Source: a virus
Length of the DNA stretch: 64,000 bases
Strand: one strand, 5' to 3'
IMG/VR virus record: IMGVR_UViG_3300050015_000600
Location: 1 to 64,000 of that record
Shown here: one piece after another, positions 1-64,000 of the stretch
Position numbering within the stretch: position 1 is the stretch's first letter
How the letters are laid out: each line of letters opens with the position of its first letter
The notes under the pieces: generated by a model
What the model was told of the DNA's origin: nothing
What the model saw: the letters and a program-made list of their open reading frames with translations, nothing else
The model's database searches: none
Program-made: the position numbers and the translations under genes

Positions 1-716
1 AATCCATATCCATATCTATTAGCAAACGTCCCGTGCATCTGTTTAAAGTTCGTTACACCTGTTTGCGTTTGCGTGCTCAAATCCCAACCACCCGAAACGT
101 AAAGCGGTGCGGCTAAACTTGTACCGCTTGAACTAATAACTTGTATTTGTGTTGAGCTTGACGCCGCCGCTCCTGTGCTTGTTATACCAACCTTAACACA
201 AACAACACCACTCTGGGTAGAACTTGGATATTTCGCAAACAGCACTGCCGCAGTATTACTCGATATAGTAATTACTTCATAAGGTACTGAATCCGCACCT
301 AATACAAAATCACCAATAGCAAGCTCTGTTGTGAATGCTGTACCAGAACCTGTCAAAGTAGTAGAATTAAGCGTGAAAGTAAGCGTACCCGAAAGAGCGG
401 CATTATCGGGACTTTTCGCAACTCTTACTTCGTCGTTGCCTGTCCTGCCAGCCGAAGCGTCTGTTATACTTTGATATGGCAAAGAATATGTGCCATCAGC
501 TACACAAACCCACCAAGCGCCGTCAGATAAAGCATGATTAAGATTAACCGCTTGTAAAGATTTATAGACTTTGGCATTTGGAGCCGCAACACCGTCGTAC
601 ACTAAAGCATCTAAACCATAAGTGGTGCCTGCCGACCAATTTGCCATAGCTGTCGTTCTGTCCCTTTTTAGGGTGAAATCCTGTCCGTTTGTCCAATCAC
701 AGTATCTAATTGCCAT
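1..716 (-). CDS. tail fibre-like protein, N-terminal part (runs off the left edge)
   Basis: The reading frame is open from an ATG at 716-714 to the window edge (238 codons, no stop seen). The protein begins MAIRYCDWTNGQDFTL and becomes rich in Gly, Ser, Thr and Val, which fits a beta-structured adhesin or fibre. It is the last gene visible in a leftward run of fibre-type genes and overlaps the end of the small gene upstream by 11 bases. A receptor-binding fibre or spike is the likeliest role, inferred from composition and position; no named domain was recognised. The C-terminal part lies outside the window. Confidence 0.7.
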   Translation of the reverse strand, partial: MAIRYCDWTNGQDFTLKRDRTTAMANWSAGTTYGLDALVYDGVAAPNAKVYKSLQAVNLNHALSDGAWWVCVADGTYSLPYQSITDASAGRTGNDEVRVAKSPDNAALSGTLTFTLNSTTLTGSGTAFTTELAIGDFVLGADSVPYEVITISSNTAAVLFAKYPSSTQSGVVCVKVGITSTGAAASSSTQIQVISSSGTSLAAPLYVSGGWDLSTQTQTGVTNFKQMHGTFANRYGYG

Positions 717-978
717 AGGTTTTGCCTATTTTGGTGACAAGTGAAGGGAAAGCGGCTTTTAATTCGTTAATGCGATTAACTTCATTCTCCAAAGTAGCAT
801 TAAAGCTCGCCTCTATATCAGGAATTAATTCTATACCTTCCAATCCTACAGAGGTAAGCGTAAAGTTATATTCCTTTTCAAAAGTATTCACATCGTTTGA
901 AAATTCTACTTTTATTATCGCCGATTTTTGGTCATTGTTTATTACTATATCTTTAACAGTTGCCTTATATAAGTTCAT
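706..978 (-). CDS. small fibre-associated protein, paralogue of the next gene upstream
   Basis: About 90 residues, beginning MNLYKATVKD. A second ATG three bases upstream (981) is possible, but the GAGG ribosome-binding site is better spaced for 978. The N-terminal half resembles the neighbouring 69-aa protein (YKAKILDV against YKATVKDI, then an acidic beta-rich stretch), so the two look like a tandem duplication. It sits between fibre genes with short overlaps on both sides and may be a fibre chaperone or fibre subunit; that is inference from location only. Confidence 0.65.
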   Translation of the reverse strand: MNLYKATVKDIVINNDQKSAIIKVEFSNDVNTFEKEYNFTLTSVGLEGIELIPDIEASFNATLENEVNRINELKAAFPSLVTKIGKTYGN

Positions 979-1174
979 CATCCACCTCTGGGTTATTCAA
1001 TTTTTCTATTTCGTCCGCTATTTTTGCGTCTATGCCGTGTGTAGCACAGTCTATTTCGTTAGCCATTACATAGCTATAAGTTTTTATTTCTACTTTTGCT
1101 CCGTCCGAATACTCAACAAAGTATTTCACTTGGTCGTTTTCTTCGCGGACATCTAATATTTTTGCTTTATACAT
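965..1174 (-). CDS. small fibre-associated protein of unknown function
   Basis: Protein of 69 residues beginning MYKAKILDVREENDQ. It is acidic and predicted mostly beta in its first half. Its start resembles that of the downstream 90-aa protein, suggesting duplication. It begins two bases after the stop of the 183-aa fibre-like gene and overlaps the next gene by about 14 bases, so it is translated as part of the fibre operon. No function can be assigned from sequence alone. Confidence 0.65.
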   Translation of the reverse strand: MYKAKILDVREENDQVKYFVEYSDGAKVEIKTYSYVMANEIDCATHGIDAKIADEIEKLNNPEVDDELI

Positions 1175-1176
1175 TT

Positions 1177-1728
1177 TTATACCTTATATATTATATAGTC
1201 TAATGAAGGTTTTACATACCAACTGTCCGCGGTTACAGCCCAACCTAAATTCTGTACTGCTTCGTCCTCTCCTGAAGGATATGTCTGTTGTATAGCGCCT
1301 GCGGTAATACCTAAATATATTGGAGAGTTGATAGTGAAATTATACAATGTGTCATTTCTATATATGCCTTCAAGCAATATATCCCCTGGCGCACCGCTAA
1401 CACCGCTCGTTAAATTAACACCTCGCGCAGGATATGTACCAGTACCATTAGCATCGGCATTATAAACTTTGCTGTCTGTACCAATATATACCGGCGCACC
1501 TGCGGCTATGGTTTCCCCTTTTGAAAGTGATGTTCTTATGCCTACAGCCGATAAATCGCCTGGCATTGCGGATAACGCCAAATTCTCAGCCACCGCAGGT
1601 GCTGCCCACGTCCACGTACCACTACCATTCGTAGTCAATACGTTATTAGCACTACCCTCGGCTATTATTACTTCTGTAAAACTACCGTCATTAGCCTTTT
1701 TGAATACAAATAAGTTATTGTCTGCCAT
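1177..1728 (-). CDS. fibre-like structural protein
   Basis: 183 residues beginning MADNNLFVFKKANDGSF, rich in Gly, Ala, Thr and Asn, with a phrase typical of phage fibre and capsid-surface repeats (NVLTTNGSGTWTWAAP). This style of short repeat-like beta sequence is common in tail-fibre adaptor regions. The gene lies between the 332-aa fibre-like protein and two small accessory genes. It is probably a fibre or fibre-tip component; the composition is seen, the role is inferred. Confidence 0.7.
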   Translation of the reverse strand: MADNNLFVFKKANDGSFTEVIIAEGSANNVLTTNGSGTWTWAAPAVAENLALSAMPGDLSAVGIRTSLSKGETIAAGAPVYIGTDSKVYNADANGTGTYPARGVNLTSGVSGAPGDILLEGIYRNDTLYNFTINSPIYLGITAGAIQQTYPSGEDEAVQNLGWAVTADSWYVKPSLDYIIYKV

Positions 1729-1742
1729 TTGTTACCTATAGT

Positions 1743-2741
1743 TTACCAATTTTTTGCTGTTACGGAACGTGACCATCTGCCCGAACCGCCGGAACCTGCT
1801 GTTACGCCAATATACCAATAGTTGCCATCGTAAGCCATTATGCCTACTGCCGAGCAATCCGAATTATAAGCTGCCGGTGCCGCACTCCACATACTTAATA
1901 CTTGAGTAGATAATACTAAACCACCACCTGCGCTTACTGTTACGGCAGCGTGTTTTAGTGATATTGCGCTTGCTACATCAGTATTAGATAAGCCAGAATC
2001 TTCAATTAGTTTACCAGTCGTACCATTAAATTGACAAATGTTATTATCTGTTACACTTGCTGCACCAATTACTGCGCCGTCCAGGTTAGTTTGTGCTACC
2101 GTCCAATCAGCGTCAACATTGCTTGAACCAGCTCTATCTACTATAGCCATTACCAAATCGCCTATCTCGCATACCTTGCCTTTTATAGTGCCGGCTTCGA
2201 TTACTCTATACGTCCAACCTGTATCGTAAGTAGCCAATGCGTTAAAAGCAACTATCGTATGCGTGCCACCCGTACCTACTGTTCCTTTGAATATCATTGC
2301 GTCATTAGAAGCAAACAAACCATCTGCGTAAGCCTGTGTCGCTAAAGTACCCGTTACCGCCGGCAATGTCAATGTCACGTCTGCCGTCATAACAGCATTT
2401 GTTATTGTCATTGTGTGGTCTTCACCAGCGTTTAGCGCTACGTCAAGAACTATTTTCCCTGTTGAAGAATCACTATCTATCGTAAATGTATTGCTCGTGG
2501 TTCCTGTATCTGTATTCTGCGTGTGTCCACCTGATACAGCAACCCATTTTAATCCTGTCGCTTCGTTGCTATCCGCGACTAATATATAAGTGTCCGTGCC
2601 TACGGCTAATACCGTTGGTACGTGGTTAGTGTCTGCCGATAGCAAACTGCCTTTGTTTAAGTGGATTATCTTCTCGCTAAATTCTGTGCCTGCCGCCGCC
2701 ACATTTTGCGTAAGTACCACGTCATATTGAACTAATGCCAT
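1743..2741 (-). CDS. tail fibre-like protein
   Basis: 332 residues. The middle contains phage fibre-type sequence (TLTLPAVTGTLATQAYADGL), which matches the low-complexity beta repeats of trimeric fibres. The last part (CSAVGIMAYDGNYWYIGV) looks like a compact C-terminal domain ending in Trp. The start codon overlaps the stop of the 93-aa gene upstream (ATG/TAA coupling). Likely a distal fibre subunit of the virion. Confidence 0.75.
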   Translation of the reverse strand: MALVQYDVVLTQNVAAAGTEFSEKIIHLNKGSLLSADTNHVPTVLAVGTDTYILVADSNEATGLKWVAVSGGHTQNTDTGTTSNTFTIDSDSSTGKIVLDVALNAGEDHTMTITNAVMTADVTLTLPAVTGTLATQAYADGLFASNDAMIFKGTVGTGGTHTIVAFNALATYDTGWTYRVIEAGTIKGKVCEIGDLVMAIVDRAGSSNVDADWTVAQTNLDGAVIGAASVTDNNICQFNGTTGKLIEDSGLSNTDVASAISLKHAAVTVSAGGGLVLSTQVLSMWSAAPAAYNSDCSAVGIMAYDGNYWYIGVTAGSGGSGRWSRSVTAKNW

Positions 2742-3022
2742 TATTCTTCCTCTTTCTCTATATCATACAATTCAAAATTCACTTTTACATCGTCTTTGGT
2801 TTCTAATGCCATACGCAATATGTCCAACAGTCCTTCTTTTTTAATTACTATGCCACAGAAGTATTTCTCGCCTATGAGTTCAATAATCTGTTCTTTAGTC
2901 GCCAATCTATTTTCTTCTGCTATAATGGTCAAGCGTTGTAACTCCGCTTCCATCTCTTCTATTTTCTTTTTTAAACTTTTACGTCCCATTTCTATGTCCT
3001 CATAAGTGGTTGCTTTTTCCAT
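2741..3022 (-). CDS. small coiled-coil protein
   Basis: 93 residues, highly charged. Residues about 10-40 form a coiled coil (MGRKSLKKKIEEMEAELQRL), followed by a short acidic domain ending EKEEE. It lies between the nozzle-adjacent 92-aa protein and the fibre gene. It could be an assembly chaperone for the neighbouring fibre, as small charged coiled-coil proteins next to fibre genes often are. This is inference from position and composition. Confidence 0.65.
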   Translation of the reverse strand: MEKATTYEDIEMGRKSLKKKIEEMEAELQRLTIIAEENRLATKEQIIELIGEKYFCGIVIKKEGLLDILRMALETKDDVKVNFELYDIEKEEE

Positions 3023-3270
3023 ATTGCATTTCCGGCTGTTCCGGTTTTAGTACATTTATATTCGTAATCATCATCAAAATATTCTTGACCCAACACACCA
3101 GCATCTACAGCACTTGATTTTGTACCATAATTCCCTGGTATGTTATTGTTTGGCGGGATAGTTCCTTGGTTCCCTGTCCCTGGGTCGCCCATCGGCGGAT
3201 AGAATCCATTGTTCGCGGTATTCGCCGCGCTATCGTTCGTGTCTTCCCATTCGGGATAAAAACCTGCCAT
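2992..3270 (-). CDS. small Asn/Gly/Pro-rich virion-associated protein
   Basis: 92 residues beginning MAGFYPEWEDTNDSA. It contains two FYP motifs and a Gly/Pro/Asn-rich linker. It starts five bases after the stop of the giant nozzle-like gene and overlaps the next gene by about 30 bases. The flexible, repeated-motif character suggests a tail-tip or linker protein. No known family was recognised. Confidence 0.6.
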   Translation of the reverse strand: MAGFYPEWEDTNDSAANTANNGFYPPMGDPGTGNQGTIPPNNNIPGNYGTKSSAVDAGVLGQEYFDDDYEYKCTKTGTAGNAIWKKQPLMRT

Positions 3271-3274
3271 CTCT

Positions 3275-6200
3275 CTACCTTATATGTGAATGAATCATTC
3301 GCCAATAAAAATTGTATTCTGCTAAGTATGTATATCCCTCTGTCTCAATATCTATATGATACTGTTTCCCCTTCGCCGGTCTGTCGTCAACTTTATATAA
3401 TCCGTTAGCGTCTAAGCCCATTCTCGGAGTTTCGTTTACTATTCTGATAAAGTTGTCGTGCGTCCCGCTTATAGTTCTTTTCCCTGGATAGCCTTCGTAA
3501 TAAGTTCCTGAAGCATAATCAACCGTAGGATTAAAGTCCTCTTTGCCTACAGCGTAATCAGTCGCTCCCAAGAATCCCTCGTGTTCTATCTTATTAAAGT
3601 ATTTATCATAGTTATTCTCAGTCGAAGTCTTAATCGTTATAAAGCCTTCGCTGTATATATCAAAATTGTTATCTCTGATTCTCTTGTTTACAGTCCCGTT
3701 ATTCATATCATAGAATTTACTTCTGTAGATATTCTTAATCGGGAACTCTATTTTATGTGGAAACTCATTAGCCACTAATGTTTCATAATTGCCGCTCTTG
3801 CCGTAATCAGCGTTATTGTAAAGCACAGAATCAGTCCCTTTATATAGCTCTGGTGCTTTGTAAGGCGTTTCTATGTAAAATTGTGCTGTTTTATATCTCT
3901 CGCCCGAAGAATACGGCACGCCCGATATATCGAAATTGCCGTATAATTTCGGAAGTATATCCGCGCTTCTAAGTTCGCCCAAGCTATTAGTAAAGTATTT
4001 TCTCAATACCTGTTGCGAATCGTTTGCTGTAGTGACAAAAGGTGGCATAGGATAATTGCCTGCCAGCTCGTTGCTGACATCTCCTGTATTAAGATAAGAA
4101 TACTTTGTAGCGTACTGGTGTAACAAATTTACTACATAAACGTGCCCTAAAAGCCGTTTATCGTGCTTAAATTTGCTGTTATTGTCAAAGTACGTTATAG
4201 TTGTATCGTGAGTGTCGCTATCGCCTAAATTACAGCCAATCGGTATATTCAAATACAGTTCGCTTGTCGTAGGATTATAAGCGCACGACGCGTCTCTGAT
4301 TTTCTCTTTCGCGTTCTGTAATCTAAACTGTAATTCTTCGTTGAACTTGCCGTCTATCTTTGAGAATTGGTTATTATCATATCTCATCAAACCTTCCCAG
4401 CTTAGGAAATACAACACGTTGTCTATATTTATCAACGTATTAGGTGCTATACATCCTATATTAGGTGTTAGCTCATCCGTTCTACTTATAGGCTCCTGGC
4501 GTCCTTGTACTGCCATTCTGTGCGTAGAGTTCTCTTTGAATATTACTAAGTTGCCGTATAAACTCGCAAGCCCAGTCACCTGGTCGCCGTCGCCTTCTTT
4601 TACTTGTCCAAAAGCGTCAGCTTTGATTTTGTCAGGTAAAAATGCTTCCGAGTATCTAAAAGCAGATTCATAGTTATGAACATCGCGTTGTACTACAGGC
4701 ATTGCTTGTTTACCGGTTAATCCCGCATCTACGAATATACCTTCGTCATCAGGTTCTACCTTGCCGACATAGAAAAATTCGTCAGGCTGTGGAAGTGTTG
4801 CCGTAGGCTTTGTTCTGTAGACTTCTACTTCTTTTATGCTGTCGTCGTACTTGCTTGGAATAGTATATAATACTACCGCGTATTTATCAACCGTGCCCGA
4901 TTGGTGTACGCCCGAGGTTTCTATATGGCTCGTTTCTTTGTAATCTGAATACACACCCGTATTATCTTTATAAAGGTATCTATATTTAACTATTTTATTT
5001 CCTTCGAATCCGTCATCGCCGGAAGCTGTGCACATAAATGTTTCGTAATGCGTGTCAGGATACATAAAGTCGCCGTAGCCGCTTATACCGCTTTCTAATT
5101 CGTGTTTGCGGATTGGCTTTGGAGAATATGTTTCCTCTAAATTTGCATAATACATACGCTCGTTCAACGCTACATTAAACCTTGATTTTAATGGGTCTGT
5201 TAAGCCGTCGTAATCTGATATATTTACACTAAAATCTAATTCTTCGTCTTTGATTTTATCGAAGTAATAGCAACCGGAATAGTTAGTTTTGTCTAACATC
5301 TCTGTTATAGCTATATCACCTTCGCGTTTGATAGGCACTTCTTCTACTAAGCCGTATTGTGTTGGCTGGTAGTCGTTGTTGTGTGAACTTAATGTTCTAA
5401 ATATCAATAATCTCTTAGCGCGGGCAGGAACCTTAGCATTTTCTATTTTAAATCCTATCCTTGGTGCTTTGAATAACACAGAACTTGGGAATACTGCTGT
5501 CAATTGTTCCGGCAACATTAAGCGTGTACCCGCGAAGTAGTTTTCAAGAGTAAGATTGTCGCCGAAATTTCTATGATTAAACCCCGTATATTCCTTATCC
5601 CCTAATAAATTATAATGAATATTAACGTCATATAGCGTTCCTGTATAATCTAAACGAGCCATGTCATAAGCAAACATATCGCCGCTCATAACAGCTATTT
5701 TCGCAGAATCCATATCCCCATGTATATAGATTTTTTCTGAGTATATATCCATTTGTGGCGGGTTAATTTCAATATTTATAATGCCATTTTGTATTAATCT
5801 GTTTCGCGCTTGAGTTTGAATAGCCAAATCCGTATTCATTAAATCTTCAGAATCTTCTTTAACTATCCTTAACGAAGTATTAGGCCTAAAATCATACGCT
5901 CCGCTTACTATAGGATTTTTATTATTCCAGTCATCGTCTCTATCCGCGTTACTTACGCCTAATAAATTAAAATAGAAATCATTATCTGGTACGTTATAAT
6001 ATTTACCCCAAATCGAATCAGGAAACCGCAACGCCATCGCTTCATATATATTGCGCGGAAAGTGATCAATCGTGTAATGATACCCAAATCCGGCATTTGT
6101 TCCACCTGTGACTATTTCATATTTTCTGACATCGTCATTCGCATAAGCTAATCTAACTCTACCATCTACATCGCACAAAGAATTATATGTAACGCTTTTA

Positions 6201-8356
6201 CCTTCGGTTTTAAATATTGGCAGATATAAGCTGTGTACAGAAGTGTAAACATCTGCGTTGCTCTCTGTTATCTGCGCTCTGTTATAAAATTTACTATCTT
6301 CATAAATGCTTATTTCTGGGCTATCGTCGTCATCGTCGTCCCATAACGAAACAGCCTCGTAAAAAATTCCATTGTATTTGACATACGGCGTTGACACGCC
6401 TGTGATAAGTGTACTTAATTCACCTTTTTCATCGTGCGTCCAACCAGATATATCATAATTTGTTGCATCAGGTGCAAATCTATGATTCATGCCGCTGTAC
6501 ATCTGTTGCTTTAAGTCGTAGAATTTTTGACCAAAGTCGCTCAATTCAGTATCGTTGTTCTCAAAGAATTTTGGATACGGATTATAATACGCGTCGTTTG
6601 TTAATCCAACGTAACCGCTTTTTGGTTCTGTGAATTGGCTCAAATGGTATGGTTCGCCGCTCCTTAAACCGCCCATCTCCAATGGTCTATCGTAAGAAGT
6701 GTTATAAACCATGTCTTCGTCTTTTGTAGCCGACCACATAATATCAGGGATAAGCATTTCCGCCGAAGGTGCTGAATATTGCCCTCCGCCTAAATCCCAA
6801 ACGAACCTGTATCTCCAAACACCTAAAGGCACTTCTTCGCCGTATCTGCCATGTTTTTTAATCTCTGTTATACGTGTCTTTAGTCCGTCTAATTTTTCAA
6901 ATTCGCGGCTTACTTCATTAAGCATATAATGTGTTACGTCTGCTTCGTAGCCAGTCGGAATAACATAATTATCTTTCGCGCCTATAGTAGGATGGTAATT
7001 TAGTTTATAATCTTCCCAAATATAGCTGTCGGCATATTTTAAATCATCTAATTCATCTTTCTTGAATTTTGGAATAGATAACAAATCGTCAAATTCTTCA
7101 CGGACATCCGAATTGCTGAAAACATATTTTAAGTCAGTATTGTTGTAATGATGAATAGTATAATCAACCTGCCGCTTGTCAGAAGTATATTTGGCTTTAA
7201 CATAAGTATTGAGGAAAGTCGTATATGAATCATTGCCTAAGTATTCTTCTATAATTTTAGCAGTTCTGCTCTCTTGTATCCCTTCGCCGACATTCTCTAG
7301 CCAATCCATGTTGCTAATCGTATCCGAGAAATGGTCAACCGTTGTTTTTGTCCACTTCTTGTCAAACTCATAGCCATACAATCCCATGGCAGTGTTTACA
7401 CCGCTGTATTTGTCGTTTTCAGCCCCGCTGTCGAATCTTAAGTCAACTTCCACACAATCTATGTCAAACAAGTCTAAAGTGTTGTCACGGAGCCTTAATT
7501 CGTGTACCTGTCCATACGTGCCATCATACTGCTCTCTGTCATATTCATCTTCCAACATTAAGTCGCCGTTAGTTCTATCACTAATAACCAGCTTGTGTTT
7601 ATACTCGTGCATATCGACATAGTCATTTATCCAAGGGTCAGGCCGTATGCCTGATATAACCTCACCATTAGGGAAATAACAATTGCCCGAAATATAAATA
7701 GTGTTGACCGTCCCCCGATTAGGAGCGTATAACTGCTCAGAACCCTTAAAGTCAACACCATTAATATTTACATCTTTTTTATCTATCACAGTGACACATT
7801 TAAAATCTTTTCTTGCCGCGTCTTCAAAGTGAAAACCGGAAACGCCGTACTCTAAGCTAGTGCTTACTAATAATTTGTTAGCCAACGATCCTGTCGTCGG
7901 GCTGAATAGGTACGTCCCCTTATGACTGTAAGCTCCGCTGAAACCGTCAGCATAACCGGCTCTCACAAAATACACCATCACTCTGTCTGAATCTATAGCA
8001 TCCCAGTAATCCGCGAATATGTATTCACCAAGGCCAACTATTCCATTGCTGTTGACATGGCTCGTCACGTCTATAAAAGCACTACTGCGAATACCGGAAG
8101 CCACTGCCAAACCATTACCGCTTTGAACAACCTCCCATTGGTTAAACAACACACCGCTCGAATCCAAACCGCTAATCTCGTAAGGATAGCCGCTATCGCT
8201 TTCTAACCCGATATAATAACCATTACGGTTCACAAGTTTACCAACTTCGTTCATCCTGAAGTTTAATATATCTCTTGCTTCGCCTTCGTTTATTAAGTCA
8301 GGTGCTATCTCGCTGTTAAGCCCTTTAAATACGTTAGTGGTTTGTTTGGCGTACAT
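3275..8356 (-). CDS. giant tail nozzle / muzzle-like protein (1693 aa)
   Basis: One uninterrupted frame of 1693 residues. The N-terminus (MYAKQTTNVFKGLNSEIAP, then an EARDILNFR motif) has the form seen at the start of podovirus tail nozzle or stabilisation proteins, where the phrase fixes the protein to the adaptor ring. The rest is Tyr-, Asp- and Gly-rich and beta-dominated, with a run of five Asp near the middle. It directly follows the lysozyme and the adaptor-like genes, the place of the tubular nozzle in T7- and P22-type phages and of the muzzle in crAss-like phages. The nozzle role is inferred from gene order and the N-terminal phrase. Its start overlaps the 3' end of the lysozyme gene by about 50 bases. 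Confidence 0.85.
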   Translation of the reverse strand: MYAKQTTNVFKGLNSEIAPDLINEGEARDILNFRMNEVGKLVNRNGYYIGLESDSGYPYEISGLDSSGVLFNQWEVVQSGNGLAVASGIRSSAFIDVTSHVNSNGIVGLGEYIFADYWDAIDSDRVMVYFVRAGYADGFSGAYSHKGTYLFSPTTGSLANKLLVSTSLEYGVSGFHFEDAARKDFKCVTVIDKKDVNINGVDFKGSEQLYAPNRGTVNTIYISGNCYFPNGEVISGIRPDPWINDYVDMHEYKHKLVISDRTNGDLMLEDEYDREQYDGTYGQVHELRLRDNTLDLFDIDCVEVDLRFDSGAENDKYSGVNTAMGLYGYEFDKKWTKTTVDHFSDTISNMDWLENVGEGIQESRTAKIIEEYLGNDSYTTFLNTYVKAKYTSDKRQVDYTIHHYNNTDLKYVFSNSDVREEFDDLLSIPKFKKDELDDLKYADSYIWEDYKLNYHPTIGAKDNYVIPTGYEADVTHYMLNEVSREFEKLDGLKTRITEIKKHGRYGEEVPLGVWRYRFVWDLGGGQYSAPSAEMLIPDIMWSATKDEDMVYNTSYDRPLEMGGLRSGEPYHLSQFTEPKSGYVGLTNDAYYNPYPKFFENNDTELSDFGQKFYDLKQQMYSGMNHRFAPDATNYDISGWTHDEKGELSTLITGVSTPYVKYNGIFYEAVSLWDDDDDDSPEISIYEDSKFYNRAQITESNADVYTSVHSLYLPIFKTEGKSVTYNSLCDVDGRVRLAYANDDVRKYEIVTGGTNAGFGYHYTIDHFPRNIYEAMALRFPDSIWGKYYNVPDNDFYFNLLGVSNADRDDDWNNKNPIVSGAYDFRPNTSLRIVKEDSEDLMNTDLAIQTQARNRLIQNGIINIEINPPQMDIYSEKIYIHGDMDSAKIAVMSGDMFAYDMARLDYTGTLYDVNIHYNLLGDKEYTGFNHRNFGDNLTLENYFAGTRLMLPEQLTAVFPSSVLFKAPRIGFKIENAKVPARAKRLLIFRTLSSHNNDYQPTQYGLVEEVPIKREGDIAITEMLDKTNYSGCYYFDKIKDEELDFSVNISDYDGLTDPLKSRFNVALNERMYYANLEETYSPKPIRKHELESGISGYGDFMYPDTHYETFMCTASGDDGFEGNKIVKYRYLYKDNTGVYSDYKETSHIETSGVHQSGTVDKYAVVLYTIPSKYDDSIKEVEVYRTKPTATLPQPDEFFYVGKVEPDDEGIFVDAGLTGKQAMPVVQRDVHNYESAFRYSEAFLPDKIKADAFGQVKEGDGDQVTGLASLYGNLVIFKENSTHRMAVQGRQEPISRTDELTPNIGCIAPNTLINIDNVLYFLSWEGLMRYDNNQFSKIDGKFNEELQFRLQNAKEKIRDASCAYNPTTSELYLNIPIGCNLGDSDTHDTTITYFDNNSKFKHDKRLLGHVYVVNLLHQYATKYSYLNTGDVSNELAGNYPMPPFVTTANDSQQVLRKYFTNSLGELRSADILPKLYGNFDISGVPYSSGERYKTAQFYIETPYKAPELYKGTDSVLYNNADYGKSGNYETLVANEFPHKIEFPIKNIYRSKFYDMNNGTVNKRIRDNNFDIYSEGFITIKTSTENNYDKYFNKIEHEGFLGATDYAVGKEDFNPTVDYASGTYYEGYPGKRTISGTHDNFIRIVNETPRMGLDANGLYKVDDRPAKGKQYHIDIETEGYTYLAEYNFYWRMIHSHIR

Positions 8357-8925
8357 AATAAATCCTGTTTACCTTTTGATTTTAAATTAACTTTCTTTTT
8401 TCCTAAGAACAAATCAACTCTTGCTCTTACTCTTATCTTTAATCCTCTGATCACTCTGCCGTCTGCGTGTATGTATCGGCTCATTAGTTCTGCCGCTTCT
8501 TCCATCTTATAGTTATTTACTAATTCGATGATACCCGTGGATAAAGAACCTAGATTGTAAACGTGGTCGGCCAAAGCCACCCACTCGTAGTCGAATAATT
8601 GTACTGTAATTTTGTCTTTTAAATAACTTTCGCATTGTACTAATTCATTGAAAAATAATCTATCTGCTAATTCTTGTGATATTCTGTTAGTATTGCCGCG
8701 TCCCCATGACGTTCCATATCCTATCGTTCTGTTACCGCCTGAGCATGTGTAGGCCGTAAGCCTGCAACCCTCTTGCGTCTTTATAAATTTCGCCGCTTGC
8801 ATCCACCTTGTATCTACATCTTGACTAAGCCCACGGGCTGATATTATAATCCCTAGAACTATGATGAGAATACTCCGGTAGAAATAATTTAGCGAACTCG
8901 ATTTCCTCTTTATATCTTTTCTCAT
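8305..8925 (-). CDS. phage lysozyme (endolysin, GH24/T4-type) with N-terminal hydrophobic segment
   Basis: Cleaves peptidoglycan for host lysis or tail entry. The catalytic signature is clear: a Glu in FIKTQEGCRLTAY followed by GNRTIGYGTSWG, as in T4/P22-type lysozymes. Before it lies a basic tail and a hydrophobic stretch (YRSILIIVLGIIISARG), suggesting a signal or signal-anchor-release N-terminus. The ATG at 8925 is chosen; a GTG at 8952 is in frame, and an internal ATG at 8802 would remove the hydrophobic segment. The 5' end overlaps the preceding adaptor-like gene by 101 bases and the 3' end overlaps the nozzle gene. A lysozyme between adaptor and nozzle genes could be virion-borne rather than a free endolysin. 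Confidence 0.85.
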   Translation of the reverse strand: MRKDIKRKSSSLNYFYRSILIIVLGIIISARGLSQDVDTRWMQAAKFIKTQEGCRLTAYTCSGGNRTIGYGTSWGRGNTNRISQELADRLFFNELVQCESYLKDKITVQLFDYEWVALADHVYNLGSLSTGIIELVNNYKMEEAAELMSRYIHADGRVIRGLKIRVRARVDLFLGKKKVNLKSKGKQDLLCTPNKPLTYLKGLTAR

Positions 8926-9634
8926 ATTGCATAAAATTCGGACTCCCAGCACTCATAATATATTCACTTACTGCATACATCAAAAAACAGCGTTCGTAAG
9001 GAGCCAATAGAGGATTTACCCTCGTGCTCTCAAACATAGTCTGAAATGTTGTATCTAGTGTTGGTATGCTATTTGTATTAAGATCATACCAGGCATCCCA
9101 ATATGTATAGTAGTTGAATACAGGTGTACTCGTCCCTGCTGTCCATAGCGGTGTGCCAAAGGCTGGAATATCCGGTTTATAAAATATCAGTATCTCATCA
9201 GGTTCGCAAGGCTCCATGCCTTTGCTAAACCTGATTTCGTTATCGTGAATTGAATAACGTGTACTGTCGTCATTATAGGCGTAACCGCGGTGATAATCTA
9301 ATAATTTTGTATCACCATAAAGCCCGTTATACATTTTTTCGTTATACGCGTCCCTCTCTTTCACCCCCATCGGAACACACAGACGCCCATTGCCATTGGC
9401 ATCAACGTCTTTTATCTGTATGATTCGTAAATAATCAACAGGAATCGTAAAGTACGGCTCCTGCGCGGCCTTAAGAAATGTTATTTTCTTCTCTAAATAC
9501 TCAGTCTCCCTCTGAAACTGCTGCATGCCGCGGGTAAATGACCGCATAAAGGTTACTTCGTCTGTCGGAAGTTTCTCCGTGTATAGACGCAGCGCAATTT
9601 GATAATCTGAATATAATTCTCTAAATGTTGACAT
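8825..9634 (-). CDS. head-tail adaptor / ring-like protein
   Basis: 269 residues beginning MSTFRELYSDYQIALRLYT. It is the fifth and last of a run of 220-270-aa proteins downstream of the capsid genes. All open with a helical N-terminus followed by a beta-rich middle (GMEPCEPDEILIFYKPDIP here) and a helical C-terminus, the general build of podovirus adaptor or tail-ring proteins. It ends inside the lysozyme gene. The adaptor call is by position and resemblance within the series, not by a recognised motif. Confidence 0.75.
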   Translation of the reverse strand: MSTFRELYSDYQIALRLYTEKLPTDEVTFMRSFTRGMQQFQRETEYLEKKITFLKAAQEPYFTIPVDYLRIIQIKDVDANGNGRLCVPMGVKERDAYNEKMYNGLYGDTKLLDYHRGYAYNDDSTRYSIHDNEIRFSKGMEPCEPDEILIFYKPDIPAFGTPLWTAGTSTPVFNYYTYWDAWYDLNTNSIPTLDTTFQTMFESTRVNPLLAPYERCFLMYAVSEYIMSAGSPNFMQYEKRYKEEIEFAKLFLPEYSHHSSRDYNISPWA

Positions 9635-9642
9635 TGCTTAAC

Positions 9643-10404
9643 CTATGATTGTTTACTTTCTATATTTAATTCTCTTTCGGCGATTATTGCATCATAATTG
9701 CCTTGTATAATTTTTGTTAGCTGGTCTATGTCGCTTTTCAATATCGGGTACGATCCTTCAGGGCTTGCTTTCTTCAAGCACATCATTATCGTCTGCAATA
9801 TTACTAATTCCTGCAAATCGCCTACATAAACCGTCTCCGCATCCGCGAACTCTAAATCGTCAAGCATAGCTAAATACCATATCTCGACTTTAACCGTATC
9901 CGGGTCCGGGTCTGCTATGCTAAATAACGTTCCCTGCGAACCGTCCAGCCCGCCTACAAATATACTCTTGCTTAGTACATCAGTATTAGTAGAACTCTGC
10001 CCTATGTTGTATATCGGCTGTAAAATAAACGGCGTTGTCCAGCTATTCATGCTTATATGGTGTATCTCGGTATGCTCGGCTTTTCTTGCTTGTCGCGAGT
10101 AGTTTATTCTGTCCTGCGTCCAGTTTACTTTAACAACAATTTCTTCTATGAAATTCGCTGGCAAAGGAGCCGGATATAAAAATATGTTCTTAAAATTCAC
10201 ACTCAAATAATCTTCTGCTGTTGGAAATATGTTGGTTTGATATATACGGCCAAACCTTTCAGGCATAGCTTTCATCACATAACGCTGTATAGTCTTGCGG
10301 ACTATATTAACGTATGTCATTATTTCTAAATTGCTAAGGTCAGCGGCTACAGTGTAGCGGTGTATCCTGCTCTTAACTTCCTCTATATAAGTCCTGCCAT
10401 CCAT
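9643..10404 (-). CDS. head-tail adaptor / ring-like protein
   Basis: 253 residues beginning MDGRTYIEEVKSRIHRYTV. The N-terminal half has the pattern of a helix with an Asn-x-x-Arg-Lys face (TYVNIVRKTIQRYV), then a beta-rich middle and a C-terminal helix ending in NIESKQS. It is the fourth of five similar-sized tandem genes, overlapping the third by 32 bases. Multiple stacked ring proteins between portal and nozzle are known in crAss-like podoviruses; this run could be equivalent. Function inferred. Confidence 0.75.
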   Translation of the reverse strand: MDGRTYIEEVKSRIHRYTVAADLSNLEIMTYVNIVRKTIQRYVMKAMPERFGRIYQTNIFPTAEDYLSVNFKNIFLYPAPLPANFIEEIVVKVNWTQDRINYSRQARKAEHTEIHHISMNSWTTPFILQPIYNIGQSSTNTDVLSKSIFVGGLDGSQGTLFSIADPDPDTVKVEIWYLAMLDDLEFADAETVYVGDLQELVILQTIMMCLKKASPEGSYPILKSDIDQLTKIIQGNYDAIIAERELNIESKQS

Positions 10405-11140
10405 TCATTTTCCAGTTTAATTCTTCTTGTGTGTAGAAAGATTGCGGCGTGTTGCGCTCAAGAGCTTTCTTTTCTGATATTTTAAGCTGTGATAATCTCT
10501 GTACAATCACATAGGATTCTTGATTAATCACGTCGTATATTTGTTTCATGTCGTTAGGCGTACCTATTAATAGCAGTATTCTTGCGGCTATCTCTAGTAT
10601 CGCCAAATTCTCGTATTCGTTTGGTATCGGAACTAAGTCTGTTTTGTTTACCATGTCCGGCGGTTCGCCGTAGTAAGTCAAAGTAGCGTAATCCGCTCCG
10701 GCCTCCGCACTAAAGAATAGCTTTATTCTCTGTTGGTTCGGTGTTACCGAAGTGTCTAAATCTCCAAACAAAGTATATATCGGAGAAATTGCCGTTGACT
10801 GTACAAAGCTGTTTCTTGTGTCCGCGTTAGTAGTAATAAAATATTCCCTCGGATGCGAATACCTGGCTTCTCTATAATTGCCATCCGCGCTATGTATTAC
10901 ACATCTTACCTTGTCAATATAATCCAAAGGTATAACATCGCCGCTTGCCATGTTCGACGAATACTTTTGGTAAGCCCACCCTTTGTAAGGGAGCGTTTTC
11001 GATGCGACATATTTAAATACTCTGTTTGCTGTTTTTAAAAATGTTCCCCAGCCTATGTTTACGCCGTTGTCAAGTTTCTTTAATACCTGATACACCAGCG
11101 TCTCTAGTTCTAGCATGTTCATATTCGAGTAACTAATCAT
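10373..11140 (-). CDS. head-tail adaptor / ring-like protein
   Basis: 255 residues beginning MISYSNMNMLELETLVYQVL. It has the same build as its neighbours: an amphipathic N-terminal helix, a central region with SFVQSTAISPIYTLFGD and beta strands, then a long C-terminal helix (EISEKKALERN type). It overlaps the second ring-like gene by 8 bases and the fourth by 32 bases, so translation is coupled. Third in the series of five. Confidence 0.75.
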   Translation of the reverse strand: MISYSNMNMLELETLVYQVLKKLDNGVNIGWGTFLKTANRVFKYVASKTLPYKGWAYQKYSSNMASGDVIPLDYIDKVRCVIHSADGNYREARYSHPREYFITTNADTRNSFVQSTAISPIYTLFGDLDTSVTPNQQRIKLFFSAEAGADYATLTYYGEPPDMVNKTDLVPIPNEYENLAILEIAARILLLIGTPNDMKQIYDVINQESYVIVQRLSQLKISEKKALERNTPQSFYTQEELNWKMNGWQDLYRGS

Positions 11141-11855
11141 TAACCATTTCCTCGAATTTGTTTATCATTCCCATCTCGCGTACCGCTATGTTAGCTCTTT
11201 CGTATTCCATTACGTCCCTGTTGTTCAATATCTCAGCCGCTAAAAATACTATCTTATGGTGGTATTCCCTAGGTAATATTAACGAACTTGTATAAAACTC
11301 GCCGGCAGTTCCGCTAGGCAGTGTTCCCGATACTACGAAAGTCTTCGGTTTAGCCACATAAAAGAGCGTAGCGACGTTTTTATGGTTCGGGTCGGTAAAA
11401 TATACCTCTTGGTCTTCTAAACCGCTTACGTGCGTGTGTAGCACGGTATAATAAGCACTGAAAGTTCTTACGCCGGATAAAGTATAGGTGTCGTGCTGCC
11501 AGAGTTGGTTTGTGTCAATATAAGTAGCATTGTACATGCCGTTATAAGCACCGCTTGTTCCATCTCCGCTAGCCCAAAGCCCTCTTGGATACATAATGTC
11601 ATAGCCGCTGGAGTCAACGTTAAATTGAAAATCAGTTGCAGGATTATATCCAGGAGCGTCCGCGGATTTCATAGTGACTGTTCTATAAGCAGGTCTTAAT
11701 CCCCTTTCGTCCGATTTCTTGACAAGCTCGCCTAATATCCGAAACTGTGCTTCTTGTATAGCTCTTTCTATTTCGCCGTACTCAAACCACTCACGGTCAT
11801 AAAATCCCTCGTCAAGGAATATTTCTATAGCTGATATGATTTCTGCTTTGATCAC
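11133..11855 (-). CDS. head-tail adaptor / ring-like protein
   Basis: 240 residues beginning MIKAEIISAIEIFLDEGFYD. Helical start with a WFEYGEIERAIQEAQFRIL face, a beta-rich centre and a C-terminal helix (YERANIAVREMGMINKFEEM). Second in the series of five. Its start codon shares bases with the stop of the first. The helix-beta-helix arrangement is what podovirus adaptor proteins show; no residue-level family motif was recognised. Confidence 0.75.
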   Translation of the reverse strand: MIKAEIISAIEIFLDEGFYDREWFEYGEIERAIQEAQFRILGELVKKSDERGLRPAYRTVTMKSADAPGYNPATDFQFNVDSSGYDIMYPRGLWASGDGTSGAYNGMYNATYIDTNQLWQHDTYTLSGVRTFSAYYTVLHTHVSGLEDQEVYFTDPNHKNVATLFYVAKPKTFVVSGTLPSGTAGEFYTSSLILPREYHHKIVFLAAEILNNRDVMEYERANIAVREMGMINKFEEMVND

Positions 11856-12523
11856 TATTTCCCGCCCATTAATAACTTAAGTAGGTATTTAGAATATTCT
11901 AATATTGTATTGAATGAAGTTTCGTCAACGTTCACGCCTTCTCTGTTTGCCCGCGCTACCATCTTGTTCTTAAACTCACGTTGCGTCTGCGGCTCTTTAA
12001 AGCCTAATACAGTAGCACCGAGTTCGCAAATAACGCCTAAATACATGTCGTCTTGAAAAGCTATATTGTCACCCGATGTTACTATAGCCGGAGGATATTC
12101 GTAATAGTATATTTTAAAATCATACCATTGGGTTGTATTATAATATAAATCATCGTTTATTAATCCGATAGTAGTACTGGAGACTGTATCGTATAAATAC
12201 GGTATAGCGTTCGCACCTAATAGTATTTCTGCACGGTATGGTATTCCTGCGCCGTCTAGCACATATCCTTCTGCCGCATAGGCAAAATTAACCGGAAAAG
12301 CCGGATTGGCTTTGACATAAGGAACTTTACACATCAAGAAACCCAATAAATGAGAATCCTGCGATTCAAGAATATAGTCCACGAGCATATCCTGTGCCAT
12401 GTTTAAGCATAGTAATATCTCGTCGTCGCGGTAAAAAGAACCTCTCCGAGCGTTTGTCGGCAAATCGGCTCCTATATCTTCCATGCGCCGTCTAACTATA
12501 TCTATCATCTGTGTAGTTGTCAT
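11855..12523 (-). CDS. head-tail adaptor / ring-like protein
   Basis: 222 residues beginning MTTTQMIDIVRRRMEDIGAD. The early phrase YRDDEILLCLNMAQDMLVDYIL is the clearest adaptor-like signature of the series: an acidic turn followed by a helix with Asn-x-Ala, as in P22 gp4/T7 gp11-type proteins. It is nearest of the five to the capsid genes and so is the best candidate for the ring bound to the portal. Start and stop codons overlap with both neighbours. Confidence 0.78.
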   Translation of the reverse strand: MTTTQMIDIVRRRMEDIGADLPTNARRGSFYRDDEILLCLNMAQDMLVDYILESQDSHLLGFLMCKVPYVKANPAFPVNFAYAAEGYVLDGAGIPYRAEILLGANAIPYLYDTVSSTTIGLINDDLYYNTTQWYDFKIYYYEYPPAIVTSGDNIAFQDDMYLGVICELGATVLGFKEPQTQREFKNKMVARANREGVNVDETSFNTILEYSKYLLKLLMGGK

Positions 12524-12927
12524 TATTCCATCATTCCTTGTTCTTCATTACCATAACCCATTTCTTGCGGCATACCTTGCATCGGTGCGGAACCCATTTG
12601 TTCCCGAGGCGGCATTTCTCCGCCTTGTGGAGCTTGCATACCCCCGCCGCCCATTGGCGGTTGCATAGATTGCTGCGCCTGCATGCCTTGATCCATCATC
12701 TGCGCGGACTTGCCTAACAACTCTAACATCTGTGCGGCTTCGCGCTGTTGCTTCTCTAACTGTATCTGACGGAGCATTATATCCATCTTCGTTTCTTCTA
12801 ACTCTTTGCCTTTTTGATGTTGCTTGGCTTGCATAACAGCAAGGTTGAACATCAAAGCGTCTTTGTTCTTCTTGTCCTCTTTGTTCAAAGGCGGCATCTC
12901 GTTAGTATTGTTTTCTTGATTTATCAT
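12523..12927 (-). CDS. Gln/Met/Gly-rich small protein between capsid and adaptor genes
   Basis: 134 residues. Residues 15-75 are a charged Lys/Gln/Glu-rich helix (MQAKQHQKGKELEETKMD), followed by a low-complexity tail of Gln, Met, Pro and Gly with several GGG runs. Start chosen at the ATG with an AATAACAATG leader. It could be an internal head protein or chaperone. The extreme Met content (over one residue in ten) is unlike the neighbouring genes. Function unknown. Confidence 0.65.
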   Translation of the reverse strand: MINQENNTNEMPPLNKEDKKNKDALMFNLAVMQAKQHQKGKELEETKMDIMLRQIQLEKQQREAAQMLELLGKSAQMMDQGMQAQQSMQPPMGGGGMQAPQGGEMPPREQMGSAPMQGMPQEMGYGNEEQGMME

Positions 12928-12939
12928 TGTTATTTCCTA

Positions 12940-13227
12940 TTATGTTGGAGTTTCTTCTGGTGTTTGTTGGTCGCCAGCTATATGGAACCAATCTGCTTCT
13001 GTGTCTATTCCTATTGCCATATAAAATTCTTTACTATATGTATCATACATAAAATCACCTATTTTGTTAGGCGTTGTAAGCGGCAAATCTACATTCGCAT
13101 GTTCTTCATCACTTGAATCATAAGTATATGTTATAGGTATTCTGCTTTCTAATTTTAAAAGCCGCTCTAATAAATCCAAATATTCTTTCTTGAATGCCCG
13201 CTCAAGTTCTATTAATGACATATTCAT
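12940..13227 (-). CDS. hypothetical small virion-region protein
   Basis: 95 residues beginning MNMSLIELERAFKKEYLDLL, with a helical N-terminal third and a short beta domain containing DFMYDTYSKEFYMAIGIDTE. That second part resembles short phage structural modules placed on head or fibre surfaces. It lies in the head gene cluster with only 12 bases to the next gene. Not recognised further. Confidence 0.6.
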   Translation of the reverse strand: MNMSLIELERAFKKEYLDLLERLLKLESRIPITYTYDSSDEEHANVDLPLTTPNKIGDFMYDTYSKEFYMAIGIDTEADWFHIAGDQQTPEETPT

Positions 13228-13248
13228 GCCACGCTCCGTCTATATTAT

Positions 13249-13626
13249 TTATTCGTATTCTTTGTCATGTGAAGTGAGATAGCGTCTTTCATACTCTTGT
13301 TCGCGCACGATAGATTCGGGAAGTTTATTCTCGTATATCACTACATCAAACAAATCTGTATTTCTTAAGAAATCTATCTGGCTTTTATTGTTCGTGAGGT
13401 ATGCGCCTCTTTTGAACATAATTTGTTCTTCATCGCCGGTTTTAGTATTTTCATACTTGATCGTTGTTTCGTAATCTGTCGAACAGAATATTACTTCTTC
13501 GTAAGGCTTTTTGTTGGGTGCTTTGTTAGCTTCCCATTGCTTTTTCACGTATGCGTAATCGTGATTTTGAGCTATATGCGATAAAGTGTTCTTTACCTTG
13601 CTCAGTTTTATAAAATTATCCGCCAT
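13249..13626 (-). CDS. hypothetical protein in head gene cluster
   Basis: 125 residues, charged and probably alpha/beta, beginning MADNFIKLSKVKNTLSHIAQ. The phrase FKRGAYLTNNKSQIDFLRNT is typical of small structural or head-completion proteins, but no family could be named. It is flanked by small genes with short gaps, within the leftward virion operon downstream of the terminator that follows the decoration-like gene. Confidence 0.65.
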   Translation of the reverse strand: MADNFIKLSKVKNTLSHIAQNHDYAYVKKQWEANKAPNKKPYEEVIFCSTDYETTIKYENTKTGDEEQIMFKRGAYLTNNKSQIDFLRNTDLFDVVIYENKLPESIVREQEYERRYLTSHDKEYE

Positions 13627-13668
13627 AGTCGTTGCTCCTTGTATGTTTTAAAATTATATACGGTATAT

Positions 13669-13902
13669 CTATACCTTTTTTGTTTTTGATTCGAGCATAT
13701 TCTTAATTCTTAATCTGCCCTGCTCGTTATTTATAGGCTTTGTTGTATCTGTCTTGGTAGTGTCGCTGGTAGTTTTAGTTGTCGAATCCCATTTCTTGGT
13801 CATTTCGTAGCCTTTCTTTGGGTCTCCGCCGGTTTTCTGGTATTTCCAACTGCCGTCTGCGTTCTTCTTGTTAAACTTGCCTTGCGCTGTTATGTCTGCC
13901 AT
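13669..13902 (-). CDS. small Lys/Thr-rich protein
   Basis: 77 residues, very rich in Lys and Thr (STTKTTSDTTKTDTTKPINN), with no hydrophobic core. Probably disordered. First gene after the intrinsic terminator at 13913-13943, so its expression may depend on read-through or its own start signal. It could be a DNA- or head-associated basic peptide. Function unknown. Confidence 0.6.
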   Translation of the reverse strand: MADITAQGKFNKKNADGSWKYQKTGGDPKKGYEMTKKWDSTTKTTSDTTKTDTTKPINNEQGRLRIKNMLESKTKKV

Positions 13903-13912
13903 GTCATCCTCT

Positions 13913-13943
13913 TTAAATAAAAGGGCGAGGACACCCCGCCCTT
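13913..13943 (-). terminator. intrinsic terminator after the capsid genes
   Basis: On the minus strand a 7-bp GC-rich stem (AAGGGCG with CGCCCTT), extendable by two further pairs, is followed by TTTTATTT. It lies directly after the stop of the 238-aa gene, so it would lower expression of the downstream tail genes relative to the major capsid protein. Confidence 0.8.
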
Positions 13944-13959
13944 GATTCTAAACAATTAA

Positions 13960-14676
13960 CTATATACTAGTATCTGTGCCTTTGCTTACATAACCATAGA
14001 ATGTATCGTCGGCTGTGCCGGAAGTATTACGAGGTTCGTAACCTTGTTCCGCAGTCGGATCCCAGTAGTTCAAGAAATCGTCAGGATTCATAGTCTTGGT
14101 GATTTTAAATGCTTCGGAATAATACGGATTGCATCCATCAACTAATGCCAAAGGCAATGTTAATGCAATAGTACCGTCGCCGCTTGCATCGCCTGTACCA
14201 ACACTCATAAATACTTGGCCGGTGCGGTATGTTGAAGTACCGTATGTTACTGAACCGGTTTCTACGCTGTACCATGCACCGCTTGTGCCTGGAGTAACAC
14301 CTGCCGAAGCATCCAACAAAGGAGCTTCGAAGAATGTTGAACCATCCCATCCGCTTCTTAATGAGCCTAATGTAGCACCTGTAGCAGTAGTCAATGTTAA
14401 TGTACCCATACCTACTCTCTCCGCGCGTGATGTCCAAGTAGTACCTGCGGTATTGCCCGATAAGTCTGCCGGACGGATGAACATTAAATCGCTGTAGAAT
14501 GTTCCGCTCTTGTCGAAAGCATCTATTACATAACCGGAGGTTGGTGTTCCTGTGGCTGAGTTGCCGTCGCGTGTAGTATTATCGCCAACGGTTAATACGC
14601 CGTTGAAGAAAATGTGGCGGCTTTGACCTTCTTCGGTCAACAGCATCAAACCTGGGTTTACTGAAATATATCTCAT
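13960..14676 (-). CDS. capsid decoration / head-fibre-like protein
   Basis: 238 residues beginning MRYISVNPGLMLLTEEGQSR, Thr-, Gly- and Ser-rich and beta-dominated. It lies 12 bases after the major capsid gene and just before a terminator, so it should be made in amounts similar to the capsid protein. That position and composition fit a decoration or head-fibre protein. It has no recognised catalytic motif. Role inferred. Confidence 0.72.
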   Translation of the reverse strand: MRYISVNPGLMLLTEEGQSRHIFFNGVLTVGDNTTRDGNSATGTPTSGYVIDAFDKSGTFYSDLMFIRPADLSGNTAGTTWTSRAERVGMGTLTLTTATGATLGSLRSGWDGSTFFEAPLLDASAGVTPGTSGAWYSVETGSVTYGTSTYRTGQVFMSVGTGDASGDGTIALTLPLALVDGCNPYYSEAFKITKTMNPDDFLNYWDPTAEQGYEPRNTSGTADDTFYGYVSKGTDTSI

Positions 14677-14688
14677 GTTGTTATCTCC

Positions 14689-16044
14689 TTACACAAACGC
14701 TTGTGAATTATAAGTTTTGAGTAAAGCGTGATGTTGTTCCAAATGGAAAGCAATAGTGCCTTGCCATTCTATCATCATTTTCTTATCGCGTTCATTTGCT
14801 AATGTGTAATCTTTTGTTTCAAAGTCTTTTACAACTCTTAATTCTTGCTGTGAAGGATCAATCACGGCCAACCAGTTAGTCATTTCTGTCTGTGGTTGGA
14901 AGATATTGTTTGCTTGAAGCAAGCCTAATTTAAATCCGCCTGGGATTAAATAAGATTCAATATCTAAACCAAATGATTTGCCCACGTCCTCCGGTGAAAG
15001 ACCTGTAGTTCTGCGATAGTCTTTGAAGCTATTAGCAAAATTCTTGTTTAACTGTTGTCCAATCAAACCAATTTTCTTGTTGTCTTCGCCGAAACGGAAC
15101 CCTTGGTCAAGCAAGAATGATTGTATCATCATTTCATAGTCTGTGACTTGGAACGGATTGTAGTAAGCGACATTGGTTTTTACTGTATTCAAGAAGCCAT
15201 TCATGTGAAGCTCTGTTCTCTTACCGGTTCCGTCTATAGAACGTTTACCGAAGAACATGTTCTTTTCAATAGCGTCTTTGAATTTTTGCCACGATTTTTC
15301 AACTTGGAAATCCCAATCCGGTTTTGTCAGTTTGGTTTGAATCCATGCGTATTGATCCTCTGTCATCTCGACTACTGCTTCTTGGTGCTCTACGAAGTTA
15401 CAGTTGTACATGATGTCGAACTGTTGCCCGATAGACTCAATCTTTTGCGATTCTACCAAGGTATGGCCGATAAAGTTTACGTAATTAGTAGTAATTTTCT
15501 TCAAGCCGAAAGGTTTGATATTCTTTACTACGATACAGCCTTCTTTACAAGTGCTCACCATTGCCTGTCCTGTCACACCTGTGCCAGCTACGCTGTCAGG
15601 CACTAATTCAGGTGCAGTATGGTTATCGCCAAGGTATTTAACCGCTGTCGGGGTCATAATTACTTCAACTACATCGTCAGTGCCATGGATATAGAACTTA
15701 TCCTGTGGTTGCCAAATCATTGATCCTTTTGTTTCAGGGCGTGTCAAGCCTGCTAATTCAATCAAAGCGTATCTTTCCCAGGCTACCGCTGTCGCTTCGC
15801 CCATCGTCGCTTGATTGATTTTGTCCAGTGAGTTCCAATTATGATACTCGCGTACCACAACTTTTGTACCTTTAGGTTTCGCGCCTCTTTTGAGGATTGA
15901 ACTCGCTAAGGTTAAGAATGGTGTTCTCTGATAGTTCAATTCCCGAATATCTGAGGATATATCCTCAAATACCTCACGAGGATTCGCGGAGGTAGAACTT
16001 CTCGGATTTGCCACCCTTACTTTGTTGTTATATTCATTTTGCAT
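14689..16044 (-). CDS. major capsid protein
   Basis: 451 residues. Called from gene order (terminase, portal, scaffold-like, then this gene), from length, and from a strong ribosome-binding site (AAAGGAGAGGATAAATT before ATG), which suits the most abundant virion protein. The N-terminal region contains ISSDIRELNYQRTPFLTLAS and later GEATAVAWERYALIELAGL, the style of HK97-fold capsid proteins of the N4 gp56-like group. The fold assignment is inference; the structural role is well supported by context. Confidence 0.85.
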   Translation of the reverse strand: MQNEYNNKVRVANPRSSTSANPREVFEDISSDIRELNYQRTPFLTLASSILKRGAKPKGTKVVVREYHNWNSLDKINQATMGEATAVAWERYALIELAGLTRPETKGSMIWQPQDKFYIHGTDDVVEVIMTPTAVKYLGDNHTAPELVPDSVAGTGVTGQAMVSTCKEGCIVVKNIKPFGLKKITTNYVNFIGHTLVESQKIESIGQQFDIMYNCNFVEHQEAVVEMTEDQYAWIQTKLTKPDWDFQVEKSWQKFKDAIEKNMFFGKRSIDGTGKRTELHMNGFLNTVKTNVAYYNPFQVTDYEMMIQSFLLDQGFRFGEDNKKIGLIGQQLNKNFANSFKDYRRTTGLSPEDVGKSFGLDIESYLIPGGFKLGLLQANNIFQPQTEMTNWLAVIDPSQQELRVVKDFETKDYTLANERDKKMMIEWQGTIAFHLEQHHALLKTYNSQAFV

Positions 16045-16087
16045 GTAATTTATCCTCTCCTTTGGTTTGTTTTTAAATTCATGCTAA

Positions 16088-16903
16088 TTAAAATAGATTG
16101 TCTATTCTTTTTTGATTTTCTCGTCTTGCTTCTGCCGGCGTCATCTTTTCCCAGTCAACGTCTTTCTCTTTTGTTGTCACTTCTTGCGCGGCAATTGTCT
16201 TTAATACATTGGGAATGCCAGCCTGTTTATTCATTTTGCTTGCCGCTGTTTGTTTCGTGCCTGGTATCTTCGTCTTTGCCGCGTCAGGGAAAGCGGAGAT
16301 TAATAATCTCGCTACCATCTTCTCTGTCATAGGCAGTACCGGCAATCCTAATTTTACGCGTTCCCGTACCTGTTCGCCGTATAAATCGTCATACGCGCGG
16401 GACAATACATCTATGTTGCCAGTGCTCGCTTCTACGCCCGCCTGGCTCATTTTTTCTATAATTATCTGACTATTCTTGTCAGTAGTAGATTTCTCCACTT
16501 GCTGATTTTTCATCGCCGCTAATTCATTCTGCATGCGCTGTAATTCTTTCTGTACCTTTGGCGGTAGCGGTTCTTCATCTTCTTGCGCCGGTTGCCCGTC
16601 TGTTTCTAAGTGAATCTTAAATAACGCCTCTAAAATAGTCTTATCGTCGTATCCTTCTGCTCTGTAATGCACTATATCCTGCATCACTTTACTTCCCGCG
16701 TAAGCATCTACTATAGCATCTAATTGATTGCTCGCTTGCTTCGGTGTTGCTTGTGCCGCTGGCGTTTCCGGCTGTATGCCGAAATTTAAACCAAAGAACG
16801 TTAAATCACTATCGTCGTCTTCTACTTCCAGCTCCGGTTCTTCGATCTCCGGCTGTTCTAATTCAGGCTCGTTTTCCAAGCCATTTTCTAATTCATCTTC
16901 CAT
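16088..16903 (-). CDS. scaffolding-like protein
   Basis: 271 residues from the ATG at 16903, chosen because AGGAG stands nine bases upstream; an ATG at 16927 would overlap the portal gene. The N-terminal 35 residues are an acidic Glu/Pro repeat (ELEQPEIEEPELEVEDDD), the middle is a Gln-rich coiled coil (VQKELQRMQNELAAMKNQQ), and the C-terminus is basic (REN QKRIDNLF). Acidic start, coiled coil and basic capsid-binding end is the usual plan of phage scaffolds, and the position between portal and capsid genes agrees. Confidence 0.8.
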   Translation of the reverse strand: MEDELENGLENEPELEQPEIEEPELEVEDDDSDLTFFGLNFGIQPETPAAQATPKQASNQLDAIVDAYAGSKVMQDIVHYRAEGYDDKTILEALFKIHLETDGQPAQEDEEPLPPKVQKELQRMQNELAAMKNQQVEKSTTDKNSQIIIEKMSQAGVEASTGNIDVLSRAYDDLYGEQVRERVKLGLPVLPMTEKMVARLLISAFPDAAKTKIPGTKQTAASKMNKQAGIPNVLKTIAAQEVTTKEKDVDWEKMTPAEARRENQKRIDNLF

Positions 16904-16904
16904 A

Positions 16905-18893
16905 TTATTGTTGCTCCTGTAATACACTATTTATCTCTTGTTCACTTGGAGTTTTTGCCTGCATAGCCGCCAACTCCTGCTGTGATTTTACTAAATCTTC
17001 TTTTGCCATCTCTATATCTTCAACGGCACTTTCTATTTCTTCTTTTTGTTTTTCGACTTGTTTTAACTGAGTACGCAGATTGCTGTTCTCTACGCCTTTC
17101 AGTAGTTTTTGATATTCCATTAACTGCGCTTGCAATTCCGAATACTTCTTGCTTAAGTCTAAATCTTTTAAAAGTTCTTCTTTCTCGGTCTGCGGGAAGT
17201 CCGATAGTTTAAGCATTATCGGCATCCATACGTAAGGTGAAATCGCTCCGCCGGAAGTTTGCAATATCTTAGTCAATTGTTCTAAGTTTTGCTGTTTAAC
17301 TGTTGCGCTGTTTACCGCCTCGTCAACAGTAATATCTACTTTTAATTCACGTAATGTGTCTAAGAAACCATCGTCTAAATTAACTATATCTATGTCTGTC
17401 TGCCCGACAACACGCATTATCTGCGCTTCGCTCATATAATTCTTAATCCACCATACCATACGCAAGGCTACATTCTTTTTCCAAAGTCTTAGGTTATCAT
17501 ACATCGGAAGTCTAGCCAACCCGCCTTGTTGTGCGCGTATAGCTGCTGCCTTACCTGATTCACTTGCGCTTTCGCCAGTACCATTTAAGTTACTGCCTCC
17601 GGCGATAGATTCTATTGCTGATGTTGATAATTGAATACCCGCGAACATTTCAGGATTAACCTGTATGTTCGGCAACGGACGCAATGCTTCGTGATTCATA
17701 ACCGGAATAATAGTAGCTGTCTTACTCACTTCCGCGCGTAAATCTTCTAGCGTAAAATCCCTTCTTAACAAAGTAGTAATAACACTCATACCTTGTTTCA
17801 TCTGCTTGCCGACTTGCAAATCCCATTGCGATAACATTCTGTTTATCATAGTCTGCGGATGTATCATATCGTTTACTACAGCGGTGTAATCACCATCATC
17901 ATCGTAAGCGCAATACACTACATAAGGGAAATCATTCATTGCCGTCATATAGGCGCGTATTACTTTGTCGCCTACCATTATAGTCTGATATATTCGGTTT
18001 ACTTGTTGGCTATGTATTTGAACAAGCTGGCTGCCCTGTTCGTCGTATATCGCTGTGCCGTCGGCTGTGTATTGAGTTATCAACCCGTCAAAGAAATCCG
18101 TAGCTTCTGTTTCGTCCGAGAACTTTGTTATGTTGCCGGCTAATTCATCGCTCACTAACCATTCTAATACCATATAGCGTTCATAGTGCTCAAATATGTC
18201 CACCATCTCGTTATTCCAGCGCGCTAAAGCATCTACTTCGCGGTTAGTTTTCTCGTTATATACAAAACCGTCAGGCGATCCTTGCGCGTATATTTCTTCT
18301 ACTTTGTCAGGGAATAACGTTCCGGCTTCTTTCTTTGTAGTATGCTGTACTCTGCCCATCCAAGAACAGTCCGACTTGTCTTTTTTCTTTGAATTTAAGT
18401 CCCAATATAATTGGTTGAATGGTATTTTCTCTACAAAAGAATAACCAAAATCAAGGTCTTCGCTTTCCCATCTTACCGAGCAAGCTCCAAAACCTTTGAC
18501 TACGCCGTCTTCAAAGACTTCCGTCTCCACAATGTCAATGTCTGAGTTTTGCTCAGTCCATTTTAAAATATGTTGTAATAATTCCACTTTGTTTTCATCG
18601 CCTGGTTCGCGCGGAAGCAATTTAACATCCATACGAGTTTGTATCTGCGTACCTATCATGTGGTCAACGTATCTCTTTATGTAGTTAAATACATACGCTA
18701 TACGCTGCTGTACTTCGTGCAAATGTTTCTCTTGGTCTGTCCACTGATTACCCTTGCGCCACTCGGCGTTTCTATGTCCTATTCTTTGTTTAGCATGGAA
18801 AGCGTCACGCACCTCGTCAAAATCCTTTCTGACTTTTGTTCTGCGCGCTTCAACGTCTTTCGTATCTATTATATTTTTATTTACTAATTGCAT
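16905..18893 (-). CDS. portal protein (P22-type)
   Basis: 662 residues, forming the dodecameric DNA gate of the head. The N-terminal region (EWRKGNQWTDQE, then YVFNYIKRYVDHMIGTQIQTR) is characteristic of large P22-like portals: a loading helix followed by the Gly-rich stretch before the clip. The C-terminal 120 residues are a long coiled coil (QLKQVEKQKEEIESAVEDIE) like the barrel helix of P22 portal. It lies nine bases after the terminase gene, with the scaffold gene overlapping or abutting its stop. Length fits the P22 group. Confidence 0.88.
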   Translation of the reverse strand: MQLVNKNIIDTKDVEARRTKVRKDFDEVRDAFHAKQRIGHRNAEWRKGNQWTDQEKHLHEVQQRIAYVFNYIKRYVDHMIGTQIQTRMDVKLLPREPGDENKVELLQHILKWTEQNSDIDIVETEVFEDGVVKGFGACSVRWESEDLDFGYSFVEKIPFNQLYWDLNSKKKDKSDCSWMGRVQHTTKKEAGTLFPDKVEEIYAQGSPDGFVYNEKTNREVDALARWNNEMVDIFEHYERYMVLEWLVSDELAGNITKFSDETEATDFFDGLITQYTADGTAIYDEQGSQLVQIHSQQVNRIYQTIMVGDKVIRAYMTAMNDFPYVVYCAYDDDGDYTAVVNDMIHPQTMINRMLSQWDLQVGKQMKQGMSVITTLLRRDFTLEDLRAEVSKTATIIPVMNHEALRPLPNIQVNPEMFAGIQLSTSAIESIAGGSNLNGTGESASESGKAAAIRAQQGGLARLPMYDNLRLWKKNVALRMVWWIKNYMSEAQIMRVVGQTDIDIVNLDDGFLDTLRELKVDITVDEAVNSATVKQQNLEQLTKILQTSGGAISPYVWMPIMLKLSDFPQTEKEELLKDLDLSKKYSELQAQLMEYQKLLKGVENSNLRTQLKQVEKQKEEIESAVEDIEMAKEDLVKSQQELAAMQAKTPSEQEINSVLQEQQ

Positions 18894-18901
18894 TTATTTC
18901 C

Positions 18902-20353
18902 TTAGTATATTGCCGCCACGGATGCCGTTTCATAAGCACCGTAAAGTAATTTATCTCTTAGCCATTCTATACCGTCGTTTTCGGATTTATCGTCTGTTGG
19001 ATTGAGTGCTGCGTTACGTATTATTTCCTGCATGGTATATGTCGGTAGTTGCAATCCCGATATTACTGCATAACGCAAAGCGTCAGCCGCATCGTCAGCA
19101 CCCTTTGTATCCAAATCCATCTTTTTCTTATTATCGGTAGAGGCTACGTATTGTAGCGAAGGTAGAGTAGTAATTAGCGTCTGGCAGTCTTCGAAGAAAT
19201 ACATCAAAGATTCTTTGCCTATATGTTGTTCGTGGTCTAACCATTGCTTTAATAAAGTCCAGCCCGTCACGCGGTCATTGCTTGCCGGTATTAATGGCAT
19301 ACCCTCTCCCATAAACAGCATTGCCGCGGACTGATCCGCCTCGCTTCTTCTGTTGCCATTGCCGTACATACTAGGGTCGCAAAAATAACCCTGGATTTCC
19401 TCATCCCCCGATAATTCTTTTATGTCGCGTATAAATGTTTCTATTGAATGCGAACTTGTGTATTCACGGTAAACATAGGTTTTAAAATTTTCTGGATTCT
19501 GAGCCAGCCATAAGCACACTGTCGGATGCTCTTTGGTAAAGCCCATGTCTATGCCGCATATTCTTAACCAATCGTCCGGTATGTCGAAAGCGGGAATAAC
19601 GTGAATGTTTGCGTTGAACTCTGTAAAATATTGCCCAAAGAAAACATTCCAATCGCCTTCTAACCATGCCCTGCGCTGATGTTCCGGCAACGCTTGTAGT
19701 TTTAATATATAATCAGGGTCATTGTCACAAACGCTTGGATTATCGTAAGCGGAACTAAAAACGTATTTAAACTTATCTTTAAAAGTCAATTCCGCTGGCG
19801 ACCAACGGCTATAGTCGGGACTGATAAAATGCGTCTTAAACCAATGGTCACTCCTGCCACCTGGATTGCCCGTCATTAAAAGACTAGGAACAAAGCCAGG
19901 GAATCTGTCTGTCTTACGTAAAGAACCGGTTATCTTAACTATAGTGTCCTCTAAATGCGTATTCGCCTCATCAAGCACAGCAAACTGAAACTCAATACCT
20001 AATACTTTTTCCAAATCCTTCGCCGAATCTAACGGCTGAAACTCTATCATTGACCCATTCTGAAAAACAAAAGCGTTGTTCTTGCGGTCTAATCTATATC
20101 CAAAGATTTTTTCAGGGAACATCCATTTCTTGCCGATGAAGTTTTTTCTTAATTCCGGCAGGGTTCTACGAATGACAACACAAGTTAGTCCTGGATACCT
20201 GCAACACAATACCATACAAGCAGCTAACGCCAAATAGCTTTTCCCACCTGACCTCGCACCTCCAAAAAAGATATAGTAGCCAAGCCCAATCATATCCATG
20301 ACTTGCCTTTGTTTCGGATGAAGTTTAATATAATCGCTCATCTTCTTAGCCAT
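18902..20353 (-). CDS. terL: terminase large subunit
   Basis: 483 residues; the ATPase-nuclease that packages DNA through the portal. Walker A is GGARSGGKS at about residues 31-39, Walker B AVLDEA at about 125-130, and the coupling motif LLMTGNP near 160. The C-terminal RNase H-fold nuclease shows GIDMGF (Asp near 269), CDPSMYG (Asp near 326) and an Asp-rich end GADDAADALRYAV. The preceding 95-aa gene may be the small subunit; their start and stop overlap. Confidence 0.95.
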   Translation of the reverse strand: MAKKMSDYIKLHPKQRQVMDMIGLGYYIFFGGARSGGKSYLALAACMVLCCRYPGLTCVVIRRTLPELRKNFIGKKWMFPEKIFGYRLDRKNNAFVFQNGSMIEFQPLDSAKDLEKVLGIEFQFAVLDEANTHLEDTIVKITGSLRKTDRFPGFVPSLLMTGNPGGRSDHWFKTHFISPDYSRWSPAELTFKDKFKYVFSSAYDNPSVCDNDPDYILKLQALPEHQRRAWLEGDWNVFFGQYFTEFNANIHVIPAFDIPDDWLRICGIDMGFTKEHPTVCLWLAQNPENFKTYVYREYTSSHSIETFIRDIKELSGDEEIQGYFCDPSMYGNGNRRSEADQSAAMLFMGEGMPLIPASNDRVTGWTLLKQWLDHEQHIGKESLMYFFEDCQTLITTLPSLQYVASTDNKKKMDLDTKGADDAADALRYAVISGLQLPTYTMQEIIRNAALNPTDDKSENDGIEWLRDKLLYGAYETASVAAIY

Positions 20354-20640
20354 TATATGTCATCCACTAAATCTTCTTGTTCTTTTGGTTTGTTCAATCG
20401 TTTTTCCAAATGGTCTGCATATTTCAATATCGCCAAGTCTGCCTTGATCCTTGTCTCCGGTACTATATCAGGGTCATGTAATACGCCGTACATAATCATA
20501 CTGCCTCTCACTAACATAGCGTCTATAAGGCCTTGCGTCTTGTCTATATCTAATACTACAGGCAAATCATTGCTCTGTATCATTTGATATAATTTTATCT
20601 GTTCGGGCGTCTCCGCGGTATCTGTCAATTTATCTGTCAT
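20353..20640 (-). CDS. possible terminase small subunit
   Basis: 95 residues, acidic and helical, beginning MTDKLTDTAETPEQIKLYQ. It directly precedes and overlaps terL, the usual place for the DNA-recognition subunit. A helix-turn-helix could not be defined with confidence, and the protein is short for that role. First gene after the terminator/promoter pair at 20.68 kb, so it opens the virion operon. Confidence 0.6.
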   Translation of the reverse strand: MTDKLTDTAETPEQIKLYQMIQSNDLPVVLDIDKTQGLIDAMLVRGSMIMYGVLHDPDIVPETRIKADLAILKYADHLEKRLNKPKEQEDLVDDI

Positions 20641-20673
20641 TTTGGTAGTAACGGGGCAAGTGTCTATTTATTG

Positions 20674-20702
20674 CAAACATAAAAAAAAGTTGCTATGAAC
20701 AA
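20674..20702 (-). promoter_or_regulatory. candidate promoter for the virion operon
   Basis: On the minus strand a TATGTTTG element (20681-20674) is preceded by TTG with an 18-base spacer. It overlaps the terminator of the upstream replication block and lies about 34 bases before the start of the first packaging gene. The spacer is two bases shorter than in the other promoters in this window, so the strength is uncertain. Confidence 0.45.
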
Positions 20703-20714
20703 ACATAACAACTT
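20681..20714 (-). terminator. intrinsic terminator ending the replication block
   Basis: An 11-bp stem (AAGTTGTTATG with CATAGCAACTT, one T.G wobble valid only in the minus-strand RNA) with a 6-nt loop, followed by eight T. It lies 30 bases after the stop of the 243-aa gene. Confidence 0.85.
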
Positions 20715-20743
20715 TTCTTGTGTCTTAGAACCTTAAAATAATT

Positions 20744-21475
20744 CTAGAAGATTGCCGCGGTTTTTGACCACGTATATGTATTTGGATACGCCTCGGTCAC
20801 ACTGTATTCTGTAAATCTTCTATAACCGTCGTACCATCTCATGTATTTGCCTTTCGGTTTCTTCTCTAACCCGCGCATGACAGTCGCGTATTTGCCTCTC
20901 TTAAGCATATAGAGATGAATACCGGCTTTAGTGTAGGCTCTGTATAATTCCCGCCAAGGAGGCAGGCTGTCGCATTGTTTTAATTCGATAGCCATACCGT
21001 AGGCGTGTGCGTACATGTATCGTAAATGCTGCATGCGGGAAGTATCAACATAGAACCCGCAGGTTATCTCAGGATAATCGTAATTAGCGTAAAGAAAATC
21101 TAATAACTTTTGTATCTCGTCGTTTATTATTATTGCTCTATAAGGTGATTTGTTAAACATCTTAACAGTAATAAACGATTTCTTGTTGCCCGCCAATACT
21201 ACATCGGCGTCTGTCTCCATATTGTATATTCTGTAATGCTTAGGCTTCCGGTTCACCTTGCGGTATAAACTGTCGATATAGCCTGCTTTAAGGGCTATAT
21301 TCCGTACTCCCCTGAGCATAGTTCCTAAGCGTTCACCTGCTGAAGTCACTTCGTTGAAATAGAACTTTATAGCGTCTTCTTCCGCCGCTTTCCATATATC
21401 TCCTGCATCGCGAAATGACTGCATTTGCTCTTTCTTCATTTCAGAATCTAAAACTGCTATCGGTTTTTTAGCCAT
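20744..21475 (-). CDS. hypothetical protein at the end of the replication block
   Basis: 243 residues beginning MAKKPIAVLDSEMKKEQMQS. The centre has TCGFYVDTSRMQHLRYMYAH and a basic C-terminus rich in Tyr, Lys and Trp (KGKYMRWYDGYRRF). It could bind nucleic acid, but no catalytic motif was recognised. It overlaps the 64-aa gene by 8 bases and is followed by a strong terminator, so it closes the leftward replication operon. Confidence 0.75.
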   Translation of the reverse strand: MAKKPIAVLDSEMKKEQMQSFRDAGDIWKAAEEDAIKFYFNEVTSAGERLGTMLRGVRNIALKAGYIDSLYRKVNRKPKHYRIYNMETDADVVLAGNKKSFITVKMFNKSPYRAIIINDEIQKLLDFLYANYDYPEITCGFYVDTSRMQHLRYMYAHAYGMAIELKQCDSLPPWRELYRAYTKAGIHLYMLKRGKYATVMRGLEKKPKGKYMRWYDGYRRFTEYSVTEAYPNTYTWSKTAAIF

Positions 21476-21662
21476 TGGTTTCTCCTATTGTTTTTAGTTG
21501 CAATATTTTTAATACGTGTTCTGCGCCTACAAGAAACGCCTCTTTGCGCAATTCTTCTTCGTAACAATCTTTATAGTAGTCGTCTGCAAATGTCTTTATC
21601 TTTTTCAGTTCTTCCGTTTTGTTGATCTTGTTTTTCAGGCGTATCATTTTTAAAATCCCCAT
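21468..21662 (-). CDS. small charged protein
   Basis: 64 residues, Lys/Glu-rich and helical, beginning MGILKMIRLKNKINKTEELK, with no signal or metal motif. It overlaps both the resolvase gene and the 243-aa gene by 8-13 bases, which supports translation. Function unknown. Confidence 0.6.
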   Translation of the reverse strand: MGILKMIRLKNKINKTEELKKIKTFADDYYKDCYEEELRKEAFLVGAEHVLKILQLKTIGETNG

Positions 21663-22126
21663 ATAAATGATATTGCATCGCGCACGTCTTCGTTAGCGCG
21701 CTTTATTCCTGTATATTTAGTTACTTTCGCAATTGACCACTTAGCGTTCCCTTTCTTCGGAACGCAGAGGTCATAAGGCACTTCGTTGCGCTGGCACCAT
21801 TCCATAATCTTAATGCCTACTCCGTGGTTCATACCCGTGCCTACGGATATTCTATTTTTAACCTTGTTCTTATAACTTTCTTTCGCCGCGGGCGTAGCAT
21901 TTTGCATATTTTGCGGTATCGCTGGGTCGTGCCAGTTAGTCTTTGGATTCTCCCAGCCTGCGCCGAGTTTTACTTTTATCTCTTGCCCTTTTGTCAGTTT
22001 CATCTTTTGTAGGTACGCTATTAAATCCCAAAAATCCATAGGAGTTCCTGTAATTTTCTTAGTAATTGTATTGTATTCCGCTACGCCGTTTTTGCGTAAG
22101 TCTGGGTCTATGCCAATGAGTATCAT
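21650..22126 (-). CDS. RuvC-like Holliday junction resolvase
   Basis: 158 residues, RNase H fold. The N-terminal IGIDPDLRKNGVAEY carries the first catalytic Asp (D7) in the standard RuvC context, and the C-terminal NEDVRDAISFI supplies the last acidic residues (about 147 and 150). The family cuts four-way junctions; in phages it resolves concatemers or recombination intermediates before packaging. It overlaps the HNH gene by one base. Confidence 0.85.
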   Translation of the reverse strand: MILIGIDPDLRKNGVAEYNTITKKITGTPMDFWDLIAYLQKMKLTKGQEIKVKLGAGWENPKTNWHDPAIPQNMQNATPAAKESYKNKVKNRISVGTGMNHGVGIKIMEWCQRNEVPYDLCVPKKGNAKWSIAKVTKYTGIKRANEDVRDAISFIWGF

Positions 22127-22500
22127 TATTCTTCCTTTTTATACATTAAGTTATTATAATCCTCAAAATAAAATACAATTTGATATGATTTAGGAACTAC
22201 CCTAACAATACCATACCTTTTAGCAATTTTGTAGATATTAACCCGATTGCTTAACCTATCTGGCAAAAGCATTAATTCTCCTCGGAATTTTTCAAGCGAC
22301 AGCGTCGATTTATAATTATTGCAACTAGGGCAAGAAGGCACCATATTCGATTCTACATCTCGATGCTTATATTTATCGCCTTTGCCTCGCTGAAGCGGTT
22401 CTACGTGATCTATGTGCCAATTATCACCAAGTACGCAGCCGCAGTAAGCACAGCGTCCGCCGTATTTATTAAAAATTCTTTTTCTGGTTTCTTTTGTCAT
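22126..22500 (-). CDS. HNH endonuclease
   Basis: 124 residues. Zinc-binding CAYC (C17, C20) and CPSC (C57, C60) bracket the HNH core: HIDHVEPLQRG (H29-x-D31-H32), then an Asn in the helix SNMVPSCPSCNNYK. Being inside the replication operon and overlapping both neighbours, it is more likely an integral phage nuclease than a homing intruder, although a homing origin cannot be excluded. Confidence 0.88.
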   Translation of the reverse strand: MTKETRKRIFNKYGGRCAYCGCVLGDNWHIDHVEPLQRGKGDKYKHRDVESNMVPSCPSCNNYKSTLSLEKFRGELMLLPDRLSNRVNIYKIAKRYGIVRVVPKSYQIVFYFEDYNNLMYKKEE

Positions 22501-22772
22501 ACTACCGTTCCTATCTTATTGCAACAATAACTCGGAGCAAATTTTGCTATCACGTTGTCAATTCTCTTGTCCCGTGCTTCTTGGTTTTGCAGTTTGTTCA
22601 TTTTACGTACTAAATTATAAATCAATTCTTCGTCTAATATTACCATATCAGGAGTAAATCTCCTGCCTGTGTATTTAGTTACTCTGTGGTTGTCGAACCA
22701 GTCGCGGATAAATTGCTGTTCGATAACGCCGACTCTTGCGTAATACAATGCTCTAAAATGGTGGTTCTTCAT
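22497..22772 (-). CDS. small replication-block protein
   Basis: 91 residues, basic (MKNHHFRALYYARVGVIEQQ), possibly winged-helix-like, with two Cys near the end. It starts inside the last codons of the primase-helicase gene (20-base overlap) and overlaps the HNH gene by 4 bases. Function unknown; tight coupling suggests an accessory role at the fork. Confidence 0.65.
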   Translation of the reverse strand: MKNHHFRALYYARVGVIEQQFIRDWFDNHRVTKYTGRRFTPDMVILDEELIYNLVRKMNKLQNQEARDKRIDNVIAKFAPSYCCNKIGTVV

Positions 22773-24543
22773 ATTTGCTCATATCCTCAATTGGTTCATT
22801 TTCTATGTTATCTAATACAGTTGACAAGTCTCTCATTCTATCGTATCCGTCTATCCAATACCGTTGCGTATCTCTGTCAAAGTTATACTCCGAGCTTCCG
22901 CCAATCCCCATAAATTGAGGATGCTTAATCTTCTCGTGGTCAACCATCATATTGCCTTGTAAAGTCTTGTATATTATAGTTCCATAATCCGGTATGTTCT
23001 TAAAGTGCGCCGAACCGGCAATGTTGTATAGTTTAGGTTTCTTATACGTTCCGTCCGCGTTAGTTTCCATCTTTGTCGGGTGAGCTACAAGAATATAATG
23101 CACGTCGTGGTCACGTGCGAAGTACTTCATTTTATTTAAAGCCATAGCGTAATATTGATCCGCATTCATAAACTTAGGTATCTGTTGTTCCACAGTATTC
23201 CAAGGATCAACAATGCACAATTTACAGCCATGCTTCTGTACTTCAAAATCAAATGCCTCGTGTATCTCGTCGAGGCTTGCTATTTTGTCTGGATATACGT
23301 AATGATAATATTCATTTATGAATGCGTAAGCTCTCATCATTTGTTCTTCGGACATGTGTCTTTCGCCTCCTGGTATAAACGGCTCTCCTACTAATTGAGA
23401 GGCTATTCTCTGTCCGTGAAGTTCAAGGTCTGCGTTCTCGGGAGTGTAATAAGCTATATGCCAAGCGTTGTTTATCGCAAGCAGTACCGATTGGTAATCT
23501 ACCCAAGTACTCTTGCCGTCGCCTGGAATGCCTGTAACAACATGAAAGGCTTTCGTAAAATATTTTAAATGCCTGTCAAAGTTCGGGACACCTGTAGTAG
23601 CTCCGTGAGTATATCCATGTCTGTATAATTGGATAAATTCATCTTTCCTGTTCGACATAGAGAATACGTCTTGCGCTGGGAATAGCGTAGCGGAAGACAC
23701 CATGGCTTTCACAGCATCAACTCCGTGCAGCATTAGCACTTCGTTAGCATCTTTGCAATCCGTCGGATAAGTAATTTTATAGCATTTCTGCTTCCCAAAT
23801 CTTCGTATAAACTCTCTCTGTAAATACCGCCCTACTAAATCGTTGTCGGTTGAAATAAGAAATCTTTTTACATCCTGAAGATATGGCAGACATTCATCTA
23901 TGTATTTATATTCCATAATCTTGTCGCCTTTAGGAATAATCCCTCCGTTCGGTATGGATATAGCATAGTGGTATCCTGCTACTTCGTATGTAAGAGCATC
24001 TATTTCGCCTTCTGTTATAATCACTGTATCAGATTCAAAGACATCGTTTAATTTATAAAACACAGGAGCGGCTGATTTCGCCGACTGAAAATCTTTGTCT
24101 TTGGTTCGATACTTCGCATTTACTACTTGGTTCCCCAAGTGGTAATTAAATACTATAAACTTCTTTTTTACACCGCTGCGGTCTAACCGCGTTTCTGCTT
24201 TAATATTATTTCTAAGGATTACTTCTTCTGTAATTCCCCGTTCCGTTATCAGCCAGTCTTTTGCCGGCAATGGTAGTGCTGTTTGTCGCTTTGTGTCTAT
24301 AGGCGCGTAATTCGGCTTGTATTCTCTTTCTGTGTTCACGTTTCCTACCCATCCGCAATGATGGCAAAAGAACCCTCCCGTGCTCACATCTATGCCTAAT
24401 ACAGGCTCTGTTGATTTGTTGCGCCCTTTAGAGCATAATGGACAGCGGACTTTCTGCCATCCATTACGCTCTTTTAGCCCCACCACATTTAAAACGGAGA
24501 ACATTTGTATAATTTCTAGTTTAGAATGGTGGTTTTTAGTCAC
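22753..24543 (-). CDS. bifunctional primase-helicase (T7 gp4-like)
   Basis: 596 residues. Domains in order: a zinc module with C34-C37 and C60-C63; a TOPRIM primase with EGEIDAL (about 178-184) and STDNDLVG (about 231-238); and a DnaB/RecA-type helicase with Walker A GIPGDGKST (about 338-346) and Walker B KLCIVDPW (Asp about 446). It makes RNA primers and unwinds DNA at the phage fork. One protein replaces separate DnaG and DnaB, as in T7-like phages. No DNA polymerase is seen in the window. Confidence 0.93.
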   Translation of the reverse strand: MTKNHHSKLEIIQMFSVLNVVGLKERNGWQKVRCPLCSKGRNKSTEPVLGIDVSTGGFFCHHCGWVGNVNTEREYKPNYAPIDTKRQTALPLPAKDWLITERGITEEVILRNNIKAETRLDRSGVKKKFIVFNYHLGNQVVNAKYRTKDKDFQSAKSAAPVFYKLNDVFESDTVIITEGEIDALTYEVAGYHYAISIPNGGIIPKGDKIMEYKYIDECLPYLQDVKRFLISTDNDLVGRYLQREFIRRFGKQKCYKITYPTDCKDANEVLMLHGVDAVKAMVSSATLFPAQDVFSMSNRKDEFIQLYRHGYTHGATTGVPNFDRHLKYFTKAFHVVTGIPGDGKSTWVDYQSVLLAINNAWHIAYYTPENADLELHGQRIASQLVGEPFIPGGERHMSEEQMMRAYAFINEYYHYVYPDKIASLDEIHEAFDFEVQKHGCKLCIVDPWNTVEQQIPKFMNADQYYAMALNKMKYFARDHDVHYILVAHPTKMETNADGTYKKPKLYNIAGSAHFKNIPDYGTIIYKTLQGNMMVDHEKIKHPQFMGIGGSSEYNFDRDTQRYWIDGYDRMRDLSTVLDNIENEPIEDMSKYEEPPF

Positions 24544-24814
24544 TCGGTTTCGCTCCGTAAAGTTTTATAAACTGCTCGTAAGTTATTTCAGGATACACGT
24601 CTTGTGCACGAGATTCAAAATATTCTTTGCTTTTAGTACTGCGTATCTGTAGTATTTCGTTATCGTAATTCTTAACTAATAAATACTTGTCAGTCCAGTC
24701 AGTGCGTTCATCTGTCTTGCCATCTTTATAGTTTTCCCGTATAGTTATCAAAACCGACCAATATTCTTTTTCGCAACTCAACTTCATCTTAAAAGAATTA
24801 ATTTTCATTGTCAT
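24536..24814 (-). CDS. hypothetical small protein
   Basis: 92 residues beginning MTMKINSFKMKLSCEKEYWS, alpha/beta and charged, ending EITYEQFIKLYGAKPSD. That ending resembles a phrase in the 462-aa coiled-coil protein of the same operon (EITFDQFKAWAKP), so the two may share a small domain. It overlaps the primase-helicase start by 8 bases. Function unknown. Confidence 0.65.
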   Translation of the reverse strand: MTMKINSFKMKLSCEKEYWSVLITIRENYKDGKTDERTDWTDKYLLVKNYDNEILQIRSTKSKEYFESRAQDVYPEITYEQFIKLYGAKPSD

Positions 24815-25035
24815 TACTCGTGCTCCTTTGTTAATTGCTCATATTCCTCAATTAATTTTCGTAACTTACGAGACAATATGTACATATTGGTAGCATCTAA
24901 CCTCATATAAGCAGAATTGCTAAAATGGGTTATGCCTATTTTTAGTTCATAATCACCGGTTCCGTCTTCCAGTAAACCAGATGTTTCTAGTCTGTCTCCA
25001 TCGTCGTTCCACAAATTTATTCCTATGTTTGGCAT
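24814..25035 (-). CDS. hypothetical small protein
   Basis: 73 residues beginning MPNIGINLWNDDGDRLETSG, a short beta domain then a helix (LSRKLRKLIEEYEQLTKEHE). It overlaps the nuclease gene by 13 bases and shares one base with the next. It could be a regulatory partner of the nuclease, but nothing specific was recognised. Confidence 0.65.
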   Translation of the reverse strand: MPNIGINLWNDDGDRLETSGLLEDGTGDYELKIGITHFSNSAYMRLDATNMYILSRKLRKLIEEYEQLTKEHE

Positions 25036-25790
25036 AAATAAATTCCTAAATTAGTGTCGTACTCTGTATATTTCATAAGTTCTCTCTTTTTAATAAATTC
25101 TAATAAATCTGATAAATCACTTATAATTTCTTCGTGCATAGTTTCATAAGGGTAATATTCATGCGTTGCTATAGAAAACAAATCGAATGTTATTACCTCT
25201 TTCAATTGCTGCTCGATTAGTTGAAATATGTAATATTTGCAGGATGTAGCACCCTCAAATATGTCTAAATATACTTTCCATTGCATAGAAAGCAAAAACT
25301 CATTGTATGTGTCTCTGTCGTAGTCAGGGAATTCGTCATGTATAAAGTCCCCTGGCTTGCTTCCGTATTGTGTTTTATATTCGTTAATTGTAGTGTATTT
25401 AAGATTATCTACCATGCCGACTAAAGTTATAGTTTGTCCGTGGACATTGTACTCTTTAACGGCTTTGTGTTCGTTTATACCGCCTACAGCTTCTTTTTTT
25501 GCTTCAAGGCATTCCTGTATCATAGCGGCGGTATATTTTAACGGCTTCTTGAAAACATCCGGCTTGTAGTATATATACTCGTTTGTAGCCTGGTTGTAAT
25601 ATAACTCAGGTTCGTCCAGTATAGCATGCAGAGCTGTTCCATAGAACATAAATTTCGACTGCATAGATTTACGCATTATAGCTAACACCATAGCGGTATC
25701 ATCTATCTGCGATACACCGTACTTCTGTACGTCGGTTATATACTTCCGCCAAGTGTCTAAAAGCGTAGTTGATATTCTATTGATTATCAT
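25023..25790 (-). CDS. PD-(D/E)XK nuclease (RecB/Cas4-like)
   Basis: 255 residues. The motif set of the RecB/Cas4-type exonuclease is visible: GTALHAIL with His near 55, GMVDNL with Asp near 128, EYK at about 137-139, and the following QWKVYL (Q-x-x-x-Y) near 170-174. In phages such an exonuclease resects DNA ends for single-strand annealing. Two genes upstream lies a RecA-fold ATPase of the Sak4 type, its usual partner. No iron-sulphur Cys cluster is seen. Confidence 0.85.
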   Translation of the reverse strand: MIINRISTTLLDTWRKYITDVQKYGVSQIDDTAMVLAIMRKSMQSKFMFYGTALHAILDEPELYYNQATNEYIYYKPDVFKKPLKYTAAMIQECLEAKKEAVGGINEHKAVKEYNVHGQTITLVGMVDNLKYTTINEYKTQYGSKPGDFIHDEFPDYDRDTYNEFLLSMQWKVYLDIFEGATSCKYYIFQLIEQQLKEVITFDLFSIATHEYYPYETMHEEIISDLSDLLEFIKKRELMKYTEYDTNLGIYLCQT

Positions 25791-27178
25791 TACTTTAACT
25801 CAAATTTGTAAACAGGATTCTCCGCAAGAATAAAACAGAATTTAGTCGTGTGACCTGTTTGATCTTCGCAATATATTCTGTTCTCATCTAAAGATATTTT
25901 ATTAACATGATAATAATCATCTATGTCTGTAGAATTAACATAACTATATCCGTCGCTAAAATAAAAACTATCTCCGACTTTTAGTTCTTTTATCATAGTT
26001 TTTGTAACTTTAATATATTTGTCTAACTGCCCTCCGCCTGTACAATGTACTTCATACAAATGAAAATAAGTTGTACATAATGTTCCTTTTGTGTCCCAAT
26101 GATATACTTTCGTTCGATTCGTTGTTGTTCCTGGTGTTTGATTCATAAAACCAATATACTTTTCCCCGTCTTTTTCAACTACCGCAAGCAATGGAAAATC
26201 ACTTGTTTTTATTTCAGGCTCTATCGGTTTCGCCCATGCTTTGAATTGGTCAAATGTGATTTCGGGGCTGTTGTCGTCATTGAATGTAGCTTTGTAATTA
26301 CTACAATGCGTCAATACATCACGATTGTCGTATCTTGTAAATAAATATCTCTGTTTTGTGTTTTTTATTTTCTTATTGCCGCTATACCATGTACCCTTAT
26401 TTGCCATTATCCATTTCTGTACATATTCGCTTTGCTCCGGTGTAACCTGTATCTTAAACTTAGGGATTTCGCCTTTCTCTAAGGCTATTTTGATGGCTTT
26501 GAGTTCTACCGATTTCAGACATAATGTACTTGCATATATCATCCACATGTCATCAAGCGTTTCCTTTGGAACTTCATTCGCTTCGTCTATCCTCATAGAA
26601 TTAAAGGTTATCCCTTTTAATTCATTCTGCAACTTATCTTTATCGTATTCTAAAGATTTAATTTTTGCTTTTAACGAAGTTATTTCTGAATTAGCGTATC
26701 CCTCTGCTTCGCGGGAGTTCCACAAACTATCGTGAGTTTCATCTAATTCAATGCAAAGCCTGTCGTTCTCTTTTTTATATTCAGCTAATTTGGCTTCTAA
26801 TTTAAGATTTACTGCAAACAAACCTGTAAAATAATAACTATCAACATAATGAGCCTTTTGATATTCTATCATCGGTATTGCATTACCTGCTTTAAACAGT
26901 TGGCTTTCTGCGTCTTTATAAATTTCAAATTTAGTTTCTAATTCTTTAACCCGCTTTTCCAGTTTTTCATTTTCACAAACAACAGCATTTTTAGCGGTGT
27001 TTATCTCTTTGCAGTCTTTTTCCCAAGAAGCGGCTTTCTTCTCTAGCCGTTTTAATTCATCATTAATCTGCCTAATTCCTACGGATAGGCTAAGCGCAGA
27101 AAAAGAATACGAACTTTTTGCATCATCTTCAAATACGATATATGGTGCGCGGAAGATTTGTATCGTGTTTATTTTCAT
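25790..27178 (-). CDS. coiled-coil protein of the recombination block
   Basis: 462 residues. Residues about 35-190 form a long coiled coil (ELKRLEKKAASWEKD, then SLKAKIKSLEYDKDKLQNEL). The C-terminal half is globular, with VEKDGEKYIGFMNQTPG and a domain containing EITFDQFKAWAKP. It sits between the nuclease and the RecA-fold ATPase with start/stop overlaps on both sides, so it could be a structural mediator. Not recognised as a known family. Confidence 0.75.
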   Translation of the reverse strand: MKINTIQIFRAPYIVFEDDAKSSYSFSALSLSVGIRQINDELKRLEKKAASWEKDCKEINTAKNAVVCENEKLEKRVKELETKFEIYKDAESQLFKAGNAIPMIEYQKAHYVDSYYFTGLFAVNLKLEAKLAEYKKENDRLCIELDETHDSLWNSREAEGYANSEITSLKAKIKSLEYDKDKLQNELKGITFNSMRIDEANEVPKETLDDMWMIYASTLCLKSVELKAIKIALEKGEIPKFKIQVTPEQSEYVQKWIMANKGTWYSGNKKIKNTKQRYLFTRYDNRDVLTHCSNYKATFNDDNSPEITFDQFKAWAKPIEPEIKTSDFPLLAVVEKDGEKYIGFMNQTPGTTTNRTKVYHWDTKGTLCTTYFHLYEVHCTGGGQLDKYIKVTKTMIKELKVGDSFYFSDGYSYVNSTDIDDYYHVNKISLDENRIYCEDQTGHTTKFCFILAENPVYKFELK

Positions 27179-28227
27179 TATCCTTCCTCTGCTTCTGCCA
27201 ATCGTGCTGCGTTTTCATTGTCTCTGTATTCTTCATAGGTTGGATATTTGTCTTCTTCTTCGCTCATGCTTTCTACTACGGCCACAGGAACTTCTTTAAC
27301 CTTCTTTTCAGCCGCGGCTTTGAGCAATTTATACTGTTTCGCATAGGAAACTTTTAACTGTTCTTTTAGAATCTTAGTCAAAGTCTTATCCTCTTTTATA
27401 GCTTCGCCGACTTCTGCTAATTTAGGCAGCGTTTTAGTTTCGGCTATGCTTTTATTATAGCCGTCTAATAAATCTTTGTACTTGTCTAAAGCGTTAAGTT
27501 TTTCTTCCCACATCTTACGCCAATCCGTCAGTTTTTCCGCAAGAAATTGTGTATTTATTCCGTTGTTTCCGTCAATAACAGGAATATCTACTCCCTTTAA
27601 TCCTTCGTGCTCTAGCGGGTTTTTAGTATGATAGAACTGACTTCTTTCAAAAGACAGTATTCTAACCGAAGATTCTTTGTCGCCGGATACGTCAATATAG
27701 CCTATCATGTCAACAAAATTATAAATCTTATCCTTGGCTATCTTACCCTGGAATTTAGGCTGGCTAAAAGTATCATCAGTACCAGAAATGTTCTTTTCGT
27801 CTTCGTGCGCTATCCAGCATAATCCTTTGCCTTGGATAATCAACTCGTTAATAAAATCAGTAACTTGTTCACCTAATAGTCCGTATAGCTTCATAACGTT
27901 CTTTGCGGATTTAGGGTTTTTCTCTTTAACGTAGGACATAATGTAAGCTAACATACTGTCAACTGTATCCATAACTACATAATCGTAAGGCTCTAATTCC
28001 TGCTTAATCGTTTTCATGTCGTCTGCAATGTCTTCCCAACTGTCTATTTCAAGATAGTCAAACTTCTGGTTTGATCTTCTCAAACCCTCTTTGTTAAAAT
28101 TCAGGAATATTGGGTTTGGCAAAGTTGTCGCCAAAGTAGTTTTTCCAATTCCTGCTTTTCCGTAAAGTAGCATCGAAATCTTTCCGACAGCTACGTAATC
28201 CTGGGACGTACCCTTTCTTAATGCCAT
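27178..28227 (-). CDS. RecA-fold ATPase, Sak4-like recombinase
   Basis: 349 residues. Walker A is GKAGIGKTT (about 23-31) and Walker B YDYVVMDTVD (Asp about 87), followed by GKGLCWIAHEDEK, a sensor-like His. This short RecA core without the other RecA DNA-binding loops is the pattern of phage Sak4-type annealing/recombination ATPases. The C-terminal 100 residues are a Lys/Glu-rich tail. Together with the PD-(D/E)XK nuclease it suggests phage-encoded homologous recombination. Confidence 0.82.
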   Translation of the reverse strand: MALRKGTSQDYVAVGKISMLLYGKAGIGKTTLATTLPNPIFLNFNKEGLRRSNQKFDYLEIDSWEDIADDMKTIKQELEPYDYVVMDTVDSMLAYIMSYVKEKNPKSAKNVMKLYGLLGEQVTDFINELIIQGKGLCWIAHEDEKNISGTDDTFSQPKFQGKIAKDKIYNFVDMIGYIDVSGDKESSVRILSFERSQFYHTKNPLEHEGLKGVDIPVIDGNNGINTQFLAEKLTDWRKMWEEKLNALDKYKDLLDGYNKSIAETKTLPKLAEVGEAIKEDKTLTKILKEQLKVSYAKQYKLLKAAAEKKVKEVPVAVVESMSEEEDKYPTYEEYRDNENAARLAEAEEG

Positions 28228-28636
28228 GCTAAGTCCTTATTTTGTATATATTATATTTATATAATATATTATATCTAGTTAATACTAGTATATAATTATA
28301 TATCTTCTCTTTCTTTCTTTCTTTCTTTCTTTCTTTATTAGTTTAAGTATTACTCTTTAGATGTACTTTCTTTCTTACTAGAGTATATCTCTTATATTAA
28401 TAATAATACTTCTATATTTTTTCTTTGATAGATTAATCTTTTTGAAGATTAATTCTCTTTTGCTACTTTTCTCTTATCAAGAAACTTTTTCTATCAAGGA
28501 AACTTTCTTTTGTCCGGTTGTTTCGCTGAATATGTTTTTCTGCCGTTTCGTCGTCCCTACGATATGCGTTTTTGCCACTTCTTTTGCCCTGTATTTAATT
28601 TTTATACCTGTATTCGATAAAATACTCGTCTATTGA
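28228..28636. other. AT-rich non-coding gap with a CTTT tract and short repeats
   Basis: No credible gene in about 400 bases. Contents: alternating TATA stretches (28240-28300), a palindrome CTAGTTAATACTAG (about 28276-28289), seven tandem CTTT units at 28309-28336, a palindrome AGATTAATCT, and two copies of TATCAAG(A/G)AAACTTT near 28475 and 28492. It may be a DNA-unwinding or regulatory region between the recombination genes and the promoter-proximal genes; this is speculative. Confidence 0.5.
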
Positions 28637-28651
28637 TTAAAAACTCAATAG
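28630..28651 (-). terminator. hairpin at the end of the 49-aa gene, possible weak terminator
   Basis: A perfect 7-bp inverted repeat (CTATTGA with TCAATAG) with an 8-nt loop lies over the stop codon of the small gene. No long T-run follows, so termination would be weak. Confidence 0.35.
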
Positions 28652-28786
28652 CGGGTGTTTATGGGCGATTTTCTTCGGATCGAAATCTTCTGCTGTTATA
28701 TCTATGCCTTGCCTCCAAAAATATATTACCATAAAGTTATATATTTCATTGAGTTGTTTTAGATGTCTTTTTGTTTTCTTTTTCAT
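28637..28786 (-). CDS. small basic protein, 49 aa
   Basis: Starts with ATG at 28786, overlapping the TGA of the preceding gene (ATGA). It encodes MKKKTKRHLKQLNEIYNF and continues to a stop at 28637. It is strongly basic at the start, with an amphipathic centre. Coupled translation with the promoter-proximal gene supports that it is real. Function unknown. Confidence 0.6.
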   Translation of the reverse strand: MKKKTKRHLKQLNEIYNFMVIYFWRQGIDITAEDFDPKKIAHKHPLLSF

Positions 28787-29010
28787 AATTTCCACATCCA
28801 TCCATATTTTGCCAATGCGTAATTAGACACAGTAGTTAATCCCCATGGCCTTGGCGAACGGATAAATATATTCGTAACTTTACCTGGTATGAATCCTTCA
28901 ATTTCGCGACCTGTGTTCATAGTAATTATTGCTTGGCAAAAAGCATCCATCTTATCATCAATGTTGCGTCTGCGGCGATACTTCTGTATCATCTTTTGCG
29001 CTCGTGTCAT
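28783..29010 (-). CDS. small basic protein, first gene of the leftward block
   Basis: 75 residues beginning MTRAQKMIQKYRRRRNIDDK, with an Arg-rich N-terminus suitable for nucleic-acid contact. It is the first gene after the leftward promoter at 29052-29082, so it is expected to be an early product. Function unknown. Confidence 0.65.
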   Translation of the reverse strand: MTRAQKMIQKYRRRRNIDDKMDAFCQAIITMNTGREIEGFIPGKVTNIFIRSPRPWGLTTVSNYALAKYGWMWKL

Positions 29011-29051
29011 TCGTCAACCTCATAAAAATTTTTGTGTTCGTTTTTCAGATA

Positions 29052-29082
29052 CAAAACTACGAAATTTCTGTGTAATAACCAA
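29052..29082 (-). promoter_or_regulatory. leftward Bacteroidota-type promoter
   Basis: On the minus strand TTG (29082-29080), a 20-base spacer and TAGTTTTG (29059-29052). This fits the TTG/TANNTTTG form of the Bacteroidota housekeeping sigma factor and is placed about 40 bases before the first gene of the replication block. Confidence 0.72.
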
Positions 29083-29127
29083 ACTTATGTTACGTTTGAA
29101 AAAAAAATATATTTTTACGTAGAATAT

Positions 29128-29158
29128 TTGGCTGATAATAATAAATTGCGTATATTGC
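29128..29158 (+). promoter_or_regulatory. rightward Bacteroidota-type promoter
   Basis: TTG (29128-29130), a 20-base spacer, then TATATTGC (29151-29158), two mismatches from TANNTTTG. It is back-to-back with the leftward promoter, with about 45 bases between the two -33 elements. That gap could hold an operator for an XRE-type repressor such as the one at 31.2 kb. Confidence 0.6.
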
Positions 29159-29203
29159 ATTTGTCAATTGGACAAATTTTTAAAAACTATGCGGGAAAAT
29201 ATA

Positions 29204-29671
29204 ATGAGCAGTAAACGAAAATTATTAGAAGAAATTAATGAATTGCGTGGCGAGCTTAGAGATTCAAAGGATGCAGCGAACGCTTTTTACGAGAAATGGT
29301 CAACAGAAATGCGAGCAGGTGCAGCGTTACATGATGCAAAAATCAAATTAGCCGAAGATATTGTTAAAATTCAATCCGACTATACAAAGAAAATCAAAGA
29401 AGTTGAACGCTTAGAAAAAGCTAATAAGAAATTCATGCAGGCTATAGACGCTCTTAAGAAACAATTAGCTGATAGAGAAATCGACCGTGACTACGTAGCG
29501 AGAGAAACAGCACTAAGACTTGCAATAGCTACGAACAGCGCGATAACTGAAAAAGAGATTATAAAACACGCTAAGAAGAATTACAAGTTTCTTGTTGATA
29601 CCGAAGAAGACGAAACCGGTGTTGCAGCGATTCCGCCCGAAGAAGCAGAACCAGTAATTGTCGAGATGTAA
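29204..29671 (+). CDS. coiled-coil early protein
   Basis: 156 residues from the ATG at 29204 (MSSKRKLLEEINELRGEL). An ATG at 29168 lies too close to the expected transcription start. Residues 5-110 are a continuous coiled coil and the tail is acidic (EDETGVAAIPPEEAEPVIVEM). It could be an oligomerising scaffold or host-takeover protein. First gene of the rightward early operon; its stop overlaps the next start. Confidence 0.7.
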   Translation: MSSKRKLLEEINELRGELRDSKDAANAFYEKWSTEMRAGAALHDAKIKLAEDIVKIQSDYTKKIKEVERLEKANKKFMQAIDALKKQLADREIDRDYVARETALRLAIATNSAITEKEIIKHAKKNYKFLVDTEEDETGVAAIPPEEAEPVIVEM

Positions 29672-30027
29672 TGTTCAATAAAAAGAAAAAGATTGACAAA
29701 GACACTGATATTGGCAAAATAATAACCACCGCGGAAATCACAATCCCGTTTGGATTTGAATTTAAGCCTATCTACGAAGAACACACTCAAGAGTTGTTTA
29801 AGTTTATAAACAAACACGCTCCTGATAAAAAGGCTTTGACTGAAATAAGATGGGAAGAAGAAACTGTAGTGCTTAGAGCGCAGATAGATCATTTATACGA
29901 AGTAATATATCTATTTGGATACGCAACGAAAATGATAGACGATTGGATAACTCAGGCTATAGGCAATAATGCAAAAGATAAGTTTGATGTTATCACAGAA
30001 ATAACCGGAAATTTAAATATAAATTAG
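29671..30027 (+). CDS. hypothetical early protein
   Basis: 118 residues beginning MFNKKKKIDKDTDIGKIITT, alpha/beta with a helix-rich C-terminal half (IDHLYEVIYLFGYATKMIDD). Translation is coupled to the coiled-coil gene. No family recognised. Confidence 0.7.
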   Translation: MFNKKKKIDKDTDIGKIITTAEITIPFGFEFKPIYEEHTQELFKFINKHAPDKKALTEIRWEEETVVLRAQIDHLYEVIYLFGYATKMIDDWITQAIGNNAKDKFDVITEITGNLNIN

Positions 30028-30035
30028 AGAAAATA

Positions 30036-30452
30036 ATGGCAAAGATGAACAAAACCATAGCTAAAATTTTAGCAGAAAAGGTAAGCGCAAAAACGAAGCA
30101 AGCGATGGAAATCGGTTATGATCAAATGATAATCGAAATTAAAAGCGCATATAATGCAGAATTGACCGAATTAATGATTGCGCGGAATGGCATTGAATCA
30201 CGTATTAGCGCAATAGAAAAAGAGATAATGTCGAAATACAAAAAAAACGACGTTTATATTAATTTTTGTTGCTCGCGTGGCGAAGTCGCTCCGTCAATTT
30301 CCGCATGGAGCAATCATCGCATTAGCTTGGATGAAATTACCAATAAGATTTTATTAGAAGATTTCTTCTCGGACGGCGGATTAGACGTGGAAGAATTTGT
30401 TACTAATTACGCTCAGGAATTAGTTGCTAAATTTAATACGCAGGTTCAATAA
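30036..30452 (+). CDS. hypothetical early protein
   Basis: 138 residues. The first two thirds are helical, with a likely coiled coil (IARNGIESRISAIEKEIM), then a short globular part with NFCCSRGEVAPSISAWS. It sits directly upstream of the SSB-tail protein, with overlapping stop and start. A DNA-replication accessory role is possible but unsupported. Confidence 0.68.
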   Translation: MAKMNKTIAKILAEKVSAKTKQAMEIGYDQMIIEIKSAYNAELTELMIARNGIESRISAIEKEIMSKYKKNDVYINFCCSRGEVAPSISAWSNHRISLDEITNKILLEDFFSDGGLDVEEFVTNYAQELVAKFNTQVQ

Positions 30453-30727
30453 TGGCAGGATTTCAAAAAGTCTCAGGCTTATGGAAAGCAGAGGATAAAA
30501 ATGGGGATTTGTATTATCGCGGCAAGGGCGAGGACGGTAAAATGTATTACATGCGCCCGAATACAAAAAAGACTAAGGATACTCAGCCTGATATGGAATT
30601 GTCGTATCAAATATTCGACGACGATAAACCGCAAGCACCGAAGCCGGCAGGGGTTCAACCCGTCCAAGCCGTACAGCCGGTAGCCGAAGAAACAGTAGTA
30701 GATGATGATAATGACGTACCATTTTAA
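30452..30727 (+). CDS. small protein with an SSB-like acidic tail
   Basis: 91 residues. A small beta module (KVSGLWKAEDKNGDLYYRGK, about residues 6-40) is joined by a Pro/Gln/Val linker to an acidic end DDDNDVPF. The terminus closely resembles the DDDIPF tip by which bacterial SSB recruits replication and repair enzymes. The linker plus tip layout is that of SSB, but the N-terminal domain is too short for a normal OB fold. It may be a minimal ssDNA-binding protein or a decoy that binds SSB partners. Confidence 0.7.
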   Translation: MAGFQKVSGLWKAEDKNGDLYYRGKGEDGKMYYMRPNTKKTKDTQPDMELSYQIFDDDKPQAPKPAGVQPVQAVQPVAEETVVDDDNDVPF

Positions 30728-30736
30728 GGAATAAAG

Positions 30737-30922
30737 ATGAAAGAAAAATTTATGATAGTACAGAATTTTTGCGAAGTCGCTAATTGGGACGGTTTTGGTA
30801 CACATAAAGAGCGATGTTGGATAGAAGAATCCAGAGGATATGATTACGCTTTTGAGGCGGTTGACATAAAGAATAGTTTCATGCACCCTGAATTTTACAT
30901 AGTGATAAAATATTATGAATAA
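30737..30922 (+). CDS. hypothetical early protein, 61 aa
   Basis: 61 residues beginning MKEKFMIVQNFCEVANWDGF, aromatic-rich and beta-like. An AAGGAATAAAG ribosome-binding site precedes the ATG. It overlaps the GroES-like gene by 8 bases. Function unknown. Confidence 0.62.
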   Translation: MKEKFMIVQNFCEVANWDGFGTHKERCWIEESRGYDYAFEAVDIKNSFMHPEFYIVIKYYE

Positions 30923-31211
30923 AAAAGAAAAGAAATTTATACCCACAAACGATTGGGTATTCATACACCTTGATTCACCGGAGGTCGTGACAAAGAGCGG
31001 GTTGATAGTAGTGAATAATAACCCGACAGAAGAACCGCCGTTGTTCGCAACGGTACTGCGTGCAGGCAAAAAATGCTTGTACGTAAAACCTGGAGACAGG
31101 ATAAAATTTGAAAAATACTCTGTAGTAGAATCCGGCCTGTTTGAAGATGGCAAAAAGATAGACATGCTACGAGAAAAACACATTGAATTAATTTTGGATA
31201 TAGATGAATAG
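30915..31211 (+). CDS. groES: GroES-like co-chaperonin
   Basis: 98 residues, the usual length of Cpn10. The family pattern is seen along the whole protein: PTNDWVFIHLDSPEVVTKSG at the start, ATVLRAGKKC, KPGDRIKFEKYS, and the end MLREKHIELIL matching the ILREsDILai motif of GroES. Phage co-chaperonins (for example T4 gp31) replace host GroES to fold capsid proteins. The mobile loop (residues about 20-35) is NNNPTEEPP-containing and differs from bacterial loops. Confidence 0.85.
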   Translation: MNKKEKKFIPTNDWVFIHLDSPEVVTKSGLIVVNNNPTEEPPLFATVLRAGKKCLYVKPGDRIKFEKYSVVESGLFEDGKKIDMLREKHIELILDIDE

Positions 31212-31614
31212 ATTACATTTAGGGATTAGACCCGCAAGGCGGCTGTTGAAAGTATCCCAGGGCGAATTAGCCCGATTAATGGGAAAGAATCCGGCTTATA
31301 TAAGCGCGGTGGAAACCGGCAGACATAACGGCAGCATATTGTTATACAACAAAATATGCGAAACATTAGGATTGCCGTTGGTTGTAGTCGCTATGGAAGC
31401 CTTACAGGTCGAAGAAATACGAAGCAAAGAAATGGAAGAATTTTTATCAATAAAAAATGAACTTTATCGTTTCCTTGGTGTTGACAAAATCATAGATGAG
31501 AAGAATGAAACTATCGAAATGCGTAAAATAGCGGAGAAGTTATGTCCAACGAAACCATTGGTGAACAATTTGCAGCAGCAGAACTTCGAGCAAAAATCCT
31601 ACAAGACAGTATAG
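31204..31614 (+). CDS. XRE-family helix-turn-helix regulator
   Basis: 136 residues. A classic HTH_3 domain occupies residues about 8-62: LLKVSQGELARLMGKNPAYI followed by SAVETGRHNGSILLYNKICE. The C-terminal half is a helical, probably dimerising region. It is a good candidate for the regulator of the divergent promoters at 29.05-29.16 kb or for lysogeny control, given the tyrosine recombinase in the window. It overlaps the GroES gene by 8 bases and the next gene by 73. Confidence 0.82.
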   Translation: MNRLHLGIRPARRLLKVSQGELARLMGKNPAYISAVETGRHNGSILLYNKICETLGLPLVVVAMEALQVEEIRSKEMEEFLSIKNELYRFLGVDKIIDEKNETIEMRKIAEKLCPTKPLVNNLQQQNFEQKSYKTV

Positions 31615-31904
31615 CCCTTAGCGTTCGAAAGATATGTAAAACGCTTGCTAAGATGAGCGTAGGATTTGGGAATCGTCTGATCGTTTTATTGTTTCGTCAA
31701 CCGCATAACAACATCGTTGATTTTATGCACGAATTAAAATTATACCACGGTAAAAATAGATTATCGGGTAAGGAGTTTTCTTCATTAGCTAAACTAGTCT
31801 TTCCTGATGTAGAGTTTAACAAAGACAACATCGAGAAATATGGTAATTATGAAGACTGTTTCCCCAGCGTAGATGATTACGAAGAAATTCCTTGTCCTTT
31901 TTAA
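31542..31904 (+). CDS. hypothetical protein overlapping the regulator gene
   Basis: 120 residues beginning MSNETIGEQFAAAELRAKIL. It overlaps the XRE gene by 73 bases in another frame, a long overlap that suggests coupled expression. A later start is possible, but the N-terminal helix reads well. It ends in an acidic, Pro-containing tail (SVDDYEEIPCPF). Function unknown. Confidence 0.65.
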   Translation: MSNETIGEQFAAAELRAKILQDSIALSVRKICKTLAKMSVGFGNRLIVLLFRQPHNNIVDFMHELKLYHGKNRLSGKEFSSLAKLVFPDVEFNKDNIEKYGNYEDCFPSVDDYEEIPCPF

Positions 31905-31993
31905 AGATTCCTGTGAGAACAGGAGGCATTTATCCTCTCCCCCTTGGGTTAATGCTGCCACGGAGCCGTCTATAAACGGCGGCTCTAATTTTT
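31905..31993 (+). promoter_or_regulatory. structured leader with terminator and anti-terminator hairpins
   Basis: A GNRA-capped hairpin (TCCTGT GAGA ACAGGA, 31909-31924) is followed by a GC-rich segment and a terminator-like hairpin: GAGCCGTC with GGCGGCTC, loop TATAAAC (31963-31985), then AATTTTT. An alternative helix GCTGCC (31954-31959) with GGCGGC (31978-31983) would break that terminator. Two exclusive folds upstream of a gene are the layout of an attenuator or riboswitch; the ligand or signal is unknown. Confidence 0.6.
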
Positions 31994-32013
31994 AAACTTT
32001 AATTTTGGATTTT

Positions 32014-32196
32014 ATGAAAGCTAAGAAAGGAACATGGATGGGTCTCGCAATAACAATTTTGTTAGAAGCGGGACTGTTCATCCCGATAGTTAAAGCAACG
32101 GAATGGATGTTTACAACAGTATTTGTATTATGGTTAATATGTTTAATGGTTACAGTAATATTTTATGGAGTTGATTGTGCACACGAAAGAAGTTAG
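32014..32196 (+). CDS. small two-helix membrane protein
   Basis: 60 residues from the ATG at 32014 (MKAKKGTWMGLAITILLEAG); an in-frame TTG at 32005 is less likely. Two hydrophobic segments (about 9-25 and 30-50) form a probable membrane hairpin. First gene after the attenuator-like leader. It could be a holin or an exclusion protein by its build, but the lysozyme lies far away. Confidence 0.65.
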   Translation: MKAKKGTWMGLAITILLEAGLFIPIVKATEWMFTTVFVLWLICLMVTVIFYGVDCAHERS

Positions 32197-32413
32197 AATA
32201 GACAAGAGACAATCTTTTACCGGCGGGAAGGATAACGTGGATTGTGCATACTGTACGAATTGTACAGGGTGCATAGGATGCACAAACTGCCAAGGCTGCC
32301 ATTCTTGTACGGATTGCATAGATTGTTATGGATTAGTTGGAAAAGTCGGCTGGGTGGATAATAAACCGGTTGGCCCTGATGAAGAATACGATAGTTATAA
32401 TAATTGGGATTAA
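32165..32413 (+). CDS. Cys-repeat (xxC) protein
   Basis: 82 residues. Residues about 26-54 carry ten Cys at almost strict three-residue spacing (AYCTNCTGCIGCTNCQGCHS, then CTDCIDC). Such xxC arrays form a tight solenoid-like or metal-binding strip. The flanks are charged and the C-terminus is acidic. It overlaps the membrane protein gene by 32 bases. It may bind metal clusters; function unknown. Confidence 0.68.
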   Translation: MELIVHTKEVRIDKRQSFTGGKDNVDCAYCTNCTGCIGCTNCQGCHSCTDCIDCYGLVGKVGWVDNKPVGPDEEYDSYNNWD

Positions 32414-32414
32414 G

Positions 32415-32627
32415 ATGGGAAAGATAGAAATAGACGTTGCGCTATGGATGGAAATATACTCTGTTTTGGGTTATACGATCGGCATTAGCGAAGGTACGCG
32501 GTATAATATTATGACAGAATCCTATTTTACCCTGCAAGAAAAATTAAACTTAGAAGGATTATTGGTAAGCAATGTTAGCAAAATAGAAAAATTGCTTAGT
32601 AAAATGACAGAGGTAATGGATGACTAA
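32415..32627 (+). CDS. hypothetical early protein
   Basis: 70 residues from the ATG at 32415 (MGKIEIDVALWMEIYSVLGY), placed directly after the stop of the Cys-repeat gene. Helical, with a C-terminal stretch SNVSKIEKLLSKMTEV. It overlaps the next gene by 8 bases. Function unknown. Confidence 0.62.
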   Translation: MGKIEIDVALWMEIYSVLGYTIGISEGTRYNIMTESYFTLQEKLNLEGLLVSNVSKIEKLLSKMTEVMDD

Positions 32628-32979
32628 AGAAGATTTTGAACTTACGTTCGGGCGGAAAACACTTCTGTATGTAGAAAAAGGCTGTTACCGCAAGCTACAA
32701 AAAGTATTCGGAGATTACACTCTCGAAGTAGTAAAACTCTATCCTTTTGTAACATTACGCTTAGGCGACGAAGTGTTAGTATTTGACTTAGTAAACTTTA
32801 CAATTAACGAAACTAATATGACGCTATTCTCAAGTATGGTTGGTATATATCAAACTCACTTAAGAAAGGCGGTATGGGATGCGACAATAGAAGATTTTCA
32901 CAGCGGTAAGCGTACATCGCTAACACAGCCGATGTTGGATGTCGCAAAAGAAATTTCAAAAGGAGTAAATGATGACTGA
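32620..32979 (+). CDS. hypothetical early protein
   Basis: 119 residues beginning MTKEDFELTFGRKTLLYVEK, alpha/beta, with a central beta region and a helical end. It is tightly packed with its neighbours by overlaps. No family recognised. Confidence 0.65.
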   Translation: MTKEDFELTFGRKTLLYVEKGCYRKLQKVFGDYTLEVVKLYPFVTLRLGDEVLVFDLVNFTINETNMTLFSSMVGIYQTHLRKAVWDATIEDFHSGKRTSLTQPMLDVAKEISKGVNDD

Positions 32980-33163
32980 TTTAACAGACGACGCAAAACT
33001 TAAGATTGCTGAAAGACTTAAAGAAATAGAAACTGAATTCAAGGAAGCAGTAGCGAGCTTAACAGAAGCCGAGTTAGTAATTTTCTACAATGCTTTTAAC
33101 TTAGGCTACAGGAAATCATTCTTCGTAGATGTAGCAGAAAGCAACGGGATAGCTTATGAATAA
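32972..33163 (+). CDS. small helical early protein
   Basis: 63 residues from the ATG at 32972 (MTDLTDDAKLKIAERLKEIE), preceded by AAAAGGAG at good spacing. Two helices and an aromatic-rich end. Function unknown. Confidence 0.62.
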   Translation: MTDLTDDAKLKIAERLKEIETEFKEAVASLTEAELVIFYNAFNLGYRKSFFVDVAESNGIAYE

Positions 33164-33386
33164 ATATTTACTATGCGACAAAGTATCCGGCAAGGTGATA
33201 TGCGAGAAATTCGGCGAAGACTTTCAATATTCCGATGATGGCTTGCATGATTTTATAGTTGATTCTACCGGAGAAGATAACAAAATACTATGGTGCTGGT
33301 CGCACGACAGCTACTTGGTGGGCGTTGAATATGACGTAGAACCGCCGAAAGAACAACCTGTTGTGTTATTTCAAAAGAAGGGGTAA
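33156..33386 (+). CDS. hypothetical early protein
   Basis: 76 residues beginning MNKYLLCDKVSGKVICEKFG, with two Cys early and an acidic middle. The pattern LLCDKVSGKVICEKF is weakly reminiscent of a beta hairpin. It overlaps its upstream neighbour by 8 bases. Function unknown. Confidence 0.62.
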   Translation: MNKYLLCDKVSGKVICEKFGEDFQYSDDGLHDFIVDSTGEDNKILWCWSHDSYLVGVEYDVEPPKEQPVVLFQKKG

Positions 33387-33387
33387 T

Positions 33388-33486
33388 ATGGGTCTAACAA
33401 TAATACTTATTTGCGCCCTTGCTTTATCAGGCCTACTGTTTTATTTAACAGCGAAAGAAAAGAAAAATAACAATTTTAAATTTTAA
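33388..33486 (+). CDS. single-span membrane microprotein, 32 aa
   Basis: ATG at 33388, one base after the preceding stop, with GGGGTAAT upstream. It encodes MGLTIILICALALSGLLFYL and then a basic tail rich in Lys and Asn. This is one clear transmembrane segment with an inside-positive tail. It is followed at once by a terminator, so it ends the early operon. Function unknown. Confidence 0.6.
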   Translation: MGLTIILICALALSGLLFYLTAKEKKNNNFKF

Positions 33487-33508
33487 AGGGACTACTGTCC
33501 CTATTTTT
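33487..33508 (+). terminator. intrinsic terminator ending the early operon
   Basis: A 6-bp stem (AGGGAC with GTCCCT), loop TACT, followed by ATTTTTAT. It separates the early genes from the secreted-protein cassette. Confidence 0.75.
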
Positions 33509-33525
33509 ATATTATAGGAGATATA

Positions 33526-34947
33526 ATGAAACGAATTATTCTAATTGCAATAACCTTGTTGGCTATTACAACAATCAGCAAAGCGGATGGCTTTATAAAC
33601 CCGCAATCCGAGTATTACTTCGGAAGAAGTTATAACATACAATATACAGACGAAGTGCCGACAGAGAGCCTGCAATATTACTTTGCATATTCTCTCGACA
33701 ACGGCATGAACTGGACACGCTTTAGCGATACTTTGATTTGGACTTGTCCAGACACAGCAAGAGCTACTTTGCCGATTATGAAAACGGGTGATGCAAAAAT
33801 AGGTATATTTACAAATCCAAACGGAACATGGAATACTACCCCGTATTCTTTTGACACAAAGTTTAAATATTCCGACGATTTTGAATTTATACAACAGCCG
33901 GATACGATTTATAACGGAGGATCATACGAATTTTCAGTAAGAATCAACCCTGATGAAACACCAGAAGAACTGACTTTGCAATACAGTACAGACAACGGCG
34001 ATACATGGAGAATATGGTGGGTGTGTACTTTTAACCCTGAACAATACATAAAGAACATTAATATTGATAACGGCGTTATCGCTTCAAATACTATCTGGAG
34101 GTTGTGCTATGACGATCCCTTAAAAGAAGTATGCCGCACCGGAGTTATCCCATACAAAGAAAGACTTGCCTATTTTAATTTTAAAACTAAAGGCGGAGTA
34201 AAAGAAATCTCGGATAAGGCGGAACTGCTCTGGGAATCGTCGTATAATTTTAAAACTATAAAAATTACTACATATTTTGACAATGGCTTGCTGGATGAAG
34301 CGGATTATAAAACCGACGGCATAGAAATCAACTTTGCTAAGAACGGGGAATACGTTATTGTCGGTTTGGCTCAGGATGCAAATTTTAGTATTACAAAAAC
34401 AGTTACTTTCACCGTAGGCGACCCGTGTTGGTTTGTAAAAGTTCAAGCGATAGAACTTAGAGATAGTCTTAGAAAATCAACCGACGAGCTTTTGAAGGCG
34501 AAAAAAACTATATCGTGGGCGGACAGTACTATCCTTGATTTGAATAAAAAAGTAGATTCTTTAAATAGTGTAGGAATTACACAAAACAAAACTATAGATT
34601 CTTTGCAAGAATATATTTTGATTTTAAAAACAGACAGCTTAAAGATACAATTAATTTACACTTCCGGTTGCGTAAATGAAGTAAAAGACGAAACTTTCGT
34701 TAATAATATGTCGAGCATATATGCCAATCTTACTAACGAAAGCCATATCTATATCGCCGTGCCGGAAGATTTACAGCATACCGCTTTGACGTGGTGGTGT
34801 TTTGACGGCTTGGGTAATTTTGTCCAAGCGGAATCTACAGCCGATATGCCGGATAGTATTGAGATAAAACAAGGAATGTCGCACGGAGTGTATTTTTGGT
34901 ACACTCTGCGCGATGGAATTTATAAAGCATATAAATTTGTGATATAG
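33526..34947 (+). CDS. secreted protein with type IX-like sorting domain
   Basis: 473 residues. A Sec signal peptide (MKRIILIAITLLAITTISKA) is followed by two beta domains with paired aromatic phrases (SLDNGMNWTRFSD and STDNGDTWRIWW, BNR/Ig-like repeats), a coiled coil near residues 310-375 and a C-terminal domain of about 80 residues. The ending GVYFWYTLRDGIYKAYKFVI matches the close of type A C-terminal sorting domains (G-x-Y, then K-x-V/I), though the opening PNP motif is not conserved. It has its own AGGAG site and is flanked by terminators, the layout of a moron gene. It probably acts at the host cell surface. Confidence 0.8.
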   Translation: MKRIILIAITLLAITTISKADGFINPQSEYYFGRSYNIQYTDEVPTESLQYYFAYSLDNGMNWTRFSDTLIWTCPDTARATLPIMKTGDAKIGIFTNPNGTWNTTPYSFDTKFKYSDDFEFIQQPDTIYNGGSYEFSVRINPDETPEELTLQYSTDNGDTWRIWWVCTFNPEQYIKNINIDNGVIASNTIWRLCYDDPLKEVCRTGVIPYKERLAYFNFKTKGGVKEISDKAELLWESSYNFKTIKITTYFDNGLLDEADYKTDGIEINFAKNGEYVIVGLAQDANFSITKTVTFTVGDPCWFVKVQAIELRDSLRKSTDELLKAKKTISWADSTILDLNKKVDSLNSVGITQNKTIDSLQEYILILKTDSLKIQLIYTSGCVNEVKDETFVNNMSSIYANLTNESHIYIAVPEDLQHTALTWWCFDGLGNFVQAESTADMPDSIEIKQGMSHGVYFWYTLRDGIYKAYKFVI

Positions 34948-35011
34948 CGGTCGTTGACCGTTTTATATAGATATAAAACAAGCCCCTTAATTGGGGCTTT
35001 TCTTATTTTTG
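34948..35011 (+). terminator. tandem terminators, second one bidirectional
   Basis: First a short hairpin CGGTC GTT GACCG followed by TTTT directly after the stop codon. Then AAGCCCC / GGGGCTT with loop TTAATT at 34980-34999, T-rich on both sides, so it can end transcripts from either strand. It separates the rightward secreted-protein cassette from the leftward small-gene block. Confidence 0.85.
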
Positions 35012-35034
35012 GGATTTAATACACTGATTATCAA

Positions 35035-35094
35035 TCATATCGGAAATGCTATTACACACGCAGAGCAAAATGCAATAAATAATATTTGTTCCAT
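35035..35094 (-). CDS. possible membrane peptide, 19 aa
   Basis: ATG directly after the TAG of the FmdB-like gene; encodes MEQILFIAFCSACVIAFPI and stops. Wholly hydrophobic, so it could insert in membrane. It is supported only by its coupling position and may be chance. Confidence 0.3.
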   Translation of the reverse strand: MEQILFIAFCSACVIAFPI

Positions 35095-35292
35095 CTATCC
35101 CTTCTTTTTATAATCAGTTTCGTAGAATCCTGTGCCTTTAAAGTGTATTGCCGGAGGTTGGATAATTATATCTGACAATACTATATGGCAAGCTGGGCAA
35201 TTATTCGTTGGTTTAGACAAAGATTCTTTTATACTTTGCGTTATTTCAAATATCTGTCCGCACTTAGAGCATTTATATACGTATGTTGGCAT
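35095..35292 (-). CDS. FmdB-like zinc-ribbon protein
   Basis: 65 residues. The start MPTYVYKCSKCGQIFEITQS followed by CPACH is the FmdB/CxxC-CxxC zinc-ribbon signature: four Cys in two knuckles. The short basic tail ends TDYKKKG. Family members are small putative regulators of unknown mechanism. Last substantial gene of the leftward small-gene block; it starts on the stop codon of the gene before it. Confidence 0.82.
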   Translation of the reverse strand: MPTYVYKCSKCGQIFEITQSIKESLSKPTNNCPACHIVLSDIIIQPPAIHFKGTGFYETDYKKKG

Positions 35293-35537
35293 CAGCTTCC
35301 TCTTTTGTTATCAATAGTTTTAGTTTTGCTTAATGGACATAATGATATTTCTAATTGATAATATTTATATCTGGCTTTACTAGTAGCTTCGCAGGAGTCC
35401 ATTATCATTTCTTTCGCTAACAGACTATTAAAAGCCCTCTGTTGGAACCATATAAAATTCTTAACATCAAATCTCTTTGCCCATAGCCACGCTTTAAATT
35501 CACCAATCATAGTATAATATTTTAATTTCAGTTTCAT
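35292..35537 (-). CDS. hypothetical small basic protein
   Basis: 81 residues beginning MKLKLKYYTMIGEFKAWLWA, rich in aromatic and basic residues, no clear membrane segment. Coupled to the FmdB-like gene by overlapping codons. Function unknown. Confidence 0.62.
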   Translation of the reverse strand: MKLKLKYYTMIGEFKAWLWAKRFDVKNFIWFQQRAFNSLLAKEMIMDSCEATSKARYKYYQLEISLCPLSKTKTIDNKRGS

Positions 35538-35538
35538 T

Positions 35539-35709
35539 CTACAACGCTCCTATGGCTTTGAGTATTTCATTTGCGAAAACTACAATTGCTATATAAACAA
35601 CAAGCACTCCAAACTATACGGTTGATTTTATCTGTCTTACGTGTTCTTTTTGGAGCAGTATTATTTTATCAAGCAACTCGTCGTTTGTCCGATCGCGGTT
35701 ATTCTGCAT
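35539..35709 (-). pseudogene. small membrane protein interrupted by an in-frame amber codon
   Basis: The frame from ATG 35709 reads MQNNRDRTNDELLDKIILLQ and on to a TAG at 35616-35614. The same frame then continues for 24 more codons with a clear hydrophobic segment (FGVLVVYIAIVVFANEI) to a TAG at 35541-35539, one base before the next ATG. A helix followed by a single membrane span is a coherent small phage protein. The tight packing shows the original gene filled the whole interval. It is either a nonsense mutation, a sequencing error or stop read-through. Confidence 0.65.
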
Positions 35710-36202
35710 CGTCTTCTCCCTCGTTTATCCAATAACTCTTTATATACCAAACTACCATATACATAGCTTCGTCATCCCGCCAAGTATTGATCACGCAGGC
35801 GATAGTGTTTTTATCATCGCGGAAGAATATATCCGTTTGATAGTTATTTCCAACGTCGGATTGGCATTGGAACGACATGTGTAGATTAGTACTGTCAAAT
35901 TTAAACGTTCCGGCTTTGATCAAATACATGCTTGTTATGTCTTCTGCTGTGTGTTTAAAGAATTTATATTCTTTGTTAAACTCGAACACAGTAAAATAGC
36001 CTGTATTCGAATTTGTCCGCTCCCAAGTTTCTCCGTTATCGCTACTGATAAAGTTATTACAGCCCATTGTACTAATGCTTGTTCCGCCTTCATAGCCAGA
36101 GCAGGAATATGTGCTTATGGCCGTTATTGCTAATGCTAACAACAATGCAATTGCGCACCAGCCTAAACATCGAACTATTTTATCCGTTTTCTCGTCTTTC
36201 AT
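35699..36202 (-). CDS. membrane-anchored protein
   Basis: 167 residues. One membrane segment near the start (CLGWCAIALLLALAITAIST), then an extracytoplasmic beta domain (NFISSDNGETWERTNSNTGY). The N-terminal anchor with a Cys just after the segment could be lipid-modified, but no strict lipobox is seen. It might be a superinfection-exclusion or envelope protein; inferred. Confidence 0.68.
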   Translation of the reverse strand: MKDEKTDKIVRCLGWCAIALLLALAITAISTYSCSGYEGGTSISTMGCNNFISSDNGETWERTNSNTGYFTVFEFNKEYKFFKHTAEDITSMYLIKAGTFKFDSTNLHMSFQCQSDVGNNYQTDIFFRDDKNTIACVINTWRDDEAMYMVVWYIKSYWINEGEDDAE

Positions 36203-36378
36203 TATTCTGCATCCTCAAGCTGTTCTTGCAAATACTCAATCGTTTTACTTATCTGCTCTTTGTCCATTATGTATCTTAAGCGTCTATCGCCACAAGCAAT
36301 TGATATTAATATATCACTGTTTATGCCTAAATCACTGAATATCAACTCTGTGTTATTCTTCTTTTTTAATTTTAACAT
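36202..36378 (-). CDS. hypothetical protein, 58 aa
   Basis: Starts at ATG 36378, overlapping the stop of the previous gene (TAATG), and stops at 36202 in the same way with the next. Encodes MLKLKKKNNTELIFSDLGIN and then a charged helix (KEQISKTIEYLQEQLEDAE). Both junctions support a real gene. Function unknown. Confidence 0.62.
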   Translation of the reverse strand: MLKLKKKNNTELIFSDLGINSDILISIACGDRRLRYIMDKEQISKTIEYLQEQLEDAE

Positions 36379-36596
36379 TACTCAACCTCTTGAAATTGTT
36401 CAACATAAACCTTGTGCCAACACGTAGGGCATATATGTCTGCCGTCCTTCTTGATATGCAACCAACATTCTTCTTCTGCAAAAAGTATAGCGTCTTCCGG
36501 CGTAGGATAACCGCAATACGCGCTGTCTTCGCAATAATCTGCACCGCATTCGTCACATATAATCGTAAATGCGTGAATTTCTATATCTTTAATCAT
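36378..36596 (-). CDS. small zinc-binding protein
   Basis: 72 residues. The residues CDECGADYCEDSAYC and the later CPTCWHKVYVEQF give two CxxC knuckles plus further Cys and His, consistent with a treble-clef or ribbon zinc site. It resembles the 49-aa zinc protein encoded just upstream in arrangement. Coupled to both neighbours by overlaps. Confidence 0.7.
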   Translation of the reverse strand: MIKDIEIHAFTIICDECGADYCEDSAYCGYPTPEDAILFAEEECWLHIKKDGRHICPTCWHKVYVEQFQEVE

Positions 36597-36738
36597 CTTT
36601 CGCCTCTAGTAGTAATTCTTCTAAGCATTCTGTGCATAAATAGTCTGTCACTTCGCACCATTCTAATTGCGCGTAGGACGTTTGTCCACATCTGTCGCAT
36701 TCGAGTATTACGTATTCATCGGTTATTTCTTTTAACAT
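36589..36738 (-). CDS. small zinc-ribbon protein, 49 aa
   Basis: ATG at 36738 with GAGGATGATTAA upstream. It encodes MLKEITDEYVILECDRCGQT, then CTECLEELLLEAKDD: two CxxC knuckles in 49 residues. It overlaps the next zinc protein by 8 bases. Possibly a transcription-associated zinc ribbon; function unknown. Confidence 0.65.
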   Translation of the reverse strand: MLKEITDEYVILECDRCGQTSYAQLEWCEVTDYLCTECLEELLLEAKDD

Positions 36739-36990
36739 TTAATCATCCTCCGAAGGGAAATGTTTAACTTCTTTGTATCGTTCATGCCAGGCAGAAGCCT
36801 GCATAGTCATGTCGGAGAACTGCCTCTGAAGCTCAACCGTTCGCGTCACTAGCTGTTCTTTTTCTTTTATTTCTTCGCCTATCTGGTGATATAGTTCGCT
36901 TTTCTTTATATGCGCTTGCTCTAAATCCATTGTTCTCGCTCGCAATAAATATGCCAGCCGATCTATCTCTTTTTGCTTTTTGCCAAACAT
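36739..36990 (-). CDS. coiled-coil protein
   Basis: 83 residues, almost entirely one amphipathic helix (EIDRLAYLLRARTMDLEQAH, then EIKEKEQLVTRTVELQRQF). Shares its first base with the upstream stop. Function unknown. Confidence 0.65.
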   Translation of the reverse strand: MFGKKQKEIDRLAYLLRARTMDLEQAHIKKSELYHQIGEEIKEKEQLVTRTVELQRQFSDMTMQASAWHERYKEVKHFPSEDD

Positions 36991-37211
36991 TAGTCTCTAT
37001 CCCTATTATTATAATAATTTAACGCGCCTGCAATTTCCATTGCATCTTCGTGGTTTTCAGAGTGAGCTAAAACATAGTAAGTCATCGCGTCGCTCCGCCA
37101 GTCTTTTTTTCGAGTAGTAGAATCAACAATGTCGTAACCATCATTGATTTTGTTCACTTGATGTCCTGTATATGGGACTATCTTTACTTCGTATCTATTT
37201 TTCTTTGCCAT
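36990..37211 (-). CDS. hypothetical small protein
   Basis: 73 residues from the ATG at 37211 (MAKKNRYEVKIVPYTGHQVN); an ATG six bases upstream is in frame. It is alpha/beta with a late acidic helix (SENHEDAMEIAGALNYY). Its start lies within the end of the upstream gene. Function unknown. Confidence 0.63.
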   Translation of the reverse strand: MAKKNRYEVKIVPYTGHQVNKINDGYDIVDSTTRKKDWRSDAMTYYVLAHSENHEDAMEIAGALNYYNNRDRD

Positions 37212-37590
37212 GACCATCTCTTTTGATTACAAAATCTAATTCTTCGATTCTTTGTTCTAATTGTTCTATTTGGTTAATGCAAGCATTCTCTAACCTATTG
37301 TATTCTTTCCGTTCGTCTTCTAATTGATTTTCTAATCGCGACACTTGGTCTTCAGCGGCGGCGCGTATGCCGGAATTAGTGAGCCGTATAGCTTCGATAT
37401 GATCTCTAATTCTGTCATAAACCGCCTGTGTTTCCATTTCTACGTCGCTTTGCATATCAGGCGTAAAGTCGTAGCTTGCCAAACCAAAGTGTTTTTCGTA
37501 CTGTTCGACGAAGTAATCGCATATTTTGTGTAGTATTGGCGTTATATTGCCGTCTATTTCTTCGCATGTCCAAGGATATTCAAATGCCAT
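37195..37590 (-). CDS. hypothetical protein with C-terminal coiled coil
   Basis: 131 residues. The N-terminal half is globular (MAFEYPWTCEEIDGNITPIL) and the C-terminal half is a coiled coil (VSRLENQLEDERKEYNRLEN). It shares its start with the stop of the 58-aa gene upstream. Not recognised. Confidence 0.66.
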   Translation of the reverse strand: MAFEYPWTCEEIDGNITPILHKICDYFVEQYEKHFGLASYDFTPDMQSDVEMETQAVYDRIRDHIEAIRLTNSGIRAAAEDQVSRLENQLEDERKEYNRLENACINQIEQLEQRIEELDFVIKRDGHGKEK

Positions 37591-37766
37591 TAGCCTATCC
37601 CCATGCTTTCGTAAGTAATATCTTTAGGCTCGTAGCCTATATTAATCAATCTCAATAATAACCATTCTTCTAATGAAGATAAGTCCGAAGTAGAGCGTGG
37701 TGACACGCCCCCTTCTACTGCATATTCTTTGAGAATCTTGACTGCTTTTTCTGCTTTAATATTCAT
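37590..37766 (-). CDS. hypothetical protein, 58 aa
   Basis: ATG at 37766; encodes MNIKAEKAVKILKEYAVEGG and continues through EEWLLLRLINIGYEP to a TAA at 37590. It overlaps the genes on both sides by 1-4 bases. A small helical protein of unknown function. Confidence 0.62.
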   Translation of the reverse strand: MNIKAEKAVKILKEYAVEGGVSPRSTSDLSSLEEWLLLRLINIGYEPKDITYESMGIG

Positions 37767-37984
37767 TCTGTTACTCTCAAAACTATTTGAACATTATATA
37801 TTCGTTCTTGCATTTTGTTTGCGTAGTGAATATCGTAGGTTCCTTGAAGAATATTTTGCGACACTATGTCCGTTACCTCAGAATCGTAGTATTTTAAACC
37901 GATTTCGCGCATATCGTAGGCGATACGCATATTATCTATATCGCCTACATGTTGTCCCATGAATAATATCTTTTGAATTTTCAT
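37763..37984 (-). CDS. hypothetical small protein
   Basis: 73 residues beginning MKIQKILFMGQHVGDIDNMR, short alpha/beta with a hydrophobic start. Translationally coupled on both sides. Function unknown. Confidence 0.62.
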   Translation of the reverse strand: MKIQKILFMGQHVGDIDNMRIAYDMREIGLKYYDSEVTDIVSQNILQGTYDIHYANKMQERIYNVQIVLRVTE

Positions 37985-38310
37985 TATACATCCTCTAAAA
38001 TATCATTCAAATAATTAGCTATGACACGTATCTCAGGTTTATTAAACCGGAAGGCGCGTGTTTCGCATCCGTCTTTTGCAAATGTCACTTTGACATAGCC
38101 GCTTGGGTGTAGTTCGCCGAATACAGCTACAGCACCCGAACGCTCTATAAGCAAACAATTAGCATATTTATCAGCCGGTTCCTCTTTGACACTTGCGTAC
38201 TGAGCTTGATTCTGTCCTGCGGAATGCGCATTACCAAAAGGATTAGAGCTTTCGCCTTTAAAACTTTTGCCGAATGTCTTTTCGAGCATACCAAATAAAT
38301 CATTCTCCAT
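37984..38310 (-). CDS. hypothetical protein
   Basis: 108 residues. A Gly/Ser/Asn-rich, probably disordered N-terminal 45 residues is followed by a compact beta domain (NCLLIERSGAVAVFGELHPS) and a C-terminal helix (KPEIRVIANYLNDILEDV). The domain resembles small modulators rather than enzymes. Not recognised. Confidence 0.65.
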   Translation of the reverse strand: MENDLFGMLEKTFGKSFKGESSNPFGNAHSAGQNQAQYASVKEEPADKYANCLLIERSGAVAVFGELHPSGYVKVTFAKDGCETRAFRFNKPEIRVIANYLNDILEDV

Positions 38311-38482
38311 CTTCTAACTCCCGTTCCCAACAATCTCTGCATGAGAAAAAATCGCTGTTTCTGCATTCGTATTTTACGTTTATTGTATTATGCGGGCATT
38401 CTTCGCCTATTATCATATCTTCGGCGAGGATGAGTATCTCGCCTTGTGTTAAATTACACATTCTTTTTTCTAAAAGCGTCAT
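38300..38482 (-). CDS. small Cys/His-containing protein
   Basis: 60 residues beginning MTLLEKRMCNLTQGEILILA. It contains EECPHNT, KYECRN and FSCRDCWER, four to five Cys that could bind one zinc. Overlaps both neighbours. Function unknown. Confidence 0.62.
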   Translation of the reverse strand: MTLLEKRMCNLTQGEILILAEDMIIGEECPHNTINVKYECRNSDFFSCRDCWERELEDGE

Positions 38483-38817
38483 TAGTGCGTACCTTCTTCT
38501 GCTTCAATTTTTGCTAAAAATAAATTTTCTATTAGTATAAGATAGTTTATCATGTCACCGATTATTTCATCCAATAGCTCTACTGTCGGAGAAAAACCTT
38601 TTTTATCATTCTCGATCATATCCTGCAACACTATCTCGTGTTTCGTCTGTAATATTACACAATATTCCTGCGGAGTAATGCCATTCAGCTTTGCTCCGGC
38701 AATCAAACTATGCAATCTATCACGGTCGCTTGCGTAAATCTCTGCTTTTTTATTTAATGTTGCTTTTATCTTTTTGCAACGTTCTTCTACATTTCTCTGA
38801 AAGTCGTTATTCGTCAT
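38482..38817 (-). CDS. helical hypothetical protein
   Basis: 111 residues, nearly all helix, beginning MTNNDFQRNVEERCKKIKAT and ending in a long amphipathic helix (LLDEIIGDMINYLILIENLF). Shares start and stop bases with its neighbours. Function unknown. Confidence 0.65.
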   Translation of the reverse strand: MTNNDFQRNVEERCKKIKATLNKKAEIYASDRDRLHSLIAGAKLNGITPQEYCVILQTKHEIVLQDMIENDKKGFSPTVELLDEIIGDMINYLILIENLFLAKIEAEEGTH

Positions 38818-39191
38818 TACAATTTTCCTAATGATTTAATAATTTCGTCTGCTATAACATACATACCTTGTTGAATAGCGTCATATATCTTCTGTGTAGC
38901 CGGAGTATTCATAACTCTGCTTGGGTAATTATGCAATCTTTGTGCTAAATCGTTCAAATATTCTTCATCTGTATGCGCAGGGTTCGCTATAGGCTCGTTA
39001 GTATGAACCGGAACGGGTACAGCTTGAGCCGGTTGCGTCATTTGTTCCCGCAATATAGCGTTTTCTTTCTTTAGCCGGTCTGGGGCAGCATCTTCTTCAT
39101 AACACAAGGAACAAGGGTATTCCTCATCTATCCAAGGATGGACTTCACAATAACCTTTCTTTAATATTTCGCCATAAATATCATAAGCCAT
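38817..39191 (-). CDS. hypothetical protein, first gene after promoter at 39.25 kb
   Basis: 124 residues. An N-terminal CEVHPWIDEEYPCSLCYEED motif holds three Cys and one His that could bind zinc. Then comes a coiled-coil stretch with Pro-rich linker (MTQPAQAVPVPVHT), then a helix. It lies 40 bases after a well-formed promoter. Function unknown. Confidence 0.68.
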   Translation of the reverse strand: MAYDIYGEILKKGYCEVHPWIDEEYPCSLCYEEDAAPDRLKKENAILREQMTQPAQAVPVPVHTNEPIANPAHTDEEYLNDLAQRLHNYPSRVMNTPATQKIYDAIQQGMYVIADEIIKSLGKL

Positions 39192-39238
39192 ATCTAATCC
39201 TCAAATAATAATTCTTAAAATTGTAATTTTACTTAGTT

Positions 39239-39269
39239 CAAATATACAAAAATATGCTGACATACACAA
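39239..39269 (-). promoter_or_regulatory. leftward Bacteroidota-type promoter
   Basis: Minus strand: TTG (39269-39267), 20-base spacer, TATATTTG (39246-39239), a full match to TTG/TANNTTTG. It follows a terminator and precedes the 124-aa gene. Confidence 0.78.
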
Positions 39270-39308
39270 ATAATATATTAGATAGTATAAAACAAGTATA
39301 AACAGAAC

Positions 39309-39337
39309 AAAAAAAGCAGACTATTTCTAATCTGCTT
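39309..39337 (-). terminator. intrinsic terminator
   Basis: Minus strand: AAGCAGA with TCTGCTT (7 bp), 10-nt loop, followed by TTTTT. It closes the four-gene unit 39374-40361. Confidence 0.78.
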
Positions 39338-39373
39338 ACCATGGATAATTATTACAAAAAAACTTTTACCTAA

Positions 39374-39559
39374 TTATTCATCCTCTTCGTAATGTACGGC
39401 AATAGACTTGCCTTTTAACACTCTTATTGAATCCTTAATCAATTTCCGGTAATTCTTAGAGCCTGCTAATGGCTTAGCAATCCAGTACATCTTGCCTATT
39501 TTAACTTTAACGCTGTTGTTCTCGGTGTTTTGTAACAAGAAGTCAATTAATGCGCTCAT
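39374..39559 (-). CDS. hypothetical small protein
   Basis: 61 residues beginning MSALIDFLLQNTENNSVKVK. Basic middle (YWIAKPLAGSKNYRKLIKD) and acidic end. It overlaps the upstream gene by 4 bases (ATGA) and is followed by a terminator. Function unknown. Confidence 0.62.
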   Translation of the reverse strand: MSALIDFLLQNTENNSVKVKIGKMYWIAKPLAGSKNYRKLIKDSIRVLKGKSIAVHYEEDE

Positions 39560-39864
39560 ATTACCTCCACAGGTGTTAATGCCGCTTTATAAATAGCTAC
39601 GCATTTTTCTACAGGTACTCTGAACAACACATTAGCGTGTTTTAATTCCTTATTATCATAGCCTATGTAATGAGTTTTGTTGACCCAATAACCAGCCTGT
39701 CCATCGTAAGTCAGTAGATTTCCACCACTCCTTTCTTCTACGGTAATATACGCAATCCTTGGTAGATTGGGTTGTGTTATACTACTACCCCTTTGTACCG
39801 TACTGCCAAGTGCGAATGTAAAACCATCACCCCATAATTCAATTATTTCTTCTTCGTTGCCCAT
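39556..39864 (-). CDS. hypothetical protein, beta-rich
   Basis: 102 residues beginning MGNEEEIIELWGDGFTFALG, beta-dominated with aromatic residues (TYDGQAGYWVNKTHYIGYD). AAAGGAGAT lies upstream of the ATG. Function unknown. Confidence 0.65.
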   Translation of the reverse strand: MGNEEEIIELWGDGFTFALGSTVQRGSSITQPNLPRIAYITVEERSGGNLLTYDGQAGYWVNKTHYIGYDNKELKHANVLFRVPVEKCVAIYKAALTPVEVI

Positions 39865-39874
39865 AATATCTCCT

Positions 39875-40057
39875 TTAAAATGTTATATCATCTTCTTTGT
39901 AACTATCCATCTCTCGTTGCAGTATAACTATAGTGTCTTCTATTGTGTAAGGGTATAAAGAGTGGAACAATTTCTCTTTGGTGATTGTACCATCATGGAT
40001 AAATTTACCTATTAATTGCAGATTGTCTATCAAATTTTGAATCTTTTCCATAGCCAA
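39875..40057 (-). CDS. hypothetical small helical protein
   Basis: 60 residues beginning MAMEKIQNLIDNLQLIGKFI; two or three helices, charged end. AAGGAG before the start. Function unknown. Confidence 0.62.
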   Translation of the reverse strand: MAMEKIQNLIDNLQLIGKFIHDGTITKEKLFHSLYPYTIEDTIVILQREMDSYKEDDITF

Positions 40058-40061
40058 CTCC

Positions 40062-40361
40062 TTATACCAACATAGTCAAACTTCTTAATATTGTCCCAGC
40101 ACGAGATGCCTGTGTACGCAAACGCTCTAATTCCTCTTCAAAATAATAATATATCGTACCTTCAGGAATATCAGGTTGCTTTTTACAGCACTCAGTCGGC
40201 GAAGGTGTCTCGTTTGCACCTAGTCGTAATGTTGCCATGTGTATATCTATTAACTTCTTCTCTAGGTCGTCTATTGTATCCTTGTAGTCATTGGTTAATT
40301 TTAATAGCACAGCTGTGTCTCCAACCGGAGTAGGTCTCATCGCACGTCCATCGTTTTCCAT
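40062..40361 (-). CDS. hypothetical protein, first gene of a leftward unit
   Basis: 99 residues beginning MENDGRAMRPTPVGDTAVLL; a helical protein with one CC pair (PTECCKKQPDIPEG). It lies about 30 bases after the promoter at 40396-40426, so it is promoter-proximal. Function unknown. Confidence 0.65.
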   Translation of the reverse strand: MENDGRAMRPTPVGDTAVLLKLTNDYKDTIDDLEKKLIDIHMATLRLGANETPSPTECCKKQPDIPEGTIYYYFEEELERLRTQASRAGTILRSLTMLV

Positions 40362-40395
40362 AAATCAAAATCCTAAAATGTATAAAAACAATATT

Positions 40396-40426
40396 CAAAT
40401 ATACAAAAAGTTACTATAATAACCAA
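40396..40426 (-). promoter_or_regulatory. leftward Bacteroidota-type promoter
   Basis: Minus strand: TTG (40426-40424), 20-base spacer, TATATTTG (40403-40396). Identical in form and spacing to the promoter at 39.25 kb. Confidence 0.78.
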
Positions 40427-41586
40427 AAATAGAATGTAAAAAGAATAAACAAAACAAAGAAGATTAAGATTATAATATCCTCGCCTTGTTAAGGCTCGAA
40501 TATTATGTAGAAACAAGTCTCCAGCCTATGAGAAAATGAGACTATCACATGACCATCATATAGCAACTATTTGTAAAATAACAATATCCTACAACTAAAG
40601 CGCATAAATGACACTATAAAAATTATAAAAATGATAGATCGAAGTGTTTTTGCTAGGGAGAAAAGAGACAGGGATGATTTGTATGATTATAGCTAAGTCT
40701 ATATAATTGATGCAGTTACTATCTAAAAGGTGACAATTCTGATTCTCTCTGTGTGGGTACCCCTCCCCTCCCGCCATCGCGATTGCCGTCCTATACCCCA
40801 CCTTAAAACTTCTACATATTACATTAAAATGTTTTTGTTCAGGTGCTAAACAATATATACAAACATATAGCATGCATAATGGTATTATCATGCTATATAA
40901 ATAAAATTCAATAACTTACATTAATATTCAATGCTATTGGGTATTCGATTTAGCACGTTGTCATTCATATATTACATTACTACGTATTTGTTACGTTTGT
41001 TATTTGTAAACAAAACAACGTTATAAATCAACCACTTAGAGTAATTCGCCTGGATTGCGTGTCATTGCGTGGATCGTTATACAATGTATAGACCGACTTT
41101 TCAAGTTTTGTTCGTTGGTGTCCCGATTTGTTGGCGTCCCTCCACTTACCCCTACAAACCAACAACAAACCCTTGTAATACATACACTTACTCTTATCAT
41201 AATTATACGATATAATCTTAACATATTGATATTTATACACTTACTATATTTAGCACGTTTATACTACTACAAACTGTCAGATTTATTACACACTTTTATA
41301 TATTTGTTATTGTTTGACTACTTTTTTGTTGATTATTTAGTATTTTTCTTGTTTTCTTCGCATATTATATTTGCATATGTGAAATAAAAGTGTTAATTTT
41401 GAATTATAAAGTTGATGCAGTTTCGAACAATTGATTTTATGCAGTTCTTTTAAAATTTATTTCTGCGAATAAGATATATTTTTGATTTTGCAAAATACAT
41501 TATCGGAACCATTGCCCAGGTGAGTAGCTTTATTGAGTCTAGTAAATCACTCCTGAGACGTTTTTATTAATCTTTCGAATATTTAT
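40427..41586. other. long AT-rich non-coding region, possible origin or control region
   Basis: About 1.2 kb with no gene I can support between the divergent small-gene blocks. It contains an imperfect dyad at 40472-40506 (ATAATAT...GCCTT/AAGGC...ATATTAT), a G-rich minus-strand run at 40760-40772 with a GGGTACCC palindrome, paired direct repeats (ATTGCGTG twice at 41054-41071; GTTGG(T/C)GTCCC twice, 16 bases apart, at 41114-41140; TTTAGCACGTT twice, 300 bases apart, at 40949 and 41249) and recurring CACTTA. Such iterated short repeats in AT-rich DNA suit an origin or operator cluster; unproven. Confidence 0.5.
41366..41373 (+). promoter_or_regulatory. possible -7 element of the rightward small-gene unit
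   Basis: TATATTTG matches TANNTTTG exactly, but no TTG stands at the usual 20-base distance, so this is only a candidate. A rightward promoter is expected upstream of 41647 because none is seen between the seven gene groups. Confidence 0.35.
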
Positions 41587-41628
41587 TAATAATTGAATAT
41601 AGCCCGATTATCGGTTTTATTGAGTTAT
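41587..41628 (+). other. long hairpin before the first small gene group
   Basis: AATAATTGAATA pairs with TATTGAGTTATT (one mismatch, one wobble) and encloses an inner CCGA-TTA-TCGG hairpin. It ends 18 bases before the ATG at 41647. It occupies the same position as the tRNA-like elements downstream but has no T-loop. Confidence 0.5.
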
Positions 41629-41646
41629 TTATTTAAAAGGTGTATT

Positions 41647-42039
41647 ATGAAAACGAATTATGAACTTGAAGCGATTAAATTTGCTAAAAAATACGGTGTT
41701 AAATTAACCGTAATTGGTGACTCTATCAATAAACGTTATTTCTTAGGCGATAAAGAAAATAGAGAGGTATTCACGTTAAGACTAACAAGGAATAAAAAAC
41801 AATATACTTTCACATTTGGTCAAAGTATTGTAAACGGTGGAAAAACACCAACGATGTATGATGTTTTAGCTTGTCTAACTAAATACGATGTTGGGGATTT
41901 TGATGATTTTTGTAGTGAATTTGGTTTTTCTGCTTACGAAAAAAGTTCTGTTAAGATTTACGAAGCAGTATGCAAAGAATATAAAGCAGTACAACGTTTA
42001 TTTGGTGATATTTATGAAGAATTGCAGGAAATAGAATAA
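41647..42039 (+). CDS. hypothetical protein
   Basis: 130 residues from the ATG at 41647 (MKTNYELEAIKFAKKYGVKL), chosen because AAAAGGTGTATT precedes it. The centre (FTLRLTRNKKQYTFTFGQSI) is a beta domain and the rest is helical with FDDFCSEFGFSAYEKSSVKI. Small proteins of this type are common in accessory regions of Bacteroidota mobile DNA. First gene of the rightward unit. Function unknown. Confidence 0.7.
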   Translation: MKTNYELEAIKFAKKYGVKLTVIGDSINKRYFLGDKENREVFTLRLTRNKKQYTFTFGQSIVNGGKTPTMYDVLACLTKYDVGDFDDFCSEFGFSAYEKSSVKIYEAVCKEYKAVQRLFGDIYEELQEIE

Positions 42040-42197
42040 TGAGTGTTATTCCAATAAAAAACGGCTCAAAATTTATCTGTACTTATAGAGTAGATAATAT
42101 TTTGATAAAAAACACATATAGTAATATGAGTATTACTGAAGCAAAGTTTTTATTTGCTGAATACTGCATGAAATTATTAGTTAAATATAATGTTTAA
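42039..42197 (+). CDS. small protein, 52 aa, paralogue of the gene at 42507
   Basis: Starts on the stop of the previous gene (TAATG) and encodes MSVIPIKNGSKFICTYRVDN and so on. The second half (YSNMSITEAKFLFAEY) closely resembles YSGYSINEIRVLFAKV in the 47-aa protein at 42507, so the two are paralogues. A beta hairpin followed by one helix, as in small phage regulators. Function unknown. Confidence 0.62.
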   Translation: MSVIPIKNGSKFICTYRVDNILIKNTYSNMSITEAKFLFAEYCMKLLVKYNV

Positions 42198-42208
42198 CGG
42201 TCTTACTT

Positions 42209-42257
42209 AACGTGGTTACATGAGTGTTTTAAACAAGTTCGTTGCTTGTTCCACGTT
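42209..42257 (+). ncRNA. tRNA-like element 1 (acceptor stem plus T-arm)
   Basis: Acceptor AACGTGG (42209-42215) pairs with CCACGTT (42251-42257), 7 bp. T-arm AACAAG / CTTGTT encloses the 7-nt loop TTCGTTG. The 16 nt between them replace the D and anticodon arms. The loop begins TTCG like a T-loop but lacks the A expected at position 58. The ATG of the next gene follows 40 nt later. Confidence 0.6.
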
Positions 42258-42297
42258 CAAAATAAAATGTTTATTTAATAAAATTAAGGTATTTATT

Positions 42298-42507
42298 ATG
42301 TTACAAGTACAAACTAATCAATTAGTTAATGATAATTGTTATTATCACTATGCAAAGGCATTATCAAATTCTGCTTGTTTTGATTTAGTAGAATTTATCA
42401 ATCAATTCCAGGATAAAAAAGCAGTTATAAATTATATATTAGAATGTAATTTAAGCGACAAAGTCAACCGTTATATTAAACAACAATTTAATGAGGAATT
42501 AAACTAA
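42298..42507 (+). CDS. hypothetical protein
   Basis: 69 residues from the ATG at 42298 (MLQVQTNQLVNDNCYYHYAK). An ATG at 42220 is in frame but lies inside tRNA-like element 1. Helical, with EFINQFQDKKAVINYILECN. Overlaps the next gene start. Function unknown. Confidence 0.66.
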   Translation: MLQVQTNQLVNDNCYYHYAKALSNSACFDLVEFINQFQDKKAVINYILECNLSDKVNRYIKQQFNEELN

Positions 42508-42650
42508 TGACTATACAACAAAATTTAAATGGTACAATAACAGTTTCGACAGTTATATTTAATCAGCACGTGAAACGTATTTATTCGGGCTATTCAATTA
42601 ATGAAATTAGAGTACTATTTGCAAAAGTAATCAAGGAATATTTAAAATGA
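42507..42650 (+). CDS. small protein, 47 aa
   Basis: Starts on the preceding TAA (TAATG). Encodes MTIQQNLNGTITVSTVIFNQ and then a helix with a YSGYSINEIRVLFAKV motif shared with the 52-aa protein at 42039. Ends ATGA-coupled to the next gene. Function unknown. Confidence 0.6.
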   Translation: MTIQQNLNGTITVSTVIFNQHVKRIYSGYSINEIRVLFAKVIKEYLK

Positions 42651-42778
42651 AAGCACAAACCAGAAATAGATTAGATTTGTTAAAGTATGGAATGCTTTTT
42701 ATTATCAGTGCTATGGTGTTATTATTTTTAGCATATAAAGCAATTTGTCTTTTATCTTTTGTTTATCGTGGCTTTTAA
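42647..42778 (+). CDS. small single-span membrane protein, 43 aa
   Basis: ATG overlaps the previous TGA. Encodes MKAQTRNRLDLLKYGMLFII and a hydrophobic stretch to LLFLAYKAICLLSF. Basic start, one membrane span. Its stop lies inside a GTGGCT/AGCCAC hairpin. Function unknown. Confidence 0.6.
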   Translation: MKAQTRNRLDLLKYGMLFIISAMVLLFLAYKAICLLSFVYRGF

Positions 42779-42850
42779 GCCACTTTAAAAGCCCGTCAGG
42801 ACGTTTTTAAGACGTTAGGCACATAATTTACACGTTATTAATTATAACGT
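42768..42850 (+). other. hairpins downstream of the 43-aa gene
   Basis: GTGGCT-TTTA-AGCCAC spans the stop codon (42768-42783) and ACGTTAT-TAATT-ATAACGT lies at 42832-42850. Neither has a T-run, so they look like RNA stability or processing structures rather than terminators. tRNA-like element 2 follows. Confidence 0.4.
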
Positions 42851-42857
42851 TTGTAAA

Positions 42858-42917
42858 ACCGTTGTAAAGTGGTTACAATTGTATTTATACAATTTCAGTT
42901 TCGATTACTGAAACGGT
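42858..42917 (+). ncRNA. tRNA-like element 2 (acceptor, one arm, T-arm)
   Basis: Acceptor ACCGTT (42858-42863) pairs with AACGGT (42912-42917). The T-stem TCAGT/ACTGA holds the canonical loop TTCGATT (42900-42906). A 7-bp hairpin AATTGTA-TTTA-TACAATT (42877-42894) stands where the anticodon arm would be. The D-arm is reduced to 13 nt containing GTGGTTAC, resembling a D-loop. This is the most tRNA-like of the set. The next ATG is 41 nt downstream. Confidence 0.68.
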
Positions 42918-42958
42918 GCAAAATTAGAATTTATTATTTATTATTAGGATTATTTAAA

Positions 42959-43594
42959 ATGAAAAAATCATTTAGCAAAACAGCAAACGGGAATTATAAA
43001 GTTAATACATTCGTTCCCGTATTCAATGGGTATTACGATAGCATCTTTGAAGGCGACAGCGTCGAAGAAAATGAAATGGAATACTTCAACGAACAAAGAC
43101 TTGAAGCGGGCAAAACAGAAATTAAGGACTACGAGCTATTCAAATTTGATTTAGAAACTTTTTATAAAGAAACAACTGTACAAATTGAGAATATAGTAAG
43201 TTTTTGGCTTAAAAAATTAGGATTTATTACAACTTCCCGTTTTCAAAAATTGTCAAGTCCAAAAGAATACAATTTTTACAATGATTCTATCTGGGTTGAC
43301 TATGAATTGACAAAAGAGAACATAGGGAATATTAAAAAGTATCTGAAAAGTGATATTGATAAATTCCAAACTTATTTAGACGAAAATTACATAGCACGTG
43401 ATGGATTTATTCCATATTATTCTACTTATTTAGGTGACTGGTTAAACAACAAAGCATTATTTGATTCTCATCAATTAGGAGCAATTTTAAATTTCATACT
43501 GCTTAATGAAGAATACTCCGAAAATGATATTTATGAAGAATTGGAAGTTAATGTGGAATTAACAAATTACGATGAATTGTGGAATATGGAATAA
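42959..43594 (+). CDS. antirestriction (ArdA-like) protein candidate
   Basis: 211 residues from the ATG at 42959 (MKKSFSKTANGNYKVNTFVP); upstream in-frame ATG codons lie in or before the tRNA-like element. The protein is very acidic, and it has an FVPVFNGYYDSIFEGDSVEE opening. An acidic, elongated single-gene unit in an accessory region would suit a DNA mimic such as an antirestriction protein, but no ArdA motif was established, so that call is tentative. It stands alone between tRNA-like elements 2 and 3. Confidence 0.55.
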   Translation: MKKSFSKTANGNYKVNTFVPVFNGYYDSIFEGDSVEENEMEYFNEQRLEAGKTEIKDYELFKFDLETFYKETTVQIENIVSFWLKKLGFITTSRFQKLSSPKEYNFYNDSIWVDYELTKENIGNIKKYLKSDIDKFQTYLDENYIARDGFIPYYSTYLGDWLNNKALFDSHQLGAILNFILLNEEYSENDIYEELEVNVELTNYDELWNME

Positions 43595-43601
43595 AAACAA
43601 A

Positions 43602-43662
43602 AGCCGTGTTACTATGTATATTAATATATGTTAGTTTACAAAATTCGCAATTTTGCACGGCT
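43602..43662 (+). ncRNA. tRNA-like element 3
   Basis: Acceptor AGCCGTG (43602-43608) with CACGGCT (43656-43662), 7 bp, plus an extra A-T pair outside. T-stem CAAAA/TTTTG with 7-nt loop TTCGCAA (43644-43650). Acceptor and T-stem meet with no extra base, exactly 7+5 bp as in tRNA. The 30 nt between them are AT-rich and can fold on themselves. The next ATG follows 40 nt later. Confidence 0.7.
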
Positions 43663-43702
43663 TCAAATGTATTATTTATAATTATTATTAGGGAAAAGTA
43701 TT

Positions 43703-43885
43703 ATGAAAAAGCTATATTATGGCCAATATAACGTTGGCAATGCTAAATATATAGTAACTTTTGTAGATGAAACGCATTTGCATAAAGACGGCAGTTTGCA
43801 ATACGGAATAAAAACATTCACAAACAAGCAATTATTTAACCAATTTATAATAGCGTTGCATAAAGACGGCTATAAGGAAAGATAA
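43703..43885 (+). CDS. hypothetical small protein
   Basis: 60 residues beginning MKKLYYGQYNVGNAKYIVTF, beta-rich with a helical end (NKQLFNQFIIALHKDGYKER). AGGGAAAAG precedes the start. First of three genes in this group. Function unknown. Confidence 0.64.
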   Translation: MKKLYYGQYNVGNAKYIVTFVDETHLHKDGSLQYGIKTFTNKQLFNQFIIALHKDGYKER

Positions 43886-43889
43886 AACT

Positions 43890-44177
43890 ATGAAAAAAGA
43901 TACTGAAATTACGAAAGTTATATTTAGGAAGTTCAAACCTACTGATGACTTTGCATGCGATATTATTGCTTTGTTTCCTGAAGACAGTTACGCAGGAAGA
44001 TACACTACTCTTGCTTATGTTCACGTTGGACAGCATTTTGAAGTTGATTACAAAACTGTTATTAAACAATCAGTTCCAGCAACTGAAAACGAATACAAAG
44101 ACCTAAAAACCGAACTTGAAAACGGTTTTGATTATAACTTTAAAGTATTAAAAAGAGCAAAAATCATTTATAAATAA
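43890..44177 (+). CDS. hypothetical protein
   Basis: 95 residues beginning MKKDTEITKVIFRKFKPTDD, with DIIALFPEDSYAGRYTTLAY in the centre. This phrase is reminiscent of small conserved proteins of Bacteroidota conjugative and phage elements. Function unknown. Confidence 0.66.
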   Translation: MKKDTEITKVIFRKFKPTDDFACDIIALFPEDSYAGRYTTLAYVHVGQHFEVDYKTVIKQSVPATENEYKDLKTELENGFDYNFKVLKRAKIIYK

Positions 44178-44189
44178 CGGAGTTAAAAA

Positions 44190-44420
44190 ATGAACGCAGT
44201 AATTAAGAAAATTAACGACGACGGTACAACGGCAGAACATAAGCCGTTTATTTACAAAACAAAACAGTATAAATTGCGTAAAACTATTTATAAATACGCA
44301 CAAATTTATTCGGATAAGTGGAAGTCCGACGTTATGATTTATGTACATTACAATTATGATCCAGAAGGTGTTTTCTCTAAAATGATTAAATACCATTATC
44401 AAGAAAAATTATTTTCTTAA
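44190..44420 (+). CDS. hypothetical small basic protein
   Basis: 76 residues beginning MNAVIKKINDDGTTAEHKPF, Lys- and Tyr-rich, ending MIKYHYQEKLFS. It stops seven bases before tRNA-like element 4. Function unknown. Confidence 0.64.
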   Translation: MNAVIKKINDDGTTAEHKPFIYKTKQYKLRKTIYKYAQIYSDKWKSDVMIYVHYNYDPEGVFSKMIKYHYQEKLFS

Positions 44421-44426
44421 AAGAAC

Positions 44427-44465
44427 AGCGGAGAATGGTTCTAAGGTTCGATTCCTTGCTCCGCT
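44427..44465 (+). ncRNA. tRNA-like element 4 (39-nt minihelix)
   Basis: Acceptor AGCGGAG (44427-44433) pairs perfectly with CTCCGCT (44459-44465). T-stem TAAGG/CCTTG (one T.G) holds the canonical T-loop TTCGATT (44447-44453). The two helices abut as in tRNA (7+5 bp). Only AATGGTTC joins them, keeping a D-loop-like TGGT that could contact the T-loop. The next ATG is 38 nt downstream. Confidence 0.78.
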
Positions 44466-44503
44466 CAATATGTATTTTATTATTATTAATTAGAGGTTTC
44501 AAG

Positions 44504-44737
44504 ATGAAAAAGAACAAAACTACTCAAGCTATTAGCATAATAGCAAATAATGGCGGATTAGATTTAAGTCGTATTCGCCGGAACTATATGGCAGACAGTC
44601 AATATAGTTTGGCAAATAAAAATTGCCGCTTCAAGGGTTCTTATGGCGAATACCTAAAAGATGCAATAAAAACTATGTTGCCAAAAGAATTAGAACGTGT
44701 TGCAAGTCGTGTTGCAAGTTATTATTTAGGGGTATAA
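44504..44737 (+). CDS. hypothetical protein
   Basis: 77 residues from the ATG at 44504 (MKKNKTTQAISIIANNGGLD), after AGAGGTTTCAAG; an upstream in-frame ATG lies inside the tRNA-like element. Basic and helical, ending ELERVASRVASYYLGV. Function unknown. Confidence 0.65.
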   Translation: MKKNKTTQAISIIANNGGLDLSRIRRNYMADSQYSLANKNCRFKGSYGEYLKDAIKTMLPKELERVASRVASYYLGV

Positions 44738-44739
44738 TT

Positions 44740-45108
44740 ATGAAAGTATTAGAATTTAGCCCACAGAACAATCTGAATGTTAACCATAGAAAGGAAAATT
44801 ACTTCCAATGTGAATATTCAATTGTTGTATTTGACGAAAAAACAAAGAAGTTTTCTACTCCTGTAGTATTGCGTATATATATTACTCCGAGCATAAATTA
44901 TGCTTGCGTCTGGGGTATAGAAAAACACTTTGAAGGCTCATTCAAAGGTTCAGCATTCCAAAGTACAAATAGCACGGCTCTTAATGCTTTAATAATTGCT
45001 GGTTTTGTCTTTGAAGACGCTTGGAGCAGTTCAATTGAAGACGTTATGTCCGCTATAGCCGAATGTTTTGGTTACAAGAATTATTTTATTCATAAAGCTA
45101 ATCCATAA
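44740..45108 (+). CDS. hypothetical protein
   Basis: 122 residues from the ATG at 44740 (MKVLEFSPQNNLNVNHRKEN), two bases after the preceding stop. Beta-rich N-terminus (YSIVVFDEKTKKFSTPVVLR), then helices. Function unknown. Confidence 0.65.
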   Translation: MKVLEFSPQNNLNVNHRKENYFQCEYSIVVFDEKTKKFSTPVVLRIYITPSINYACVWGIEKHFEGSFKGSAFQSTNSTALNALIIAGFVFEDAWSSSIEDVMSAIAECFGYKNYFIHKANP

Positions 45109-45120
45109 GGAAGAAAAAAA

Positions 45121-45318
45121 ATGACAGTCACTATTAATCTAAATATGACCAAAGACGAAGCTATGTTAGTTCTAACGGCTTTAAATGACAAATTAGGCAG
45201 TTTGTATAACGATATGGATTATTATCTTAACCGTAAAACTAACAATGCAAAGTATAGTGAAGCAGTGTTTTATAAAGGCAGAATAGAGAAGTTAATAGAA
45301 GCGTTTAGCGTCTTGTAA
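45121..45318 (+). CDS. hypothetical small helical protein
   Basis: 65 residues beginning MTVTINLNMTKDEAMLVLTA, a single helical pair (KLGSLYNDMDYYLNRKTNNA) ending in a leucine-rich helix. AAGGAAG before the start. Function unknown. Confidence 0.64.
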   Translation: MTVTINLNMTKDEAMLVLTALNDKLGSLYNDMDYYLNRKTNNAKYSEAVFYKGRIEKLIEAFSVL

Positions 45319-45322
45319 CGTA

Positions 45323-45365
45323 AAAATAGCATGGTATTCGGGAGGTTCAAATCCTCCCCTATTTT
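45323..45365 (+). ncRNA. tRNA-like element 5 (43-nt minihelix)
   Basis: Acceptor AAAATAG (45323-45329) pairs with CTATTTT (45359-45365). T-stem GGGAGG/CCTCCC (6 bp) holds the canonical loop TTCAAAT (45346-45352). The linker CATGGTATTC keeps a D-loop-like TGGTA. The next ATG is 38 nt downstream. Confidence 0.75.
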
Positions 45366-45403
45366 CTAAAGTATTATTATTAATTTATTATTCGAGGTAT
45401 AAA

Positions 45404-45637
45404 ATGAAGTTTCAAAAAAGTACTAAAAAAGAGTGGTACGGAATGTTTTTGTATTCCGTAGAAGGCGAAGAGCCGTTATGCAATTATTACTCCGACCCAA
45501 AAATAGCCGTTAGAGAAGCTAAAAAGTGGTCAAAGGATTTAGAAGGCGAACAATATATAGAAGTTTGGAAACGTGATAAAAATGGCAATTATGGAGATTC
45601 TGGCACACCATTGTACAAAAGCGACGAGGTGGCATAA
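45404..45637 (+). CDS. hypothetical small protein
   Basis: 77 residues beginning MKFQKSTKKEWYGMFLYSVE, with IAVREAKKWSKDLEGEQYIE. Start/stop overlap with the next gene. Function unknown. Confidence 0.65.
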   Translation: MKFQKSTKKEWYGMFLYSVEGEEPLCNYYSDPKIAVREAKKWSKDLEGEQYIEVWKRDKNGNYGDSGTPLYKSDEVA

Positions 45638-46038
45638 TGGAAAAATTGAATATAACACAACTTGACGGCAATTTAATATTGCATAACGGCGATTATCAAT
45701 ACTCTAACAAGCCATTAAAAGAATGGGATTGCGATAATTTTGTAGAGTATATTAAAGACTACTCAAATATGGATTGGAATTGTAGCGATAATTTGTTATG
45801 CTATTTATATGATATTGATTATCTTAATTACATACCATCAAATTATGCACCTATATATCTATATGGCGTGTGGCAGGTATTAAAAGAACATATCGAAAGC
45901 AATGAAAAATATGTATTAAGTCCAAGACACAGGACTTTGCAAAAACGTCGTATCAATAAATGGAATAAACAAGCCGAAGCGAACAGACAGGAATTTTTAT
46001 GTAGATTAAAAGAAATAAGAGAGGAAAGCAATGATTAG
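45637..46038 (+). CDS. hypothetical protein
   Basis: 133 residues beginning MEKLNITQLDGNLILHNGDY; Asn/Asp/Tyr-rich first half, strongly basic helical end (LQKRRINKWNKQAEANRQEF). Function unknown. Confidence 0.66.
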   Translation: MEKLNITQLDGNLILHNGDYQYSNKPLKEWDCDNFVEYIKDYSNMDWNCSDNLLCYLYDIDYLNYIPSNYAPIYLYGVWQVLKEHIESNEKYVLSPRHRTLQKRRINKWNKQAEANRQEFLCRLKEIREESND

Positions 46039-46279
46039 AAATATAATATTAAACTTTATATCATTCGGCGTGTGGTATATATTCTTAGGTGCTTATATGC
46101 CGATGATATTCAAATGTAGTCTAATTGCAAATATGGTAGGGACGTTTTCAGCGTTCCTACTGTGGAATTTAGGCGACTGTGTACGCAATATGCGGTTTGC
46201 TCGTTTGGCGTGGGGTTACTTACCGCAAAAACAAATTAAAGAAATAGTTCATTATCAAAATACAGGCGAAAGATTGTAA
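46031..46279 (+). CDS. small membrane protein
   Basis: 82 residues with two hydrophobic segments (IILNFISFGVWYIFLGAYMP and CSLIANMVGTFSAFLLWNL), then a basic cytoplasmic-type tail. Overlaps the previous gene by 8 bases. Function unknown. Confidence 0.66.
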   Translation: MIRNIILNFISFGVWYIFLGAYMPMIFKCSLIANMVGTFSAFLLWNLGDCVRNMRFARLAWGYLPQKQIKEIVHYQNTGERL

Positions 46280-46282
46280 AAC

Positions 46283-46327
46283 ATTGCTTTAAGCTATGCC
46301 CCTTTCGAGGGGTATATTTAAGTCAAT
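46283..46327 (+). ncRNA. hairpin at the place of a sixth tRNA-like element
   Basis: An imperfect hairpin of about 17-20 bp (ATTG...CAAT outside, TAAG.TAT with ATATTTA, then GCCCC/GGGGT) ends in the loop TTTCGA. There is no D-region gap, and the loop has 6 nt, so it is a degenerate or related form. It stands in the same position relative to the next ATG (27 nt). Confidence 0.5.
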
Positions 46328-46354
46328 TTTTATTATTATTTAGAGGGTAGAATT

Positions 46355-46612
46355 ATGAAAAAAGCATTATGTATATGCAATATGTGTGGAGCTTTGTTAA
46401 TAGACGAAAATCCACAAGTAGATGCAATGGAATATGAATTAACAGGTGCAGAACAAGAAATGGAATATCATTACGACAGGGAGGATGGTTCGTATTATGG
46501 GTGTCCTAATTGCCATACAGACGGTTATTTAACCGATAATTTGACAAGTGAAGCTCATCTTGGGTTGTATAACCACATGAAACATAATTGCGAGGCGACT
46601 TATGCAAACTAA
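46355..46612 (+). CDS. zinc-binding small protein
   Basis: 85 residues. MKKALCICNMCGALLIDENP and later YYGCPNCHTDGYLTD give CxxC pairs for one zinc, separated by an acidic helix. It overlaps the integrase gene by 11 bases. Could be a regulator for the recombinase; inferred. Confidence 0.7.
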   Translation: MKKALCICNMCGALLIDENPQVDAMEYELTGAEQEMEYHYDREDGSYYGCPNCHTDGYLTDNLTSEAHLGLYNHMKHNCEATYAN

Positions 46613-47474
46613 AATTAATGAATTTCTTGCAATGCCAACACGTAAATCTATGGTAATTTCCGATGATTATAAAAGATTAGTCACTTCAACTTTTGAAAAG
46701 TATCAAAAGAAGTTTGAAACGTTGTCAAGAGCGAATATAATAGAGTATCTAAATACTTCCGATTATTCGCAGGGTTCTAAATATACAATAGCAACTACTT
46801 TATGCAGGTTCGGGCGTGAGTTCGATCTGCTTAAAGAAAATGATATTAATACTATCAAGCGTTGTTTCCCAAAAGACCGCAAAGAATGGTCGAAAGAAAA
46901 CCTAAAAGCAAATGACCTTGACACAATACTCGATACGATTATTAAGCGTAGAAAGCTCCCTGTTACTAATTTAAGGGACGCATTGTCTATTGCATTGCTT
47001 AGTTCATTCGGAATGCGTGTAGGGCAGTTAATAGCCATGCAAAGAGATGATATTAGAATAATTGAGGATAAAATCGTTGTCGCTCTTATCCGTCAAAAGC
47101 ATAATAAGTTTGACCGCTCTCAAGGCGATGTGTTCAAAGTGTCGTTGCCTATGAATTATAAAGTCGGACAATATAATCTTAAAACATTATTGCTGAGATA
47201 CAAAGAATTATTACCACAGGACAGTCCGGCTTTGATATACGGCAAAACTTTCGACGCTCCTATGACCACCGCCGGAATGCGCAAGGTTATTAAGAAAATA
47301 GGTGAAGATATACACATGCCTGATCTACACCCTCATGTTTTTAGGCATTACGTAGGAACTAAATTAACTATAGAATACGGTGTAGAAGTTGCTTGCGCTA
47401 TGCTTAATCATGCGGCTATTAATACGACTAAAACATATTTGAATAAAGAATCAATTTTAGATAAAATTAAATAA
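46602..47474 (+). CDS. int: tyrosine recombinase / integrase
   Basis: 290 residues. The N-terminal SAM-like core-binding domain (about 5-100) is followed by the catalytic domain with R139 (FGMRVGQL), a Lys at 166 or 169 (RQKHNKF), H245-x-x-R248 (HPHVFRHYVG), H270 (MLNHAAIN) and Tyr279 (TKTYLN). It catalyses site-specific strand exchange, for phage integration or for dimer resolution. No arm-binding domain is evident. It is expressed from inside the tRNA-punctuated unit, and a tRNA gene lies 1.3 kb downstream. Confidence 0.92.
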   Translation: MQTKINEFLAMPTRKSMVISDDYKRLVTSTFEKYQKKFETLSRANIIEYLNTSDYSQGSKYTIATTLCRFGREFDLLKENDINTIKRCFPKDRKEWSKENLKANDLDTILDTIIKRRKLPVTNLRDALSIALLSSFGMRVGQLIAMQRDDIRIIEDKIVVALIRQKHNKFDRSQGDVFKVSLPMNYKVGQYNLKTLLLRYKELLPQDSPALIYGKTFDAPMTTAGMRKVIKKIGEDIHMPDLHPHVFRHYVGTKLTIEYGVEVACAMLNHAAINTTKTYLNKESILDKIK

Positions 47475-47485
47475 GAGGTATTTGG

Positions 47486-47739
47486 ATGATAGACGATAAT
47501 TTAGAATATGATGTATTAAAAAAAAGGTTGATATTCCATTTGCAGGAATGTTGCATTGTTTATATTCAATAAAATTTAAATGCAAAGGAGAACTTAGCGA
47601 CGAACAAAAAGACAAAGCGTACAGGTGTCTTCGTGTAATAGCAGAAGACGAAAACAGTGATAATGAAGCCCACGCATGGTGCTACAATCAGTTAGGTCTT
47701 ATAGAATCAGGCAGGTCAAGATTTATAAAAATAGATTAA
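47486..47739 (+). CDS. small protein requiring a -1 frameshift at an A8 run
   Basis: The frame from ATG 47486 (MIDDNLEYDVLKK) runs into eight A at 47517-47524 and then stops at 47572. In the -1 frame the sequence continues as KVDIPFAGMLHCLYSIKFKC to a stop at 47739, reading as one natural protein of about 84 residues. The A AAA AAA heptamer is a classic -1 slip site. Either programmed frameshifting or a one-base indel in the run explains it. Function unknown. Confidence 0.6.
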
Positions 47740-47750
47740 GGAATAAAGGA

Positions 47751-47984
47751 ATGATAGCAATTAATCAAAACGAAGAAGCAGTACCTTTAATGTACATACT
47801 AACCGATTATGATTTACGCGGTGGTTTGGATACGGGTACTAAAATAACAGACTTTAGGCTATCACAGCAAGTGATAAATACAATGCCTACGTTGGTTTAT
47901 ATTAATAAAGACGGCAAAGCGGTATTATTAAAAAGTCGGCATGACAATATTAGCATAGGATTTATTGACCTTCGGGATATATAA
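47751..47984 (+). CDS. hypothetical protein, last gene of the unit
   Basis: 77 residues from the ATG at 47751 (MIAINQNEEAVPLMYILTDY), preceded by AAAGGA; an upstream in-frame ATG lies inside the previous gene. Beta-rich with a DKTGTKITDF-like phrase. A terminator follows 14 bases after the stop. Function unknown. Confidence 0.65.
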   Translation: MIAINQNEEAVPLMYILTDYDLRGGLDTGTKITDFRLSQQVINTMPTLVYINKDGKAVLLKSRHDNISIGFIDLRDI

Positions 47985-47998
47985 TAGATTAAACCCTC

Positions 47999-48032
47999 AG
48001 CCGAGCCTTTTAAACGAGGTTCGGCTTTTTTT
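47999..48032 (+). terminator. intrinsic terminator of the rightward small-gene unit
   Basis: AGCCGAGCC pairs with GGTTCGGCT (9 bp, one wobble), 10-nt loop, followed by seven T. It ends the unit that begins at 41.6 kb. Confidence 0.88.
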
Positions 48033-48093
48033 GTGTCTTAGTATGCCTATATTTGTTGTGTTTGTACAATTTAATATATTTTATGATATAAAT

Positions 48094-48124
48094 TTGTATA
48101 TGTTGCAAAATAATCGTATGTTTG
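48094..48124 (+). promoter_or_regulatory. promoter of the non-coding RNA / tRNA locus
   Basis: TTG (48094-48096), 20-base spacer, TATGTTTG (48117-48124), a full TTG/TANNTTTG match right after the terminator. No gene follows for 700 bases, so its product is RNA. Confidence 0.75.
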
Positions 48125-48203
48125 AATGTTCAGTTATTTGTAAATCGAACAAAGTGATTTTTAAGAAGGTTTTTGCACCTTATATTTTCCTTCTTAAAAT
48201 CGG

Positions 48204-48339
48204 GGCAAAGTGGCGGAAATGGTAAACGCACGGGCATGATTAGCAGGAAGCTACTACCGTACATAGTGCGGATAGATATATCCAAGACACGTAGCTGAAA
48301 TAAATACTATACTTGCAGGTTCGAATCCTGCCTTTGCCC
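48204..48339 (+). tRNA. tRNA-like module with an extended internal region
   Basis: Acceptor GGCAAAG (48204-48210) with CTTTGCC (48332-48338), extended outside by G-C pairs; D-arm GCG..CGC with a TGGTAAA loop; T-stem GCAGG/CCTGC with loop TTCGAAT. These match a leucine-type tRNA. The space between D- and T-arms is about 85 nt, some 45-50 nt too long, and holds AGCTAC/GTAGCT, CCGTAC/GTGCGG and GGATA/TATCC pairings. No convincing anticodon arm could be drawn. It may be a tRNA with an insert or a tRNA-like domain of a larger RNA. Confidence 0.55.
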
Positions 48340-48454
48340 CTAAATAGTTCTTTGAATAAAAACCCATCGGGAGATTAGAAAACCTGAATAAAACAAATCG
48401 GGGAGTAAGACGACACGCTGTAAGCTGTTAGGGTCTCCCTTGAAAATGTAATAA

Positions 48455-48527
48455 ACCCCGCAAGTACTTTACGATATATTGCGGCAAATAATGTAGTTGT
48501 TTTGGACATACTCGCGGGGTCTCTTTT
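48455..48527 (+). terminator. terminator-like fold with a competing hairpin
   Basis: ACCCCGC (48455-48461) pairs with GCGGGGT (48514-48520), extended by AGTA/TACT, before CTCTTTTT. The 5' arm can instead pair locally (CCGCAA 48458-48463 with TTGCGG 48479-48484). The two folds exclude each other, so read-through into tRNA-Ser may be controlled. Confidence 0.5.
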
Positions 48528-48592
48528 TCAGAGGGTGGTTGCCTTAGGCTAAGCTATGATTGAGCAAGGTGCGTACTAACAGGACTGTAGAA

Positions 48593-48683
48593 CAGCGACA
48601 GATAGAAAAGTGTTGATACGTTCACGAACAGGCTATAGACTGGACTACCCTATCCTTTAGATGCAGTTTGATTCTGCTCGCTG
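48593..48683 (+). ncRNA. possible second tRNA-like module
   Basis: CAGCGA (48593-48598) pairs with TCGCTG (48678-48683). GCAG/CTGC holds a T-loop-like TTTGATT. GATAG pairs with CTATC inside. There is no clear D or anticodon arm. Confidence 0.35.
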
Positions 48684-48739
48684 ACCGAGATTTGGTAAAG
48701 ACTGTAAATCGTACGTAACAGCAGGGGTCATTTATTTTT

Positions 48740-48822
48740 GGAAGTGTCGCATAATTGGCATTGCATCTCCCCGCTAAGGAGACGACCTTCGGGTTGTACA
48801 GGTTCGAATCCTGTCGCTTCCA
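48740..48822 (+). tRNA. tRNA-Ser(GCT)
   Basis: Complete class II cloverleaf: acceptor GGAAGTG/CGCTTCC, D-arm GCA..TGC with loop TAATTGGCAT, anticodon arm TCTCC/GGAGA with loop CCGCTAA (anticodon GCT at 48773-48775), variable arm CGACC-TTCG-GGTTG with a UUCG tetraloop, and T-stem ACAGG/CCTGT with loop TTCGAAT. Discriminator A, no encoded CCA. It would decode AGC/AGT codons. Confidence 0.93.
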
Positions 48823-48851
48823 CAAACAATTTAAGAGATTTATGAATGATA

Positions 48852-49244
48852 ATGTCTGAAATAGACAAGATAAGATTTGGGTTTGTAAAGCCTAAGAAGC
48901 CTAAAAGTTATAAACCGCCAAAGCGTAACAAGATGGCTAAAATTGAGAGTATCGAATATATACAAGAACAAGTAGCTGAATATTTTGATATTCCAATTGA
49001 AGAATTAATCGGGCGAAGCCGAAAAAACGAATACATGATTCCACGGCATACTTCTATCGCGTTATGCGATGCTTTGCTACCGCACACAATGGTATGTATA
49101 GCAAGTCATCACGGCGACCGCGACCACGCAACTGGCATTAACTCACGTAAACAGTCGGAAAACATGATATTCACTGATCCGACATATCGCAAGCAGTTCA
49201 AAGAACTGAGAACAAATATAGAAATTTATTTTGGTATAAATTAA
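48852..49244 (+). CDS. DnaA domain IV-like DNA-binding protein
   Basis: 130 residues from the ATG at 48852 (MSEIDKIRFGFVKPKKPKSY). After a basic, Pro/Lys-rich lead, residues about 30-100 match the DnaA C-terminal domain: IQEQVAEYFDIPIEELIGRS, then RHTSIALC and the signature GDRDHATGINSRKQ (GxRDHxT). That domain recognises DnaA boxes. There is no AAA+ domain, so it cannot open an origin alone. It may direct or inhibit replication initiation at DnaA-type sites. Confidence 0.82.
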   Translation: MSEIDKIRFGFVKPKKPKSYKPPKRNKMAKIESIEYIQEQVAEYFDIPIEELIGRSRKNEYMIPRHTSIALCDALLPHTMVCIASHHGDRDHATGINSRKQSENMIFTDPTYRKQFKELRTNIEIYFGIN

Positions 49245-49286
49245 ACAAAAGAAAATAGTTCTTAATAATAAATAGTAATTAACGTT

Positions 49287-49384
49287 AATCCTGTGTTTTG
49301 GTACCTACCCATAATAATGAAATATAATGATACAACTGAAGCCATAAACACCTCAAATAATGCTAAAGCACAGGATTTTTTTTG
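49287..49384 (+). terminator. long-armed terminator-like hairpin
   Basis: AATCCTGTGTTTT (49287-49299) pairs with AAAGCACAGGATT (49365-49377), 13 bp including one wobble, and possibly three more pairs, followed by a run of eight T. The loop of about 60 nt is AT-rich and unpaired. It follows the DnaA-like gene. The large loop is unusual for a simple terminator. Confidence 0.6.
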
Positions 49385-49395
49385 AGAGAAGAAAA

Positions 49396-49920
49396 TTGAC
49401 AGTTAAAGATTTTCATATTACATACCAAATCCCGATCACTATAGTAAACTATGCTATAAAGTCGGGATTGTTGTATATCAGGGATAAGCACATCATAGAG
49501 GATGCCAATTTTACACATTTCCTTGCCCATAGCGAGCTTTTTACTGCACAAAACGTAAGAAGTGATGTCCAGGAGTTCTGGAGACGCTGTGTGCCGATTC
49601 ACAAGGATAATAATTGTAAAATATATGACCACCGCCGGAAGACAGGACGTAATTATTTTACTGTTTTTACCCGCGATGGATTGATTGAAACTTTTACTTC
49701 GAAAGTTATTGCTAAGAAATGGGCGAAAGCTCGCTTCGCTAAGCCAGTAAGAAAGCACAAAATATATCACTTGGCACTTACGTTAGAACAAATGGATTGG
49801 ATTATTACCTCCGGCAAGTGTGCAACACGCCAGGATATAATTGATAAAGTCAGCTATTATTACAATAGACAATTAGAAAAGAATAAATTAGAAGACGAGG
49901 TAGAGAATGCTCCCAAATAG
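49396..49920 (+). CDS. hypothetical protein
   Basis: 174 residues from a TTG at 49396 (read as MTVKDFHITYQIPITIVNYA), chosen because GAGAGAAG precedes it and the in-frame ATG at 49360 lies in the terminator stem. The first 40 residues look like a helix-turn-helix module and the middle is basic (YDHRRKTGRNYFTVFTRDGL). The end is a helix ending NKLEDEVENAPK. Possibly DNA-binding. Overlaps the next gene by 14 bases. Confidence 0.65.
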   Translation: MTVKDFHITYQIPITIVNYAIKSGLLYIRDKHIIEDANFTHFLAHSELFTAQNVRSDVQEFWRRCVPIHKDNNCKIYDHRRKTGRNYFTVFTRDGLIETFTSKVIAKKWAKARFAKPVRKHKIYHLALTLEQMDWIITSGKCATRQDIIDKVSYYYNRQLEKNKLEDEVENAPK

Positions 49921-50176
49921 GGTAATAGATGCAACACGAGTATTATATGTTGACGAAGTGCCATATACTATAAATCATACTTGGGGTTACAGTATGCCTT
50001 TTACCGACAAATTGCCTAATAAAGGTATTCAAATATTAAACCTTATTGGCACAGTTTTATACGAAACAATTTACGAATACTATGGTACAGTATGCGTAGA
50101 ACCGCCCTACGAAGACAATGATTATTTAAGGAATATAATAATACAAGCGCACATTAAAGAATCTGATATATTTTAA
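49907..50176 (+). CDS. hypothetical protein
   Basis: 89 residues beginning MLPNRVIDATRVLYVDEVPY; beta-rich, aromatic, ending IIIQAHIKESDIF. Function unknown. Confidence 0.64.
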   Translation: MLPNRVIDATRVLYVDEVPYTINHTWGYSMPFTDKLPNKGIQILNLIGTVLYETIYEYYGTVCVEPPYEDNDYLRNIIIQAHIKESDIF

Positions 50177-50187
50177 AGAGGTAGCAA

Positions 50188-50385
50188 ATGAAAGAATTTA
50201 AAGTAATAGTCGAAAATGACACGCAATGTAATAACGAATGTTGCGGTTTAGTCAAAATACCGTCAGGCTACATCTGCGCGGTTTATGAAAACGAACGGTT
50301 AAGCTGGTTCGAAGAAAAGTTTATCGCTGGCAATGGCGTAAGTAGATGTCAAAGTTGTTTAGAATGTTTTGGAGATGGAGAATAA
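50188..50385 (+). CDS. small Cys-rich protein
   Basis: 65 residues beginning MKEFKVIVENDTQCNNECCG, with later SRCQSCLECFGDGE: six to seven Cys in two groups, able to bind zinc. AAGAGGTAG precedes the start. Coupled to the next gene by TAATG. Function unknown. Confidence 0.66.
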   Translation: MKEFKVIVENDTQCNNECCGLVKIPSGYICAVYENERLSWFEEKFIAGNGVSRCQSCLECFGDGE

Positions 50386-50723
50386 TGTTAATAGACATAT
50401 ATCAAGACAGATTGCCAAAGGATATAACTTTGGATACCGTGGTCTATACTGCGGTGCTCTCAGGTGGCGACGAAGTGTTACAACATGATAAAGCATGGGA
50501 AACGCCCGAAGAATGCAGAAGCAAATGTTTTTGGTTCCAACAAATGCCTGATAGGGTTTCTCCGGTTTCTATGACATTTAAAGAATTTCTATTGAATACC
50601 TCTATGGGTATGAATCCATTTTACTCACTTGGGAAAATGGAAGTAATGGCTCGTTTCGGTATAAGCGTAATGCAAACTCTTTTAAAAGAATTATCTTTAA
50701 AAACTGACAGCTCTACTTCTTAA
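50385..50723 (+). CDS. hypothetical protein
   Basis: 112 residues from the ATG at 50385 (MLIDIYQDRLPKDITLDTVV), overlapping the previous stop. Alpha/beta, containing DEVLQHDKAWETPEECRSKC. It ends 10 bases inside the convergent gene on the other strand, with no obvious terminator between them. Function unknown. Confidence 0.64.
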   Translation: MLIDIYQDRLPKDITLDTVVYTAVLSGGDEVLQHDKAWETPEECRSKCFWFQQMPDRVSPVSMTFKEFLLNTSMGMNPFYSLGKMEVMARFGISVMQTLLKELSLKTDSSTS

Positions 50724-51078
50724 CAACTTCCATCCAATACAAATTAACTATAATTTCAAACGTAAAGTTCTTATCAAAGACATCAGTTAATTGTTTGAAA
50801 GAATAGAGAAATTTCTTATAAGCCCCCAAACTAAATATACGGGACGAAGTCGTTGATTTTAAATGGAAGATATATTTACTATCCATAAGATCAATGACTT
50901 TGTCCGTATTTATCTCAATCCTCTTGGCCATACACCTCAAAATATCCGAGTTGGTTAGATTCTCAAACCCAAAGAGTTCTATATAATAGTTCTTTATAGC
51001 GTCAAACCTCTCCCAAACATACTTTGGCGCATAGAGCGTTTTAGCCCTGATATTCCGCTTTACTTTGGCACTAGCCAT
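50713..51078 (-). CDS. hypothetical protein downstream of the ejection genes
   Basis: 121 residues beginning MASAKVKRNIRAKTLYAPKY, very basic at the start with a helical middle (NLTNSDILRCMAKRIEINTD). It may be nucleic-acid binding. Overlaps the next gene upstream by 8 bases and the convergent gene by 11. Function unknown. Confidence 0.65.
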   Translation of the reverse strand: MASAKVKRNIRAKTLYAPKYVWERFDAIKNYYIELFGFENLTNSDILRCMAKRIEINTDKVIDLMDSKYIFHLKSTTSSRIFSLGAYKKFLYSFKQLTDVFDKNFTFEIIVNLYWMEVVKK

Positions 51079-51802
51079 TGATAATATTCAATGTTTGTTC
51101 CAATCCCTTCGTATATCTCCACAAAGCCTTCAAAACCATATCTTTGTCTATCATATCCTCGTCATGTGTACTATCCCAGATTTGTTTACATCTCGGACAC
51201 ATAGTCACAGGAATACCGGTTAGTATTTTTATAATATGATTGCCGTAAGGCGGTATCGGTTCTTTGCCGCAGCAACAGCAGTCCTGGCTTATAAACCAGT
51301 CAAAATCGCTTAATTCGCAATTAATAGGCATAAAATTATTCAACCTAGTGCGAATCTGCTCTAATATTAAATATGCCTCTCTCTTAGTATCCTCCGCGTC
51401 ATACAATTTCTTCGCCTCCGCCGATATTATTTTCCAAGCCTTGTCTAAATTTTCCATCTTAACACTTACCTTCTTAATATTGTATCCATATACTTTATGT
51501 TCTAAAAATTGTTTTACTGTCGGGAATTCCGACTCTAAAAATTCATCAAATAATTCAGTTATTCCTCTATTGCTCTTGCCTATCCATAAAGCATAGTTAT
51601 ACTCATGGTGGCCACACTTATACTTTTGCCGGAGAACGTGGTTGTTCAAGCCCATCCGTTCTCTGTCGGCGATTACATTCTTTGATATTAAAAATAATGC
51701 TTCTAATTTTGTGTATTCCGCTAGTCTTAAACTATCCTCTAAGCTAGGCGTTTGCTGTACATAAGTCTTTGCGTAATTCCTTACTGTCATTCTTTTGGCC
51801 AT
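51071..51802 (-). CDS. hypothetical protein with a C-terminal zinc motif
   Basis: 243 residues. A helical N-terminal two thirds (MAKRMTVRNYAKTYVQQTPS) is followed by CCCCGKEPIPPYGN and VTMCPRCKQIWDST near residues 175-210, a probable zinc site. AGGAGCATCAG precedes the start. It sits 24 bases after the 2377-aa gene and may be part of the virion or a late regulator. Not recognised. Confidence 0.68.
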   Translation of the reverse strand: MAKRMTVRNYAKTYVQQTPSLEDSLRLAEYTKLEALFLISKNVIADRERMGLNNHVLRQKYKCGHHEYNYALWIGKSNRGITELFDEFLESEFPTVKQFLEHKVYGYNIKKVSVKMENLDKAWKIISAEAKKLYDAEDTKREAYLILEQIRTRLNNFMPINCELSDFDWFISQDCCCCGKEPIPPYGNHIIKILTGIPVTMCPRCKQIWDSTHDEDMIDKDMVLKALWRYTKGLEQTLNIING

Positions 51803-51826
51803 CTGATGCTCCTTTCGTTTGGCTGT

Positions 51827-54800
51827 TTATTCCTGTTCTTTTTCTATGTATTCTATGTTCCCTTCCGCATCTTTTTTGATTGTAAAGAACGGATTGCTTT
51901 TTTGTTGTCCTTTTTTCTCCGGCTCTGCGATGCCTTTTAACTTCTTGTTCATTTTGTCCAAAGCGTAATAATAACCTTTCTCGTTTTCATTTTTATCCGA
52001 TAGCGATGATTCGTTGCCGTCTTTATCTACTAACACGGGTTCATCAAATTTTATACTGCCGGCGTCTATGCCTAAATTGTATCTTTCCGCCGCAGTCTTC
52101 ACAAGCTCAAAACTTGCTTTGCTTTGATAATACTCCGCCGCCCATTTAATAAGTTGCTTGGTATATGGTAATACTTTCTCATCTTTAATAGACGGCAGTT
52201 GCCCGTATCCGTGCGCCGCTGTCGCTACTTCGTCTTTGTGATTCTTAATATATTCCGTTATCATTAACTGACTATGCTGAATATACGGAGTATATGCCAT
52301 ATCTATAAGTCCTGCCCCATTTTTCATGTCCTGCGCATGAGCTAACCAATCTTTGTCTTGTGTCATCTGTGCTATCAACGCACCTTTTTTTAATGTTGTT
52401 TTGTATGTCAACATAGGCGCGGTTGCTATATCTGTTAAGTATGTTATCTTTTGTTCTTCGTTTGTTAATGGATTTTTCGTATTAAAAGCAGTGTCCGAAA
52501 TATCATATTCGTTCAAACTTTGTCCACCGAACATATCAGCGAAACCATCCGCAAAAGTGTATGGAATGTTTACTGTTTTGCCATTGACAACCTTTTGTAT
52601 AGGGTTCCCGTCTTTATCCATCTTTATTCCTGCTATAGCCTGTTTCGCTGTATGTATAGAATATTTCAATATCGTTGGCACGAAGAAACCTTCACTTGCC
52701 TTGCCAATAGCCTGCCATACGTTTCCGTCTTTATTTGCTTTATCAAAATCCTTGACGAATTTTTCAAATTGCCCTGGTAATACAGGTGTGAAATAACCAT
52801 ATACTCCCGCATTGTCTGATAGATTGACACCACTCAGCACGCTAAATATACTGTACTTTATTATTTTGTGAAATATACTATAAGCATCCTCCGACATTCC
52901 CATCTCTAAAGCTATTTTTTTTGCTTCTTCTTCGTAATGCTCTAATTTCGTCTGTGCTGTAGCCGACCATTTGCCACCATTCATAAATAGTTCACCGGTC
53001 GCAAGCATAGTTGTTATCTCTGTAACGCCTATTACGGCTCTCGCGCCACCTATCAAAGTTAATGTTCCTACTGTAGTCAATGCTCTGCCCGCACTTGTAA
53101 ATAATGTCGCCGTCTTCTTTAATCCGCCATCTGTTAATTGGAAATCTATAATAGGTTTTCTAAATATCTGATACCAATTAAATGTTTGATTTAATGCCGG
53201 TTTAGTAAGTAACAATAATGGTCTTGTAAACATATTCCCAGCAATCAGTTTAGTTATCGGTGCTATATCATAATTGCCGTATTTGCCATGTGCTAAATCT
53301 GATGCTAAAGCACCCCTGAAGACTGCCTCGTCGAGCCAGTCTTGGACTTTGCTGAACCCGCTATTCTCAAATGAATTCTCTCTCATCCAATAACCGGATG
53401 CTGTAGCCGCGGTAGCGGAACGCATATTTAACTCACCCAGCTTCATTGCGAAGAATGCTGTGTGTATAGCGTTGTCTATCCATCCTTGAGCACCTACGTT
53501 ATGTACAGGATCAATCATGTAAATATCACTATGCAATTGATTCTCCCAAACGCGCTTAACAAGCTCGTGAGAGCTTATGTGCGGATTACCTTCTATTGGA
53601 TTAAATACTTTGCTTGGACGCGGTTTATTGGCCTCTATAGAGCCATATTTCGCCATTCCTCTCCATGCTCTCCCCGTGTTAGACAAAGAGTTTGCAAAGA
53701 AGTTCTTGCCATGACTGAATAAAGAACCGCCAATAATGTCTTTTGCTAAGGCTTGCCCTGCTAAACCCATTACTACGTTCTTCACCGGAGCACGGAAAGT
53801 AAAAAGCAATTTAAAAGCAGTACCCATTGCTAGCATTTGCGACACTTGTCCAAAGTCAACAGTAATACCTTTGAATATTCCTTTGTAATCACCCTTTTTG
53901 TCATCCCATTTGGCTGGCATTTCGTATTGCCCTGTCAAAAAGAACTTATTTGCCGGAACCGACGTACTATTTATTATTTGCTCCAAATATGCATTGTAAT
54001 TATTATTAATGCCTAATATATTTTGCGACTGCAATTGTTTTATAGCTTCGCCGTTCAAAGCATGCGAAGTTAAAGACGATTTAGCATTGTCTATAGTTGA
54101 CGTACCTGTGTCTATTACATATTGGTATATATCATGCGCGGACATCTCGTCTAAGTTTAATATTCTGAAGTTACCCGTGCGCTGGTTTATCGGTCTGCGT
54201 GTCATACTGCCAAATATAACATCGTATAGCCATTTGTTTCCATACGCAATTATGTTCTCTTTTTGCACTAACTCTTGCAGTCTTTTAATTTGTTTGTTAT
54301 TCTCGTCAATATGTGCAGATATTTCAGGATCGCCGGTTTCTCCTAGTTCTATCATCGGGTCTTGCTCCGCTTCTAATGTTGTTATCATTCCGGTGATTTC
54401 TTCAATGTCCTGCGTATCTATCGGTGTTTTTTTTGTCACTAATTTGATAGCCAATTGCTCGGCTTTTTGTTTGTTAGTTATATATTTTAACTTCTCTTTT
54501 GCTATATTACGGACATAGTACGAGCGCACCTCGCCGGTTTCTTTATTTTCCCAAAACCCTGTATTTGGTGTTTCCATAGGTGTAAAACCATCACGCGTTA
54601 AATATCCTCGCGCTTTTTTATCAGCCGTAACACCGTTGTTATCGTATATTACACCTTTGTACGGCTCAGAGCCGTCTGCTGTTTGCCTAATAGATGTGCG
54701 TACATACTTACCTTCGGAATTTAATTCTACCGTTCGTATGATTGCTATATTATATTTCCCTTGCGACACCGTGCCTACTACGTTTTGGTATGGATTGTTT

Positions 54801-57800
54801 GCCATATCGTCTATACGCTCTATGTTGCGCAACCCTTCATTCAATTCTAATAAATCACGCCTGCCGGATAGTATCATCTTTTTTGTAACTTTTATATCCG
54901 CTTGTATGTCGTCTATCTTTTGAGTATTATTGGTTCTTTTTGCTTCTCTTTGGTCATTACGTATTGCGCGTAAGTATTCCGAATATTTATCCAATTCTTC
55001 ATTTAACTTAGATTTTGCAGCAGATAGCTCTTTTTTCATTTCCGGTAATTTTGCATACGGTACGTCAAGTAATCTCCAGCTCTCCGCTTCCATTGTAACA
55101 TTTTGCAAAGCACGCTGGTAAGCATCGTACAACGGTTTTTTTAACATTAAAACACCTATTTGCGCCTCTGTTAATGATTCGCCGTCAACCTTTGTGTTCC
55201 GTAGTATGTTAGCCTGCCCCTCAGGACTGTTTAATTCTGATATGAGTTTATTTGTCGCTTCTGTTCCGGTTAATACCGCGCCATCCTCGAGTGTGTATGT
55301 TTGCGGTCTAAATGATAAATCTCTCAACTTGCGTAAATATTCAACATAACCGTTGCTCAAAAATGCCATTTCCTTTTTACCTGATGTCTCCATCGCGCCT
55401 AATGCTTTTGAACCTACGGTTTTTGTACCTGTTGCTTTGATTAAAGCATGATAAGCCTCGTCAACCTTTTCGACTACGGGTGTTAATTTGTTTAGTGATA
55501 CATCTATGCTCCTATAAAGTTTACTTGGCATAGGTAAATCAAACAATCCTTGATTTACTTCATATTGTGCATATTGCGGGTATCCAGCTGTTATAGAAAA
55601 CTCTCGTGCCGCTACACCAGGAAAAGCGTCAAATATCGTTGTGCCTACCGCTGTTTGTAATTTATCTAATTTCTTTGCCGTTGCTACCACACTTTCAAAA
55701 TTCGGCGCGCCAATACTTTCAGGATGTTGTGCCGCGGATGACATAGCAATATCATTTGGTATAGTTGTCCTGCCGTATTTGTATTTTGATTGCATAACTC
55801 TACCTTTTATGAAGCTATACGCCATACCGCCAACTATCAAAGCACCAAGTCCTATTATTGCTACCCCGCCTATGCTGGCTTCATTTGTACCATCGTCATT
55901 ACCATACAATTCATCTAATATACCCGCCGTCATTAATCCTATGCCGGCCATAGATTGTACATTATTAGCGTATATAAGCGATTCTCCGGCGAAGGCTACA
56001 GCCAAGCGGTCTTCTACCCATTCGTTAAAAGGCTGTACAGGCTCTACTTTTTCGTCAACGTTATTAGCATACTTCTTCCAATCTTTTAACCATTGCGGGT
56101 TCTCTGCTATTATCTGCGCTTTCACAGCTTCTTGGTCGCCGCGCATCCATGTATTAAGTTTCTCTACACTCCAACTTTTTGGTACGTCCGAAACAATTGG
56201 CTTCTTCTTCGCCTTTGGCTTCTTCGTTTCCTTTGCTACTTCCGCCTCAGCTTGCACGGCTAATTCTTCTTCCGTAGGCGGTGGTGCGTCCTCTAACATG
56301 TTATTGTCTTTAATAACCAATACTTCTTCGTCGTAATTTTTTGCCATGGATTTAATATTACTACGAACCTGTTCCCCCTTGCTGCGTATTTCCGCATCTG
56401 TTGAATTTGCAAACAATGGGCGAAGGAAAGTCATATATTTCTCATCCGACTTGCTTGGCTTCTTTTGTGCTACGATATACAACGCTTTGTCTATATCGCT
56501 TTCAAACTCTAATTTGAATAGATTTTCACCATATCCGTACCTTGGCTTTGCTCCGGTTAGTTCAGTAGATAATTTCTTGCCTTTTTGGTTTACAATAGCA
56601 GGTTCCTCTGCTTTAACCTCCGGCGCAGGAACCGCACTGTTATCTGTAGGTAAGGCTTCAGGCTTGGCGATAATTGAAGGTGCCGTATTCTCTACAGCGG
56701 TCATTTGAGCCACAGTAGTCGCCGCTGTGCGTATTTTAGCGTCCGCGTCTATTTCTATGTTGTTTAAAGTCGAAGGCACCGCCTTGCCGTCTGTACCGGC
56801 AAAAGTATCCTTAGAATAAAAATCAAACAAAGCGTCTTCAATCTTTTTACTACCCGCAATACTATACATACCGATAGTTTTCTCTAACCAATTATCGGGA
56901 AATGTATTCTGTATGCGCGTCCTAACAAAATCAGTAACGTTTTTAAGTTCTACCTGAGCGACAAATTCCTCCGCTTTAGTGACCGATTCGCCATTGATTA
57001 TTTTGTCGTGTATGGAACCATCAAAGCCGTCTTTTATAGTAGCCGATATTGGCAGATTATCCATATTAAGCATATTAAATACTTTTACGATAGGTACTTT
57101 CTCGCCAAATATCTGCGTAGCCGCTAATTGCGCTTGATGAGCAAACTCTATCTTAGCCTTTGTGTCTTTAGCTTTTGGCGCATCGCCTTCTTTTACAGCA
57201 CTTAAATCCGTATCTTTGAAGCCTGCTACCCATTCCTTGCCTAGCTTACCTCCAGGTTTCATACCATCTGCATTTATCTTTGTCACCATCTCTTGTATAG
57301 CCGGTACATCAGGCTTAGTTTCTACCGCTACGGGTGCCGGAAGATTGCCTGCTTTAACTGTTTCAGCTATGCGCTCTACAGCATTCTTAGCTTGCACAGG
57401 CGCGTTTTTAGCTATATCAACAATATCCCTATTGCTAATTATAATATTACCATTTGCTTTTGGCACGTCAGCCAATTTAGTATCTAACTCCGCATCCCCA
57501 GTAGGTTTGTAAGGTATAGCAGATACACCGTCTAAATCTATTTTGTTTTCTATTATCCATTTTGAACGATTTTGAAACGTCGGTGCATATTTATTGATAA
57601 AAGCCGGCACTTGTGCCGCTAAATGGAACCCTATTCCTGCCGCGGCTGTCAAACCCGCTACTTTAGCACTTTCTGTAGCCGCTTGCTGGTCACTCCCGCC
57701 GTTATCTTTAATCATTTTATACGTAGCACCGCCAACACTTGCCATGTTGGTTGCTTGTTCTGCAACAAAAGCCTTTAAAGCAGGATTCGCAGTGACATTT

Positions 57801-58960
57801 TTTAGGATATAATTACCTATAACAGGACTAACCATATTCCCCGCACCATATATTGCCATCAAAGCCGGAGCTTGCGCGCTGTCTATATATCCTTTATTTA
57901 CCATGTTTTCGACTTGCACAAAGTCAACACCGTTCTGTACGCTTGCTTGTATGATACCGCGTAAAACAGGCGACGCTTCTCTGAAATAACCGCCTAAACT
58001 ACTGCCTGCAAAAAGCGAAGTCGCTAAATCACCTACCATTTCGCCTTGCTGACCTATCGTCTGTTGCCCTAATGGATAGTCGGGCGATTTACCTGTAAAA
58101 TACCTTGCTCCGGTACCTAATAAACCTGTTGCAAACGTTTCCGCCTTTGAAGTTGGTCTATTAAACGAGTTTGGTGCCACTCCTGTTGGTGGAATATACA
58201 TAGACGAAGTTCCGTGCATAGCCATTCCACCCGCATTTGTCCAGCTATTCAACGCTACCGGTTGGAAGCTACCATCTTTTTGCGAATGCGCTATCGGATA
58301 AGGCTCCCATTTGCCATTATTAGCCCTATGCAAGCCTCCGGCTTCATCTAAATGCAACGTGTTATCTTTTATGCCCTGTTGTACTATCGCTGGGTCTAAG
58401 GGCTTTCCTGCCGGATATAATGCTTCAGGGTCTGCTATATTAGCTGCTCTTTTGCCTGTGCCTTGTGTTTGAGCCATCAGTAATTTACGCTCGGCTTCTT
58501 TCACTTTATCTATCTTTTGTTCTTCAATAGACTTTGGCATTGTAGCAGGTTGGTTTTGATATTGCTGTTTCGCTTCTGCTTGGTACGCCGCACCCTGTAA
58601 ATTCTCTTGTAGAGTCTTGCTTTGTGTTATTTGCGCTTGGTCAAGCGTCGGCTTCTTACCCGTCTTGTCCAGCATGGCGCGCACAGGGTCAACCTTAGGC
58701 GTAACTGGTGCTGTCGCTACCGTGCCTGCGTTCTGTGACTTCTGCAAAGGTGCTGTGTATGGTGCTTGCGTTACATTGCCATAGCTCGGATTAAGATATG
58801 TCCCTTGCGTGTTAGAAGAAGAAGGCGTAGGTTGTACGCCTTGCTCTTTAGCGTTAAGTGAATCAATAATAGCATTTGCTTTTTCGTATTCGTATTTGCC
58901 TACACCATATTTTAATTGGTCAACATCCGATACTTGTCCTGGTTTTATTAATGGTATCAT
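51827..58960 (-). CDS. giant internal virion / ejection protein (2377 aa)
   Basis: An uninterrupted frame of 2377 residues. The N-terminal 250 residues are Gln/Pro/Thr-rich and look disordered. Several Ala/Gly-rich hydrophobic stretches (for example GVAIIGLGALIVGGMAYSFI near the middle) and long coiled coils follow, with another membrane-like segment in the last third (TTVGTLTLIGGARAVIGV). Proteins of this size and composition next to other internal proteins are ejected into the cell to build the DNA-entry channel or deliver enzymes in T7-, N4- and crAss-like podoviruses. No polymerase or transglycosylase motif was found by eye. Confidence 0.8.
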   Translation of the reverse strand: MIPLIKPGQVSDVDQLKYGVGKYEYEKANAIIDSLNAKEQGVQPTPSSSNTQGTYLNPSYGNVTQAPYTAPLQKSQNAGTVATAPVTPKVDPVRAMLDKTGKKPTLDQAQITQSKTLQENLQGAAYQAEAKQQYQNQPATMPKSIEEQKIDKVKEAERKLLMAQTQGTGKRAANIADPEALYPAGKPLDPAIVQQGIKDNTLHLDEAGGLHRANNGKWEPYPIAHSQKDGSFQPVALNSWTNAGGMAMHGTSSMYIPPTGVAPNSFNRPTSKAETFATGLLGTGARYFTGKSPDYPLGQQTIGQQGEMVGDLATSLFAGSSLGGYFREASPVLRGIIQASVQNGVDFVQVENMVNKGYIDSAQAPALMAIYGAGNMVSPVIGNYILKNVTANPALKAFVAEQATNMASVGGATYKMIKDNGGSDQQAATESAKVAGLTAAAGIGFHLAAQVPAFINKYAPTFQNRSKWIIENKIDLDGVSAIPYKPTGDAELDTKLADVPKANGNIIISNRDIVDIAKNAPVQAKNAVERIAETVKAGNLPAPVAVETKPDVPAIQEMVTKINADGMKPGGKLGKEWVAGFKDTDLSAVKEGDAPKAKDTKAKIEFAHQAQLAATQIFGEKVPIVKVFNMLNMDNLPISATIKDGFDGSIHDKIINGESVTKAEEFVAQVELKNVTDFVRTRIQNTFPDNWLEKTIGMYSIAGSKKIEDALFDFYSKDTFAGTDGKAVPSTLNNIEIDADAKIRTAATTVAQMTAVENTAPSIIAKPEALPTDNSAVPAPEVKAEEPAIVNQKGKKLSTELTGAKPRYGYGENLFKLEFESDIDKALYIVAQKKPSKSDEKYMTFLRPLFANSTDAEIRSKGEQVRSNIKSMAKNYDEEVLVIKDNNMLEDAPPPTEEELAVQAEAEVAKETKKPKAKKKPIVSDVPKSWSVEKLNTWMRGDQEAVKAQIIAENPQWLKDWKKYANNVDEKVEPVQPFNEWVEDRLAVAFAGESLIYANNVQSMAGIGLMTAGILDELYGNDDGTNEASIGGVAIIGLGALIVGGMAYSFIKGRVMQSKYKYGRTTIPNDIAMSSAAQHPESIGAPNFESVVATAKKLDKLQTAVGTTIFDAFPGVAAREFSITAGYPQYAQYEVNQGLFDLPMPSKLYRSIDVSLNKLTPVVEKVDEAYHALIKATGTKTVGSKALGAMETSGKKEMAFLSNGYVEYLRKLRDLSFRPQTYTLEDGAVLTGTEATNKLISELNSPEGQANILRNTKVDGESLTEAQIGVLMLKKPLYDAYQRALQNVTMEAESWRLLDVPYAKLPEMKKELSAAKSKLNEELDKYSEYLRAIRNDQREAKRTNNTQKIDDIQADIKVTKKMILSGRRDLLELNEGLRNIERIDDMANNPYQNVVGTVSQGKYNIAIIRTVELNSEGKYVRTSIRQTADGSEPYKGVIYDNNGVTADKKARGYLTRDGFTPMETPNTGFWENKETGEVRSYYVRNIAKEKLKYITNKQKAEQLAIKLVTKKTPIDTQDIEEITGMITTLEAEQDPMIELGETGDPEISAHIDENNKQIKRLQELVQKENIIAYGNKWLYDVIFGSMTRRPINQRTGNFRILNLDEMSAHDIYQYVIDTGTSTIDNAKSSLTSHALNGEAIKQLQSQNILGINNNYNAYLEQIINSTSVPANKFFLTGQYEMPAKWDDKKGDYKGIFKGITVDFGQVSQMLAMGTAFKLLFTFRAPVKNVVMGLAGQALAKDIIGGSLFSHGKNFFANSLSNTGRAWRGMAKYGSIEANKPRPSKVFNPIEGNPHISSHELVKRVWENQLHSDIYMIDPVHNVGAQGWIDNAIHTAFFAMKLGELNMRSATAATASGYWMRENSFENSGFSKVQDWLDEAVFRGALASDLAHGKYGNYDIAPITKLIAGNMFTRPLLLLTKPALNQTFNWYQIFRKPIIDFQLTDGGLKKTATLFTSAGRALTTVGTLTLIGGARAVIGVTEITTMLATGELFMNGGKWSATAQTKLEHYEEEAKKIALEMGMSEDAYSIFHKIIKYSIFSVLSGVNLSDNAGVYGYFTPVLPGQFEKFVKDFDKANKDGNVWQAIGKASEGFFVPTILKYSIHTAKQAIAGIKMDKDGNPIQKVVNGKTVNIPYTFADGFADMFGGQSLNEYDISDTAFNTKNPLTNEEQKITYLTDIATAPMLTYKTTLKKGALIAQMTQDKDWLAHAQDMKNGAGLIDMAYTPYIQHSQLMITEYIKNHKDEVATAAHGYGQLPSIKDEKVLPYTKQLIKWAAEYYQSKASFELVKTAAERYNLGIDAGSIKFDEPVLVDKDGNESSLSDKNENEKGYYYALDKMNKKLKGIAEPEKKGQQKSNPFFTIKKDAEGNIEYIEKEQE

Positions 58961-58965
58961 AATAA

Positions 58966-60774
58966 TTATTTATCCCGTTGTAAATACGAACTTGTAATAA
59001 GTGCACCAATGTTGTAATAATAATCTGTATATGCCGCTTTGTCTTTATACGGAGCTTTGACATTCTGTACAAAGTCCGGCACTGCTACCAACCCTGCTTT
59101 AACGGCGCGCTCTCCAACTTGTTGCAAAAACGCATGACCGGAATCTTTATCTGTCATCTGCCCTGTTTTTACTTTTAACGCGTTAGCATTAATACGTAAA
59201 CTTTCTTTCATTTCTTCGAACTTGTCATTACTGTAATACGGCAAGAATCCTTCATCTGACTTGACGTTGCCATCAGCGTCTTTGTATGTCATTTGTATCG
59301 GCACCCACGGCACGTTATGCGAAGCAGGATTTTTGCCATGGTCTCGCATTGCTGCTTGGATTCTTTGATTTGGATATGACGTTGTTTTGTCTATAACGTT
59401 TTTCTTCATTTTTGTATAATCCGAATCACCATACAATATACTCATTATAGCTTTTTGAGCAGTGTACAAATCATCAACATTGTTGTTTCCGATTTTACCA
59501 CTAAACAAATTTACTATACTAATATCTTTCGCCGCAGATTGTGCGTCACCAACAGTTAATGGATTTACCTTTTGTCCCGCGCCGTTCTTAATCCACCATT
59601 TATTACCTGTCAGCGCATTAGCATTAAGGAATCCAACGTCTCCTAAACCTTCGTGTGTCAAGCCTTTGGTATATTTTTTATACGTTCCTGTTACTTTGCC
59701 TAAGTCGTCTTGTACATTTACTACCGTTCCGTCTATACCTGTTAAATCTACGCCAGTGATTCGTTGTTGTGCTCCACCGCCTGGTGTTTTGGCTGGTTTA
59801 TTATAAGCACTTACTCCGATCTTTATTGTATCGTCGCCTACTGCTTCGTATTTTGGCGGTTTTGGCTCTCCGATTTGTGGCAAAGGTTCCGAGAAAGATG
59901 GTATTTGTGCTACCGTCCCTCTGCGTCCGCCCATTTCTTTATCCCATACCGTTCTTCCCCAGTCTAGTTGACCTTCTATTTTGCCCTGGCGCGCTTTATC
60001 CGCTATAATTGCCGCTTCTGCCGTATTCCCAGGCGATGTAGTGAGTTCTGCCGAGAATCCCATCCCGCCACGACGATTGTTTTCTTCTTGCACCCGCTGC
60101 AATTCTTTGTTATATCCAGCTTTTAATTCACCATTATATGCCGAATTTGAACCAGGCTTTAAAGCGTAAAATTCATATTTTGACCATACACCTTGATTAG
60201 CACCTCGCGATTTGATTTCTAAATCATTGACATACGCACCTATATCTTGTGCCGCTCCAATGGTTTTGAATCTATTATCTGTTGGGCTTACTGTCAATCC
60301 TCTTTTATTAGCTTCGTCGTATATTTCCGTCATGCTTGGCTTTATATCTTTCTCTGCCATCAGCTTCGCTAGAAATGATTTTTGTTTATCTATTATATCG
60401 CCGTCTTTGTCAGATTTTAATTTCTGGTAATTAGGGTCGGTCAATGCTATTTGATATGCCCGATCTGCATATTTATTGAATACCGGTGCAAACCATTTAT
60501 TATTTTCTACTTTGACGGGATTAACTGCCGGTGTTGTCGGCGCACTGTTTCCTCCGCCTGCCCTGCCTGCCGATAGCGTCGCATCCATTTTAATGCGCTT
60601 TTCCAACATGTCTTTTATATTAGTTTCGACAGGTCTGCGCGAATCAAAACGTACTTCGTTAGGGTCTTGGTCTTCTAAAGTTTGTATGTCGCTACCGCCT
60701 GTTTGGCTTTGCATATTGCTTAATCTGCTTTGACCCATATATGTGTTTAATAAACCCTGCGTGTTATTTATCAT
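58966..60774 (-). CDS. internal virion protein
   Basis: 602 residues beginning MINNTQGLLNTYMGQSRLSN, soluble and Lys/Gly/Asn-rich, with a central beta section (RITGVDLTGIDGTVVNVQDD) and a C-terminal helical part. It lies between two Gln-rich small internal proteins and the giant protein with start/stop overlaps, so it belongs to the ejection set. Function inferred from position. Confidence 0.72.
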   Translation of the reverse strand: MINNTQGLLNTYMGQSRLSNMQSQTGGSDIQTLEDQDPNEVRFDSRRPVETNIKDMLEKRIKMDATLSAGRAGGGNSAPTTPAVNPVKVENNKWFAPVFNKYADRAYQIALTDPNYQKLKSDKDGDIIDKQKSFLAKLMAEKDIKPSMTEIYDEANKRGLTVSPTDNRFKTIGAAQDIGAYVNDLEIKSRGANQGVWSKYEFYALKPGSNSAYNGELKAGYNKELQRVQEENNRRGGMGFSAELTTSPGNTAEAAIIADKARQGKIEGQLDWGRTVWDKEMGGRRGTVAQIPSFSEPLPQIGEPKPPKYEAVGDDTIKIGVSAYNKPAKTPGGGAQQRITGVDLTGIDGTVVNVQDDLGKVTGTYKKYTKGLTHEGLGDVGFLNANALTGNKWWIKNGAGQKVNPLTVGDAQSAAKDISIVNLFSGKIGNNNVDDLYTAQKAIMSILYGDSDYTKMKKNVIDKTTSYPNQRIQAAMRDHGKNPASHNVPWVPIQMTYKDADGNVKSDEGFLPYYSNDKFEEMKESLRINANALKVKTGQMTDKDSGHAFLQQVGERAVKAGLVAVPDFVQNVKAPYKDKAAYTDYYYNIGALITSSYLQRDK

Positions 60775-61520
60775 TATGCGCTCCCTTTTTTCTTCTGCGG
60801 TCTTGTCGAATGCGGTTTTGAACTATCACTGTAAGGCGGTCGAGAAGAATTATCGCTAAATTGCGTACCATTAGATTTACTCGCTATTTGGTCAAACACG
60901 TTATTATTCCAACTTGGGTCATAAGCGTTATTTCCTGTTATGTTAGGCACGTCGTTTTCTCCCATGTCTCTTTGCATTAGCGGCGTCGTGTCGGGATTTG
61001 TTATCTGGTCAAATATATTCCCTACTCTTGCAGGTTGCGGAGGTGGTTCATAAGCTGGCAGATTATTAAACGGAGTACCGTTATTCGGTACCGAAGGTTG
61101 TGGCGGTGGTTCTGCCGGCAACTGTTCGTTAGCACCTAATGTTTTATAATATTGATTGGGTGCTGTATATTCCCCCGTCGCTCTATCGCCAGCTATCCAT
61201 GCCGTAGGTGTTGGGTCTAAATATCGTCTGCTTGTCATATTTTGTTCATCTCTAATATTCCCATCTATTTCGTTTGCTATGCCAGCATAGCCATCCCTGC
61301 CAGCTTGTCTTGTTTTCTCGTCAGGGCTTCGCATCATTGATTCTAACAATGGCATAGTCGTGTTTAATTTTTGCATAGCCATCAAAGAGCGGTGTTTTGC
61401 TAAATCAGCTACTTGCGATTGTTGGTGTTTCGCAAAATCCTGTATCCTGCTATACACATTATTTGCATATTGCAAACCATCTTCGAAACCTCTCGCGTTG
61501 TCTAAAACTGTTATTGGCAT
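60774..61520 (-). CDS. Pro/Asn-rich virion protein
   Basis: 248 residues. The first 90 are helical (NNVYSRIQDFAKHQQSQVAD). The rest is a Pro/Asn/Ser-rich low-complexity tail with repeated PPPQP and IFDQI motifs (NIFDQITNP and NVFDQIASK), ending in a basic KKKGSA. Probably an internal or connector protein with short repeated binding motifs. Shares its stop with the next start. Confidence 0.7.
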   Translation of the reverse strand: MPITVLDNARGFEDGLQYANNVYSRIQDFAKHQQSQVADLAKHRSLMAMQKLNTTMPLLESMMRSPDEKTRQAGRDGYAGIANEIDGNIRDEQNMTSRRYLDPTPTAWIAGDRATGEYTAPNQYYKTLGANEQLPAEPPPQPSVPNNGTPFNNLPAYEPPPQPARVGNIFDQITNPDTTPLMQRDMGENDVPNITGNNAYDPSWNNNVFDQIASKSNGTQFSDNSSRPPYSDSSKPHSTRPQKKKGSA

Positions 61521-61521
61521 T

Positions 61522-62406
61522 TTATTTTACTCCATAATTTGATTTGTCCCATCCAGCGGCATTAAACAACCCGCCGTTCGCCCAACCATTAACAATTGGA
61601 TTTGTTGATTCAGGCTGTTGTTTTTGCATTAACACATTTGGTTGCATCACATTCTCTTGTATCTTTCCAGCCAATCCTCCGCCCAAGCTATTAGCAAAAG
61701 CTCCTACCGTCTGGAACGGATTGTTTATCAAGCTGTCCTGCGAACCCTGCGCCGTACTGCTGACTGTCTGCGCTGCCAAGCCTTCCATATTCTGAAATTG
61801 GTTCATATAAGGAACTACATCGCGTTGGTATTGCTGTGCTAATCCTTGTTGATAAGCCTGTCCACCCTGCATACGCATGTCTTGTCCCATACCTGCCGCT
61901 CTAACAGCTTGTTGTCCTATCTGCTCATTGCTTTGCAAATTACTCTGTGCTGTCTGTTCACCGATACCGCGTGTTACATCGTTCATAGCACGTGCGTTAC
62001 CGCCTGTCATCCCTGCCATGTCGCCTATCTGTGTCTGTGTTCTATTCTGTTGTATCTGTCTCATTCTTCTTTCTGCTTCTGTACGTTGGCCTAACGTATC
62101 CTGCATCTCGCCTGCCATTCTATTTGCAGTAGCTCTGTCTTGTACTAAACTCGCATCCGGTGCGAAGCCACCTTCTGCTTTCTGATAACCTACCCGTGCA
62201 GCATTGCCTTTTTGTCCTGCCGCGTTAGTGTTTATCAAGAAGTTCGGTGCCGCTTCCGCTGCCATGTCTAACGCTTTTTGCTCTGCATCTCTTTGGCTTG
62301 TTGCCTGCCCACCTACCTGCGAAAGCCCTAACTTATTACCTAAGTAATTTATCCCTCCGCCAAGCAATGAACTGCCCGCTCCTATTGCTATTGTCAATGG
62401 ATCCAT
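61522..62406 (-). CDS. Gln/Gly-rich internal virion protein
   Basis: 294 residues beginning MDPLTIAIGAGSSLLGGGIN. The hydrophobic Gly-rich start followed by a long Gln/Ala/Met-rich helix (QIGDMAGMTGGNARAMNDV) is the pattern of podovirus pilot or ejection proteins such as T7 gp14 and P22 gp7-type proteins. First gene of the ejection set. Role inferred. Confidence 0.76.
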   Translation of the reverse strand: MDPLTIAIGAGSSLLGGGINYLGNKLGLSQVGGQATSQRDAEQKALDMAAEAAPNFLINTNAAGQKGNAARVGYQKAEGGFAPDASLVQDRATANRMAGEMQDTLGQRTEAERRMRQIQQNRTQTQIGDMAGMTGGNARAMNDVTRGIGEQTAQSNLQSNEQIGQQAVRAAGMGQDMRMQGGQAYQQGLAQQYQRDVVPYMNQFQNMEGLAAQTVSSTAQGSQDSLINNPFQTVGAFANSLGGGLAGKIQENVMQPNVLMQKQQPESTNPIVNGWANGGLFNAAGWDKSNYGVK

Positions 62407-62442
62407 CTATACTCTCCCCTTATGATTAATTAATCTCTAAAT

Positions 62443-62481
62443 TCATTTCTTTCCGCCTTTGCATCCGCCTTTCTTGCTCAT
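62443..62481 (-). CDS. 12-residue Gly/Lys/Cys microprotein
   Basis: ATG overlaps the TGA of the spanin-like gene (ATGA) and encodes MSKKGGCKGGKK before a TGA. The coupling and the non-random composition suggest translation; function unknown. It may be chance. Confidence 0.4.
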   Translation of the reverse strand: MSKKGGCKGGKK

Positions 62482-63005
62482 TTTATCGCCTTCATGATTA
62501 ATATAGTTGTCAAAATTCCTACAGCAGTCCCTCCACCGAAGTACCACCAAGGGCTTATCGTCTTTTTTGTATTTGCCATCGTGTTCGTTGTATTGCTAAT
62601 CTGTATATAATCCGTCGTTCCTTTTAGCTTATAATCAAACAAATTCTCAGGGTACCTGTAACACACCTGCAAAGTATCAAAACCTTTCGCTCTCGGCAGA
62701 ATAGTATCTAAACAGGACACTATATTCGGTCTTTCTGTTATAACAAGAGTATCCGGTTTTGTAGTATCGCCTGCAAGTATAAAAAAGGTGTCTCTAACGC
62801 TCGTAGTAACGATTTTACCAGGCTTGGTGAATGTTATTGTATCTCGCAGAGAAATCGTCACTGTGTCGATTTTTGTTTGAATTATCGGCGGTAATTTCCC
62901 GCTCGATTTATAGCCGAAATAATATCCGCTCCCGAATATTCCACAGAGTAATAATATTATTACAGCTATTACTATCAATGTCGTTTTCATATTAATGTTC
63001 TTCAT
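62478..63005 (-). CDS. membrane-anchored, spanin-like protein
   Basis: 175 residues. A membrane segment near the N-terminus (TLIVIAVIILLLCGIFGSGY) is followed by a Thr/Asp-rich periplasmic part (DTVTISLRDTITFTKPGKIV) and a second hydrophobic segment at the C-terminus (WYFGGGTAVGILTTILIM). It could span the periplasm between two membranes, like a spanin, or be a small envelope protein. The lysozyme lies far away, so a lysis role is only a suggestion. Confidence 0.65.
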   Translation of the reverse strand: MKNINMKTTLIVIAVIILLLCGIFGSGYYFGYKSSGKLPPIIQTKIDTVTISLRDTITFTKPGKIVTTSVRDTFFILAGDTTKPDTLVITERPNIVSCLDTILPRAKGFDTLQVCYRYPENLFDYKLKGTTDYIQISNTTNTMANTKKTISPWWYFGGGTAVGILTTILIMKAIK

Positions 63006-63007
63006 CG

Positions 63008-63769
63008 CTAATGTACTTCTACAGCTAATTCTTTTAAAGTAATTTCTTTTTCTTTGGTGTCAAGAGCAGCCGTCGTAATCGTCCCAGGTGTCGTATTTGC
63101 ATCCCCTCTTAATTCCTTAGCGAATTTAGGTGCCCAGCTTACCCCTGGAATAGGAGGATATGCTTCGTCTATTGGTATTGGTGCCGGCTTTTGCCTCTTT
63201 AGTTCTTCCTTCAAAGCCGCAAGAACAACGCCTGGTCTAACAAAACTCTCATTGTTTCTCGGATAGCCCTGCCATACAGCCCATGTCTCTTTTCTAAAGA
63301 ACTGTGAATTAGCATATAGGTTCTCGTGCAACTTATGTCCAAAATGCTTAGGGTTATTTTGCCCCCAAAGAACTATACCGCGCTTCCCGTATTTTGCTCC
63401 CGCGTGTTGCAAGTAAGTGTCGCTCGATATAAAAGTCTTCGAGCCAAGTAATAAATCTCTCATTTGTTGTAACGTCAAATCCGGTCTTTTCTCGTCTATG
63501 CCATCTATAGCCGGCTCCATCCCTAAACCCGTTTGAATAACTTTTAGCTTAGGGAATGTTAGTTTAATAGCTTTTACAAGCTCGTTCCAATAAGGATAAT
63601 TCTTAGCGTTCTCGTGCCATTTACCCTCTTTGTCCTGCCATGAACTTGCAAAAGGCATTATTAGTATGTAATCGCCCTCCGGCAAGTCGCCTGTGCCTTT
63701 CGCCTGCGACATAATCTCTTTCATCGCGTATTTCTGGCTGGTCTCTTGTTCAATATTAATTTTTATCAT
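63008..63769 (-). CDS. GT9-like glycosyltransferase (heptosyltransferase type)
   Basis: 253 residues. The second half carries the nucleotide-sugar domain features of the LPS heptosyltransferase (GT9) family: KVIQTGLGMEP, then FISSDTYLQHAGAKYGKRGI with the conserved Asp and His, and VLWGQNNPKHFGH. The N-terminal acceptor domain is short, so it may be a reduced version. It is likely to modify a host surface sugar or a phage structure. It is adjacent to another glycosyltransferase. Confidence 0.72.
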   Translation of the reverse strand: MIKINIEQETSQKYAMKEIMSQAKGTGDLPEGDYILIMPFASSWQDKEGKWHENAKNYPYWNELVKAIKLTFPKLKVIQTGLGMEPAIDGIDEKRPDLTLQQMRDLLLGSKTFISSDTYLQHAGAKYGKRGIVLWGQNNPKHFGHKLHENLYANSQFFRKETWAVWQGYPRNNESFVRPGVVLAALKEELKRQKPAPIPIDEAYPPIPGVSWAPKFAKELRGDANTTPGTITTAALDTKEKEITLKELAVEVH

Positions 63770-63770
63770 T

Positions 63771-64000
63771 TTATGCTCCTGTGTGTATTGGTATTAAATA
63801 TTCTGATGCTTTTGTGTTGTCCTGACTCATTGTCTGTACCGGCTGTAAATGCCAATATGTCGTTGTCGGTATAACAAACAACTTCTTTCCTGATTGCGTA
63901 GCTCTTAAACAAAAAGCAGTATCTTCGCAGACTGTCATCTCTAATGACCAGTCCGGTTGGTGTAGTTTGTCGTCTTTCTTAAATGCAAAACAATGCCCGT
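63771..64000 (-). CDS. glycosyltransferase, C-terminal part (runs off the right edge)
   Basis: Open frame from the window edge to a TAA at 63773-63771, 76 codons visible. The residues EDTAFCLRATQSGKKLFVIP and then TTTYWHLQP follow the GT-A (family 2) pattern of an acidic pair before CLR and a WH near the end. Only the C-terminus is seen, so the family call is moderate. Confidence 0.68.
   Translation of the reverse strand, partial: GHCFAFKKDDKLHQPDWSLEMTVCEDTAFCLRATQSGKKLFVIPTTTYWHLQPVQTMSQDNTKASEYLIPIHTGA

Follow-up and report, generated by a model that had tools for sequence, protein, structure and literature searches.

Does the gene at positions 33526 to 34947 of an IMG/VR virus record encode a phage protein that is carried to the host cell surface by the host's own type IX secretion system (T9SS)? 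The window analyzed here is the first 64,000 nucleotides of this record (IMGVR_UViG_3300050015_000600; 76,486 bp), which has a direct terminal repeat of 254 bp and is therefore probably complete. A preliminary description of the window had read the gene as a cassette for a secreted protein ending in a type A-like sorting domain. Our best reading, at a probability of about 0.72, is that the product, P0001, is a phage-borne, divergent cargo of the host T9SS, an accessory protein that would alter the surface of the infected or lysogenized cell. The following features (window coordinates) carry the argument.

33487-33502, plus strand: upstream terminator-like hairpin (AGGGAC-TACT-GTCCCT, then ATTTTTAT; -10.3 kcal/mol, z -3.4)
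33516-33521, plus strand: Shine-Dalgarno-like AGGAGA, just before the ATG of the P0001 open reading frame (ORF)
33526-34947, plus strand: ORF of the 473-aa candidate T9SS cargo P0001 (ATG start, open frame, phage-typical codon usage)
33526-33588, plus strand: signal peptide-like segment, residues 1 to 21 (KR n-region; 12-residue mean hydropathy, 3.0; SKA before DG)
33589-34419, plus strand: Ig-like modules with two Asp boxes, residues ~22 to 298 (weakly related to bacterial T9SS cargo over residues 25 to 254)
34423-34659, plus strand: coiled coil, residues ~300 to 378 (heptad count)
34720-34944, plus strand: candidate divergent type A-like sorting domain, residues 399 to 473 (YAN-L, FDGLGNFV, GVYF, K467/K470)
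34980-34999, both strands fitting the pattern: terminator-like hairpin between convergent genes (AAGCCCC-TTAATT-GGGGCTT; -13.1 kcal/mol)
46602-47474, plus strand: tyrosine integrase (PF00589; E value, 2.2e-15)

The signal peptide, BNR/Ig-like repeats, and coiled coil of the preliminary description were confirmed by hydropathy, the two Asp boxes, and the heptad count, respectively. The N terminus reads MKRIILIAITLLAITTISKA|DG and is signal peptide-like in both sequence and hydropathy. About three Ig-like modules follow, with the Asp boxes SLDNGMNW at residue 56 and STDNGDTW at residue 154 (0.007 expected by shuffling); the Pfam BNR model gave 20.2 bits, under its 27-bit cutoff. In the coiled coil, 61% of the a/d positions are I, L, V, or M, versus 20% elsewhere in the protein. 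Besides these two occurrences, the Asp-box motif is found in the phage once in a 1202-aa ORF and, as SSDNGETW, in the neighboring 167-aa protein (35699-36202, minus strand), which has an N-terminal membrane segment and a possible lipobox.

The P0001 ORF is the last of a plus-strand block (29168-34947) that meets a convergent minus-strand block. The operon around it is of an early type, contains HTH and GroES-like genes, and is separate from the structural block. The GroES-like (Cpn10) gene of this operon occupies positions 30915-31211 (plus strand). In codon usage the ORF is unremarkable for this phage (rank 14 of 43), so that recent import of the gene is unsupported. SD-like motifs precede 49% of the phage's long ORFs (background, 5 to 7%) and are commoner than is usual for Bacteroidota, and a Bacteroidota-type promoter motif occurs 11 times (3.4 expected). 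The gene had been described as flanked by terminators with its own ribosome-binding site (RBS); a hairpin plus T-run does stand on each side and AGGAGA precedes the start, but an independent transcription unit does not follow. Only ~13 nt separate the upstream hairpin from the RBS, so a promoter of the gene's own does not fit behind the hairpin. A phage moron or cassette with its own promoter was rejected on this ground, which makes the earlier word "cassette" doubtful as far as separate transcription is concerned. The upstream hairpin could act as an attenuator or be an element internal to the operon.

The central claim concerns the C terminus. Sorting-domain models from NCBIfam and Pfam, including TIGR04183, gave no match to the whole of P0001, and neither did NCBIfam models on its last 106 or 66 residues; the failure of TIGR04183 and related type A models was one half of the refutation test set out in the preliminary description, the predicted fold being the other. 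With local HMMER scoring, an in-house profile built from 105 bacterial type A domains also left P0001 at background. Because local scoring copes poorly with a weak, domain-wide match, the entire profile was aligned end to end to the last 100 residues (own scoring, end forced at the C terminus). P0001 then scored 8.98 bits, with the match ending at the very last residue. None of 1,433 ordinary C termini (without a sorting domain) reached this score (maximum, 2.3), nor did any shuffled sequence in either of two runs (0/3,000, maximum 7.5; 0/2,000, maximum 4.4), and three gap settings left the verdict unchanged. The sole near competitor in the first large control run (7.3) was in fact a genuine type B domain. 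A set of 30 such domains scored from -4.6 to 17 against the type A profile, and the P0001 C terminus appears about as distant from type A as type B is. Assignment to type B itself (TIGR04131) was rejected, as P0001 scored -1.6 there, a value equalled by 7 of 1,433 controls and 59 of 2,000 shuffles.

Other measures of the same resemblance differ in strength. Over all positions of the control proteins, scores this high occurred at 8 of 295,690, equivalent to ~2e-4 per protein end, and a Gumbel fit to the controls gave a P value of only ~0.005. The remainder of P0001, its other Ig-like modules included, peaked at -5.5 against the type A profile. hhalign assigned a probability of only 15%, with a P value of 0.0018 (0.08 to 0.36 for shuffles). 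Among all ORFs of 10 related phage contigs, the P0001 C terminus ranked first by 6.7 bits, with no other above 2.3. The resemblance to type A domains noticed in the preliminary description therefore stands in the end-to-end test (9.0 versus ≤2.3 in controls), which is strong evidence, though not proof, that the likeness of the C-terminal 75 residues to a type A domain exceeds chance. P0001 is not a formal TIGR04183 member, since it falls under the model cutoff and lacks the YPNP motif.

At the level of motifs, the P0001 C terminus keeps D..G (FDGLGNFV), GVYF (residues 454 to 457), and the terminal lysines K467 and K470, and its YPNP box is degraded to YAN-L, with both prolines lost; identity to sampled bacterial type A domains is 12 to 23%. 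For secretion of HBP35, its final 22 residues, which include motifs D and E, are enough (PMC10202324), and fold matters more than sequence in type A recognition (PMC12618676). AlphaFold without an alignment gave a pLDDT of 32, and a fold search with that model returned only generic Ig matches. Guided by 39 bacterial domains, it gave a pLDDT of 78 (80 to 93 over the domain) and a sorting domain-like strand order, and the best matches were translocon-bound T9SS substrate domains (8glk [NucA], Z 8.7; 8gl8, Z 8.2), with an unrelated Ig-like domain close behind at Z 8.3. Because the guide supplies the fold, the guided model is compatible with a sorting domain but is not a test passed; the structural check proposed earlier was favorable in what the model most resembles and circular in how it was obtained.

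Independent evidence comes from the N-terminal modules. A search of Bacteroidota genomes with P0001 returned weak matches only, all to residues 25 to 254 and none to the tail. Of the seven matching ORFs with readable ends (E ≤ 1e-3 per genome), six (G478, G494, G422, G426, G293, and G214) have a clear type A domain at the C terminus, the exception being G403. Several of these relatives, at ~2,150 aa, are probably orthologous to one another, which brings the number of independent cases nearer to three. Matches occurred in 7 of 123 genomes from the order of the phage relative's host, versus 2 of 395 genomes sampled across the phylum. These counts support a relationship between the N-terminal modules and bacterial T9SS cargo. 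In the bacterial cargo of 872 to 2160 aa (G478, G494, G422, G426, and G293), relatives of residues 25 to 254 precede a type A domain, an order shared with P0001 and its candidate domain, but these proteins are far longer and their type A domains are clear.

Close-homologue searches with the full-length protein found none in INPHARED phages, IMG/VR, or GTDB contigs, and P0001 had no PDB sequence match and no PHROG match. Nine related phage contigs hold neither a P0001-like ORF nor one scoring as a sorting domain, an absence that is incomplete because several are fragments; TIGR04183 likewise found nothing in 12 viral relatives. Relatives that share the structural genes do so without P0001 (several of these contigs, again, are fragments). 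One relative of the phage, G454, encodes other small signal-peptide proteins. A consensus sorting domain retrieved no confirmed relative from IMG/VR in a search sensitive to near matches only, and it matched four uncultured phage records in INPHARED.

The phage itself is isolated: its TerL, portal, and MCP have relatives at 38 to 44% identity on a 24.9-kb Bacteroidota contig (G293:C32), and an annotated phage collection offered only very distant relatives (≤35% identity). Genome G293 encodes SprA and 65 type A domains over the cutoff, and SprA scores over the cutoff in 53 of 54 genomes of its family. Prophage-like relatives lie on two further contigs (G490:C164, ~48-81 kb; G492:C2, ~19-27 kb), both of which hold bacterial genes for T9SS cargo as well. 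T9SS-bearing Bacteroidota hosts are thus supported for related phages, and the phage's own host is judged from these relatives. The lysogenic conversion suggested in the preliminary description is possible in that the phage has an integrase; together with an HTH regulator, this makes lysogeny plausible, and the phage can probably lysogenize. Downstream of the integrase, positions 48204-48339 resemble a tRNA and positions 48740-48823 hold a complete tRNA-Ser(GCT); the region 46602-48823 (plus strand) is a possible attachment region.

Several other genes of the phage deserve mention. Glycosyltransferase and methyltransferase genes, among them tandem paralogous pairs, lie beside the structural genes (63771-64000, continuing at record positions 64001-69039) and may modify sugars of the virion or host surface. 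The phage also encodes two cell wall enzymes that are apparently exported, namely, a phage lysozyme whose N-terminal part includes a hydrophobic segment (8305-8952, minus strand) and a CHAP-domain protein that has a signal peptide (record positions 73345-74085, minus strand). Two very large proteins are without family assignment (1693 aa, 3275-8356, minus strand; 2377 aa, 51827-58960, minus strand), the former conserved in G293:C32 and G490:C164.

Three other readings of P0001 were weighed. It might be a secreted or periplasmic Ig-like phage protein whose C-terminal Ig-like domain resembles a sorting domain through common fold only. Independently of the T9SS, such a protein would act in the periplasm or on the inward side of the outer membrane, superinfection exclusion being one such role. 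The silence of the curated models, the degraded YPNP box, the generic Ig folds that match the guided model almost equally, and the chance scores of 9 found inside other proteins (the 8 positions above) would all fit such a protein. Against it stand the match that ends at the very last residue, the other Ig-like modules of P0001 reaching only -5.5, and the N-terminal modules whose relatives are T9SS cargo, and we consider this reading unlikely. A virion or lysis protein, either a structural fiber or a spanin-like envelope protein, is hardly to be expected. Phage fibers commonly contain a coiled coil and Ig-like modules, as P0001 does, but P0001 has a signal peptide and no PHROG match, its gene sits in the early-type operon and not in the structural block, and it is missing from relatives with the same structural genes.

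The last alternative accepts the domain but reverses its effect: as a T9SS decoy, it would engage PorV/SprA and be poorly released, reducing export of host cargo so that T9SS-dependent phage receptors are lost and superinfection is excluded. T9SS (gld/spr) mutants of Flavobacterium columnare are phage resistant (PMC9233685), the P0001 domain retains recognition motifs while its conserved prolines are gone, and the coiled coil just upstream of it could hinder passage. The absence of the YPNP prolines may, however, reflect no more than neutral drift, and we regard this reading as very improbable.

Under the preferred reading, that of a divergent T9SS cargo, P0001 would work like type A cargo. 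Its signal peptide would take it out of the cytoplasm by Sec. Recognition in the periplasm would then fall to the C-terminal Ig-like domain, chiefly its GVYF and lysine motifs, and translocation to SprA together with PorV. Once on the surface or outside the cell, P0001 would display its Ig/Asp-box modules on a coiled-coil stalk, and the benefit might be exclusion of other phages or adhesion; the export route, the surface location, and any benefit are what we infer from the features above. The interpretation in the preliminary description is favored by the C-terminal resemblance, the cargo relatives, the T9SS-bearing hosts, and the integrase, and it is weakened by the curated models and on the point of separate transcription. 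If the reading is true, lysogens would have a route to change their own surface, and phage hijacking of type IX secretion would be wider than database models show, because phage sorting domains can drift below threshold and yet keep motifs sufficient for export. The P0001 C terminus (90 residues) would then also offer a compact test case for the minimal type A signal that the T9SS needs.

The comparison system is the type A sorting domain (TIGR04183, PF18962; NucA 8glk, RemZ 8gl8, mirolase 8qb1, and PorZ 5m11). The C-terminal ~75 residues of P0001 are like it in D..G, GVYF, the terminal lysine motifs, and, in the guided model, the strand pattern, and, as in type A cargo, they stand behind a signal peptide and Ig-like modules; unlike it, they fall under all model cutoffs, with YAN-L for YPNP and the low identity given above. 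Among phages, Cryophage, a 76-kb Bacteroidetes phage, has three variable genes for T9SS cargo (PMC7468147), and it, too, is a Bacteroidota phage whose accessory proteins bear T9SS tags and are presumed to change the surface of the host. Compared by description, the Cryophage cargo has enzyme or PA14 domains and recognizable type A domains, whereas P0001 has Ig/Asp-box modules, a coiled coil, and only a divergent domain. A BACON ORF with a T9SS sorting domain in a crAss-like phage (PMC6949934) is likewise a phage-encoded protein of this kind, but it has BACON repeats, belongs to another phage group, and lies near head genes. Superinfection exclusion has already been suggested in prior work on phage T9SS cargo (PMC7468147, PMC6949934). 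Phage-encoded T9SS cargo is thus already published, P0001 is a divergent case of it, and the surprise is limited; what differs in P0001 is its architecture and the drift of its domain below model thresholds.

Follow-up and report, generated by a model that had tools for sequence, protein, structure and literature searches.

In mitochondria, tRNAs lie between genes on a single transcript and the gene ends abut them, an arrangement known as tRNA punctuation. The phage operon described here is similar in that tRNA-shaped elements, adjoining gene ends, separate the genes of what would be one transcript. The mitochondrial elements are working tRNAs; the phage elements are too small for that, having no anticodon arm and only a remnant of the D arm, encode no tRNA, and are only predicted to be cleaved. 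The original prediction held that bacterial RNase P accepts a minihelix made of acceptor stem plus T-arm, and the literature agrees: hairpins of acceptor stem, T-stem and T-loop are RNase P substrates in vitro (PMC11143913). Those minihelices and model hairpins are synthetic and carry an RCCA end, whereas the phage elements are natural and have an end of the CUA or CAA type.

Phage RNAs already named as RNase P substrates are the C4 antisense RNA of P1/P7, M3 RNA, and the dimeric tRNA precursors of T4 that lack CCA (PMC11143913). One T4 tRNA precursor has UAA where CCA is expected (PMC11143913), and the mini-tRNAs described here are likewise altered. The C4, M3 and T4 substrates, however, are single regulatory RNAs or real tRNAs, while the mini-tRNAs form intergenic arrays between protein genes. 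The extended start-associated sequences (ESAS) of cluster K mycobacteriophages, which are 17-bp inverted repeats with a spacer of 4-13 bp, are also inverted-repeat elements of unassigned function upstream of many small phage genes (PMC3203893). Their published description sets them apart, as does the lack of any match between the cluster K phage TM4 and the mini-tRNA covariance model R2 described below. No phage system of this kind was found in the open-licence literature searched, and Rfam 15 has no corresponding family.

tRNA-like elements in an operon of small genes

The window is the 64,000-nucleotide stretch at positions 1 to 64,000 of viral record IMGVR_UViG_3300050015_000600. On its plus strand, an operon of small genes in seven groups runs from 41,647 to 47,474 and ends with a tyrosine integrase gene (46,602-47,474). 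Every operon gap longer than 50 nt (six of six, 41.6-47.5 kb) holds an element, five of them tRNA-like (e1 to e5) and one a UUCG hairpin, while no short gap (-11 to +12 nt) has one. The punctuation of seven small gene groups proposed earlier is an accurate description of the operon.

All five tRNA-like elements were found by a fold scan, on the plus strand. Element e1 (42,209-42,257) has a 13-bp stack, a linker of 16-17 nt, the T-loop TTCGTTG and the tail TCAA. Element e2 (42,858-42,917) pairs ACCGTT with AACGGT in its acceptor stem, has the T-loop TTCGATT and the tail GCAA, and also carries a D-arm-like GTAA-AGTGG-TTAC and an extra hairpin. In e3 (43,602-43,662) the acceptor is AGCCGTG/CACGGCT, the loop TTCGCAA and the tail TCAA. 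The two shortest are e4 (44,427-44,465), a 39-nt mini-tRNA with linker AATGGTTC and T-loop TTCGATT followed by CAA, and e5 (45,323-45,365), a 43-nt mini-tRNA with linker CATGGTATTC, T-loop TTCAAAT and tail TCTA; both were found by model R2 as well as by folding. Linkers of e1-e3 measure 16-31 nt, against 8-10 nt in e4 and e5. The T-arm loops previously reported are present in all five elements, but e1 and e3 are degenerate, since their loops have no A at the place of tRNA position 58. The TGGT that had been likened to a D-loop corresponds to the conserved linker (A)ATGGTTC of a wider mini-tRNA family.

A blind fold scan that covered the entire 76,486-base record on both strands (acceptor stem 6-7 bp, T stem 5 bp, 7-nt loop TTC[AG]NNN) recovered all five elements where they had been predicted. 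It returned one more plus-strand match, at 37,728, and one place on the minus strand, near 74.2 kb, in the 6-bp setting only. Thirty Markov-shuffled controls gave 0-2 matches each, mostly 0. Folding stability of single elements is modest (z -1.5 to -2.1), so the case for them is built on pairing pattern, placement and comparison and not on free energy. None of e1-e5 is called as a tRNA gene by Rfam RF00005 at its gathering threshold or by ARAGORN; two tRNA genes downstream are called by Rfam, one of them also by ARAGORN.

The elements stand in a nearly constant frame. From element end to next start codon (ATG at 42,298, 42,959, 43,703, 44,504 and 45,404) the distances for e1 to e5 are 40, 41, 40, 38 and 38 nt. 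Four of the elements begin 4-11 nt after the upstream stop codon (11, 7, 6 and 4 nt for e1, e3, e4 and e5), whereas at e2 the stop is 79 nt away. Each element is followed by an A/T-rich leader of fixed length (42,258-42,297, 42,918-42,958, 43,663-43,702, 44,466-44,503 and 45,366-45,403) with 82-90% A+T and an AGG-like motif at its end. In the sixth gap (46,280-46,354) the same slot is occupied by a long plus-strand hairpin capped with UUCG (46,289-46,321; -14.1 kcal/mol by folding), with an ATG at 46,355, 33 nt downstream.

The statement that the gaps contain neither promoter nor terminator is supported. Between 41,201 and 48,000, the sole exact -7 box TAnnTTTG with TTG or TTTG at -33 spacing lies on the plus strand at 41,370-41,401, before the first gene; judged by consensus it is a putative operon promoter of the Bacteroidota type, TTTG-N20-TAATTTTG. 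Matches to sigma-70-like promoters in the region are at chance level and were set aside. The sole T-tract intrinsic terminator (47,999-48,026, plus strand) follows the last operon gene. No U tract follows any of e1-e5, which are not terminators by that criterion. The terminator scan named two more places in the operon, one being the e5 T-arm and the other the UUCG hairpin at 46.3 kb; both match the consensus but are not U-tract terminators.

A mini-tRNA family in unrelated phages

Unrelated phage contigs, Mycobacterium phage MaryV and crAssphage cr131_1 carry the same element, 39-47 nt long, in arrays with as many as five copies. In MaryV (MN585992.1), examples lie at 66,166-66,204 and 69,115-69,156 (-). 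Counts across phages, taken from the matches listed in a pattern scan, mean at least that many. Membership is defined by a 7+6 bp stack, a GGTTC-like linker, a TTCRANT loop and a significant model score. Model R2, built from ten elements of other phages only, scores e5 at 37.6 bits (E 6e-7) and e4 at 31.0 bits (E 5e-5) in a search of 512 kb, and has no match in Cellulophaga phage phi4:1 with its 22 tRNAs. An earlier model, R1, built from e4 alone, was too narrow, matched tRNA T-arms, and was dropped. An unfiltered scan of the window with the family model R3 did not match e1-e3, and e1 is missed by both R2 and R3; e1-e3 are grouped with e4 and e5 by fold, position and tail only.

Pairing is conserved while sequence changes. 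Among matches chosen by sequence alone, pairing is kept in 21 of 121, compared with a mean of 0.6 and a maximum of 3 in chimeras. Elements before homologous genes show compensatory changes in an orthologue test, and in any one phage the two stems vary from copy to copy yet remain paired. The sequence-only and orthologue tests replace a count on set A12 that gave 100% pairing, discarded as circular because its copies had been chosen by pairing. Together with the family model, they supply the homologous elements with compensatory changes that the original prediction had proposed to look for. That prediction also staked itself on pairing in related phages. Pairing is kept across unrelated phages, but no mini-tRNAs were found in the nearest family-level relatives identified by terminase and capsid profiles (L007, L117-L123 and the MAG contigs L142-L145; capsid protein 33-43% identical), so conservation extends across unrelated phages and not within the phage's own family. 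A search of IMG/VR with the integrase gave no matches, and phi4:1 shares one operon protein (32%) and has no mini-tRNAs. One further candidate, L277, proved to be an ordinary terminator and was dropped.

Stop codons, tails and the predicted cut

As a rule the element lies in a same-strand gap at the upstream stop codon. Among the matches listed, this codon falls within -20 to +12 nt of the element's first base in 48 of 53 copies, against 15% for random positions. If RNase P cut 12 bp from the T-loop (the 12-bp rule), the stop would end exactly at the cut in 7 of the copies listed; it would stay intact in 36 of 50 listed and lose part or all of its bases in the other 14. In the window, predicted cuts fall for example between 42,209 and 42,210, 43,601 and 43,602, 44,426 and 44,427, and 45,323 and 45,324. 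The tail N73-C74-(U/A)75-A76 resembles NCCA, with C74 and A76 each present in 40 of the 56 matches listed. In RCCA, the RCC bases pair with the RNA of RNase P. A 3' RCCA motif for that pairing is absent here, as C75 occurs in 3 of the 56 listed and N73 is mostly U; A-1:U73 pairing can shift the RNase P cut.

We consider it probable that the elements are RNase P-type processing signals at which operon transcripts are divided into end-defined messages. The elements would be dedicated tRNA mimics (acceptor stem, T-arm and short D-loop-like linker) punctuating polycistronic phage transcripts. One RNA would start at the promoter near 41.4 kb and stop at the 48.0-kb terminator, with each mimic folding at the 3' edge of a gene group and being cut by host tRNA-processing machinery. 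RNase P would most likely cut the 5' end of the mimic, just past the upstream stop codon, and its 3' end may be processed by RNase Z or by trimming. Both messages would thereby gain definite ends, the upstream one at its 3' side and the downstream one at its 5' side; the downstream message would begin either with the mini-tRNA, serving as a stable cap, or with the short leader of constant length.

The original prediction is supported in part, for tRNA-like acceptor-plus-T-arm elements that punctuate one operon with conserved pairing, and we infer the cleavage from several lines of evidence. These are the enrichment, the same-strand gap placement and the fixed 38-41 nt to the next ATG; the single promoter that opens the operon and the single terminator that closes it; arrays in unrelated phages; stop-codon placement and its coincidence with the predicted cut; the pairing of sequence-chosen matches and the compensatory changes; the NCCA-like tail; and the activity of acceptor/T-arm hairpins as RNase P substrates (PMC11143913). 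In other contigs, moreover, a real tRNA takes the place of the mini-tRNA in the same arrangement, full tRNAs directly preceding genes with TATTATTATTA-AGG leaders. A pattern search for mini-tRNAs using a T-arm plus the TATTATTATTA leader matched such real tRNAs before genes and not mini-tRNAs. Counting against a processing signal are the near absence of C75, the shift of the cut that A-1:U73 pairing can cause, the stops that the predicted cut would damage, the position of e1-e3 outside the family model, the lack of A58 in e1 and e3, and the relatives without elements.

Other readings and what the elements may mean

The elements might instead be uncleaved stabilisers of mRNA, hairpins that block exonucleases or guard ends made by another nuclease, with no cut by a tRNA enzyme. 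The plain UUCG hairpin in the sixth gap would fit this, as would the second small hairpin that directly follows the element in several phages. We nevertheless regard it as unlikely: a stabiliser needs no T-loop sequence, GGTTC linker or CNA tail, yet all three are conserved across unrelated phages. Rather less likely still is action in translation, with the mini-tRNA engaging the ribosome or an aminoacyl-tRNA synthetase and so controlling translation of the next gene, or reinitiation past the upstream stop. The elements do have a stop codon on one side and the next start on the other at short constant spacing, and part of the element would be covered by a ribosome that terminates on the upstream gene; but the leaders 3' of it differ completely between phages (A/T-rich here, a hairpin and Shine-Dalgarno sequence elsewhere), so that nothing they share ties the element to the start codon.

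It is very unlikely that the elements are functionless relics of decaying intergenic tRNA genes. Contig L086, whose reduced element came from a fold scan of loci given by the T-arm and leader pattern search, has one CCA-bearing mini-tRNA within a cluster of nine real tRNAs, and in cr131_1 a reduced form of greater length stands between tRNA-Val and a gene, as decay might produce. Decay would lose pairing, however, whereas both stems are kept by compensatory changes, and relics would not be expected as arrays of up to five with common linker and tail, placed at stop codons. Recombination sites or mobile repeats spreading small gene cassettes, suggested by arrays among small variable genes and an integrase at the operon end, are scarcely credible, as element orientation follows the genes and copies within a phage differ in both stems while staying paired, leaving no shared repeat sequence to recombine.

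Recurrence in unrelated phages suggests that phage mRNAs are cut or capped by a route not yet described. We see an even chance that these anticodon-less mini-tRNAs with an N-C-[U/A]-A end form an undescribed RNA family across phages of several bacterial phyla, serving as general cut-and-cap signals that borrow host tRNA-maturation enzymes. The family is accessible in a harmless cultured system, MaryV-type phages on Mycobacterium smegmatis. If this reading is right, the elements would be natural minimal RNase P or RNase Z substrates whose 3' end is unusual. Phages would have a general way to divide operon transcripts into end-defined messages by borrowing tRNA maturation, which would help to explain how long arrays of small phage genes are expressed from few promoters.

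Minihelices between groups of small genes

Five tRNA-like minihelices, each an acceptor stem with a T-arm, lie at 42209-42257, 42858-42917, 43602-43662, 44427-44465 and 45323-45365 (e1 to e5). Scanning the full record for an acceptor stem, a T stem and a TTC[AG]NNN loop recovered all five, with one further plus-strand match at 37.7 kb and one weak minus-strand place at 74.2 kb; 30 Markov sequences scanned the same way gave 0 to 2 matches each, mostly 0, and the minihelices of the original prediction are real and correctly placed. The operon of small genes spans 41,647-47,474, with gaps of -11 to +12 nt inside gene groups. The six gaps between groups (75-180 nt) are all occupied, five by a tRNA-like element and one by a UUCG hairpin (46,289-46,321). 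From the 3' end of a tRNA-like element to the next ATG is 38-41 nt, despite element lengths of 39-61 nt, and the leaders are 82-90% A+T; TATTATTATTA...GAGG follows e4 and e5. That the gaps lack promoters and terminators also holds: the operon stretch has a Bacteroidota-type promoter only at 41,370-41,401, and beyond the last gene there is a strong terminator at 47,999.

ARAGORN and Rfam left e1-e5 uncalled even at permissive thresholds, while Rfam recognised two tRNA genes further on, at 48.2 and 48.7 kb. Ten other contigs bearing the element gave zero Rfam matches, and no description of such a system was found in open-licence literature. Judged by these searches, the mini-tRNA element is not a known RNA.

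The window also holds a 136-nt tRNA-like gene at 48204-48339 (Rfam tRNA, 37 bits; uncalled by ARAGORN) with normal D and T arms and a long structured insert replacing the anticodon arm. Between it and a tRNA-Ser (48740-48823) lies a highly structured, apparently non-coding stretch of about 400 nt (48340-48735), which starts with the boxA-like TAGTTCTTTGA.

Recurrence in other phages

An IMG/VR search with the pattern ATGGTTC-N(0-8)-GGTTCRANTCC, pairing not required, found at least 120 loci, a lower bound given its bias to the ATGGTTC linker. Among the matches listed, 21 of 121 had a paired 6-bp acceptor in the right register; chimeras joining the 5' part of one match to the 3' part of another gave a mean of 0.6 and a maximum of 3. 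Arrays are common among these contigs, with five copies in 3 kb in L224 and several apiece in L216/L259, L242, L230/L231/L273, L228 and L246. R2, a covariance model made from ten elements of other phages, detects e5 (37.6 bits, E 6e-7) and e4 (31.0 bits, E 5e-5), E-values for this model and a second, R3, being rough according to the search tool itself. At E <= 0.01, R2 matched two copies in Mycobacterium phage MaryV and also crAssphage cr131_1, with no match in T4, crAss001, DAC15, phi14:2, TM4, HTVC115P, B40-8 and others; it had none in Cellulophaga phage phi4:1, a phage with 22 tRNAs, and one true copy among 296 genomes (phylum of a Bacteroidia MAG).

In MaryV, a Wildcat-group mycobacteriophage, a leftward small-gene array (L275, 6000-10000) has gaps of about 90-120 nt, most of them filled in order by a hairpin (tRNA-like or simpler), another hairpin and a conserved ribosome-binding motif. 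Some elements are of the short form (GGGGTGAATGGTTCAACCGGGTTCGATTCCCGGCACCCC) and others have a longer linker bearing its own hairpin, so a single phage can contain both forms, as the window does with its long e1-e3 and short e4-e5. This coexistence supports, but does not prove, placing e1-e3 in the same class as e4-e5; against it, R3 does not match e1-e3, and A58 is missing from the T-loops of e1 and e3.

Elements preceding homologous proteins are distinguished from one another by compensatory changes. L216 and L259, with an identical downstream protein, carry AGGATAG:CTATCCT versus AGGGTAG:CTACCCT. L242 and L224 (downstream proteins 53% identical) have AACCTGA..CAGGTT versus AGCCTGA..CAGGCT, and a T-stem pair changed from U-A to C-G as well; between L216 and L242 (42% identical) two T-stem pairs are reversed. 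The 100% pairing of the copies in A12 was dropped as evidence because they had been chosen by pairing. Homologous elements with compensatory changes, as predicted, occur in other phages; none were found in family-level relatives.

The virus record is 76,486 bases long; PHROGs recognises terminase, portal and DNA primase/helicase in the window, which also encodes a tyrosine integrase. Relatives of its capsid occur in viral contigs and in MAGs that carry the labels Ignavibacteria, Bacteroidia and Kapabacteria; a host in Bacteroidota or close to it is therefore probable. Relatives at the family level (33-43% identity in the major capsid protein; two of 60.7 and 69.5 kb) lack such elements, and the element is therefore not a trait of the phage's family. 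Record IMGVR_UViG_3300050014_000168 is nearly identical in the structural-gene part and ends short of the operon. The 60.7-kb relative (L125) has, at about 19480-19870, a tRNA-Lys followed by a structured RNA of about 200 nt with a tRNA-like acceptor (CCCAAGCG/CGCTTGGG), flanked on both sides by the motif TTAGTTCTTAAA.

Other tRNA-like arrangements were seen. In six unrelated viral contigs (L086-L091) a TATTATTATTA...AGG leader and its gene come directly after a tRNA T-arm; ARAGORN recognises a full tRNA there in five, leaving L090 uncalled. A reduced tRNA with encoded CCA in a nine-tRNA cluster (L086, 9028-9066, minus strand) is a possible intermediate between tRNA and mini-tRNA. Klebsiella phage vB_KpiP_JZBo1 has 1.5 kb (L279, 1702-3246) without annotated features, with four tRNAs by ARAGORN and additional tRNA-like stretches with GGTTC arms. 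Mycobacterium phage Asterius has an unannotated reduced tRNA-like element (L280, about 2480-2525) immediately upstream of tRNA-Pyl; the T-arm match recurs at about the same position in many similar-sized mycobacteriophage records.

Placement, ends and proposed processing

In 48 of 53 copies, the stop codon of an upstream frame 40 codons or longer ends between -20 and +12 nt relative to the element's first base, against 15% of random positions, and a start codon with a Shine-Dalgarno-like motif lies within 110 nt downstream in 32 of the 53. With tRNA numbering set by counting 12 bp from the T-loop in 56 copies, e1-e5 included, 13 bp are present in 39; A predominates at N-1 (40 copies), U at N73 (32), C at N74 (40) and A at N76 (40). 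At N75, 49 copies have U or A and just 3 have C, giving a tail that resembles NCCA apart from an altered position 75.

In vitro, hairpins made of an acceptor stem and a T-arm are well-established substrates of RNase P (PMC11143913). Processing at the elements would divide a single transcript into messages whose ends are defined; in several phages another hairpin comes directly after the element, and with it the downstream message would begin in a structured 5' end. We consider it probable that the elements are such processing signals, a reading that fits the positions just after stops, the constant start distance, the presence of one promoter and one terminator, and the conservation of tRNA-like features. 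The predicted RNase P cut coincides exactly with the end of the upstream stop in 7 copies and would leave that stop intact in 36 of 50. Against the reading, the change of C75 disrupts the RCC motif, and in 14 of the 50 the predicted cut would damage the stop. The predicted processing role is partly supported. That the elements stabilise RNA without cleavage seems unlikely, a role in translation rather more so, and their being relics is slightly less probable again; that they act as DNA elements is very improbable.

Beyond the window, the comparisons give a wider finding, for which we found no earlier description in open-licence literature: phages whose hosts are unrelated carry arrays of the same mini-tRNA, which shows compensatory changes and has a CCA-like tail in altered form.

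Follow-up and report, generated by a model that had tools for sequence, protein, structure and literature searches.

The window, by which I mean the whole 64,000-nucleotide stretch analysed here, is part of a virus contig in IMG/VR whose full length is 76,486 bases. An operon in it ends in an intrinsic terminator (47999-48034, + strand), with an 11-pair stem and a T tail. A tyrosine recombinase gene (PHROG integrase; 46602-47474) lies one operon upstream of the tRNA-like unit described below. Beyond the terminator comes a long interval on the + strand that ends with a tRNA-Ser(GCT) gene (48740-48823), called by ARAGORN and matched by the Rfam tRNA model at 52.3 bits. An earlier note, made from the letters of the sequence, had recognized the same tRNA and had placed a full promoter at 48094-48124. 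There is a match to the Bacteroidota-type pattern TTTG-N20-TATGTTTG on the + strand at 48093-48124. The pattern occurs three times on the window's + strand, where about two matches are expected by chance, and is weak evidence when taken alone. The match gains weight because the terminator sits just upstream, and "putative promoter" is as far as the description can go.

The interval is gene-free, as the note had claimed for its 600 or so nucleotides: runs without a stop codon reach at most 58 codons in 48131-48739, both strands considered. It is a different matter with the many strong helices the note saw there. When the 609 nt are folded computationally, the energy has no advantage over that of shuffled sequences (z = 0.09), and for 48529-48739 the value is z = +1.0. 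Because the fold equals that of shuffled sequence, richness in helices is no evidence by itself, and the picture of the whole 600 nt as one ornate folded RNA is not borne out.

Individual elements fare better. Reading 5' to 3' on the + strand, a leader hairpin, TTTTAAGAAGG...CCTTCTTAAAA (48159-48199; from sequence reading and a predicted fold), stands just 5' of a tRNA-Leu-like module (48204-48339). There follow some 320 nt of noncoding sequence (48340-48658) with no homologue, no significant fold, and no ORF. Blastn gave no credible match to these 320 nt; one to a T4-like tail fibre (E 0.03) was judged to be chance. Then come the 36-nt core that is the main subject of this work and, last, tRNA-Ser. 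Relatives were also sought through the neighbouring DnaA-like ORF and through the primase, and none that were useful emerged. The best explanation of the sequence from about 48131 to 48823 is a putative noncoding transcription unit that would comprise an oversized tRNA-Leu-like module, a 400-nt RNA, and tRNA-Ser.

The tRNA-like module is 135 nt long and carries the abnormal surplus, about 50 nt, that the note had put at 45-50. It scores 37.1 bits with the Rfam tRNA model (E 3.5e-4 over the whole window). The acceptor is paired at all seven positions, the T-arm is perfect, and the D-arm is of the tRNA-Leu type, so that the acceptor, D-arm, and T-arm expected of a tRNA are all present. ARAGORN makes no tRNA call here and finds no anticodon arm with a 7-nt loop; the predicted fold puts a longer arm in its place. 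A role in decoding is unlikely. More likely the module is a processing or docking element. Oversized tRNA-Leu-like modules of 122-160 nt recur in these phages, with acceptor, D-arm, and T-arm intact and the normal anticodon arm missing: at locus L012 (51-196; 146 nt), L016 (2249-2370; 122 nt), L047 (1576-1697), and L086 (upstream of 2842 on the reverse strand; 160 nt).

Smaller tRNA mimics are found on the window's + strand upstream of the unit. Two minihelices, each a 7-bp acceptor joined to a T-arm through a linker, lie in intergenic sequence at 44427-44465 (linker AATGGTTC) and 45323-45365 (linker CATGGTATTCG); the pattern gives 0.01 matches per shuffled window. They share a TGGT linker and sit between small genes. 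Likely they are sites of processing by RNase P and RNase Z that punctuate an mRNA, and probably they account for the "tRNA-punctuated unit" of the earlier note.

The core and its relatives

What the note described as a second, weaker T-arm module is real, and it is the most significant feature of the interval. The conserved core at 48662-48697 (+), recognized by blastn, by a degenerate pattern, and by a covariance model, recurs in three unrelated phage taxa. It consists of a first T-arm, GCAG-TTTGATT-CTGC (48663-48677; loop TTTGATT), a second hairpin, TCG-CTGAC-CGA (48678-48688), and ATTTGGTA (48690-48697), a mimic of the D-loop of tRNA. A covariance model built with the window left out matches 48659-48714 with 48.1 bits (E 3.6e-12), and by the same kind of search the core is present once in the window's record.

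In a sensitive blastn search of 50,697 phage genomes the region had a sole match, 48661-48699, at 95% identity with 47 Rosemountvirus-type phages of Salmonella and E. coli, mostly within unannotated or intergenic DNA. With looser settings the search also found Cellulophaga phage phi13:2 (Pachyviridae), whose core follows immediately on tRNA-Cys, and two Rhizobium phages, N38 and I1_6 (Schitoviridae), the former with its core behind tRNA-Gln. A degenerate pattern specifying the T-loop, the hairpin, and TTGGTA occurs in 19 IMG/VR stretches, where by my own estimate chance would give about 0.65. Two others yielded 41 and 43, the latter with the stems left free. Once near-identical copies are removed there are at least 40 distinct cores, the window's among them. 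A comparable pattern had zero matches in the genomes of 84,980 bacterial and archaeal species. Within the collections searched, the family is confined to phage records. The element is present in single copy, though many of the phages that carry it have several tRNAs. Salmonella phage rivia (L071, 701-800) has a natural deletion in which the sequence after the core's TTGGT is gone and half of the core region is lost; the element is therefore dispensable in at least one isolate.

The consensus of the family begins with the first T-arm, GCAG-TTCGATT-CTGC, whose loop is a true T-loop (GTTYRATTC). There follow the second hairpin, TCG-NUNRY-YGA, and the sequence NWTTGGTA (in RNA, NWUUGGUA), which is the D-loop consensus of tRNA, single-stranded and without its stem. 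In most members three more elements lie 3' of the core: a second T-arm whose stem varies freely, then a hairpin whose loop carries GG (often as TGGT), and then the word TGAC with a hairpin whose loop is GAAAGA. The GAAAGA hairpin occurs in half of the 40 members, preceded in 19 of them by TGAC or TGGC.

Folding energies of the single modules are no better than those of shuffles, and because of this the claims of structure rest on covariation only. In an alignment of 29 members, the window left out, 95% of cells pair. Both sides of a pair have changed in 47 cells, where shuffles give 12, and covariation scores 0.390 versus 0.110; the signal is lost when the partners are slid by one column. The arms of the GAAAGA hairpin pair in 90% of cells; when arms are re-dealt amongst members 1000 times, the mean is 57% and the maximum 73%. 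The first T-arm and the second hairpin are nearly invariant and so contribute little covariation within them, but the stem of the first T-arm is found in four versions: GCAG/CTGC, CCCG/CGGG, GCGG/CCGC, and TCGG/CCGA. An extension of this stem by an upstream strand, forming an acceptor-like helix, fits only Rosemountvirus (L008), and I have dropped it as a general feature.

Could the core be conserved as a peptide? The earlier note had regarded a conserved protein in the region as fatal to its idea, and the peptide reading is rejected. None of the core's three forward frames is open in every member (TGA stops the first frame in TTATTGAG members, the ATG frame in CTGACCGAG members, and the third frame in the window), and in many members a tRNA precedes the core.

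The window's core has the first T-arm, the second hairpin, and NWTTGGTA, which define the family. Where the second T-arm usually stands, 2-21 nt after the D-loop mimic, there is a small plain hairpin, CTGT-N12-ACAG (48702-48721, +; sequence reading). The second T-arm is missing as well from L035 and L043 and is not universal. The 3' hairpin of the form TGAC-stem-GAAAGA-stem is also absent from the window; given that 20 of the 40 members have one, it is optional. Nor is the core close behind a tRNA 3' end, for 322 nt separate it from the tRNA-like module. On these three counts the window's member is a divergent one, which has kept the 5' core alone within a larger noncoding stretch.

Comparison with known RNAs

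The earlier note had suggested that the RNA might belong to GOLLD or ROOL, which are large noncoding phage RNAs found near tRNA islands and whose function is unknown (PMC12286853). The window's RNA is like them in being a long noncoding stretch beside tRNAs in a phage. The models give no support for membership. Neither GOLLD (RF02032) nor ROOL (RF03087) matches 47900-48900 at E <= 10, and neither was found in 16 records that include the window's (GOLLD at E <= 1), searches in which no positive control rang. The core differs from both in being a compact T-loop/D-loop module, found only in phages, whose members are often about 120 nt long. More broadly, cmscan of 47900-48900 against all Rfam families at E <= 10 returned tRNA and chance matches only, no family of Rfam 15 exceeds its gathering score at 48340-48739, and the cores of the relatives tested have no Rfam match.

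The T-arm of tRNA (RF00005) and of the tRNA-like domain of tmRNA has the loop GTTCRANNC, and both have a D-loop consensus containing GG, which in tmRNA lacks a D-stem. The core resembles them in its T-loop and in its GG-bearing D-loop consensus, stemless as in tmRNA. It differs in that the family is permuted, the T-arm coming before the D-loop, and has two T-arms, no closing acceptor stem, and no anticodon. Paired T-loop motifs are also used by stem I of T-boxes and by the specificity domain of RNase P to make or bind the tRNA elbow. The family resembles these in its T-loop motifs. It differs from them in that there is no match by sequence or covariance model, the D-loop mimic here lies between two T-arms, and the family lies downstream of tRNAs rather than, like T-boxes, upstream of genes for aminoacyl synthetases. 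The pRNA of phi29 is likewise a small structured phage RNA, and some family members lie beside terminase genes, but there is no Rfam match, and the hosts and genome layout are different.

A loose kind, the structured phage RNA beside tRNAs, was known already. Neither the sequence of the core nor a description of it was found in the open literature that can be searched; since this leaves out subscription journals and a part of the preprints, an earlier description is possible. It would apparently be an undescribed family of phage RNA and a new RNA class. The other alternative of the earlier note, a new class with tRNA-like modules built in, is well supported by the homologues, the covariation, and the position next to tRNAs.

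Position behind tRNAs and possible function

T-arms end directly upstream of 22 of the 40 cores. Usually 4 nt (CGAA or CTAA) separate the core from the discriminator base (N73) of a tRNA; where CCA is encoded, 4 nt (GAAG, GTAG, or AGCA) come between it and the core. About half of the members begin 4 nt behind a tRNA-type 3' end. The upstream elements are varied: ordinary tRNAs, a tmRNA (L015), oversized tRNA-Leu-like modules (L012, L016, L086), and, in L085 and L088, minihelices consisting of acceptor and T-arm only. The tmRNA is a phage gene at 485-845 of L015 (tag DNAQIEANMNKVFSLLREEVGVAA), and here too the core begins after 4 nt. A coding frame or stop codon, not a tRNA, precedes the core in L034, L045, L020, and L027, and in Rosemountvirus, L005/L007, and L028 the core is within longer noncoding sequence.

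I propose that the core marks a new phage noncoding RNA that is freed by the enzymes of tRNA maturation and acts in trans as a mimic of the tRNA elbow. RNase Z or the CCA-end pathway would cut behind the upstream tRNA or tRNA-like module, as tRNA biology suggests, and RNase P would cut before a downstream tRNA, such as tRNA-Ser(GCT), to give the RNA its 3' end. The RNA would then be freed as a by-product of tRNA maturation. If the motifs are a guide, its T-loops would dock on the GG in the D-loop mimics, a contact like that of the tRNA elbow, and such a fold would make a compact, nuclease-resistant RNA that factors recognizing tRNA elbows could bind. The stable product might then act in trans during infection, most likely as a decoy that occupies host machinery for binding tRNA, or else as an RNA scaffold through such contacts. 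On balance I consider the proposal as a whole somewhat probable. My confidence in the existence of the RNA family is higher than that, and in the function in trans it is lower. The note's idea that the same processing enzymes act on this RNA and on tRNAs receives support of an indirect kind, from the cores 4 nt behind mature tRNA 3' ends in many relatives and from the two tRNA-like minihelices upstream in the window's genome.

The very regularity of that 4-nt spacing might be taken to mean something simpler: that the core is a folded cap at the 3' end of a tRNA or behind the stop codon of an mRNA, controlling in cis the trimming or stability of the upstream RNA and having no role in trans. The four loci in which it follows a coding frame would fit as well. 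It is too much to expect, however, that a cap would need to be so large and so conserved. Cores in the window, in Rosemountvirus, in L005, and in L028 lie inside long noncoding sequence, away from a tRNA, and a cap present only once is odd when many of the phages have several tRNAs. I regard a cap as unlikely, though it is the alternative to be taken most seriously.

Seven loci have a terminase gene within about 1 kb of the core (L005, L012, L017, L020, L029, L032, and L043). Perhaps, then, the large versions, the window's included, are cage or ring scaffolds like GOLLD and ROOL, or packaging RNA like the pRNA of phi29, with the core as one contact module. Their length and their nearness to tRNAs would agree with this, GOLLD and ROOL being known in phages near tRNA islands (PMC12286853). 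But phage genomes commonly have noncoding DNA near terminase in any case, no terminase is known near the window's copy, many members of the family are only about 120 nt long, and, as noted, neither model matches. I find this quite unlikely.

T-arm sequences are common att sites, and with an integrase-like gene at 46602-47474 and terminase genes beside some relatives, one may ask whether the core is an element at the level of DNA, a site for recombination, attachment, or packaging that resembles a T-arm by chance. This is very improbable: the compensatory changes preserve pairing, not sequence, the core lies on the same strand as the tRNA where there is one directly upstream, and the 84,980 cellular genomes, where integrated copies should be expected, gave no match to a comparable pattern. 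It is scarcely credible that the cores are functionless remnants of tRNA genes in a tRNA-rich spacer, for while phage tRNAs do decay and the window's tRNA-like module has no recognizable anticodon arm, that module's acceptor and T-arm pair perfectly and the same 36-nt core, with invariant bases that belong to no tRNA consensus, turns up again in unrelated phages.

Amongst decoy, scaffold, and packaging RNA, my preference is for a mimic of tRNA that would act in trans. In its widest form, which I offer only tentatively, the idea is that a widespread, virus-only RNA may be a permuted double tRNA elbow, having two T-loops and two D-loop mimics. Host tRNA-processing enzymes would excise it where it lies downstream of a tRNA, a tmRNA, a minihelix, or an oversized tRNA mimic, and it would interfere with or exploit the host's tRNA-binding machinery or its tRNA-cutting defences.

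There are few structured RNA classes known to be common to phages of unrelated hosts and yet absent from the cellular genomes scanned. The family is present in cultivable phages of Salmonella and E. coli, Cellulophaga, and Rhizobium, which opens its expression, structure, and phenotype to direct test. With its T-loops and D-loop mimics set 4 nt behind the ends of tRNAs, it would reveal a new use by phages of the form and processing of tRNA, and it offers a concrete case in which to ask why phages have so many tRNAs and tRNA-like elements.

A second conserved noncoding domain

In L005, L007, L043, and L057 the core is accompanied by a further domain that is conserved and noncoding, GAATGCGCAGGCTGATGCGC...GCCGGAGATCAGCACCGGC, with a covarying stem to close it, for example GAGAGCG/CGCTCTC or TGATGGCG/CGCTATCA. 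Copies of the domain lie at L005 1720-1820, L043 4120-4200, L057 10150-10250, and L052 1930-2060, amongst others, often near terminase and tRNAs, and in the loci tested it has no Rfam match. Core-free copies are present as well, in more contigs and in Aeromonas phage ST4, lying in about 1 kb of mostly noncoding sequence between portal and terminase. Large modular phage RNAs such as this combination of domain and core may be commoner than the known classes suggest.

One more sequence deserves mention. Behind tRNA-Asn in L028, at about 3310-3420, there is a variant T-arm string, GGCAGTTTGATTCTGTCG, and after it a structured-looking stretch, and this is possibly another relative.
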